Shown piece by piece: positions 1 through 34,601 of a stretch of 34,601 nt of DNA. Within the stretch, counting starts at the first letter, position 1; each line of letters begins with the position of its first letter. A program made the translations under genes and the position numbers. The stretch lies in contig JAJDAH010000132.1 of NCBI GenBank assembly GCA_029261965.1, positions 1 to 34,601 on the forward strand. Direction: 5' to 3'. This DNA is from Polyangiaceae bacterium (GTDB taxonomy: Bacteria; Myxococcota_A; Polyangia; Polyangiales; Polyangiaceae). Below the pieces are notes generated by a model. It did no database searches and was not told the DNA's origin. It was given only the letters and a program-made list of their open reading frames with translations.

Positions 1-1
1 A

Positions 2-442
2 ACTCCCAGTGTGTTGCTCGACCTCACGGTCGAGCAGAACATCGTGACGTTCGCCAAGATCGTCGGCGAGTCGGATCTCGACGTCACCAAGCAGGCCACG
101 CGCGTCGGGCTCGACGGGAGGCTGCGTGTCCGGGGCCGCGAGCTCTCGGGCGGTGAGCGACGGCGGCTCGAAGTTCTTCGCGCGTTGTTGGCGAAGCCCC
201 GGGTGCTGATTTGCGATGAACCCTTCGCGGGCGTGGACCCGTCGTCGGCGCGCGACGTCGGCGACCTGCTTCGGGCACTGGCCGACTCCGGTGCCGCGGT
301 GATCGTCGCGGATCATCGGGTCGGCGAGGCCCTGAGAATCTGCGACTGGGCGAACCTCTTGGTCGAGGGAAACATCGAGGTCTCGGTGTCGCCCGACGAG
401 TTTGCTGCCCACCCGCAAGTGCAGCGGCGCTACCTGGGGTAG
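2..442 (+). CDS. lptB: LPS export ABC transporter ATPase LptB, C-terminal part
   Basis: This is the ATPase that powers extraction of lipopolysaccharide from the inner membrane as part of the LptB2FG complex. The reading frame is open at the left edge, so the gene begins outside the window; 146 residues are visible and the Walker A part is missing. The visible part has the ABC signature LSGGERRR, a Walker B region (RVLICDEPFAGVDP, where LptB usually has DEPFAGVDP), the switch histidine in VADH, and the typical LptB ending QRRYLG. A GTG at 11 is in frame but is not a credible start, because conserved LptB sequence (the usual P-S-V-F/L run) already precedes it. Position directly before rpoN matches the widespread lptB-rpoN-hpf-ptsN gene order, which supports LptB over other ABC ATPases. 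Confidence 0.9.
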   Translation, partial: TPSVLLDLTVEQNIVTFAKIVGESDLDVTKQATRVGLDGRLRVRGRELSGGERRRLEVLRALLAKPRVLICDEPFAGVDPSSARDVGDLLRALADSGAAVIVADHRVGEALRICDWANLLVEGNIEVSVSPDEFAAHPQVQRRYLG

Positions 443-572
443 GGGCCGGCCAGCGGTCCGGTTTGGGGCATTGGCATTGGATGTCCATCCGCCGGCTGAC
501 TCGGTGCAGCGTTGTTTCATGCATGAATGAATCCACCGCGAGTCTCGGAATACTTCGGCCCGTTTCTTGCTG

Positions 573-581
573 TGGTACACT
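573..581 (+). promoter_or_regulatory. Candidate extended -10 promoter before rpoN
   Basis: TGGTACACT combines an extended -10 TG with the hexamer TACACT at 576-581. It ends 12 bases before the rpoN ATG at 594, so the transcript would start about six bases before the gene. No good -35 hexamer is visible 16-18 bases upstream. It lies in the 151-base gap after lptB, so rpoN could be driven by both lptB read-through and this site. This is sequence pattern only. Confidence 0.4.
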
Positions 582-593
582 CCGTCCTACCGC

Positions 594-2066
594 ATGGAAC
601 TGAAGCAGACCCTCCAGCTCAAGCAGCAGCTCGTGATGACGCCGCAGCTGCAGCAGGCGATTCGGTTACTGCAGTTGTCGCGACTCGAGCTGGTCGACGA
701 GGTTCGCAAGGAGCTCGATCACAACCCGGTCCTGTCCGAGGACGAACCGGAGATCAAGGGCTCCGACGGCAAGACCGCGACGCAGCGGGCGGACGACGAC
801 GGCTACAAACAAACCGCTGATGGTGCCGAGACGGAGCGGGCAACGCGCGAAGTCGACTGGGAAAAATTTCTCGAGAACCGCACGCTTCAACAGTCGCCGC
901 CGAGCAATCGCGGCGGGTTCGACGAGCTGCCGCCCATCGAACAGAACCTGACCAAGGCCGCCAACCTGCGGGAGCACCTGCTCTGGCAGCTGCAGATGAG
1001 CGATTTCACAGACGTCGAACGCCGGTTCGCCGAGCTCATCATCGGGAACCTCGACGACCGCGGTTTCATGGACCTCGAGGGAGTGGAGCGGCCTGACGGT
1101 ACTCGCACGGCGGATCTCACGGTCGAAGACATCGCTGACGAGGCGGGCCTACACCCCGACGACGTACCGCTCGTTCTAGAGATGCTGCAGAACTTCGATC
1201 CGCTCGGCGTCTGCACTCGGGACCTGCGCGAGTGTCTGCTCGTCCAGGCCAACGCGTTCGGCTACGAGGATGTCGAGATCGAGATCATTCGTGATCACAT
1301 GCTTCATCTCGAGAAGCACAACTATCAGGCGATAGCGCGCGACATGAAGATCTCTCTCGAAGAGGTCTACGAAGCGGCGAAGGAAATCCAGAAGCTAGAG
1401 AGTCGCCCAGCTCGGAACTTTTCGGATCAGGATGACCGGACCATCGGAATCACGCCCGATGTCTTCGTCGCGAAGGACGGCGACAAGTTTCTCGTGCTCG
1501 ACAACGATCGAGGTACCCAGCGCCTCTACATCAACGAAGCTCTCACCAAGCGCTTGATGGCCGATCCCACTGCGAAGGAGTTCATAGGCGAAAAGCTTCG
1601 CAACGCGCAGTGGCTCATTCGCGCCATAGAGCAGCGCCGCAAGACGATCATCAAGGTGTCCGAGTGCATCGTCGAGAAGCAGCGAGACTTCTTCGACAAA
1701 GGGGTCGCGTTCCTCAAGCCGATGATTCTGCGAGATGTCGCAGAAGCCGTCGGAATGCACGAGTCGACGATCTCGAGAGTGACCACCAACAAGTACATGC
1801 ACACTCCCCAAGGCTTGTTCGAGTTGAAGTACTTCTTCAACTCCTCCATTCGGCGTGTCGCGAAGGAAGACATCGCTTCGGAGAGCGTCAAGCAGGCCAT
1901 CAAGAAGATCATCGAGGACGAGGACAAGTCGAGCCCCCTGAGCGACCAAGCCATCGTCGACATGCTCGAGAAGACGCACGGCATCAAAATCGCGCGGCGT
2001 ACCGTCGCGAAGTACCGTGAGATGCTCGGGATCCTCGCTTCGAGCAAGCGCAAGAAGCTCTTCTAG
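594..2066 (+). CDS. rpoN: RNA polymerase sigma-54 factor
   Basis: Sigma-54 directs RNA polymerase to -24/-12 promoters, which open only with an AAA+ activator. The protein has 490 residues, normal for the family. Region I is the N-terminal Gln/Leu-rich segment (residues 2-45, with QQLVMTPQLQQAIRLLQLS). An acidic, poorly conserved linker follows. The core-binding domain comes next, then a helix-turn-helix with AVGMHESTISRV. The C-terminal RpoN box ARRTVAKYRE (about residues 467-476) recognises the -24 element. I chose the ATG at 594 because region I of sigma-54 normally begins right there; an in-frame TTG at 567 would add nine atypical residues. Myxobacteria use sigma-54 with many enhancer-binding proteins in development, so this is probably a central regulator. 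The PTS genes downstream are its usual neighbours in Proteobacteria. Confidence 0.97.
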   Translation: MELKQTLQLKQQLVMTPQLQQAIRLLQLSRLELVDEVRKELDHNPVLSEDEPEIKGSDGKTATQRADDDGYKQTADGAETERATREVDWEKFLENRTLQQSPPSNRGGFDELPPIEQNLTKAANLREHLLWQLQMSDFTDVERRFAELIIGNLDDRGFMDLEGVERPDGTRTADLTVEDIADEAGLHPDDVPLVLEMLQNFDPLGVCTRDLRECLLVQANAFGYEDVEIEIIRDHMLHLEKHNYQAIARDMKISLEEVYEAAKEIQKLESRPARNFSDQDDRTIGITPDVFVAKDGDKFLVLDNDRGTQRLYINEALTKRLMADPTAKEFIGEKLRNAQWLIRAIEQRRKTIIKVSECIVEKQRDFFDKGVAFLKPMILRDVAEAVGMHESTISRVTTNKYMHTPQGLFELKYFFNSSIRRVAKEDIASESVKQAIKKIIEDEDKSSPLSDQAIVDMLEKTHGIKIARRTVAKYREMLGILASSKRKKLF

Positions 2067-2142
2067 AGGCGCGGGGCCCGCGGCCAGCGCGAGCAGGCCC
2101 GAGGTGGCGCCAAGGTCCTCGACTCCACGACGTTCCGACCGG

Positions 2143-2148
2143 TAATCT
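2143..2148 (+). promoter_or_regulatory. Candidate -10 element giving a leaderless hpf transcript
   Basis: TAATCT sits exactly at -12 to -7 relative to the hpf ATG at 2155, so transcription would start on the start codon. No Shine-Dalgarno sequence precedes the ATG, which agrees with a leaderless message. There is no convincing -35 element. The 88-base rpoN-hpf gap is large enough for a separate promoter. Confidence 0.35.
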
Positions 2149-2154
2149 GGTGCC

Positions 2155-2535
2155 ATGAACATTGCGATCACCTTCCGGCACATGGAGACCAGCGATGCGA
2201 TCAAGAAGTACGCGCGGACGAAGGTTTCGAAGCTGCAGAAGTTCCTCCGCCAGCCGATGAACGCTCGAGTCACGCTCTCCCTGGACAAGCTCGAGCACGT
2301 CGCGGAGACGCGGCTGTCGAGCGGGAGTGAGCGTCACGAAGCGCGAGAGAGCAGCGAGGACATGTATGCGTCGATCGACAAGATGATCGACAAGCTCGAA
2401 CGTCAGATTCGCGGGGCGAAGAGCGTGGCGCGCTCGAAGAAGCGTCGAAGTACGACGACCCGGGGCGCAGCCGGCGCGACGAAATCTGCCTCGAAGAAGA
2501 AGAAGAAAAAGACGGCTCGCTCAAAAAGCAGTTGA
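2155..2535 (+). CDS. hpf: Ribosome hibernation promoting factor (short HPF/YfiA type)
   Basis: HPF binds the decoding site of idle 30S subunits and helps form inactive 100S ribosome dimers in stationary phase. The 126-residue protein opens with MNIAITFRHMETSDAIKKYA, the usual HPF beta strand followed by the first helix, and continues with the second helix region ESSEDMYASIDKMIDKLERQ, which is also typical. It lacks the C-terminal dimerisation domain of long HPF. In its place is a Lys/Arg/Ser-rich tail of about 35 residues ending in a poly-lysine run, longer and more basic than in the E. coli protein; it could add RNA affinity, which is an inference. The gene lies between rpoN and ptsN as in most Proteobacteria. 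Confidence 0.93.
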   Translation: MNIAITFRHMETSDAIKKYARTKVSKLQKFLRQPMNARVTLSLDKLEHVAETRLSSGSERHEARESSEDMYASIDKMIDKLERQIRGAKSVARSKKRRSTTTRGAAGATKSASKKKKKKTARSKSS

Positions 2536-2607
2536 AGGCCGAACGGACCGCGTCGTACGCCCTCGGCGCTCCGGATGAGTCGGAGCACTCGAAGGGGCGA
2601 GGAACCC

Positions 2608-3075
2608 ATGATTCACGAACTACTCGCCGCTGACCGAATCCTCGTCGATTCCGACGGAGGAGTGGTGCAGAGCAAACGCGACGCCCTTCGCGTGCTTTCG
2701 GGACTGCTCTCCGAGCCCATCGGTGTGGGTCGAGAAACCATCGAAAAGCTGCTGACCGAGCGCGAACACTTGGTGAGCACCGGGATCGGCCAAGGGGTGG
2801 CCATTCCTCACACCGCGGTGGATGAGGCGGAAAAACAAGCGGTGGCGCTGCTCCTGTGTCCCAACGGGGTGCCTTTCGACGCGATCGACAAGGGTCCGGT
2901 CAACATCATCTTCGGTGTCGTGGGCCCGAAACAGGCGACGGGGGAGCACTTGAGGACATTGGCGCGGATATCGCGACTGCTTCGCGACGCTGCGACTCGG
3001 TCCATGCTCGCGTCTTTCGAGAGCGCAGAGGGCGCGTTCCAGTTCATCGAAACCGAGGACGAGAAACTCGGGTAA
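2608..3075 (+). CDS. ptsN: PTS IIA-like nitrogen regulatory protein EIIA-Ntr
   Basis: EIIA-Ntr is the output protein of the nitrogen-related phosphotransferase chain. It takes phosphate from HPr/NPr on a histidine and regulates targets by its phosphorylation state rather than moving sugar. The product has 155 residues. The phosphorylated histidine is His68 in the motif GVAIPHT, and STGIGQGVAIPH is the family's active-site surround. I placed the start at ATG 2608, which has a strong Shine-Dalgarno stretch (GGGGCGAGGA) just upstream and matches the family's N-terminus; an in-frame ATG at 2575 would add eleven unlikely residues. hprK follows after only seven bases, so the two are translated from one message. 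No EIIB or EIIC partner is present in the window. Confidence 0.93.
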   Translation: MIHELLAADRILVDSDGGVVQSKRDALRVLSGLLSEPIGVGRETIEKLLTEREHLVSTGIGQGVAIPHTAVDEAEKQAVALLLCPNGVPFDAIDKGPVNIIFGVVGPKQATGEHLRTLARISRLLRDAATRSMLASFESAEGAFQFIETEDEKLG

Positions 3076-3082
3076 AGGCGAA

Positions 3083-4204
3083 GTGACCGTTTACGATCCC
3101 CCTACGAGCGACGCTCCGACGATTTCCGTCAAGGAGGTGCTCGACGATCCTGGGTTGGATCTCGACGTGAGTGTCGTCGCCGGTCACGGCGGGCTCGACC
3201 GCCTGATCGACCATCCACGCATTCAAAAGTCCGGTCTCTGCCTCGTTGGCCACACCCACGGGTTGGTTCCCTCGAGGATTCAAGTCCTCGGGGAAACAGA
3301 GCTCAGTTTCTGCGAGACGCTCGACGAGGAGGGGCGTCGCCGTGCGGTGCGACACATGTACGAGCAGAAGCTCGCCTGCGTGCTCGTCACTCGCGGTGTC
3401 GATCCTCCCCAGGCTTTTCGCGACGAGGCGAAGAGGACGGACACCCCCCTAGTCGTGTGCATCCAGCGGTCGTCGCTCGCGATCACGGCGCTTCACACTT
3501 TGCTCGACGAACGCCTCGCTCCGCGACGGCGGGTGCACGGAGTGCTCGTCGACGTGTTCGAGGTCGGTGTCCTGCTCGTGGGCAGCAGCGGCATCGGCAA
3601 GAGTGAATGCGCCCTCGAGCTCGTGATGCGGGGTCATCGCCTCGTCGCGGACGACGTCATCGAGTGCGACTATCGACCCCCGGGCATGGTTTTCGGGGAG
3701 CCCGCCGGCGTTCTCCGGCACCACATCGAGGTGCGCGGGCTCGGCATCATCAACATCAAGGATCTCTACGGGGTCACGGCCATCCGCGAGCGCAAACGGG
3801 TCGATCTCGTCGTCGAGCTCGAATTCTGGAACGAAGAGCGATCTTATGACCGTCTCGGTATCGACGACCGCTACTACGAGATTCTCGGGGTCCCGATTCG
3901 TGAGCACGTCGTTCCCGTGCGGCCTGGCCGCAACATGAGCTCGATCATCGAGATTGCCGCCAGGCAAGAGCTCTTGCGCCAGGCGGGTCACCATCCTTCG
4001 CGCGAGTTCATCGACCGTTTGGAAGCGGGCATGGCCCGACCCCGTAGCGAGCTCCCGGTGCCCCAGCTCCCGTCGGACCGGCCCGGAGCGGGATCCCCCC
4101 CCACTCACAAGCCGGTTCGCATGCCTCCGCATCGGGCGCCGATTCCGGTCACCGCGAACGAGAGCGCGGTGCCGCCGCCAGTGGATCGCAAGAGGGGGTC
4201 ATGA
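3083..4204 (+). CDS. hprK: HPr kinase/phosphorylase
   Basis: HprK phosphorylates HPr on its regulatory serine using ATP or pyrophosphate and can also remove that phosphate. The 373-residue protein has the N-terminal HprK domain (about 1-135), then HGVLVDVFEVGVLLVG leading into the P-loop GSSGIGKS (167-174), and the HprK signature IEVRGLGIINI (216-226). The GTG start at 3083 follows ptsN by seven bases. Its stop overlaps the rapZ start in an ATGA. A Pro/Arg-rich C-terminal extension of about 55-60 residues goes beyond the usual length near 310-320. The substrate, HPr with a serine in the right context, is encoded two genes downstream, so the pair is very likely functional. HprK in a Gram-negative usually marks a regulatory PTS. 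Confidence 0.96.
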   Translation: MTVYDPPTSDAPTISVKEVLDDPGLDLDVSVVAGHGGLDRLIDHPRIQKSGLCLVGHTHGLVPSRIQVLGETELSFCETLDEEGRRRAVRHMYEQKLACVLVTRGVDPPQAFRDEAKRTDTPLVVCIQRSSLAITALHTLLDERLAPRRRVHGVLVDVFEVGVLLVGSSGIGKSECALELVMRGHRLVADDVIECDYRPPGMVFGEPAGVLRHHIEVRGLGIINIKDLYGVTAIRERKRVDLVVELEFWNEERSYDRLGIDDRYYEILGVPIREHVVPVRPGRNMSSIIEIAARQELLRQAGHHPSREFIDRLEAGMARPRSELPVPQLPSDRPGAGSPPTHKPVRMPPHRAPIPVTANESAVPPPVDRKRGS

Positions 4205-5157
4205 AGCCGACTCTGGTGGTCGTGGTCACCGGATTGAGCGGGGCTGGAAAGAGCACGGCGTTGCACGCCCTCGAGGACTTGGGTTTCTTCTGCGTCGATA
4301 ATCTACCGACCCCCGTGGTCGGAGCCACGCTCGAGGCGTGCAAAGAGGGAGGCCTTCGACGCGTGGGTCTGGGCATCGATGTCCGAATTCGGAGCTTTTT
4401 GGACGACGTCACCCCAGTTCTCGACGCCGTGCCGACCGAGGGAGAGCGTGGTCTCGAAGTCGTGTTCCTCGATGCCTCGGACGAAGCCCTCCTGCGTCGG
4501 TACAGCGGGACGCGTCGGCCCCATCCGTTGAGCACGGCGATCGAGCCCGGAAGCGAGCAAGCGGCGACTGCCGTTCTCGACGGCATCCGACGCGAACGAG
4601 AACGACTCGTGCCGCTTCGCGAACGCGCGTCGGTCGTCATCGACACGACCACGCTCAGCGTTCACGAGTTGAGACGTCGGATCCTCACGCATTTCGGGCC
4701 CGGGGCGGAACGACAGCCGCGCATGCTGACGCGATTCGTATCCTTCGGGTTCAAGTATGGAACACCCGTCGATGCCGACGTGGTCTTCGACGTGCGCTTT
4801 CTGAGCAACCCGTACTTCGTCGAGCAGTTGCGCGATCTGCCCGGGACCGACGCGCGGGTGCAAAGGCATGTATTCGCTTCGCCGGACACCGAGGAATTTC
4901 TGACGCTCTCGATGGCTATGCTCGAGTTTTGTCTGCCGCGCTTCGAGCGAGAAGGAAAGAGCTACCTCACCGTGGCCATCGGCTGTACCGGCGGCCGGCA
5001 TCGTTCGGTCGCCGTCGCCGAGCGCTTGACCGAGAGCTTGGAGAAAAGCACCGGTCTCGATATCGAGCTCATCCATCGCGACATCGAGCGAGTGCACGCA
5101 GAAGGTCGAAAGACCGATCCCGATTTCATCGGGGGCGGCGCGAAGGGTGGGGGCTGA
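4201..5157 (+). CDS. rapZ: RNase adapter protein RapZ (YvcJ family P-loop protein)
   Basis: RapZ-family proteins bind nucleotides and, in enteric bacteria, bind small RNAs and guide RNase E to control amino-sugar synthesis; the role in myxobacteria is not established. The 318-residue protein has Walker A GLSGAGKS (11-18) followed by the typical ALEDLGFFCVDNLP. The C-terminal domain carries FGFKYGTP, DVRFLSNPY and CTGGRHRSV, all hallmark blocks of the RNA-binding half. It overlaps hprK (ATGA) and ptsH (TGATG), so translation is coupled. The length is slightly above the E. coli protein (about 284), partly from a longer middle section. Identification is secure at family level. In which pathway it acts here is open. 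Confidence 0.95.
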   Translation: MKPTLVVVVTGLSGAGKSTALHALEDLGFFCVDNLPTPVVGATLEACKEGGLRRVGLGIDVRIRSFLDDVTPVLDAVPTEGERGLEVVFLDASDEALLRRYSGTRRPHPLSTAIEPGSEQAATAVLDGIRRERERLVPLRERASVVIDTTTLSVHELRRRILTHFGPGAERQPRMLTRFVSFGFKYGTPVDADVVFDVRFLSNPYFVEQLRDLPGTDARVQRHVFASPDTEEFLTLSMAMLEFCLPRFEREGKSYLTVAIGCTGGRHRSVAVAERLTESLEKSTGLDIELIHRDIERVHAEGRKTDPDFIGGGAKGGG

Positions 5158-5432
5158 TGGACGTTGCGCGGGGCACTTTCGAGGTGGTCAACAGGCTCGG
5201 GTTGCACGCGAGGGCAGCAACCAAGCTCGTGACCCTTGCCGCAAAATTTTCCTGTGAAATCATGATCGAGAGGGACGGACAGCAGGCGAACTGCAAGAGC
5301 GTGATGGGTGTGCTCTTGATGGTGGGCTCGAAAGGCACCAAGCTCGCAATCGAGGCTAGGGGGGACGGGGCGGAGGAGGCGGTGCGCCAGATAGGTGAGC
5401 TGTTCGCGAGCCGCTTCGGAGAGTCGGAATGA
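5157..5432 (+). CDS. ptsH: Phosphocarrier protein HPr
   Basis: HPr is the small phosphocarrier between enzyme I and EIIA proteins. The 91-residue product has the catalytic His17 in NRLGLHARAA and the regulatory Ser48 in CKSVMGVL, the site HprK modifies. Having both residues, with HprK encoded in the same operon, implies dual control of this HPr by EI and by HprK. The ATG at 5157 shares its A with the rapZ stop codon, and the end overlaps the ptsI start by four bases. It could equally be called NPr (ptsO) from its position after ptsN and rapZ, but the clear serine site and adjacent ptsI favour ptsH. Confidence 0.96.
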   Translation: MDVARGTFEVVNRLGLHARAATKLVTLAAKFSCEIMIERDGQQANCKSVMGVLLMVGSKGTKLAIEARGDGAEEAVRQIGELFASRFGESE

Positions 5433-7246
5433 AGACGGAGGAAGTGGAGGAAAAAAGCGACACGACGTCCCCCAGTGACGAACCGGTTCATCTCGAGGGG
5501 ATCCCGGGCTCACCTGGGCTGGCGATCGGTCCCGCGGTCGTAGTCGACGTGCGTCGCGTGGGTGTTCCGCGGCACCACGTCAAGAAGCACGCCGTCGACC
5601 GCGAGCTTCAGCGTTACGACCAAGCGGTAGAGGTGGCGGCTCGAGGGCTTCGCGAGGTTTCCGAACGAATCAAGGGAACCGCTGCGAGGGCGGAGGCGTC
5701 GATCCTCGAGGCGTACATCTTGATGGTGGAGGATGAAGCCCTCCGCGGAGACGTCGAGCGACACATTCGGTTGGACTTGCAGTGCGCCGAATGGGCGCTC
5801 GACGGCGCGGTCGAGTCGATGGCGCAGCAGCTGAGGGATGGTGGCGATCCTTATCTCGCCGAGCGCAGCCACGACTTCGAATTCGTCGGCGACAGAATCC
5901 TGGGTTCGTTCCTCGGGCGCCCGAAGGCGCTGTCACTGCCTGCCTTGGAGGAGCCCAGCATCATCGTCGCCAAGGACCTGTCGCCAGCGGAGACCGCCGG
6001 GCTGAGCCGAGACTTCGTGCTCGCGCTGGTCACGGAGATGGGAACTCGCACTGCGCACACCGCGATCCTCGCGCGGGCTCTCGAGATCCCGGCAGTCGTG
6101 GGCGTGCGAGGGATCCTTTCGCGGCTGGGCAGCGGTGACCGCCTGGTGGTCGACGGATTCCGCGGGAGGGTGGTGCTCAACCCGACCCAGAAAATCATCG
6201 AGAAGACGACGGAGCGAGCCGAAAAGCACTTGGCCATCGTTCGGGGTCTTCACGAGCTGAAGGATCGCCCGGCGGCGACGAAGTGCGGCGAGCCGATCAT
6301 TTTGCGCGGCAACATCGAGCTGCCCGCCGAGGCGGCCATCGCCATCGGGGAGGGCTCTGCCGGAATCGGCCTTTATCGCACCGAGTTTCTGTACGTGGAT
6401 CGCGCCGATCTCCCCAGTGAGGAAGAGCAGTACGCGACCTATCGCAAGGTGCTCGAGGTTGCCGGCGATCGGCCGGTCGTTCTCCGAACCTTCGACATCG
6501 GTGGCGACAAGTTCGCCTCGTCGTTCCAGGTGCCCCCAGACATGAACCCAGCGCTCGGGCTTCGGGCCGTTCGCCTCGGTTTGGCGCACCCCGAGATTTT
6601 CAGCGAGCAGCTAAGGGCCATGGTTCGCGCTTCCGCGCACGGTCACTTGAGAATCATGGTGCCGATGATCGCCCAGCTGCGGGAGTTTCGGGCAGTCAAG
6701 GAACTCTTGGCTCGCGCCACGCGTGATGTCGATGCCGCGGGGCATGCCCGCGCCGCGGAGGTACCGCTTGGCGTCATGGTCGAGGTGCCTTCGGCGGCGA
6801 TGATCGCCGACGAGCTGGCTCGAGAGGCGGCGTTTCTGAGCATCGGGACCAACGACTTGATTCAGTACTCGCTGGCGGTCGACCGCACGAGCCGTGAACT
6901 CGCCTATCTGGCGTCACCGTTCGACCCGGCGATCCTCCGGCTCATCCGTGGAGTGATCAAGGCGGGTAAAGATCGTGGACGACCAGTGTCGGTCTGTGGG
7001 GCGATGGCGAGCGATCCGCTCGCGGCAGTGCTTTTGGTCGGCATGGGACTGCGAGAGCTCAGCATGGAGGCCTCGGCCATTGGCGAGGTCAAAGAGGCGA
7101 TCGCTCGGGTGACGCTGGCGGAGGCCGAAGGGGCTGCGCTCGAGGTTCTCGAGCTCGCGGACGGCGCAGAGATCGAGCAGGCGGTGACCGCCCAGTTCGC
7201 CCCCCGGCTGAGCGATCTGCTCGATGCCGGCTCTGATGACTCCTAA
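5429..7246 (+). CDS. ptsI: Phosphoenolpyruvate-protein phosphotransferase (enzyme I)
   Basis: Enzyme I starts the phosphotransferase chain by taking phosphate from phosphoenolpyruvate and passing it to HPr. The 605-residue protein has the phosphorylated histidine His210 within GTRTAHTAILARALEIPAVVG (203-223), GLYRTEFL (314-321) in the PEP-binding barrel, the FDIGGDK block, and the catalytic-loop Cys523 in SVCGAMASDP. The 20 residues before HLEGIPGSPG are an acidic extension. There is no N-terminal GAF domain, so it is ptsI-like rather than ptsP (EI-Ntr). It starts four bases inside ptsH and closes the operon. With no EIIB/EIIC genes nearby, the likely phosphate acceptors are HPr and EIIA-Ntr, making this a sensing chain; transporters elsewhere in the genome cannot be excluded. 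Confidence 0.95.
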   Translation: MKTEEVEEKSDTTSPSDEPVHLEGIPGSPGLAIGPAVVVDVRRVGVPRHHVKKHAVDRELQRYDQAVEVAARGLREVSERIKGTAARAEASILEAYILMVEDEALRGDVERHIRLDLQCAEWALDGAVESMAQQLRDGGDPYLAERSHDFEFVGDRILGSFLGRPKALSLPALEEPSIIVAKDLSPAETAGLSRDFVLALVTEMGTRTAHTAILARALEIPAVVGVRGILSRLGSGDRLVVDGFRGRVVLNPTQKIIEKTTERAEKHLAIVRGLHELKDRPAATKCGEPIILRGNIELPAEAAIAIGEGSAGIGLYRTEFLYVDRADLPSEEEQYATYRKVLEVAGDRPVVLRTFDIGGDKFASSFQVPPDMNPALGLRAVRLGLAHPEIFSEQLRAMVRASAHGHLRIMVPMIAQLREFRAVKELLARATRDVDAAGHARAAEVPLGVMVEVPSAAMIADELAREAAFLSIGTNDLIQYSLAVDRTSRELAYLASPFDPAILRLIRGVIKAGKDRGRPVSVCGAMASDPLAAVLLVGMGLRELSMEASAIGEVKEAIARVTLAEAEGAALEVLELADGAEIEQAVTAQFAPRLSDLLDAGSDDS

Positions 7247-7276
7247 GTTTTTGAAATTACATGCATCTTGCGGCAT

Positions 7277-7304
7277 TTGCCATCCAGGAGCTGCCGCGTA
7301 TACT
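7277..7304 (+). promoter_or_regulatory. Sigma-70-type promoter of rpsO
   Basis: TTGCCA (7277-7282) and TATACT (7299-7304) are separated by 16 bases; each hexamer matches the vegetative consensus at five of six positions. Transcription would begin near 7311, giving a leader of about 27 bases before the rpsO ATG at 7338. This is the best-looking housekeeping promoter in the window and fits a ribosomal protein gene. Confidence 0.65.
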
Positions 7305-7337
7305 CCGCGCCGAACAAAACGAGGATAGAGCGAAGAA

Positions 7338-7607
7338 ATGCCTTTGGAAACCGAAGCAACGGCGGGTGTCGTCAAGACCCACCGGCTTCACGAGACCGAC
7401 ACCGGTTCGCCGGAAGTGCAGATCGCGCTGCTCACGCACCGCATCACGTACCTCACCGAGCACTTCAAGACACACAAGAAGGACCACCACTCGCGGCGAG
7501 GGCTCCTGAAGCTCGTCAGTCGCAGGCGGCGTCTTCTGAATTACCTCAAGCGCTCGGACGTCGGGCGCTATCGACAGATCGTCTCTACCCTCAAGCTACG
7601 CAAGTAG
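7338..7607 (+). CDS. rpsO: 30S ribosomal protein S15
   Basis: S15 is a primary binder of 16S rRNA that organises the central domain of the small subunit. The 89-residue product is full length, with the family blocks [26 protein letters not shown] and [11 protein letters not shown]. The ATG at 7338 follows a purine-rich stretch and a strong promoter. pnp lies 156 bases downstream in the same direction, the classic rpsO-pnp arrangement, so the two are probably co-transcribed with processing in between. Confidence 0.98.
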
Positions 7608-7623
7608 GGCAGGGATACCAACG

Positions 7624-7683
7624 AGCGCGGACGCGCTGAGCTTCAACTTCGTTTCGCGCGCACTACCCCCCGAAGAGTAGTGC
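7624..7683 (+). promoter_or_regulatory. Two hairpins in the rpsO-pnp spacer
   Basis: The first is a 14-base palindrome, AGCGCGGACGCGCT (7624-7637). The second has seven-base arms GCACTAC (7660-7666) and GTAGTGC (7677-7683) around a ten-base loop. Neither is followed by a T tract, so they do not look like intrinsic terminators. In E. coli the pnp leader contains an RNase III-cut stem through which PNPase represses itself; a similar processing or autoregulatory role here is an inference from position. Confidence 0.45.
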
Positions 7684-7763
7684 ACGGGAATCGAGGGTGA
7701 AGACCCGTTTCCGCGCTCAACGTCACGCCGCACGCAGCGGCTCAGCGCCGGGAGCGCAACAAC

Positions 7764-10034
7764 ATGTTCGTTAGAGAATCCGTCAAGGTGGGCGGAAAGC
7801 AGCTCACCTTCGAAACGGGCCGTTTGGCCAAACAAGCCCACGGCTCGATCCTCATCACCTGCGAGGACAGCGTCGTCCTCGTCACCGCCGTCTCCACTTC
7901 GGAGCGTCCACACCTCGATTTTTTCCCGCTGACCTGTGAGTACGTCGAAAAGACCTACGCCGCTGGTCGCATTCCGGGTGGCTTTTTCAAGCGCGAAGCG
8001 CGACAGCGCGATCACGAAATCCTGACTTGCCGGATCATGGATCGGCCACTCCGTCCGCTTTTTCCCAAAGGGTACAAGAAGGACACCCAAGTCATCGCGA
8101 CCGTCATGAGCGCGGACCAGGTCAACCCGACCGACATGCTGGCACTGTGCGGCGCAAGCGCTGCGCTCTCGATCAGTGACATTCCTTGGGCCGGCCCCAT
8201 CGCTGGCATTCGTGTCGCCCGGGTGGACGGAGAGCTCATCGCCCTGCCGACGTTCGAGCAGAGCGAAAAGGCCGATATCGACCTCGTCGTTGCCGTCAGC
8301 AAAGACGCCATCGTGATGGTCGAAGGCATGGCGGACGAGGCGACTGAGAAGGACATCATCGACGCCTTGATGTTCGCCCACGAGCAGGGTCAGCCAGTCA
8401 TCCAACTCATCCAGAAAATGCGAGAGGCCGTCGGCAAGCCGAAGCGTGAGTTCTCGGTTCCCGAGCTCGACGCCGACATCGCCAAAACGATCGCGGACAT
8501 TGCCGACGCTCCGTTCGCCAAGGCGTGTGTGATCAAAGAGAAACACGCTCGATACGACGCCTACAGCGAGATCAAAGCGGACGTCATGGCCAAGCTCGCC
8601 GAGAGCCTCGGCGAGGACAAGCTCGCCGACGTCGAGAAGCTGGTCAAAGGTGAGATCGAGCACCGCAAGGCGGTCGTCGTGCGAAAGATGGTGCTCGACA
8701 CCGGCAAGCGCATCGATGGACGCGACACGAGCACCATTCGCCCGATCCTTTGCGAGGTCGGTCTTTTGCCGCGTTGCCATGGCTCGGGCCTTTTCCAACG
8801 GGGCGAGACCCAAGCCATCGTCACCACGACTCTCGGCACGGCGCGAGAAGAGCAGAAGCTCGACGCCCTCACCGGCGAGAGCTGGAAGCGCTTCATGCTC
8901 CACTACAACTTCCCACCTTTCTGCACGGGGGAGACGAAGCCACTGCGCGGACCCGGTCGTCGGGAGATCGGCCACGGCACGCTCGCCGAGCGCGCGATCG
9001 CGCGGATGATGCCGTCGAAGGAAGACTTTCCGTACACGGTGCGCATCGTGAGCGAAGTGCTCGAGTCGAACGGCTCGAGCTCGATGGCGTCGGTTTGCGG
9101 CGGGATCCTGAGCCTGATGGATTGCGGCGTGCCGATTCGTGGACCGGTAGCGGGCATCGCGATGGGGCTCATCGCCGACGGCGACAAGGTGGCTATCCTC
9201 AGCGACATCTTGGGCGACGAGGACCACCTCGGCGACATGGACTTCAAGGTTTGTGGCAGCGAGAAGGGCATCACCGCCATCCAGATGGACATCAAGATAG
9301 CCGGTCTCGAGCGGGCGGTTCTCGAGCGAGCGCTCGAGCAGGCGCGCGAGGGGCGCTCGCACATTCTCGGCAAGATGCTCGAGGTATTGCCGACACCGCG
9401 TGAGGAGCTCAACCGCTGGGCGCCTCGCATCACGAGCGTCAAGGTCAAGCCGGACCAGATCCGGATCATCATCGGACCGGGTGGCAAGACCATCAAGGGC
9501 ATCGTCGAGCAGACGGGAGCCCAAATCGACGTCGAGGACGACGGCACCGTGAACATCGCTTCGAGCGACTCCGAGTCCGTCAAGAAAGCCCTGGAGATCG
9601 TCGAAGGTTTGACCGCGGAGCCCGAAGTCGGCGTGACCTACAAGGGCACCATTCGGCGCATCGTCGACTTCGGCGCATTCGTCGAGATCTTGCCGAACTG
9701 CGAGGCTCTCCTCCACGTGTCCGAGATCGCCCACAGTCGAGTCGAGCGGGTCGAGGACGTGCTGACAGAAGGCGAGCAGATCGAGGTCAAGGTTCTGAGT
9801 GTCGAGCGCGACGGAAAGATTCGTCTTTCGCGGAGAGCCCTGTTGCCTCCGCCCCCCGAAGGCGAGCGGCCGCCGAGCGACGGCGGTGGCGGCGGACGGG
9901 GCGGTAGCGGCGGCGGGCACGGCGGCGGTGGTCGTGGCGGTCGTGGCGGTAGCGGCGGTCGCGGTGGCGGCGATCGCGGGCGCCGCGGTGGCGGCGGCGG
10001 CACTGGCGGTCCTCCGCGCCAGCGTCGGGACTGA
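7764..10034 (+). CDS. pnp: Polyribonucleotide nucleotidyltransferase (PNPase)
   Basis: PNPase is the phosphorolytic 3'-5' exoribonuclease of the RNA degradosome and can also add tails. The 756-residue protein has two RNase PH-like domains (first from about 12, second from about 310), a KH domain around IRIIIGPGGKTIKGI, and an S1 domain beginning near VTYKGTIRRIVDFGAFVEI. Motifs in the catalytic second PH domain include FQRGETQA and LGDEDHLGDMDFKV. The ATG at 7764 follows a GGGAG ribosome-binding stretch. From about residue 700 the protein runs into an unusual glycine-rich tail with many RGG/GGRGG units, ending PRQRRD, absent from the E. coli enzyme. Such RGG tails commonly bind RNA. A lipoprotein gene starts seven bases after the stop. 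Confidence 0.98.
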   Translation: MFVRESVKVGGKQLTFETGRLAKQAHGSILITCEDSVVLVTAVSTSERPHLDFFPLTCEYVEKTYAAGRIPGGFFKREARQRDHEILTCRIMDRPLRPLFPKGYKKDTQVIATVMSADQVNPTDMLALCGASAALSISDIPWAGPIAGIRVARVDGELIALPTFEQSEKADIDLVVAVSKDAIVMVEGMADEATEKDIIDALMFAHEQGQPVIQLIQKMREAVGKPKREFSVPELDADIAKTIADIADAPFAKACVIKEKHARYDAYSEIKADVMAKLAESLGEDKLADVEKLVKGEIEHRKAVVVRKMVLDTGKRIDGRDTSTIRPILCEVGLLPRCHGSGLFQRGETQAIVTTTLGTAREEQKLDALTGESWKRFMLHYNFPPFCTGETKPLRGPGRREIGHGTLAERAIARMMPSKEDFPYTVRIVSEVLESNGSSSMASVCGGILSLMDCGVPIRGPVAGIAMGLIADGDKVAILSDILGDEDHLGDMDFKVCGSEKGITAIQMDIKIAGLERAVLERALEQAREGRSHILGKMLEVLPTPREELNRWAPRITSVKVKPDQIRIIIGPGGKTIKGIVEQTGAQIDVEDDGTVNIASSDSESVKKALEIVEGLTAEPEVGVTYKGTIRRIVDFGAFVEILPNCEALLHVSEIAHSRVERVEDVLTEGEQIEVKVLSVERDGKIRLSRRALLPPPPEGERPPSDGGGGGRGGSGGGHGGGGRGGRGGSGGRGGGDRGRRGGGGGTGGPPRQRRD

Positions 10035-10041
10035 CCATCCG

Positions 10042-10590
10042 ATGCTGGCTCGACTGCCCTCACGGCTGACTCGACCGCGCCCACGGCTGACTCGACCGCG
10101 AGCGGCCATCTTGGGTTTGTTCGGTGCTCTAGGCTGCACCAAAGCCGTCACGGTCCCAGCGCACATCATCCTGTTCGACGACGACGGAGCCACCTCCGCC
10201 GTCGTCGAGCAATGCGCCTTGCCCGGTGAGCTCCCGCTCTGCCCGCCGGAGCTCGAATCGACCGATCTCGAGACCGTCGCCAGCACCAAGTCGGCTCTCG
10301 AAGGCACGACGGTGACCGCCACTGGCAAGCTCGTCGCGGTGTACCGCGCCGGCGAAGACAGCGCGGCGGGGGCGCCTTCGGACATCTACCTTGGATCGGC
10401 CGGCCTCGAGATCACCGCCTTCGAGTCGAACTCGTGGAAGGACCGTGGTCTTCGCGTCGGAGAGTACACCTGCGCGGGTGACCGCCAGGCGCAGTGTTGC
10501 CCGTTCGAGCTCGGCAGCCTCGTCGTCACGACGGCCACCATGAGCGAAGGCGTGCTCACCGACGCTTCGTTCTGCCTCCCGGCGCAGTGA
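10042..10590 (+). CDS. Putative small lipoprotein, function unknown
   Basis: I do not recognise this 182-residue protein. The N-terminus has an arginine-rich n-region (residues 1-20), a short hydrophobic stretch AAILGLFGALG and a cysteine, which resembles a lipoprotein signal although the lipobox (ALGC) is imperfect. The mature part has a beta-rich pattern around GTTVTATGKLVAVY and DIYLGSAGLEITAF, and several cysteines including a CC pair, suggesting an exported, possibly OB-like small domain; that fold idea is a guess. It starts seven bases after the pnp stop and so is likely co-transcribed. Its stop lies 18 bases from the convergent larE stop. Start choice is uncertain because the n-region comes from a 21-base tandem duplication. 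Confidence 0.6.
   Translation: MLARLPSRLTRPRPRLTRPRAAILGLFGALGCTKAVTVPAHIILFDDDGATSAVVEQCALPGELPLCPPELESTDLETVASTKSALEGTTVTATGKLVAVYRAGEDSAAGAPSDIYLGSAGLEITAFESNSWKDRGLRVGEYTCAGDRQAQCCPFELGSLVVTTATMSEGVLTDASFCLPAQ
10061..10102 (+). repeat. 21-bp tandem duplication in the signal-peptide region
   Basis: Two adjacent 21-base units, 10061-10081 and 10082-10102, share their first 19 bases (CACGGCTGACTCGACCGCG). They encode the repeated RLTRPRP/RLTRPRA in the n-region of the lipoprotein signal. The unit length keeps the reading frame, so the duplication lengthens the positive n-region without breaking the gene. Confidence 0.85.
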
Positions 10591-10608
10591 GCGGCAGCTA
10601 TCGACTCA

Positions 10609-11460
10609 TCATTGCACGAGCGTCAGTTGGCGCTTGCCGAGAGCCATGTTGAGTGACCCGGTTCGGTAACCGGCCAAATCCATCGTCACGTACAAGAACC
10701 CGTGTTTCTGACCGGCTTCGACGATGCGCTCACGGACGCCGGGCTCGACGAGCTTGGCGAGTGAGTCCGTGGGCACCTCGATGCGCGCGACCTTGTCGTG
10801 CCAGCGAACGCGCACGTGTCGGAACCCCAGCGACTTGAGCTCCTCTTCGAACCCACCGATCTGCCCGAGACGCTCCGGCGTCACTTCGTTTCCATAGGGG
10901 ATGCGGCTCGAGAGGCAGGCGGACGCGGGTTTGTCCCAGATCTCCATTTCGATGAGCTTTGCAGCGGCTCGAACGTCGGACTTGGAGAAGCCGAGCTCCA
11001 CCAAAGGGCTACGGACGTTCGCACGTTTGGCCGCTTCGAGACCGGGTCGGTAGTCGCCGAGGTCGTCGACATTGGTCCCGTTGAGCACTTCGACCACGCC
11101 CCACTCGTCGCGCTTGAGGCTCGCGATCTCGTAGAGCTCGGTCTTGCAGTGGAAGCAGCGGTCGGCACCGTTTTTTCGATAGTCCTCCCGCTCGATCTCG
11201 TTCGAATCGACGAGCTCGTGTCGGGCGCCGAGATTTCTGGCGATGCGTGTTGCTTCGAGCTTTTCGCTCACGGGCAGGCTCGGGCTCACCGCCGTCATCC
11301 CGATCGCTTTCGGGCCGAGCTCTTCGTTGGCGACGGCCAGCACGAACGCACTGTCTATGCCGCCGGAATAACAAACGAGGACCGAGCCCATTGCTCGGAT
11401 CCGCGACCGAAGCTCGCTGAGCTTTTTTTCGGGCGACGAGGGCAGGCTCGGGGCGGTCAC
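10609..11460 (-). CDS. larE: LarE-like ATP-dependent sulfur transferase (PP-loop family)
   Basis: LarE proteins adenylate and thiolate the carboxylates of a pyridinium nucleotide to build the nickel-pincer cofactor first found in lactate racemase. The PP-loop SGGIDS near the N-terminus binds ATP. A CxxC in DRCFHCK and the family's conserved cysteine in PASACLSSRIPYG supply three cysteines. Some LarE enzymes sacrifice one cysteine as sulfur donor, while others hold a [4Fe-4S] cluster on three cysteines; the pattern here could fit the latter. I use the GTG at 11460 (283 residues, normal for LarE). An ATG at 11643 in the same frame adds 61 low-complexity residues and runs across the imuA promoter, so it is unlikely. 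No larB, larC or larA is visible. Broader ExsB/NadE-like PP-loop roles remain possible. Confidence 0.8.
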   Translation of the reverse strand: MTAPSLPSSPEKKLSELRSRIRAMGSVLVCYSGGIDSAFVLAVANEELGPKAIGMTAVSPSLPVSEKLEATRIARNLGARHELVDSNEIEREDYRKNGADRCFHCKTELYEIASLKRDEWGVVEVLNGTNVDDLGDYRPGLEAAKRANVRSPLVELGFSKSDVRAAAKLIEMEIWDKPASACLSSRIPYGNEVTPERLGQIGGFEEELKSLGFRHVRVRWHDKVARIEVPTDSLAKLVEPGVRERIVEAGQKHGFLYVTMDLAGYRTGSLNMALGKRQLTLVQ

Positions 11461-11603
11461 GCTTTTCTCATAGCGCAAAGTGGCGGCGACCGGTCTCGGA
11501 GCCCCAGGTGGTGTGGGGCGGTGCGGCGCTTTGATCAGGGACGTCGCGTACTTGCGCGCCCTGACATTGTTTGTCCGGGCCAGGAGCAAACCAGGTGGCT
11601 TGT

Positions 11604-11632
11604 GTTCAGTGTTCCTGGTATTATGTTCAGTG
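11604..11632 (+). promoter_or_regulatory. LexA-like operator over the imuA -10 element
   Basis: CTGGTATTATGTTCAG (11615-11630) has the CTG-N10-CAG layout of SOS boxes. It also has the spacing and the GTTCAG half of the LexA box I recall for Myxococcus xanthus (CTRHAMRYBYGTTCAGS), matching at 12 of 17 positions. The likely -10, TATTAT (11619-11624), lies inside it, and the imuA ATG is 12 bases further on, so binding would block transcription. A direct repeat GTTCAGTG occurs at 11604-11611 and 11625-11632, 21 bases apart, or two helical turns. No clear -35 is visible. Confidence 0.5.
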
Positions 11633-11636
11633 AAAG

Positions 11637-12443
11637 ATGGCACTGCCGGCGCATCTCCTAGAGAAGCTCCCCACCGCTCTCATCAGCGGTTCAAGCAGGA
11701 TTTTACCTGCGGATCACGCCGCGTCGGACGAGGTCGATGCTCTGAGAGTGCCGGGTCTCGAAGCCGTTCTGCCTGACCACGGACTGCCTCGAGGAGCCGT
11801 CACCGAGCTGGCTGTCGATGGGGCCACCTCGGTGGCGACGAGTATTGCGCTTGCCGCGTGTCGGACCGCTCAACGTTCGGCTCTCGAAACGACGACGGCT
11901 TCCTCGGCGTCTGCGGGGGCTCGAGCGGCGACTGGTGCAGGGTGGTGTGCCTTCATCGATCCGTCGGGCACACTTTACGGACCCGGCGTGGCGGCGGCAG
12001 GTGTCGAGCTCGAGCGTTTGCTCGTCGTGCGACCTTCGCTCGAAGCCCTTTCGCGGGTGGCGCTCAAGGTCGTCGAATCTCGGGTCTTCTCGGTTGTCGT
12101 CATCGACACGAAGGGGGTGCCGGGAGCGTCACTCGACGTGAATCTCGGAGCTTGGCCTCGTGTCGTCCGGCGTTTGGGACTCTCCATCGAGAAATCGAAA
12201 TCGAGTGTGCTTCTGCTCACTGACAAAGCAGCCCGACGACCGCTGCCTCTTCCCGTGGCCATGCGCCTCGAGCTTCGCCGGACCTCGAAAGAGACGTTGA
12301 CGGTGACCGTAGCGAAAGAGCGACATGGCCGAGTCAGCTCTCCTCGTGCGATCGCCTGGGTCGAACGGAATGCGCTACCCCGTGACCTTCTGAGCGCGGT
12401 GTCGCCCTCCAGCGCCGTGCCGCCAAGGCAAGTCTGGGGTTGA
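11637..12443 (+). CDS. imuA: ImuA, translesion synthesis (mutasome) protein
   Basis: ImuA is a RecA-like accessory protein that works with ImuB and DnaE2 in damage-induced mutagenesis. The 268-residue product has the family layout: an N-terminal linker with LEAVLPDHGLPRGAVTEL, a RecA-type core with LLVVRPSLEALSRVALKVVES, and a C-terminal tail. The usual P-loop position (about 58-69) reads VDGATSVATS, with no GKT/GRT, so ATP binding looks lost; the family is degenerate here in general, to varying degrees. The start at 11637 lies just behind a LexA-like box. imuB begins three bases after the stop. Identification rests mainly on operon context plus the RecA-like blocks, which together are persuasive. 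Confidence 0.82.
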   Translation: MALPAHLLEKLPTALISGSSRILPADHAASDEVDALRVPGLEAVLPDHGLPRGAVTELAVDGATSVATSIALAACRTAQRSALETTTASSASAGARAATGAGWCAFIDPSGTLYGPGVAAAGVELERLLVVRPSLEALSRVALKVVESRVFSVVVIDTKGVPGASLDVNLGAWPRVVRRLGLSIEKSKSSVLLLTDKAARRPLPLPVAMRLELRRTSKETLTVTVAKERHGRVSSPRAIAWVERNALPRDLLSAVSPSSAVPPRQVWG

Positions 12444-12446
12444 GAA

Positions 12447-14201
12447 GTGTCTACCGACGGATCATCGACGACCGAGCAGCGGGTGGTGGCCGTCGTTTTG
12501 CCGAACTTGCTCTGCGAGCTTGCTCAAACTTCACTGGCGAACGCTCGCCCTGGGAAGGGCAGAAAACGAGATCGCGGCCCTCGGGTGGTTCCCGACAAGA
12601 CGCGTAAACCGAAGCGACCTCTCGGAGTCGTGCTCGTCGACGAGCCTTCTGCCGAACAATCCAACGCCGTAACGTTGCTCGACGCAGCGAACTCGACGGC
12701 TCGACGTTTCGGGGTCCACGCCGGCCAGAGCATTGCTGAAGCTTGTGCACTGGTATCCAAGCTCGTGGTTCGAGAGGTGTCGCGCCGCGAGGTCCGTGAA
12801 GCTCTCGGCCGCATCGCTGAAATGGCGCTCGCTTTCGGAGCGACCGTTTCGATCGAGGCTCCGGACACGGTGTGGGTCGACATCACCGGTGCCGCTCACC
12901 TTGCCGGAGGAGAAGAAGCCTTGGCTTCGGATCTCGCTGAGCGCGTGCGCAGCATGGGACACATGGTGAGGGTGTCGGTGGCCAAGGGGCCTCGTCTCGC
13001 TCAGGCCTTTGCCCGGTGGTCGGAGCCGCACCGGGTGGGCATGAGCCGCACCGAGGGCGGCACGGAAGATCCCGCCGTCACCATCGTGCCGAGCCAATCG
13101 AGCAAAAAACGCATGGCACAGCTGCCGATTGCAGCACTTCCCGTCGACCGTGACTGCGTGTCGTGGCTCATGCGTCTTGGAGTTCAGGCCATCGGTGACC
13201 TCGTCCGATTGCCTCGAGCTTCGGCAGCATCTCGCCTCGGCAAGAACGCGAGTGCCGTGCTCGACCTCTGCGAGGGACACGACACGGCTCCTCTGGTTGC
13301 CTACCAACCTCCAGTCGTGCCCATCGAAGAAACCAACTGGGAAGACCCGGTGGACGGCTCACAACCGTTGTTGTTTGCGCTGCGTGGCCTGGTCGCACGA
13401 CTGAGTGCACGGCTGGAGGGCAGGGGGGAGGCCGTGCGGGCTCTCGAGCTCGTCATCGTGTACGACCGTTCGATAGCCAAGCTCCGTGGGGCGGATGAAT
13501 CGTTGCGGTTGCATTTCGAGCTAACTTCACCGCTCTGGCAAAAAGACGAGCTCTGGCGAGTCATCGCGTCGAAGCTCGAACGAACGAAGCTCGCCGCACC
13601 GTCGGTCAGCTTGCGCTTGGAAGCTCCCGGCATCACACGAGCGCTGCAGTTGCAGCTCGACCTGTCCCGAGGAGCTGCCGGACTCGGTAATCCAGAAAAT
13701 CTGCCGGTTCTGCTCGCGGAGCTCACTTCGGACATCGGTCGCGAGAATGTCGGAATTTTTCGCATCGTCGATACCCATCGACCAGAAGCGAAGAGCGTTC
13801 TCAGTCCAGCTTTGCCTTCCGCTAGCCGTTCGACCTCGTCACGAGGCTCGAAGCGGATGAAGACAGTGGCCAAAGGCCTCCGCAAGGCCGCGCCACTGCC
13901 CGAGGATTCCCCCACCAGGCTTTTGCCGCACCCCGTACGGTTGGAGGCCGCGTTGCACGTGGGGGCAACCGTGAGTGTCGAGCATCGTTTGTATACGATT
14001 GCTCGCGTCGACTTCGACCGACGTCTCGATGCTGTGGAGTGGTGGAAAAAACAACCACTCAGTCGCGACTATCTTCGTCTCTGGCTCGAAATTGACTCGA
14101 GTCGCGAGCCGTCGGGAGCCGACGCTCGCCATGGATTCGAGGCGACCGTCTACGTCGACCGCGAAACTGGCGCTCGGTATCTGCAAGCCGTAGCCGACTG
14201 A
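12447..14201 (+). CDS. imuB: ImuB, catalytically inactive Y-family polymerase-like protein
   Basis: ImuB is the hub of the ImuA-ImuB-DnaE2 mutasome, linking the polymerase to the sliding clamp. The 584-residue protein has a Y-family core but lacks the catalytic acids: where active enzymes have SIDE, this one reads SIEAPDTVWVDITGAAHLAG (135-154). The helix-hairpin-helix-like part around LMRLGVQAIGDLVRLP (241-256) follows. Where ImuB proteins usually have a clamp-binding QLDLF-type pentapeptide, here there is QLDLS (403-407). THRPEAKS (443-450) and a C-terminal DUF6504-type domain (about 495-584, with EWWKKQPLSRDYLRLW) complete the family layout. A Lys/Arg-rich insert (about 36-57) is unusual. 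Start is GTG 12447, three bases after imuA. Confidence 0.92.
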   Translation: MSTDGSSTTEQRVVAVVLPNLLCELAQTSLANARPGKGRKRDRGPRVVPDKTRKPKRPLGVVLVDEPSAEQSNAVTLLDAANSTARRFGVHAGQSIAEACALVSKLVVREVSRREVREALGRIAEMALAFGATVSIEAPDTVWVDITGAAHLAGGEEALASDLAERVRSMGHMVRVSVAKGPRLAQAFARWSEPHRVGMSRTEGGTEDPAVTIVPSQSSKKRMAQLPIAALPVDRDCVSWLMRLGVQAIGDLVRLPRASAASRLGKNASAVLDLCEGHDTAPLVAYQPPVVPIEETNWEDPVDGSQPLLFALRGLVARLSARLEGRGEAVRALELVIVYDRSIAKLRGADESLRLHFELTSPLWQKDELWRVIASKLERTKLAAPSVSLRLEAPGITRALQLQLDLSRGAAGLGNPENLPVLLAELTSDIGRENVGIFRIVDTHRPEAKSVLSPALPSASRSTSSRGSKRMKTVAKGLRKAAPLPEDSPTRLLPHPVRLEAALHVGATVSVEHRLYTIARVDFDRRLDAVEWWKKQPLSRDYLRLWLEIDSSREPSGADARHGFEATVYVDRETGARYLQAVAD

Positions 14202-14219
14202 GATTGTTTCGGTTCAGGC

Positions 14220-17200
14220 ATGTTTACCGAGCTGCTCGGCCGCTCTTGCTTCTCATTTCTTCGCGGAGCGTCCCAACCAGAAGAAATGGTCGACCGCGCC
14301 AGCGAGCTCGATCTCGATGCCATCGCGCTTTGTGATCGCGATGGCCTCTACGGATCAGCGAGAGCGTTCACTCGGTCGAAAGAAACCGGCCAGCGCGTCG
14401 TGGTGGGTGCCGAGCTGACTCTGGCCCATCCGGGTGAATCCGTCTCCCGTGACCGCGCGTGGAAGGCCTCTTCGAGCAAAAAAAAGAGTGAGCCAGAGCG
14501 GCCAGTGCTCTGTCTGCTCGCTGAGGATCACGCGGGATATACCAACCTCTGCAAGCTGCTGACACTCTCCCACGGAGGATTGCCCAAGGGGGAGTGCTTA
14601 CTCGAGCTCGACTTTCTCGCTGCGCACTCGAGAGGGCTGGTTGCCGTCATTCCTGTGGATGTGCTTGCTAGCCATCGGAAAGAGGAAGGGGCCGGGAGTC
14701 TCGGCCGAAGCGAAGTCCGGGAAGTGCTCGCCAGGGTTCGTGACGTTTTTGGCGACCGCGCTTTCATCGGAGTCAGCCGTCATCGTGATGGATACGATGG
14801 TGCGCGCAATGCCGTAGCGATGCACCACTGGCGGCGCTTCGGCCTGGACATCGTCGCCAGTGCTCGACCGCTCTTTCATCATCGCTCCCGAAAGCCGCTG
14901 GCCGATGTCGTGCATTGCATCCGGGAAGGAACCACTCTCGATCGAGCCGGCACGGCGCTAGCGGGTAACGCCGAGGCGTATCTTCGTTCTGAGAAGCAAA
15001 TGCGCGAGATCTTCGCCGAGCACCCACGATGGGTCGATCGAGCCGGGGAGGTGGGGGAGAGGCTTCGTTTCGACCTCGGCGAGCTCGAGTATCAGTTTCC
15101 TTGCGAGCTCGAAGCGGGTCAAACCGCGGACGGGACGCTGAGAAAGCTCACCGAGCAGGGGTTGCGCCGTCGCTACCCCGAGGGCGCTTCAGAAAGTGTC
15201 CGTCGTCAGGTCGAAAAAGAGCTCACGCTCATCGCGAAGCTGGGGGTGGCGCCCTACTTCTTGAGCACTCACGAGATCGTAGAAATTGCTCGGGAGAAGC
15301 GCATCCTTTGCCAAGGTCGTGGCAGTGCCGCCAACAGCGCCGTTTGTTACGCTCTCGGCATTACTGCTGTCGATCCGGCGCGTTCGAATCTCCTGTTCGA
15401 GAGGTTCATGAGCGCCGAGCGTTCCGAGCCGCCAGACATCGACATTGACTTCGAGCACGAGCGCCGAGAAGAGGTCATCCAAGAAATCTATGCTCGCTAC
15501 GGTCGTGATCGGGCGGCGATGGTGAGCGAGATCATCTCCTATCGAGGCAAGAGCGCTCTCAGAGAAACTGGAAAAACTTTCGGCCTGTCTCTCGAACAGA
15601 TCGATCGATTGTCGGGCAGTATCACCCACTGGGACAGCGCGGAGGTCAGCGACAAGCGCCTGAAGGACTACGGTTTCGACATCGAGGATGCCCGACTGCG
15701 GCAAACGGTGATGCTCGCCCGTGCTCTCGAGGGGTTTCCTCGGCACTTGTCGATTCACGTTGGTGGCTTCGTGCTGAGCGCCGCGCCTCTGAACGAGGTC
15801 GCGCCGGTCGAGCCGGCTCGTCGGGAAGATCGCACGGTCATCCCTTGGGACAAGGATGACCTGGAAGTGCTTGGTTTTTTCAAGGTCGACGTCTTGGGGC
15901 TCGGCATGCTCACGGCGATCCGCAAGAGCTTGGAGCTCGTGCACGAATGCGGAGGGTTGCAGAACAAGCCAACGGAGTCGGTGAAGTCGGCGGGGACCAG
16001 TGAGCCTTTCGATCCGCTCGATGTGATCACTCGCGTTCCTGCGGAAGAGTCAGCCGTGTACGAGATGATCTCTCGAGCAGACACCATCGGCGTATTTCAG
16101 ATCGAGAGCCGCGCCCAGATGTCGATGCTTCCGCGCCTGCGCCCGGCTCGGTTCTACGACCTCGTCATCGAGGTGGCGATCGTGCGGCCGGGCCCCATCC
16201 AGGGGGGCATGGTGCATCCGTTCTTGCGACGAAGAAACGGCGAAGAGCACATCACTTCGCCGCATCCCGACCTGTGGCCCATTCTGGAGCGCACTTTGGG
16301 CGTGCCGCTATTTCAAGAGCAGGTGATGCAGATCTCGATCGTCGGCGCTGGATACTCCGGCGGACAGGCCGACCAACTTCGCCGGGACATGGCGGCGTGG
16401 AAAAAAAATGGGCGTCTGATGCGGCATCGCGATCGACTGTTGGACGGGTTCGCGAACAAAGGCATCAGCCGGAAGTTCGGGGAAGCTCTGTTCGAGCAAA
16501 TCAAGGGTTTTGGCGACTACGGTTTTCCCGAATCCCACGCGGCGTCGTTTGCGCTGCTGGTCTATTCCTCGTCATGGCTCAAGGCGCACTACCCGGCGCA
16601 CTTCACCTGCGCGCTCATCAACTCGCAGCCGATGGGATTTTACTCCGTCTCGACGCTGCTTCGTGACGCCCAGAAACACGGGGTCGAGGTGCGTGACGTG
16701 AGCATCGTGCACAGCTTTTGGGACTGCACGCTGGAGAAGACGTCGAGCCGTGGGATCGACAGCCGCTTGCCCGGAGCTCAGCGCGCGATACGACTCGGGC
16801 TGCGGTTGGTCAAAGGCCTGGGCGAGGCTCCGGCGCGTGAAATCGAGAGAGCTCGTGCGGAGTCATCGTTTTCCGGGCTGGAGGATCTGATCCGGCGTGC
16901 CCACTTGCACAAGGATCAAGTCGAGGCGCTCGCCGAAGCCGGGGCGCTCGAGGAACTCGTGCCAGGACGTCGACACGCTCTGTGGAAAGCCCGAGCACCG
17001 CGTGTTGGTGGACTGTTCGAACGGCTCGACGTGCGTGAGCCCACGATAAAGTTGCCGGCCCTTCGCAAGAGCGAGCAGCTCCTGCTCGACTACGGGCGGA
17101 AAGGGCTGAGTGTCGACGACCACCCCATGTGTCACTTGAGAGGGAAAATGAAACAGATGGGGGTGGTCACCGCGGAAGAGCTCCAGAGCGTAGAACAAGG

Positions 17201-17534
17201 CAAACCAGTGAAAATGGCTGGAATGGTCTTGTCGAGACAACAGCCGGGGACAGCGAGCGGCGTCGTATTCATCACGCTCGAGGACGAAACGGGTTTCGCC
17301 AACTTGATCCTGTATCGCCGGATCTTCGAAGAGTTTCGACTGACGGCGAGGCACTCGACGCTGATGATGGCGAGCGGAACTGTCGAGCGGCAGGTCACCG
17401 TTCCGAAAACGGATCTTGGTTTCCAGTTCGGAGCGAAAGATGCCGTTGCCATAGTTCATCTGCTCGTGAAAAAGCTCGACCGTCTCGACGTTCCAGGACG
17501 CGACGTCACGAGCACTTCTCGAGACTTTCACTAG
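14220..17534 (+). CDS. dnaE2: Error-prone DNA polymerase DnaE2
   Basis: DnaE2 is the C-family polymerase that copies past DNA damage with ImuA and ImuB. The 1104-residue protein has an N-terminal PHP domain starting FTELLGRSCFSFLRGAS, where the histidines of an active PHP site (LHCHS in DnaE1) are replaced, as is common in DnaE2. The palm carries GRGSAANSAVCYALG (367-381) and the catalytic acids in PDIDIDFEHERR (405-416). IGVFQIESRAQMSMLPRLRP is the DnaE2-type finger block. GDYGFPESHAASFALLVY follows, and an OB-fold lies near the C-terminus (AGMVLSRQQPGTASGVVFI). Length is normal for DnaE2 and shorter than replicative DnaE1. The ATG is 18 bases after imuB. A GTTCAGG stands at 14212-14218 just before it, but I see no full operator there. 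Confidence 0.96.
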   Translation: MFTELLGRSCFSFLRGASQPEEMVDRASELDLDAIALCDRDGLYGSARAFTRSKETGQRVVVGAELTLAHPGESVSRDRAWKASSSKKKSEPERPVLCLLAEDHAGYTNLCKLLTLSHGGLPKGECLLELDFLAAHSRGLVAVIPVDVLASHRKEEGAGSLGRSEVREVLARVRDVFGDRAFIGVSRHRDGYDGARNAVAMHHWRRFGLDIVASARPLFHHRSRKPLADVVHCIREGTTLDRAGTALAGNAEAYLRSEKQMREIFAEHPRWVDRAGEVGERLRFDLGELEYQFPCELEAGQTADGTLRKLTEQGLRRRYPEGASESVRRQVEKELTLIAKLGVAPYFLSTHEIVEIAREKRILCQGRGSAANSAVCYALGITAVDPARSNLLFERFMSAERSEPPDIDIDFEHERREEVIQEIYARYGRDRAAMVSEIISYRGKSALRETGKTFGLSLEQIDRLSGSITHWDSAEVSDKRLKDYGFDIEDARLRQTVMLARALEGFPRHLSIHVGGFVLSAAPLNEVAPVEPARREDRTVIPWDKDDLEVLGFFKVDVLGLGMLTAIRKSLELVHECGGLQNKPTESVKSAGTSEPFDPLDVITRVPAEESAVYEMISRADTIGVFQIESRAQMSMLPRLRPARFYDLVIEVAIVRPGPIQGGMVHPFLRRRNGEEHITSPHPDLWPILERTLGVPLFQEQVMQISIVGAGYSGGQADQLRRDMAAWKKNGRLMRHRDRLLDGFANKGISRKFGEALFEQIKGFGDYGFPESHAASFALLVYSSSWLKAHYPAHFTCALINSQPMGFYSVSTLLRDAQKHGVEVRDVSIVHSFWDCTLEKTSSRGIDSRLPGAQRAIRLGLRLVKGLGEAPAREIERARAESSFSGLEDLIRRAHLHKDQVEALAEAGALEELVPGRRHALWKARAPRVGGLFERLDVREPTIKLPALRKSEQLLLDYGRKGLSVDDHPMCHLRGKMKQMGVVTAEELQSVEQGKPVKMAGMVLSRQQPGTASGVVFITLEDETGFANLILYRRIFEEFRLTARHSTLMMASGTVERQVTVPKTDLGFQFGAKDAVAIVHLLVKKLDRLDVPGRDVTSTSRDFH

Positions 17535-17643
17535 TCCCCTGGATCTGTGATCGCTTGCAAAAACTAGGCGGCCCCGCCGGGGCGAGTCCGCCGAATTTCG
17601 ACGGCAAGGGCACAGATCTGATCCGTGTCCCGGTTCTTTCCAG

Positions 17644-17672
17644 AGTGTGGTGGACTCCTGGTCCAGCACACT
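17644..17672. repeat. 29-bp near-perfect inverted repeat downstream of dnaE2
   Basis: Arms of 12 bases, AGTGTGGTGGAC (17644-17655) and GTCCAGCACACT (17661-17672), are complementary at 11 of 12 positions around a five-base TCCTG loop. It lies in the 238-base gap between dnaE2 and the surface lipoprotein gene. No T tract follows on either strand, so a simple intrinsic terminator is not supported. It could be an operator for the lipoprotein gene, a structured RNA element or a factor-assisted terminator. Confidence 0.7.
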
Positions 17673-17772
17673 AGCCGACGAGGCGCCGCGCCCTTGACCG
17701 CGCGGTGGCGTTCGGCATGCTTGCGCTCTTGGGTTGCGCCGCGAGCACGATGAACACTTAGCCGAGGATGTC

Positions 17773-19155
17773 ATGAAGAAGCTTCACCTGAATGAGCTCA
17801 CTGCCCTGTCGTTGCTCCTGCCGCTCGTCGGTCTCGCCCCGCTCGCTTGTTCGAGCGACGACGCGGAGACTCCCGACGTTTCCAGGAAGTCTTCGGCGGT
17901 TCAGATCGCTGGGAACGCCGGGTGCACGGTCGAGCTCACGAAGTTCAGCTACAACGACCCAGGATCCGACGACGAGGAGTTCATCGAGCTTCAGGTCACC
18001 GCCACCGGCGGTCCAATCCCCGCGACTCTCGGCGCGTGTGGTCTCGATGCCATCAACCTCGTCGAAGGAAGCCCCGGCTGCGGTATCGATGCCGTCATCC
18101 CGCTGGCGACGACCCCCATACCTGGCGACGGGTACGTCGTCATTTGCGCGGGCAACGCCGGTTGTGACGTCAACATGGACAGCAACGGACCGCTCACGAA
18201 TGGCTGGCTCGAGAACGGCACGGACATCATTCAATCCTTCGGGGGTGGGTTTCCGCTTCTCGACATCATCTACGGCGGTACGACGGCCTGTGGGACGGCG
18301 CCGCGCATGGTGCGGGCCGCGACGGAGAGTCCACCGCCGGCCACGCCCGGAGCCGAGGACGACATCAACACTTGGTGCCCGAACCCCACCGGACCAAACG
18401 GTGGACAATTCGAGCTTCATCCCGAAAGCCAAGAGCCCCGCCGTCAACCCAACGACTGCAGCGTGCCCGGATCTGGCGGGGCAGGCGGTATGGGTGGCGC
18501 GGCCGGCAGTGCAGGCGCCGGCGGGGTTGCGGGGGCTGCTGGCACAGGAGCCGGCGGTGTAGGGACCGGTGGCGCGGCCGGGAGTGCGGGTGCGGGCGTG
18601 GGCGGCGCCGGAGTCGGCGGCGCGGCGGGCGTGGGTGGTACCGGAGTCGGCGGCGCGGCGGGCGTGGGTGGTGCCGGAGTCGGCGGCGCGGCGGGCGTGG
18701 GCGGCACTCCAGGTGGTGCTGGCGGCACGAGCGGCAGCTCCGGCGCAGCGGGCACGAGCGGCGCGGCAGGAGCTGGAGGCGGTGCGGCAGGCGGTGCGGC
18801 AGGCGGGGCGGCGGGCAGCGCTGGCGCCGCTTCCGGAGGAGCCGCGGGTTCGGCGGGAGCGGGAACCGGCGGAGCGGCGACGGGTGGGACCGGCGCGACG
18901 GGCACAGGCGGAGCCGCGACCGGAGGAGCCGGCGGCACGGGCGGCGGCACGAGCACCGGAGGGACGGGTGCTTCTGCGACGGGCGGCACGAGCTCGGGCA
19001 TGGCCGGGTCGGCTGGCGCACCGGCCTCGGATTCCGGCGACACCGGTGGGTGCAGCTGCGCGACTCCCGGGACCCAGGCCCCGAAGAGCTCAGGTCTCAT
19101 TGCCCTGTTGGGACTAGGCCTCGTCGGCGCTCGCAGGCGTCGCCGTAGTCGCTGA
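17773..19155 (+). CDS. Surface lipoprotein with lamin-tail-like domain, Gly/Ala-rich stalk and MYXO-CTERM-like end
   Basis: The 460-residue product begins MKKLHLNEL and has a lipoprotein signal with lipobox PLAC and Cys26. Residues about 50-175 resemble a lamin-tail (LTD) type beta domain: an early ELTKFSYNDPGSDDEEFIEL, a middle GLDAINLVEG, and then PIPGDGYVVICAGNAGC, with several cysteines. From about 234 to 425 it is almost pure Gly/Ala with Val, Thr and Ser. The end reads GCSCATPG, then a short hydrophobic stretch (GLIALLGLGLVGA) and RRRRRSR, which is the MYXO-CTERM sorting pattern. Having both an N-terminal lipobox and a C-terminal sorting signal is notable. The start at 17773 was chosen for its signal peptide; an in-frame start at 17734 gives an implausible charged leader. 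A terminator follows. Function is unknown, probably cell-surface display. Confidence 0.8.
   Translation: MKKLHLNELTALSLLLPLVGLAPLACSSDDAETPDVSRKSSAVQIAGNAGCTVELTKFSYNDPGSDDEEFIELQVTATGGPIPATLGACGLDAINLVEGSPGCGIDAVIPLATTPIPGDGYVVICAGNAGCDVNMDSNGPLTNGWLENGTDIIQSFGGGFPLLDIIYGGTTACGTAPRMVRAATESPPPATPGAEDDINTWCPNPTGPNGGQFELHPESQEPRRQPNDCSVPGSGGAGGMGGAAGSAGAGGVAGAAGTGAGGVGTGGAAGSAGAGVGGAGVGGAAGVGGTGVGGAAGVGGAGVGGAAGVGGTPGGAGGTSGSSGAAGTSGAAGAGGGAAGGAAGGAAGSAGAASGGAAGSAGAGTGGAATGGTGATGTGGAATGGAGGTGGGTSTGGTGASATGGTSSGMAGSAGAPASDSGDTGGCSCATPGTQAPKSSGLIALLGLGLVGARRRRRSR
18610..18708 (+). repeat. Three 33-bp tandem repeats encoding GVGGAAGVGGT-type units
   Basis: Units at 18610-18642, 18643-18675 and 18676-18708 each begin GGAGTCGGCGGCGCGG and differ at only a few third positions near their ends. 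They encode 11-residue Gly/Ala/Val units in the stalk of the surface lipoprotein. The surrounding 18480-19020 stretch is more loosely repetitive. Such in-frame units can change copy number by slippage. Confidence 0.9.
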
Positions 19156-19167
19156 AGGGGGCGAGCC

Positions 19168-19199
19168 CGTCAGGCGACTTGTGAGTCGCCCGACGTTTT
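19168..19199 (+). terminator. Intrinsic terminator of the surface lipoprotein gene
   Basis: CGTC-A-GGCGACT, loop TGTG, AGTCGCC-C-GACG forms an 11-pair stem with one A/C mismatch, followed by TTTT (19196-19199). It starts 12 bases after the lipoprotein stop at 19155. Most of the stem lies inside the last codons and stop of the convergent smc gene, so the same bases serve as smc coding sequence and as terminator for the opposite strand. On the minus strand no T run follows the stem. Confidence 0.75.
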
Positions 19200-22100
19200 G
19201 CCCGTCTCGTCGGCCGTGCTCGTCGTCGCAGTTGCTGGGCGCTTGCGCGTCATGACGTCGCTCCGCCGTTCGCTTCGTGTGCCCGCTTCGTCACTCACTT
19301 TGACACTCACGAGTTGCGAGATGCCCGGCTCGTGCATCGTGACGCCATAGAGGGCGTCGACGGACTGCATGGTCCTCTTCACGTGCGTGATGAGGATGAA
19401 CTGGGAATGGTCGGTCATCTCCCGAATCATTTCGACGTAGCGCCCCACGTTGGCCTCGTCGAGGGGCGCGTCGACCTCGTCGAGCACACAGAAAGGCGAG
19501 GGACGGTGACGGAAGATCGCGAAGATGAGGGCGGCGGCCGTCAGCGCTTTCTCGCCGCCGCTCATGAGCTCGATGTTGCCGAGCTTCTTGCCCGGCGGCT
19601 GGGCAACGATCTCCACGCCGCTTTCGAGCACGTCTTCGGGGTCGGTCAGCGCCAGCTCGGCCCGACCACCCCGGAACAAGCGCTGGAAGGTGTGCTTGAA
19701 GAGCTCGTTCACCGCCGTGAAGGCCTCACGGAACATCCTCCGCGATTCGCGGTTCATGTAGCGAATGCTCTTCTCGATGTTGGTCAGAGCCTCTTCGACG
19801 TCCTTCTGTTGGGCGCTGAGCTCCTGGTAGGCCTTGTCCTCTTCTTCGAACTCGCGCTGCGCGTCGAGATTCGTTGGACCCATGCGGTCGATGAGCCGTG
19901 TGAGCTCGGTGATTCGCCGGCGGTGCTCTTCGTCGGGAGCTGGCCGTCGGTGGTAGTCCCCGACGACGCGTCGCAAATCCAATCCGCGGAACTTCTCGCG
20001 TACCCCTTCGATGAGGTGTCTTCTTTCGATGCCGAGCTCCTGGAGCTTCATCTCGTGGGTGCGCGCGTCCGCGTCGAGGGTCTCGAGCTCGTCGCGCAGT
20101 TCGCGTAGCTCTGCTTCCTTGACGCCGAGGGAGTTGCGCACTTGTTCCAGCAGGGCGTGGGCTTCTTCACTCTCCCTTTGTGCGTCTTTCTGCGCGGCGA
20201 TGCCGAGTGTTTTGGCCTCGGCGGCGACCACCAGCTCTCCAGCGGTTCGCCCGAAGGCTTCGGCGGCCTCGCGCACGTCGTCGCCGAGGCGCCCCGAACG
20301 ATCCCTGAGCTCTTGAATGTTCGCGCGTAGACGTTCCGCGGCGCCGCGAGCGGCGTCAGCCTGCTCTTTGACCTGCGCCAGTCGGACTTTGCGCTCGGTG
20401 ACGAGCTTGGCCTGAGCCGCCACCCGTTCTTTCCAAGACGCGGCGTTCTCTTCGGCCTTGGCGAGGGTCTGCTGCACCTGCTCGAGTCGGAGGCGAAGAT
20501 CGTCGAGGTCGGCACGCGAGGTGGTTTCGTCTTCGAGCAGCCGAGCGAGCATGCGTTCGAGATCTGCGGCTTCTACCTCGGTCGCTTGTCGACGCTGCCG
20601 AGCCCGCTCGATGTCGCTGTTCGAGCGGGCGAGGTCCTTGTCCACGGTGACCTGAGCCAGCTCGCCCTCGTGAGCTCCTTCGCGGGCTCGGTCGAGCGCG
20701 GTTCCGACTTCGGTCATCCGTGCGCGGACAGTCGTGTGCTCGCTCACGAGATCGGCGAGGCGGGTTTCGAGCTCTACGACTTCGTCACCGAGAGCGTGCA
20801 TCTCGCGTTTGTGCTCGACCATTGCCGAGGCGACGTCGTCACCACTGCCACCGCTCACCAGCCCATCAGGCCGTGCGACGGTTCCGTCGAGCGCGACCGC
20901 CGTCACCCCCGGGTTCTTTTCGACGATCTCCAGGGCGTCGGCCGAAGTGGTCGTGACGACCGCGTCGCCGATGAGGCTCCGGATGAGCCCTTCGTCCTCC
21001 GGACGGTACTGCACCAGATCTGCCAGGAACCCCTCGGCCAAATCCGGCAGCGCATCCCGGTGTGCACCGGCCACGTATCGCGGTCGGGCCGGCGTGATGG
21101 TGGCGCGACCGCGCCCCGACTTGCGCAAGCCGTCGAGCAGCTCGATTCCGCGGCCCGGGTCCGAGACGATCACGCACTGAAGGCGGTCTCCGAGAAGTCC
21201 TGCAAGAGCGTAAGTGAGCTCTTCAGGGGCTTCGACCCGGTCGGCGACCAAGCCGACGATGGCGTCATCGGACGAGGACAAGAGCGCCCGCACGCCGGCA
21301 TTCACACCGTCGAGGCGTCGGTGCAGGTCCTCGAGGGCCTCGAGGCGGTTTCGTTTGAGGCCGAGCTCGTTCTTGGCGCCGTCGACCGCGCGCTCGCTTT
21401 CGAGCATGCGAGCGCGCAGGCGCTCGATCTCCACATGCAGCGCCTCGCGTTCCGCATCGGTCAGGGCCTTGCCCTCGGCCAGCTCGGCGACGCTCGTTTC
21501 TAGTGCGTGCCGGCGCGCGTCGAGGTTGGCGAGCTCGCCGCCGAGCGAGTCCCGTTCGGTGGCCAGGCGGTCCCGACGGGAGCGCGCATCGTTGACTCGA
21601 TCGGCCAGCGCAGTCAGGCGTGCCTCGGCGGTCGCTGCGTGGGTGCTGAGGTCGGCGACCTGTTGACGCAGCCCTTGCACCTCGCCCTCGGCCTTTTGTT
21701 GATCTTCGGCGAGTGCGGCGAGCGCGGCGTCCTCGGCGTCGGCATCGGCAATTCGTGCATCTTCGTCGCTACCAAGCTCGCGAGACTGCGCATCGAGCTC
21801 CTGAAGCTCGCTGTCGAGGCCCGTCAGCTTCTGAGAGATCTCTTGCCGCTCGGCGTCCGCCGTCGTCATGCGGTCGCGCAGCGTGCCTAGCTTTTCTTTG
21901 CTGTGGTTGATCTCCGTTTGTCGAACGGTGACGTCGTTTTGGGTCTGGGCGGCGCGCAGGGACGCTTGTTCAGACCGAGCTTCGATGCGCGAGGCCTCGG
22001 CGCGGGCCTCGTCGAGGGTGCTTTCGTAGTCAGCAGCAGTCGTTCGCGCTTGTTTTGCGCGGGCGGAGGCCGCCTCGAAAGCTTTGCTCTCGACTCGTTC

Positions 22101-22841
22101 GAGCACGATCATCTCGAGTAGCCGGTGCGAAGAGTCGTGAAGCATGAGCTCGTCGAGCTCTTCGCGGTACCTGAGGTAGCGCTCGGCTTTGGCGACCTGG
22201 CGCTTGAGCGAATTTCGATTACGTTCCTTCTCCGAGACGATGTCGCTGATGCGAAGCAAGTTCTGGCGCGTCAGCTCCATCTTGCGTTCGGCTTGTTTCT
22301 TGCGCTGGCGATACTTGGTGACGCCCGCGGCTTCCTCGATGAAGAGCCGTCGTTGCTCCGGCCGAGCCGTTACGATTTGGCCGATGCGACCCTGTTCCAC
22401 GATCGAATAGGCCTTGGACCCGACGCCGGTGCCCAGGAACAACTCGGTGATGTCTCGCAGGCGGACAGGGGTCTTGTTGATGAGATAGCCGCTCGTGCCG
22501 TCGCGGAAGAGCCGCCTGGTGACGGCGATTTCCGGGTAGTCGGCGTACTCCTCCGGGAGAGTTTTTGCGTACTCGACGTTGCTGTTGTCGAAGGTGACCG
22601 TTACCTCCGCCAGATTCATCGGCCCGCGGGATTCCGACCCGTTGAAGATCACGTCTTCCATCAGTCGACCGCGCAGGTGCTTTGCGCTCTGTTCGCCCAT
22701 GCACCAACGAATGGCGTCGACGATGTTCGACTTTCCGCACCCGTTCGGGCCGATCACACCGATCATGTCGTGATCGAAGTGGATCATCGTCCGGTCCACG
22801 AAGGACTTGAAGCCGGTGATCTCGAGCGACTTGATGTGCAT
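19170..22841 (-). CDS. smc: Chromosome segregation and condensation protein SMC
   Basis: SMC is the long coiled-coil ATPase of bacterial condensin (with ScpA and ScpB) that folds and segregates chromosomes. The 1223-residue protein starts MHIKSLEITGFKSF, with Walker A GPNGCGKS (31-38). It has two long coiled-coil arms rich in Glu/Arg/Ala and a hinge domain (roughly 510-690) with a conserved-type GGSGDD. The C-terminal ATPase half has signature LMSGGEKALTAAAL and Walker B FCVLDEVDAPLDEAN, then ITHVKRTM and LYGVTM. A tail of about 45 Ser/Thr/Arg-rich residues follows the ATPase head. It is convergent with the lipoprotein gene, ending 15 bases from it. There is no obvious Shine-Dalgarno sequence before the ATG at 22841. 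scpA and scpB are not adjacent. Confidence 0.97.
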   Translation of the reverse strand: MHIKSLEITGFKSFVDRTMIHFDHDMIGVIGPNGCGKSNIVDAIRWCMGEQSAKHLRGRLMEDVIFNGSESRGPMNLAEVTVTFDNSNVEYAKTLPEEYADYPEIAVTRRLFRDGTSGYLINKTPVRLRDITELFLGTGVGSKAYSIVEQGRIGQIVTARPEQRRLFIEEAAGVTKYRQRKKQAERKMELTRQNLLRISDIVSEKERNRNSLKRQVAKAERYLRYREELDELMLHDSSHRLLEMIVLERVESKAFEAASARAKQARTTAADYESTLDEARAEASRIEARSEQASLRAAQTQNDVTVRQTEINHSKEKLGTLRDRMTTADAERQEISQKLTGLDSELQELDAQSRELGSDEDARIADADAEDAALAALAEDQQKAEGEVQGLRQQVADLSTHAATAEARLTALADRVNDARSRRDRLATERDSLGGELANLDARRHALETSVAELAEGKALTDAEREALHVEIERLRARMLESERAVDGAKNELGLKRNRLEALEDLHRRLDGVNAGVRALLSSSDDAIVGLVADRVEAPEELTYALAGLLGDRLQCVIVSDPGRGIELLDGLRKSGRGRATITPARPRYVAGAHRDALPDLAEGFLADLVQYRPEDEGLIRSLIGDAVVTTTSADALEIVEKNPGVTAVALDGTVARPDGLVSGGSGDDVASAMVEHKREMHALGDEVVELETRLADLVSEHTTVRARMTEVGTALDRAREGAHEGELAQVTVDKDLARSNSDIERARQRRQATEVEAADLERMLARLLEDETTSRADLDDLRLRLEQVQQTLAKAEENAASWKERVAAQAKLVTERKVRLAQVKEQADAARGAAERLRANIQELRDRSGRLGDDVREAAEAFGRTAGELVVAAEAKTLGIAAQKDAQRESEEAHALLEQVRNSLGVKEAELRELRDELETLDADARTHEMKLQELGIERRHLIEGVREKFRGLDLRRVVGDYHRRPAPDEEHRRRITELTRLIDRMGPTNLDAQREFEEEDKAYQELSAQQKDVEEALTNIEKSIRYMNRESRRMFREAFTAVNELFKHTFQRLFRGGRAELALTDPEDVLESGVEIVAQPPGKKLGNIELMSGGEKALTAAALIFAIFRHRPSPFCVLDEVDAPLDEANVGRYVEMIREMTDHSQFILITHVKRTMQSVDALYGVTMHEPGISQLVSVKVSDEAGTRSERRSDVMTRKRPATATTSTADETGKTSGDSQVA

Positions 22842-23258
22842 GAGCTTCAGGCGGGGTCAGGCGATTCAGTGGTGTCTATGCGCCAAGTGTACGGGCTCAG
22901 GTCCTCAGTCACGACGTCGGCTGCGCTTCGCGATCGCTACCCCCGTCCGCGAAAACGTGTCATATATTGCGATGTATTGTCACTCCGTACATTGCCATAG
23001 GTACACTGCGTGCCAGGCTTAAACAAGGCTGAAAATACAAAACTTCTGCGCGGTTTCCCATGCTGCGCGGGCCCTCGACATGGGGGGCATGGGTCGCCGT
23101 ACCGTTCCAGGGGGCTTTCCCTGCTTATTTGAGTGCTTTCGCAAGTCTGGTCGCCGTTGACAGCGCCTGGTTTGGGACGCACAGGTGCAAGCGTCGTCGA
23201 CCCCGCGCCGCTCGACGCTGACGTCGGAGACGGGCGCAACGAGTAAAGTACCCCTGCT
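22842..23258. other. Divergent intergenic region between smc and the FmdB-like gene
   Basis: This is the only gene-free stretch over 300 bases. About 22960-23045 is AT-rich against a GC-rich background. Plus-strand candidates include TTGTCA (22977-22982) with TACACT (23002-23007), but the 19-base spacer is long. On the minus strand TTGTTT and TACCTA are 17 bases apart (about 22998-23026) and could drive smc. Further right are hairpins at 23057-23129. TAAAGT (23244-23249) ends nine bases before the FmdB-like GTG and may be its -10. I found no tRNA, no 4.5S RNA signature and no convincing small reading frame. The region may hold an unannotated small RNA, but this is not proven. Confidence 0.45.
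23057..23129 (+). other. Hairpins, possibly the end of a small RNA
   Basis: CCCATGC (23057-23063) and GCATGGG (23087-23093) are perfect seven-base arms around a 23-base insert that can itself pair (CCC with GGG). Downstream, CAGGG (23108-23112) and CCCTG (23119-23123) form a five-base stem followed by CTTATTT, a weak terminator-like ending. With the candidate promoter near 22977-23007 this would give an RNA of about 115 bases. Equally it may be part of a long leader to the FmdB-like gene. Confidence 0.3.
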
Positions 23259-23579
23259 GTGACTTACGAATACCTGTGCACGGCCTGCAACCACGAATGG
23301 GAAGCAGACCAAAAGATGAGCGAAGCGCCGCTCAAGAAGTGTCCCCGATGCAAGAAGAACAGGGCGCGTCGGCAGGTTTCCGGCGGCCAAGGGTTCATTC
23401 TGAAGGGTGGGGGGTGGTACGCGGACGGCTACGCCTCGAGCAGCGGCAGCGACGAATCGTCGGCCGACTCGAAGTCGAAGGACTCGAAGTCGACCAGCAA
23501 GAAAAGCGACGACACGACGACGAAGAAAACAGAGACCGAGAGCGAGCCTGCGGCGAAGAAAAAGGAAGCCTCCGCCTAA
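23259..23579 (+). CDS. FmdB-family zinc ribbon protein
   Basis: FmdB-type proteins are small zinc ribbons annotated as putative regulators; their role is generally unknown. The 106-residue product begins MTYEYLCTACNHEWE with cysteines C7, C10, C28 and C31 in two CxxC pairs that should bind one zinc. The core ends with FILKGGGWYADGY, the characteristic FmdB block. The rest (about 65-106) is a low-complexity tail of Lys, Ser, Thr, Asp and Glu. GTG at 23259 is the start because it gives exactly the family N-terminus; no Shine-Dalgarno sequence precedes it, and TAAAGT ends nine bases upstream, so the message may be leaderless. pheA-like follows after 49 bases in the same direction. Confidence 0.88.
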   Translation: MTYEYLCTACNHEWEADQKMSEAPLKKCPRCKKNRARRQVSGGQGFILKGGGWYADGYASSSGSDESSADSKSKDSKSTSKKSDDTTTKKTETESEPAAKKKEASA

Positions 23580-23628
23580 CGAGCTCGGAGCGTTGCGCTA
23601 AGCTCTCCACCTCGAACCCCGGGGAGCC

Positions 23629-24699
23629 ATGGCTGACAAGAAGCGGGAGCTGAGCGAGCTGCGTCAGAAGGCGACCGAGATCGATCTCGGCATTTTGAAG
23701 CAGCTCGAGGCCCGAGCGAAGATTTCGCGGGAAGTGCACGCGCTGCTCGAGGGGGAGTCCGGCGTCGTGGACACCGGCGAGCGGGACTGGTTGTCGGCGC
23801 TCGCCGAGGCCTCGTCAGGTGAGCTGCCGATCGACAGCGTCAGAGCAATCTTTCGGCAGGTGCGCGCCGAAGGGCGCGCGATCGAGCAGCCGGCCCGGGT
23901 CGCCTACCTCGGCCCCGAGGGGTCGTTCTGCCACGAGGTGGCACGCGAATACTTCGGGGGCACGACTCCGTTCACCGAGTCGGCGACGGTGGCGGCCGTG
24001 CTCGACGAGGTGGCGCGAGAACGAGCCGTGTACGCGGTGTTTCCTTTCGAGTCATCGGTGGACGGTCTCGTGCAGCCCTCGATCACGGCGCTCGCGCAAA
24101 CCGATCTCGTACTGGTGGCGGAACGGGTCGTGCCCGCGACCTACGCGCTCATGTGCCGAACGGGCAACGCCAAGGACATCGACAAGGTCTACGCGACGCC
24201 GATTGCGCATGCTGCTTGCGAGCGATTCTTGGGAAGCGAGTTGCCGCGCGCGACCGTGCTCGACGTTCGATCGCCATTGGTCGCCGCCCAGCTCGCGTCG
24301 GAAGACCACGGCGGCGCTGCCGTGGTGCCGGAGACTTCGGGTCGCTTGGTCGATCTGAAGCCCGTCCAGGCGAACATCGGCGACGAACCGGACCTGCAGT
24401 TCCGCTACGGCGTGGCGAGCGCCCGACCCGCGAGCCGCTCGGGCAAGGACACGACGTGCCTGTTGTTCAGCGTGGACGATTCGCCCGGAGCGCTGTTCGA
24501 CGTGCTCAAGCACTTCGCCGAGCGGGGCATCAACCTCAAGAAGCTTCAGTCACGTCCAGCGCAGGGCGAAGGTTGGGACTACGTCTTCTACGTCGAGGTC
24601 ACCGGGCACGTCACGGATCGCCCCGTAGTGACCGCACTGGAAGCCGTCAAAAGATCCACGAAATACCTCAAGGTTCTCGGATCGTTCCCGACGTCCTGA
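23629..24699 (+). CDS. pheA: PheA-like chorismate mutase/prephenate dehydratase/ACT protein with eroded active sites
   Basis: The layout is that of the bifunctional P-protein of phenylalanine synthesis: AroQ-type helical domain (1-88), prephenate dehydratase domain (about 90-265, with VAYLGPEGSFCHEVA) and ACT domain (about 275-356, with SPGALFDVL). Compared with the E. coli protein from memory, catalytic positions are changed. In the mutase, Lys39 and Arg51 become Leu40 and Gly50. In the dehydratase, PIENT becomes PFESS (139-143), YSHPQ becomes YATPI (188-192), and TRF becomes FRY (258-260). The ACT motif ESRP is QSRP (307-310). The ATG follows GGGGAG, a good ribosome-binding site. Next to hisC and aroA it clearly belongs to aromatic metabolism, but it may be a sensor or have altered chemistry. 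The gene name reflects homology, not proven activity. Confidence 0.8.
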   Translation: MADKKRELSELRQKATEIDLGILKQLEARAKISREVHALLEGESGVVDTGERDWLSALAEASSGELPIDSVRAIFRQVRAEGRAIEQPARVAYLGPEGSFCHEVAREYFGGTTPFTESATVAAVLDEVARERAVYAVFPFESSVDGLVQPSITALAQTDLVLVAERVVPATYALMCRTGNAKDIDKVYATPIAHAACERFLGSELPRATVLDVRSPLVAAQLASEDHGGAAVVPETSGRLVDLKPVQANIGDEPDLQFRYGVASARPASRSGKDTTCLLFSVDDSPGALFDVLKHFAERGINLKKLQSRPAQGEGWDYVFYVEVTGHVTDRPVVTALEAVKRSTKYLKVLGSFPTS

Positions 24700-24724
24700 C
24701 CTTTCCTGACGCGGCCGCCCGAGC

Positions 24725-24730
24725 TAGGCT
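24725..24730 (+). promoter_or_regulatory. Candidate -10 element for a leaderless hisC-family transcript
   Basis: TAGGCT lies exactly at -12 to -7 from the GTG at 24737, and no Shine-Dalgarno sequence precedes that start. A plausible -35 is absent. It could provide a second, internal promoter after pheA; alternatively the gene is simply read from the upstream message. Confidence 0.28.
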
Positions 24731-24736
24731 CCACGC

Positions 24737-25813
24737 GTGAGTCGCTGGGTTACCGATACGATCGAAGAGCTTCGGCCCTACGTTGCCGGCAAACCGGTAG
24801 AGGAGCTGGCGCGCGAGCTCGGCATCACCGACGCCATCAAGTTAGCGTCGAACGAGAACCCGCTTGGACCGAGTCCGAAGGCGATCGAGGCAGCGCGTTC
24901 GGTCCTTCGAGAAGTCCACCGTTACCCCGACGCCGCGTACTACACGTTCCGCGAGCGATTGGCGGAGTTTCATGGCGTCGAGATGAACGACATCGTGGCC
25001 GGCAACGGTTCCAACGAGCTCATCGACCTGCTGATTCGTACCTTCACGACCGGCGAGCACCACGTGGTGTTCGCCGATCCGTCGTTCGTCGTCTACAAGC
25101 TGAGCTCGATGGCGCACGGCGTGCCGTTCACGGCGGTGCCCCTCACGGACTTGACTCACGACGTCGACAAGTTGCTCGCAGCCGTGAGGCCCGAGACGCG
25201 CCTGCTGTTCGTCGCGAACCCGAACAACCCGACGGGCACCCACGTTGGGCGTGCGGCAGTCGAGAAGCTGCTTCGTGAAGCTCCCGAGCACGTGATCGTC
25301 GTGATGGACGAAGCGTACATTCAGTATGCGGACGCGGACGATTACCCCGATTCCCTCGAGCTTCGCGGATTGCGAGAGCACCTCGTCGTGCTGCGTACGT
25401 TTTCGAAGGTGTACGGGCTTGCGGCGATGCGCATCGGATACGGCGTGGCACCCTCGACGATAGTCGGTTATCTCGACCGCGTGCGCGCTCCGTTCAACCT
25501 CAACATCGTGGGTCAGGCCGCAGCGCTGGCCGCCCTCGGGGACGAACAGCACGTGCACCGAAGCGTGGAGATGAACGGGGCGGAGCGACGGCGCCTGCTC
25601 GCCGAGTTGCCGCCCCTCGGGCTGGCCGTAGCGCCGAGCCAGGCGAACTTCGTCTACGCCGACTTGGGTCGCCCTGCCGGGCAGATCTACGATGCTTTGC
25701 TGAAAAAGGGCGTCATCGTGCGCGTCGTTGGGCCGACGAGCGTTCGGATTACCGTCGGCACACCAAAAGAGAACGATCGGCTGCTCGAAACTCTTCCGGG
25801 GGTGTTGTCGTGA
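24737..25813 (+). CDS. hisC: Histidinol-phosphate/aromatic aminotransferase (HisC family, PLP-dependent)
   Basis: HisC-family enzymes transfer amino groups with pyridoxal phosphate. The 358-residue protein has SNENPLGPSP (38-47), AGNGSNELIDLL (88-99), NPNNPTGTHVG (161-171), MDEAYIQY (190-197) and the cofactor lysine Lys224 in RTFSKVYGLAAMRIGY. The C-terminal block is VRVVGPTSVRITVGTPKEND. The start GTG at 24737 lies 37 bases after the pheA-like stop. Sequence alone does not separate histidinol phosphate from aromatic keto-acid substrates. The neighbours (PheA-like, AroA) make a role in phenylalanine/tyrosine transamination likely, as several HisC paralogues do this, and no other his gene is nearby. 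The stop overlaps the next gene by four bases. Confidence 0.88.
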   Translation: MSRWVTDTIEELRPYVAGKPVEELARELGITDAIKLASNENPLGPSPKAIEAARSVLREVHRYPDAAYYTFRERLAEFHGVEMNDIVAGNGSNELIDLLIRTFTTGEHHVVFADPSFVVYKLSSMAHGVPFTAVPLTDLTHDVDKLLAAVRPETRLLFVANPNNPTGTHVGRAAVEKLLREAPEHVIVVMDEAYIQYADADDYPDSLELRGLREHLVVLRTFSKVYGLAAMRIGYGVAPSTIVGYLDRVRAPFNLNIVGQAAALAALGDEQHVHRSVEMNGAERRRLLAELPPLGLAVAPSQANFVYADLGRPAGQIYDALLKKGVIVRVVGPTSVRITVGTPKENDRLLETLPGVLS

Positions 25814-26847
25814 AAGGCTGGCTTCGCGTCGTCGCGGTGGTGGCGACCCTAGCCGTGCCTTTGTCGTGTTCGAAGAAGAACGAAGTCATCGTCAAGACCG
25901 TCGACGGCATGAGCCTCAACGAAGAAGACATCGATCGCGATCCCACGGCGCTTTTGCCGAGCGGTGTCATTGGTCTTGCGGCGCTGAATGGCCCACAGCT
26001 CTTCCAATCGCAGTTCGGTCAGCAACTCCTCGCTCTTCTGCGCACTCGCGCGCCAATTCCCGCCGGGGCGGGGTTCGATCCTCAGCGGGATTTGCAAAAG
26101 GTCCTCATTGGCTTCTATTCGATGCAGGGCGCCGACGCCGTGGCGATTGCCACCGGGACGTTCAACCCGAAGGCGATCGAGGACGCCGCCGACGGAACGA
26201 CTCAGACTCCGCTCGGCGCCCCACTCGTCAAGCAAAAGTACGCCGGTCGCACGATGTATCTGTCTCGAAACGTGGGGTTCGTGGTGATCACGAAACGCAC
26301 CGTCATTCTGGGCAACGAAACGGCGATTCGTCGGGTGCTCGACCGCATCGAGGAGGGACGGGTAAAAAGGGCGATCCCGCCATGGTGGGACGAGTTTGCG
26401 TCGAAACAAACTGCACCGCTGTACGCCGGTGCGGACTTCACCGGGAACCCACTCCTCGGACCGAATACCGACGAGCTGCCCTTTCTCGAGGGCGTGCAGA
26501 AGATGCAGATCGTGGGAACGTTCCAGCCGCCTGGCATTCACGCGACGGGAACGCTGACCTCCGCGTCCGCGGACGCGGCCACGGCGGGCGCGGCGTCGCT
26601 GCTCCGAATGCACAAGACGATTTCTCAATGGGGATTTTTGGCGGCTCTGGTTGGTCTCGCGCAGCCCGTGAGGACTCTCCAAGCCGTGCCGCACGCCAGT
26701 GACGTCAACATCTCGGCCACCATCGAGGGCGCGGGCGTCGCCACCCTTCTCGAATATCTCGCCAAGAAGGCTGCGGAAGGTCCGATCGCCGTTCCCGCCG
26801 GCCCCCCGACAGCCGTTCCGCCCCTTCCGCCGGCGCCTCCGCAGTGA
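25810..26847 (+). CDS. Envelope lipoprotein of unknown function (first of three with a shared layout)
   Basis: I do not recognise a named family. The 345-residue product has a clean lipoprotein signal, MKGWLRVVAVVATLAVPLSC, with acylated Cys20. A mature domain follows in which an initial proline-led strand (LLPSGVIGLAAL) precedes a helix (FGQQLLALL). Next come a GFDPQRDLQKV element and a strand ending in a G-x-F turn (AIATGTFNPKAI), then FVVITKRTVILGNE. The same order of elements recurs in the products at 28968 and 29900. The C-terminus is Pro/Ala-rich. GTG 25810 overlaps the hisC stop and the end overlaps aroA by four bases, so it is embedded in the aromatic operon and translated with it. 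It probably sits in the periplasm or outer membrane; a link to aromatic synthesis is not evident. Confidence 0.75.
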   Translation: MKGWLRVVAVVATLAVPLSCSKKNEVIVKTVDGMSLNEEDIDRDPTALLPSGVIGLAALNGPQLFQSQFGQQLLALLRTRAPIPAGAGFDPQRDLQKVLIGFYSMQGADAVAIATGTFNPKAIEDAADGTTQTPLGAPLVKQKYAGRTMYLSRNVGFVVITKRTVILGNETAIRRVLDRIEEGRVKRAIPPWWDEFASKQTAPLYAGADFTGNPLLGPNTDELPFLEGVQKMQIVGTFQPPGIHATGTLTSASADAATAGAASLLRMHKTISQWGFLAALVGLAQPVRTLQAVPHASDVNISATIEGAGVATLLEYLAKKAAEGPIAVPAGPPTAVPPLPPAPPQ

Positions 26848-28196
26848 CGTCCGTCGTCGTTCGGCCCGCACGAAAACCACTCGTCGGAAGCGTCCCGCTG
26901 CCGAGCGACAAGAGCATCGGGCATCGCGCGGTGATCTTCGCCGCGTTGTCTGCCGGCGACTGTGAGCTCCGCCGCTTTTCCGGTGGGGAAGACAACGTCG
27001 CGACGGTCAACGCTTTTCGCTCGCTCGGTGTCGAGATCGAACAGGTCGGAGAGAACGTCCTTCGATGCTCCGGTGTGGGCCTCGACGGCCTGCGGGGGTC
27101 TTTGGGAGCGCTCGATTGCGGCAACTCGGGCACCACGATGCGGCTCTTGTGCGGTGTGCTCGCCGGCCAGCACTTCGAGTCGACGTTGGTGGGGGATGCT
27201 TCGCTGTCCAAGCGACCGATGCTCCGAGTGGCCAAACCTCTGCGGTCGCGCGGCGGGGTGTTGGAAGGCGAGCCACACCCGACGCGCTCCGGAGACATCA
27301 CCGCGCCGCTCAGAGTCGGCGCGTTGGCGGAGGGCGAACGGCTCGCTCCGCTGGACTACGAGAGTCCAATCGCGAGCGCCCAGGTGAAGAGTGCTCTGTT
27401 GTTTTCCGGCTTGTTCGCCTCCGGCCCCACCTCGGTGCAGGAGCCCGTCGTTTCTCGCGACCACACCGAGCGAATGATGTCGGCGCTGTCGATGCCCATC
27501 GAGTCGGCCGGGCCCATCGTACGACTCCACCCGCCGGCCGATCCGAAGGCGATCCGGCGCTTCGACGTCGATCTCCCTGGGGATCTCTCGGCGGCCGCGT
27601 TTCTTCTCGTCGCCGCACAGCTCGTCGAGGGGAGCGCGGTGACGACTCGCGCTACGGGACTCAATCCGACGCGCGCGGGGATCCTCGAAGCGATCCGGCA
27701 TTTTGGGGGCCAGACGGACATCCAGCCCCAGGGCGATGCGCTCGGAGAGCCGTTTGGTGAGGTCACGGGACGTCACGCCGAGCTCGCCGGCGCGACGATC
27801 GCGGGGGAGCTCGTGGTGCGCGCCATCGACGAGATCCCGATCGCCTGCGCGCTCGGCGCCCGGGCCCGCGGGCAATCGGCGTTTCTGGACATCGGTGAGC
27901 TGCGTGTGAAAGAAAGCGACCGGGTCGCCACGATGGCTTCCGTGTTGCGGTCGTTCGGCGTCGAAGTGGAAGAACACGAAGCGGCGCTGGTGGTCGAGGG
28001 TCGCCCCGATCGCCCCCTGACGGCGTGCCGAATCGATGCGGCCCACGACCATCGAATCGCCATGACCGCCGCCGTGCTCGGTCTAGTGGCGGACGGAGAG
28101 ACAACGATCACGGGGGCAGACGTCATCGCCACGAGCTTTCCTCGCTTCGTGGGTACGCTGCGGGCACTCGGTGCCGAGATCGAGGTGCGGTCGTGA
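26844..28196 (+). CDS. aroA: 3-phosphoshikimate 1-carboxyvinyltransferase (EPSP synthase)
   Basis: AroA joins shikimate-3-phosphate and phosphoenolpyruvate in the sixth step of the shikimate pathway. The 450-residue protein has the substrate-binding LPSDKSIGHRA (19-29, Lys23), the PEP-site loop CGNSGTTMRLL (92-102), GDASLSKRPMLR, the acidic catalytic blocks AIDEIPIACA and RVKESDRVATM, and HDHRIAMTAAVLG. The SLSKRPM block and overall pattern resemble the Bacillus-type rather than the E. coli-type branch. Its GTG start overlaps the preceding lipoprotein stop. cmk follows, as in many bacteria where aroA-cmk-rpsA are linked. Identification is secure; subclass is my reading of motifs. Confidence 0.97.
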   Translation: MTSVVVRPARKPLVGSVPLPSDKSIGHRAVIFAALSAGDCELRRFSGGEDNVATVNAFRSLGVEIEQVGENVLRCSGVGLDGLRGSLGALDCGNSGTTMRLLCGVLAGQHFESTLVGDASLSKRPMLRVAKPLRSRGGVLEGEPHPTRSGDITAPLRVGALAEGERLAPLDYESPIASAQVKSALLFSGLFASGPTSVQEPVVSRDHTERMMSALSMPIESAGPIVRLHPPADPKAIRRFDVDLPGDLSAAAFLLVAAQLVEGSAVTTRATGLNPTRAGILEAIRHFGGQTDIQPQGDALGEPFGEVTGRHAELAGATIAGELVVRAIDEIPIACALGARARGQSAFLDIGELRVKESDRVATMASVLRSFGVEVEEHEAALVVEGRPDRPLTACRIDAAHDHRIAMTAAVLGLVADGETTITGADVIATSFPRFVGTLRALGAEIEVRS

Positions 28197-28239
28197 GGCG
28201 CTGCGGGCGAGCCGCTCTCGAATGCCCGGGGCCGCAGCG

Positions 28240-28962
28240 ATGACGGCTGAGCGAGCGCGCCCCGTGGTGGCCATCGATGGGCCCGCCGGCGCAGGCAAGA
28301 GCACCGTCTCGCGGCGCGTCGCCGTTCGGCTCGGTTATACGCTCGTCGATACTGGAGCTCTCTACCGCTCGGTGGCGCTCGCTGCGAAACAGGCCGACGC
28401 CTCTTGGGACGATTCCGAAGCGGTCGGCCGAATTGCCGCCGATCTCGCAGAGCGTGGGGCGATCGAGCTCCGTCCGCTGTCCGATGGCGGCGTCAGCGTT
28501 TGGCTCGACGCTCGGGACGTGTCGCGAGCCATTCGCGCCCAGGACGTTGGCCAAGGAGCGAGCAAGGTGAGCGCTGTCCCCGCCGTGCGCGACGCGTTGC
28601 TCGAAATGCAGCGCGCCGCCGGTCGTGACGGTGGGGTCGTCTTGGAGGGCCGAGACATAGGATCGGTCGTTTTCCCCGACGCCGAAGTGAAGTTTTTTCT
28701 CACCGCGAGCGTCGGCGTCCGAGCGGGAAGGCGGTTCGACGAGCTTCGCGGGAGAGGCGAACCGGCCGACCGCGAACAAATTGAACGCGAGGTGAAAGAG
28801 AGAGACGAGCGGGACAGCTCGCGGGCAGCCGCTCCGTTGGTGCAGCCGCCGGATGCGGAGCTCGTCGACAGCTCGGAGCTGTCGATCGAGGGCGTGGTCG
28901 ATCGAATGGTGCGGAGGGTTCGGGAGGTCGCCGAAGCGATGCAGCGACCAGCAGGCGGTTGA
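28240..28962 (+). CDS. cmk: Cytidylate kinase
   Basis: Cmk phosphorylates CMP and dCMP. The product from ATG 28240 has 240 residues with P-loop GPAGAGKST (14-22), DTGALYRSVAL, the nucleotide-binding GRDIGSVVFPDAEVKFFLTA and the lid-region RDERDSSRAAAPL, all typical. An in-frame ATG at 28222 would add six residues, and neither start has a clear ribosome-binding site, so the exact start is uncertain. aroA ends 43 bases before 28240. In many Proteobacteria cmk is followed directly by rpsA; here two envelope protein genes are inserted between them, the first starting five bases after the cmk stop. Confidence 0.95.
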   Translation: MTAERARPVVAIDGPAGAGKSTVSRRVAVRLGYTLVDTGALYRSVALAAKQADASWDDSEAVGRIAADLAERGAIELRPLSDGGVSVWLDARDVSRAIRAQDVGQGASKVSAVPAVRDALLEMQRAAGRDGGVVLEGRDIGSVVFPDAEVKFFLTASVGVRAGRRFDELRGRGEPADREQIEREVKERDERDSSRAAAPLVQPPDAELVDSSELSIEGVVDRMVRRVREVAEAMQRPAGG

Positions 28963-28967
28963 CCGGC

Positions 28968-29903
28968 ATGGCGCGTGTGAGTTGGGTTGCAATGTTTGCG
29001 GTCATCGGCATGGTGGCGTGTGCTCGCGAGCGCCGGCCGCCGCCGCCAGCTCCCCAAGTCTATCGACCCGCGGATACGATTCCCGGAGATCTCGATGCGG
29101 TCATTCGTATCGACATCGGGCGGATCCGAGCTCGGCTTGGCGAGCAAATCATGGACTCGGTACGCGCTCGCATGCAGCTCGCATCCGATGACCCGCCCGG
29201 CGAACGCTTGCTCTACGACGCGCTCGATCGAGCCGATACGGTGTGGCTGGCGTTCCGACCAGGGCCGGACTTCGCGCCCACGGATAATGTCGTCGTCCTA
29301 CGCGGCGCCTTCTCCGACATCCGGCCGCGTCATTATGCGGGCGCCGCGCCCTGGGGCCCGCCCGTAGACCTGGGTGGGGATTGGCGCCGACTGGATCGGG
29401 AGGCGCCCAAACGCTCCGCGCCTGCGCGGGTGTATTTTCGCTCTACGGATCTGGTCGTCGTCTGCTCGGAGGCCGAAATCGACAGCGTGGAACGGTCGAT
29501 TGAGCTCCAAAGAGGCGATCCCCACGTCGATCCGCCGGATCGCGGCGCGGTGGCGGTCGAAGTGCGCTTGCCGACAATCGCCAACGTGACCGCGGGGCGC
29601 GTGCCGCGTCTCGCGGCTTTGCTGGCGCAGGGTAGGAAGCTACGCGGCTCGGCCGATCTCGACGCGAGCGGTCTCGATGTCGAGGTGGAGGCGCTGTTCG
29701 GGGTCGCCGCCGACGCCGAGGCGTTGGCGGATCTGACTCGCGATCTTCTGCAGCGCTACCAAGCCGGAGGGCCGATCGCCCGACTTCTGGCGACTCGCGT
29801 GAAAGTTTCGGTCAGCGACGCGACGGCCGTCGCCACGCTTCGCCTGAACGACGCGGAGCTGGCAGTCTTCTCCAAGCTTCTCGGAAAGTCTGCTGAACCA
29901 TGA
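28968..29903 (+). CDS. Putative envelope lipoprotein of unknown function (second of three)
   Basis: This 311-residue product starts MARVSWVAMFAVIGMVAC, a short signal with a lipobox-like MVAC. The ATG at 28968 is preferred over a TTG at 28959 because it gives a compact signal and avoids overlap with cmk. After a proline-rich spacer the layout matches the 25810 product: strand TIPGDLDAVIRIDIGRI, helix LGEQIMDSVRARM, an ALDRADTVWLAFR element, a strand ending in G-x-F (NVVVLRGAFSDI), then RSTDLVVVCSEAEIDSVERS. The C-terminal half repeats beta and helix elements (SGLDVEVEALFG). Its end overlaps the next gene in an ATGA. No enzyme motif is visible. It is probably a periplasmic-facing lipoprotein made with its neighbour. 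Confidence 0.72.
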   Translation: MARVSWVAMFAVIGMVACARERRPPPPAPQVYRPADTIPGDLDAVIRIDIGRIRARLGEQIMDSVRARMQLASDDPPGERLLYDALDRADTVWLAFRPGPDFAPTDNVVVLRGAFSDIRPRHYAGAAPWGPPVDLGGDWRRLDREAPKRSAPARVYFRSTDLVVVCSEAEIDSVERSIELQRGDPHVDPPDRGAVAVEVRLPTIANVTAGRVPRLAALLAQGRKLRGSADLDASGLDVEVEALFGVAADAEALADLTRDLLQRYQAGGPIARLLATRVKVSVSDATAVATLRLNDAELAVFSKLLGKSAEP

Positions 29904-30892
29904 CGGCGAACAAGAAACGACGAGGGCTCTCGTGCGGTGCGGTCGCCGGAATATTTTTCGGCCTCATCGTGCTGGCCGGAGGGGTCGGTGCTTTCGGGTA
30001 CTTCAAGTATTTGAAATACGATCGAGTCGCGGCGCTTCACGTGCCGGAATCGGCGCAGCTCGCGGCGCGCGTCGATGTCGAGAAAATCGTTCTCTACTCG
30101 CCCGTGCGCGAGCACTTGCTTCCTCTTCTGGAGCATCGCGCCAAAGCCGGGGCGGCCACGCGGCTCGAGCGCATCGAAGCGAAAACCGGCGTCGTGCTGT
30201 CGCGTGAGCTGCGTGAATTCGTCGTGGCTCGAGGACAGAGCTGGTCCGAGTGGGTCATCGTCATCGGAGGGCGGTTCCAGGGCGCCGAGCTCGTGCCGGT
30301 GTTGGCCGAGGTTCTCCGCGAGGACGGCGTCACCGCCGATTTGAAGGACGGCACGTTATCCGTAGCCGGACTTTCGGTCGGTCATGCCGAGGATGGCGTC
30401 TTGCTCGTCGCCTCCTCCGCCGGTCTGCTCGAGGAGGCGCGTTCGCCCGGAAAGGCCCACGAGCGGCTTGGCGTGGAGCTCGAGGGTCCGGGGGGCTTCG
30501 GCCTCGACGGCGCTCTGGTCCGACCCTACTCGCGCAACCCGCTGGCCATTTTCTCATCCGGGGTGCGGCAGCTCGGCAACATCGAGCGGGTGCATGGCCG
30601 ACTCGAGCTGAGCAACCCGCCCGTCATTGTCGTGGATGTCGAGCTCAGATCCGGGGGAGACCCCCAACAGGTCAAGCAGAGCACCGAAGCCATCTTGTCC
30701 ACCATCGCCACGGCGAGCCGGCTCACGCCGGGGGCTGATTTCGCGGGAGAACGGGCCGCGATCGAAGGGGCAACGGTAAAACCACTGGACGATCGGCGTG
30801 CCCGCGTGACTTTTCCATGGTCTCAGGAGGCCATGGGGCGAGGGGCCGAGAGCCTCGCGCGGCTGATCCAGTCGTCCGGTGCCGTCCCCTGA
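29900..30892 (+). CDS. Membrane-anchored envelope protein of unknown function (third of three)
   Basis: The 330-residue protein has a basic start (MTANKKRRGL), one membrane segment at about 12-36, and a large outside domain, so it is likely an N-in bitopic protein rather than a lipoprotein. The outside domain again shows the shared layout: strand HVPESAQLAARVDVEKI, helix VREHLLPLLEHR, GVVLSRELREFVVARG, a strand with G-x-F (WVIVIGGRFQGAEL), then DGVLLVASSAGLLEEA. The second half has long beta strands (VIVVDVELRSGG) and a helix with QSTEAILSTIA. It overlaps the preceding gene by four bases, and rpsA with its own promoter follows. The arrangement suggests that the 28968 and 29900 products act together at the envelope; the function is unknown. 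Confidence 0.72.
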   Translation: MTANKKRRGLSCGAVAGIFFGLIVLAGGVGAFGYFKYLKYDRVAALHVPESAQLAARVDVEKIVLYSPVREHLLPLLEHRAKAGAATRLERIEAKTGVVLSRELREFVVARGQSWSEWVIVIGGRFQGAELVPVLAEVLREDGVTADLKDGTLSVAGLSVGHAEDGVLLVASSAGLLEEARSPGKAHERLGVELEGPGGFGLDGALVRPYSRNPLAIFSSGVRQLGNIERVHGRLELSNPPVIVVDVELRSGGDPQQVKQSTEAILSTIATASRLTPGADFAGERAAIEGATVKPLDDRRARVTFPWSQEAMGRGAESLARLIQSSGAVP

Positions 30893-30938
30893 GGCGCTCC
30901 TGACCCCAAGACCGGGGAATTTGCCTTCCCCCCTGACG

Positions 30939-30967
30939 TTGACGCGAAGCAGCCTGTGCGCTACCTG
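30939..30967 (+). promoter_or_regulatory. Candidate sigma-70-type promoter of rpsA
   Basis: TTGACG (30939-30944) and TACCTG (30962-30967) are 17 bases apart. The first hexamer matches the consensus at five of six positions, the second less well. Transcription would start near 30974, giving a leader of about 100 bases before the rpsA ATG at 31076. The 183-base gap before rpsA supports an independent promoter, expected for a highly expressed ribosomal protein. Confidence 0.5.
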
Positions 30968-30974
30968 AGCGCGT

Positions 30975-31011
30975 CCCGGCGCGGGCTGGGGGCGATACGG
31001 GCTCGTTTTTT
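30975..31011 (+). promoter_or_regulatory. Possible attenuator in the rpsA leader
   Basis: CCCG (30975-30978) can pair with CGGG at 30982-30985 or with CGGG at 30998-31001. The second option places a stem five bases before a run of six T (31006-31011). Alternative pairing before a T run is the pattern of an attenuator, but the stems are only four pairs long, so this is weak. S1 is known to repress its own synthesis through the rpsA leader in E. coli. Confidence 0.22.
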
Positions 31012-31075
31012 CCGCACGATCCCCGCGGCCCCCCGAGCGTCCGCAACGGGTGAAACAGGAAGGGCTTCTACATCC

Positions 31076-32992
<1,917 letters not shown>

Positions 32993-33025
32993 CTGCGCTT
33001 TCGAGCCAGCAAGTAGGCGGCGGTC

Positions 33026-34360
33026 GTGACCTTGGGTAGCGGCCGCTCTGGTACCGGTGCCTCCGGGTGGACGAGGTCGCGAATCGCGTTCCTCGCCATC
33101 AGCGGCAGCCTGGTCGTGTTGTTTGCGCTGCTCACGCGCGAGGTGCTCTTGCCCTTCGTGCTGGCGGGGATCATCGCCTACGTGCTCACGCCGCTCGTGG
33201 CGGCTTGCGAGAAGATCCGGCTGCCCCGCTCCCTGGCCATTCTGCTCGTCTACGCGGTCACTTTCTCGATTCTCTACGTGGGCATCGCCGCCATTGCGCC
33301 CCGCGTTTACGACGAAACCGTAAATCTCAGTCGGGACACGCCAGCGCTCGCACGCTCGCTCGCCGTCCGCTACGGGCCGCAGGTCGAGTCGCGGGTGCAA
33401 GGCCTGATCTCGAAGGTCGAAAGTACTGCGCCGCCGCCCAAGGAGCCCAGACCGGCCTTCGAGATCAAGCCTCAAGAAGACGGTTCTTACGCGGTCGAGC
33501 TCGGCTCAGGCGCTACGATCATCCAAGACGGTGAGCGGCGATGGACGATCGAACCCGTCACCGAGAACGAGAAGTTCCAGGTGTCGGGGCTGGTGGGTGA
33601 CGCGATCAACGGCACCATCACGTTCATGAAGCGCAACTTCCTCGAGCTGGTGCGGTTCGGTCAGGTCGTCGTGAGCCGGGTGACCCGCGGCGTTTTCTTC
33701 ACGTTCATGATTTTGATGGTGGCTGGGTATCTGATGCATACCCGCGAGTCGATCCTCGCTTTTTTTAGATCGCTACCCCCGGTGGGAGCCAGGCCGAGCT
33801 TCGATCGTTTGATCAGCCGCATGGACCGCGGCTTGGCTGGTGTGGTGCGAGGGCAACTCGTCATTTGTCTCGTCAACGGTGTTCTGAGTGCCATTGGATT
33901 CTGGCTGTTCGGGCTGAAGTACTGGCCGATCCTCGCGCTCATCGCCGCGGTGATGAGCATCATTCCGATCTTCGGTTCGATTCTCAGTACGATTCCCGCA
34001 GTGCTGGTGGGGTTGACCCAAGACATCTGGACCGCGCTGTGGGTGCTCTTGTGGATCGTGGGGATTCACCAGATCGAAGCCAATCTGCTCAACCCGAAGA
34101 TCATCGGCGTCGCCGCGAAGGTTCACCCCGTCTTGGTCGTCTTCTCGCTCATCGTCGGAGAGCACTTTTTCGGGTTGTGGGGAGCGCTCTTGGCGGTGCC
34201 GGCTCTTTCGGTCACACAGAGCCTGTTCATGCATTTCCGGTTCGAGTCGATGCCGGAGGCGCCGGTGGACAGCATCGCTGACGAAATCATCCCAGTGGGC
34301 GCCCAAGTAAAAAGTATCGCTCCCGACGACACGCCGGCATCCACCAGCCGATCGGCCTGA
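33026..34360 (+). CDS. AI-2E/PerM-family membrane transport protein
   Basis: This family of multi-pass inner-membrane proteins includes AI-2 exporters, Na+/H+ antiporters and unassigned permeases, so the substrate cannot be named. The 444-residue protein has membrane segments at about 20-60, 70-92, 222-238, 277-297 and 299-345, and further ones near 365-400. Family blocks are VVRGQLVICLVNGVLSAIGF, IIPIFGSILSTIPA and HQIEANLLNPKIIG, followed by VHPVLVVFSLIVGEHFFGLWG. Between the third and fourth segments is a soluble stretch with a Pro-rich, beta-like insert (about 133-186) that is longer than usual. The GTG start lies 33 bases after rpsA. It may be read from the rpsA promoter. Confidence 0.85.
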   Translation: MTLGSGRSGTGASGWTRSRIAFLAISGSLVVLFALLTREVLLPFVLAGIIAYVLTPLVAACEKIRLPRSLAILLVYAVTFSILYVGIAAIAPRVYDETVNLSRDTPALARSLAVRYGPQVESRVQGLISKVESTAPPPKEPRPAFEIKPQEDGSYAVELGSGATIIQDGERRWTIEPVTENEKFQVSGLVGDAINGTITFMKRNFLELVRFGQVVVSRVTRGVFFTFMILMVAGYLMHTRESILAFFRSLPPVGARPSFDRLISRMDRGLAGVVRGQLVICLVNGVLSAIGFWLFGLKYWPILALIAAVMSIIPIFGSILSTIPAVLVGLTQDIWTALWVLLWIVGIHQIEANLLNPKIIGVAAKVHPVLVVFSLIVGEHFFGLWGALLAVPALSVTQSLFMHFRFESMPEAPVDSIADEIIPVGAQVKSIAPDDTPASTSRSA

Positions 34361-34387
34361 TATCGAACGTCGTCGAGTCGCTGGCCC

Positions 34388-34419
34388 TTGGCGCGGCCAG
34401 TGCTGGGCGCTATAGCGCC
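34388..34419 (+). promoter_or_regulatory. Promoter with a perfect palindrome over its -10
   Basis: TTGGCG (34388-34393) and TATAGC (34411-34416) are 17 bases apart. The -10 sits inside the 14-base perfect palindrome GGCGCTATAGCGCC (34406-34419). The -10 ends eight bases before a GTG at 34425, so the transcript would be leaderless or nearly so. A palindrome covering the -10 is a natural repressor site; which protein binds is unknown. Confidence 0.45.
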
Positions 34420-34424
34420 GGGCA

Positions 34425-34601
34425 GTGGCAAAGCAGTCACGCAAGCTCGAACGGGCAAAAGCGCGCGAAAAGGCAGACGGCAAGAGCAAGAAGAAGGCTC
34501 TGGCGGAGCCTCTAGTTGCGCGGCCGGGCCCCGCCCCCCAAAGCGGGGCGGCGGCGACCCGGAAGTCCATGGGGTCCCCAATAGGGCGGACGCAGCTCGC
34601 C
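34425..34601 (+). CDS. Partial open gene at the right edge, Lys/Ala-rich N-terminus, unrecognised
   Basis: From GTG 34425 the frame stays open for 59 codons to the window edge. The product starts VAKQSRKLERAKAREKADGK (initiator Met) and continues with a Lys-rich run, then Pro/Ala/Gly-rich sequence. No family is recognisable from this part, which looks like a disordered basic leader. Support for a real gene comes from the promoter-like sequence immediately upstream and from the uninterrupted frame. Without the rest of the protein it could still be a chance frame in GC-rich DNA. Confidence 0.4.
   Translation, partial: MAKQSRKLERAKAREKADGKSKKKALAEPLVARPGPAPQSGAAATRKSMGSPIGRTQLA

Follow-up and report, generated by a model that had tools for sequence, protein, structure and literature searches.

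The gene in the pheA position of an aromatic-pathway supraoperon in a Polyangiaceae bacterium, here called pheX, is best explained as the supraoperon PheA of its order turned non-catalytic, ACT-bearing amino-acid sensor, a reading to which we assign a probability of roughly 60%. We favor it because pheX and its orthologues have lost active-site residues and in some genomes a whole lobe of the prephenate dehydratase (PDT) domain, because the ACT domain is kept and coding constraint persists, and because the score of pheX falls below the cut-off of the PDT equivalog family. The features are located (Table 1) in the window, that is, the whole stretch of 34,601 nucleotides that was analyzed.

Table 1. 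Coordinates of pheX, its parts and its neighbors in the window, and of two further PDT genes on contig C266. The border between the PDT lobes was set from natural deletions in orthologues.
Feature	Position	Strand	Basis or remark
pheX, P-protein homologue, CM-PDT-ACT, 356 aa	23629..24699	+	AlphaFold2 mean pLDDT 91.3
Degenerate AroQ chorismate-mutase-like helical domain, aa 11-86	23659..23886	+	PF01817 below cut-off; Arg12 and Arg29 kept, Leu40 for Lys39
PDT lobe 1, first part, aa 89-165	23893..24123	+	PF00800 match aa 91-264
Ser142 replacing ENS Asn	24052..24054	+	Alignment
PDT lobe 2, aa 166-245	24124..24363	+	Stretch deleted in orthologues of G019, G058, G078, G017, G010, G052
Ala-Thr-Pro-Ile (189-192) replacing SHPQ	24193..24204	+	Alignment
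PDT lobe 1 return segment, aa 246-266	24364..24426	+	PF00800 match; natural deletions
Phe258 replacing TRF Thr	24400..24402	+	Alignment; Thr174 column of GqqA
ACT domain, aa 270-355	24436..24693	+	Clade-specific Arg270, Arg299, Glu323, Thr329, Arg331, basic 341/345
FmdB-type zinc-ribbon protein, 49 nt upstream of pheX	23259..23579	+	PF09723; 39/48 fetched family loci
HisC-type aminotransferase, starts 37 nt after pheX	24737..25813	+	TIGR01141, 351.7 bits
Putative lipoprotein, downstream	25810..26847	+	No Pfam match; Cys20 invariant in 28 rows
AroA, EPSP synthase	26844..28196	+	TIGR01356
Cytidylate kinase	28171..28962	+	TIGR00017
Ribosomal protein S1-like protein, rpsA slot	30956..32992	+	S1 domains
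PDT-ACT fused ahead of DAHP synthase (DAHP_synth_1) and adjoining canonical CM-PDT	L004 9533-11269, 12365-13441	-	Contig C266

The order of domains in the window's pheX, chorismate mutase (CM), PDT and ACT, is that of the bifunctional P-protein, and the open reading frame, its coordinates and this arrangement are as the original prediction gave them. In Pfam searches the PDT domain scored 121.9 bits and the ACT domain 43.1 bits; the CM domain is weak, with PF01817 at 23.7 bits against a cut-off of 27 (27.0 bits in the genome search). Against the NCBIfam PDT equivalog, with its cut-off of 219 bits, pheX reached 188.9 bits, the Sorangium cellulosum orthologue (L204) 137.4 bits and an orthologue lacking one PDT lobe (L261) 74.4 bits. 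The closest fold to the pheX model is that of an L-Phe-inhibited PDT (2qmx; Z 28.9, rmsd 2.4, 264 residues). Structure searches with Foldseek and VIA-align ranked PDTs first for the full-length protein, with general PBP-like folds below, and for the full-length and lobe-deleted forms alike they gave no match hinting at another function.

PMC1173090 gives the ancestral supraoperon as aroQ-pheA > hisH > tyrA > aroF > cmk > rpsA, where we have taken aroF as EPSP synthase. The window's gene order resembles this arrangement, with the lipoprotein gene where tyrA would be, and pheX stands in the pheA slot, so that its operon position is kept, as had been proposed. That pheX might control its neighbors was also part of the original prediction, but across the family the neighborhood breaks up while pheX persists: hisC was found in 13 and aroA in 30 of the 48 fetched loci, some of which are cut by contig ends. 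The lipoprotein gene lies downstream of pheX in 43 of these 48 loci (in 29 at a distance of up to 500 nt, in 13 beyond hisC and in 1 further away). It was rejected as a dedicated partner of pheX, since 91 of 98 family genomes carry it, including many that have no pheX. In some further families of the order, weak relatives of this lipoprotein have hisC on one side and aroA on the other. Elsewhere in the window we noted an error-prone DNA polymerase (14220-17534; NF004225, 1278 bits) followed by a MYXO-CTERM domain protein (17734-19155), and, on opposite strands, a pair of long open frames that overlap, 7596-10385 (-) and 7764-10034 (+), of 929 and 756 aa.

The main alignment held 48 pheX rows from the window's family, inferred to be Polyangiaceae (window included), 24 order-level pheX rows, and 44 canonical rows, five of them without a CM domain and a few with an upstream part that is possibly non-coding. 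The family rows stand for 48 of at least 65 family genomes with pheX; of the other 17, G035 entered the 12-genome identity comparison and six more the lobe-deletion comparison given below. Three PDT motifs that we take to be catalytically important, the Asn of ENS, SHPQ and the Thr of TRF, are all intact in the canonical copy of the window's own genome. In pheX all three had been predicted to be replaced, and alignment with canonical copies bears this out; the window's protein reads Phe258-Arg259-Tyr260 at TRF and retains Glu141 and Arg259. The ENS Asn is retained in 0 of 48 family, 0 of 24 order-level and 43 of 44 canonical rows, the SHPQ His in 0/48 (three gaps), 0/24 and 39/44, and the TRF Thr in 0/48, 19/24 and 44/44, respectively. 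Within SHPQ, the Gln is left in six family rows and the Ser in one. This replacement of Asn, His and Thr is not random decay. Position 142 is Ser in 26 family rows and Thr in 22, the TRF Thr column holds Val, Leu, Phe, Met, Ile, Ala or Tyr and is followed by Arg in 48/48, and Glu141, Arg259 and Ser/Thr142 are held in every family row. Judged from these columns, the PDT cleft of pheX probably no longer dehydrates prephenate. Some canonical-type copies may be eroding too, to go by their motifs: the copy in L084 has SKAE at the SHPQ site, and in the copy of L091 the three sites are ESS, GHPH and SA.

For the CM site, where the catalytic residues are presumably Lys39, Arg51, Arg11 and Arg28 in E. 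coli numbering, loss of activity appears less certain than for the PDT. The window's pheX keeps equivalents of Arg11 and Arg28. The original claim that Lys39 and Arg51 had both been replaced stands for Lys39 but depends on the alignment for Arg51, because Arg52 lies two positions past the aligned column and could fill the site if the register moved by one or two residues; allowing for such shifts makes the loss of Arg51, which an unshifted count suggests, uncertain. The Lys39 column holds Lys in 0/48 family and 3/24 order-level rows and Arg in 23/48 and 19/24, while the aligned Arg51 column holds Arg in 0/48 and 4/24, and any Arg at 49-53 is found in 27/48 and 15/24. Four marks were scored jointly, namely Arg12, Arg29, any basic residue at position 40 and an Arg anywhere in 49-53; 9/48 family, 8/24 order-level and 38/39 canonical rows have all of them. 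The GAL motif of the ACT domain is kept, again as predicted: the window reads GAL, and G is found in 46, A in 41 and L in 48 of 48 family rows. The ESRP motif reads QSRP (LQSRP) in the window, with Gln in 37/48 family rows and also in 11/44 canonical rows. Roles for the GAL and IESRP motifs in Phe-responsive ACT domains are described in PMC3828330.

Between species, the catalytic domains of pheX have diverged well beyond those of the canonical enzyme, whereas the ACT domain has not. We compared 12 genomes with a full-length pheX and a full CM-PDT (66 pairs), leaving out those with a lobe-2-less pheX or a CM-less PDT. Identities in pheX versus the canonical copy were 35.6 versus 54.0% for CM, 44.8 versus 62.7% for PDT lobe 1, 37.3 versus 58.3% for lobe 2 and 53.4 versus 55.5% for ACT, so that CM and PDT lie 18-21 points under the canonical copy and ACT only 2. 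For ACT, pheX was better conserved than the canonical copy in 37 of the 66 pairs, against 2 each for CM, lobe 1 and lobe 2. Columns fixed in at least 90% of rows number 24/89 in ACT and 18/262 in CM and PDT for pheX, against 19/89 and 49/262 in canonical rows. Five columns are fixed in pheX and present in at most 25% of canonical rows, all of them in ACT (Arg270, Arg299, Glu323, Thr329 and Arg331), and Arg331 is found in 72/72 pheX rows versus 0/44 canonical rows. Basic residues at 341 and 345 are likewise new. Conversely, 16 columns are fixed in canonical rows and lost in pheX, 15 of them in CM or PDT. The gained ACT columns are not independent, owing to shared descent, but they were held while much of pheX otherwise diverged. 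Whole-gene dN/dS (NG86) was 0.09-0.36 in nine of ten pairs, the tenth being too close, and that of the PDT part was 0.07-0.45; in some pairs, such as L055/L058 and L064/L069, ACT was not the part with the lowest dN/dS. Lobe 1 of the PDT is therefore still under constraint, given its invariant Glu141, Arg259 and Ser/Thr142 and a PDT dN/dS below 1.

Lobe 2 has been lost altogether in six genomes (G019, G058, G078, G017, G010 and G052), where 2 to 7 of the 80 positions in this part of the PDT (approximately 166-245) remain. The first three of these are single-contig genomes in which the deletions are in-frame. On the best tree, built without the deleted columns, lobe-2 loss amounts to three changes, two of them forced by starred branches. 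In G010, a 100% complete genome with no PF00800 match at E 0.001, a pheX remnant sits between smc and the lipoprotein gene; here and in G052 Glu323, Arg331 and the basic residues at 341/345 are kept and Arg299 and Thr329 are not. The deleted form of L261, 270 aa encoded at 6001-6810, has a confidently predicted fold (mean pLDDT 90.4) and superposes on Phe-bound PDTs (3mwb; Z 23.1, rmsd 2.5, 180 residues), and AroQ-like and ACT folds are also among the matches of the lobe-deleted form. Arg259 is retained in 6/6 and Glu141 in 4/6 of the lobe-2-deleted proteins. Both residues are therefore probably structural, as they are still present without a cleft, and the idea that they form a new active site was set aside on the same grounds.

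A second, canonical PDT had been suggested as something to look for in the window's genome, and it was indeed found, with intact residues and an equivalog score of 283.7 bits. This genome (9.6 Mb, 480 contigs, 96.4% complete) carries two more PDT genes together on another contig, one being the canonical CM-PDT and the other a fusion of PDT with DAHP synthase, as well as a separate AroQ chorismate mutase and TyrA. The fusion and the canonical CM-PDT also adjoin in L088 and L179, two other family genomes. We considered whether the canonical enzyme, as a spare copy, had freed pheX to decay; this fits the window's genome but is not general, because a PF00800 search of 98 family genomes gave the pheX locus as the single match in at least 16 (G014, G015, G022, G025, G027, G029, G030, G031, G036, G046, G047, G062, G063, G065, G070 and G083). 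Outside this count stand G017, which is below the cut-off, and G061 and G089, each with one short, unassigned match.

We compared these 16 pheX-only genomes with 16 genomes carrying both genes. TyrA was absent in 8/16 pheX-only genomes and 0/16 both-gene genomes, and five of the eight (G014, G027, G030, G046 and G070) had no CM_2 match besides pheX, a state seen in 0/16 both-gene genomes; G027 had no CM_2 match whatsoever. AroH-type chorismate mutase was found in none of the 32 genomes, and chorismate synthase was found in 31, the exception being G014. Absences in draft genomes can reflect assembly gaps, and among the eight TyrA-less genomes only G031 is a single contig. By gene content, these eight look like Phe/Tyr auxotrophs in which chorismate is mostly still made and pheX is kept. 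Five pheX-only genomes thus have no evident prephenate supply, as they lack TyrA and any other chorismate mutase, whereas the eight that have TyrA and chorismate mutase make prephenate, so pheX could be their dehydratase.

The distribution of pheX and its relatives suggests that these losses were stepwise. The window protein found a match in 82/98 family genomes at E 0.001, canonical paralogues counted in, and pheX itself is present in at least 65 of the 98. Among the best 80 of 148 relatives, orthologues fall in Polyangiaceae, including Sorangium cellulosum, Polyangium, Minicystis rosea and Labilithrix, with more distant ones in Sandaracinaceae. In a tree of 82 rows the family rows, those of family f8 and the order-level slot genes lie on one side of a branch with 99 SH-aLRT, and on the other fall the canonical copies of the family together with pheA genes from the supraoperons of other classes; the trees came from a quick search with SH-aLRT supports and a midpoint root, with L291 and the G010/G052 pair on long branches. 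The 12 supraoperon pheA rows of other classes keep the TRF Thr and the Asn, with the SHPQ His changed to Ile or Asn in a few. Together with the split in the tree, this makes the slot gene look ancestral and the losses stepwise. Asn and His went first, before the sampled order-level clade diversified; Thr followed in the common ancestor of f8 and the window's family, with a second loss in L152, and in some genera lobe 2 disappeared as well. Several family genomes, for example G004 and G042, have a canonical PDT and no pheX was seen in them. Two groups, the order's family f6 with at least 13 genomes and g6, a genus of the window's family with 5, gave no match to the window protein at E 0.001, in a search where canonical PDTs elsewhere do match it, and the five g6 genomes had no PF00800 match either. 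These absences would be compatible with a possible whole-clade loss of phenylalanine synthesis.

Several known systems resemble pheX in part. The supraoperon-type P-protein (PheA) shares its domain order, its fold (2qmx) and its gene slot (pheA-hisC-..-aroA-cmk-rpsA), but pheX differs from it in lacking the PDT Asn, His and Thr, in its degenerate CM site, in the absence of lobe 2 in six genomes, in its new fixed ACT residues and in scores under the NCBIfam equivalog cut-offs. HisZ, the regulatory subunit of ATP phosphoribosyltransferase, derives from histidyl-tRNA synthetase and is an inactive enzyme homologue turned regulator; it works as we propose for pheX, although the families are unrelated. 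B. subtilis AroA(G) has a regulatory domain with a CM-like fold, as in pheX (5go2, Z 11.5), but this domain is fused to DAHP synthase and pheX is not. Regulators with a sensing ACT domain and no working enzyme domain, such as the acetohydroxyacid synthase small subunits (fold match to 2f1f, Z 10.8) and the plant ACR proteins (PMC6081435), are like the proposed pheX in this respect but have a different origin, and pheX carries the remains of two enzyme domains. GqqA of Komagataeibacter europaeus is a PDT homologue with acyl-homoserine-lactone acylase activity that complements E. coli pheA, according to PMC8192741. It shares the PDT-ACT fold of pheX (7am0, Z 27.2), but with 281 aa it is without a CM domain, and it keeps the TRF Thr174. 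In its crystal, as the same paper reports, a subdomain (residues 86-170) was gone by proteolysis, with the rest of the fold unchanged (0.76 A) and L-Phe bound. This form resembles a laboratory copy of the natural pheX deletions, after which the GqqA alignment resumes at its residue 167. Listings of open-licence full texts showed no described P-protein pseudoenzyme, myxobacteria included; subscription papers lie outside this coverage. For a prephenate decarboxylase of the BacA type, such a listing offered no basis in sequence.

Changed chemistry and residual activity are live rivals, and we rank the sensor reading first with moderate confidence. Points that count against it are the constraint still acting on lobe 1, the pairs in which ACT is not the most constrained part, the Gln that replaces the ESRP Glu in the window, and the eight pheX-only genomes that have TyrA. 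If pheX were still an enzyme, its cleft, with Ser/Thr for Asn and a hydrophobic residue for Thr, might act on another substrate, as GqqA does on acyl-homoserine lactones; that enzyme (PMC8192741) shows that the PDT fold can gain a second activity, and the invariance of Glu141 and Arg259, the restriction of position 142 to Ser/Thr and the PDT dN/dS would all suit such a change. Nonetheless, six genomes that still keep the gene have deleted lobe 2, which is half of the cleft, the two invariant residues outlast it, no column of the PDT domain is newly fixed at 90%, and the Thr that GqqA keeps is gone from family pheX. We therefore regard this alternative, which the original prediction had offered beside a phenylalanine-sensing pseudoenzyme, as unlikely overall: it is disfavored by the repeated loss of half the cleft, though it survives for full-length members. 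Somewhat less probable still is a weak residual PDT activity, perhaps with some chorismate mutase activity, sufficient for phenylalanine where pheX is the sole PDT. The 16 or more genomes without another PDT-family gene, eight of them with TyrA, are what one might expect under this explanation, as are the rows in which the four CM marks persist and the 19 order-level rows with the TRF Thr, but it is at odds with the missing prephenate supply in five pheX-only genomes, with the absence of the catalytic Thr throughout the family and with the canonical copy in the window's own genome.

A non-catalytic structural subunit, for example one that stabilizes DAHP synthase or the canonical CM-PDT and uses ACT for oligomerization rather than sensing, seems improbable to us. 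ACT domains do form dimer interfaces, an interface might be what the new charged residues make up, and the CM-like fold resembles that of the B. subtilis DAHP synthase domain; however, conservation of GAL points to ligand binding, and at least 16 bearers of pheX have no canonical PDT to stabilize. As for a decaying pseudogene, eroded sites and domain deletions are its signs, but in the orthologues examined the frames are open, neither frameshifts or stops in many of them nor dN/dS near 1 was seen, ACT is conserved about as in the canonical copy, and the lobe deletions are in-frame in three single-contig genomes, which makes this explanation very improbable. What stands of the predicted phenylalanine-sensing pseudoenzyme is a probably non-catalytic protein with a kept sensory ACT domain, which has good support from conservation, from the lobe deletions and from retention in predicted auxotrophs.

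Under the sensor reading, selection would retain the CM-like helical arm, a scaffold formed by PDT lobe 1, and the ACT dimer. The dimer would most likely bind phenylalanine or a related amino acid, as its GAL and QSRP motifs and its fold suggest, ligand binding would shift the ACT arrangement, and the new charged ACT surface (Arg299, Glu323, Arg331 and basic 341/345) would relay the signal to a partner, for which other aromatic-pathway proteins are candidates. The output of pheX need not be phenylalanine synthesis, since the gene is retained in genomes without TyrA and a canonical PDT. More tentatively, and at a strength that we would put somewhat short of probable, the whole order-level family may consist of non-catalytic sensors of phenylalanine or aromatic amino acids that lost activity stepwise, kept the ACT dimer, gained an invariant charged partner surface and work also where phenylalanine is not synthesized. 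For annotation, pheX can pass for a PDT because it lies above the Pfam PDT cut-off, and pathway predictions may consequently be wrong, with at least 16 of 98 family genomes credited with the enzyme on pheX alone. If the proposal is true, what began as an allosteric feedback domain now acts as a nutrient sensor in its own right. The passage from allosteric enzyme to sensor becomes a testable question through the order of steps on the tree and through the canonical copy that many of these genomes also carry. Nature seems to offer here a graded series from feedback-regulated biosynthetic enzyme to regulator, in which active-site residues are lost one by one and then a catalytic lobe, while the sensing domain is kept and acquires new fixed positions.
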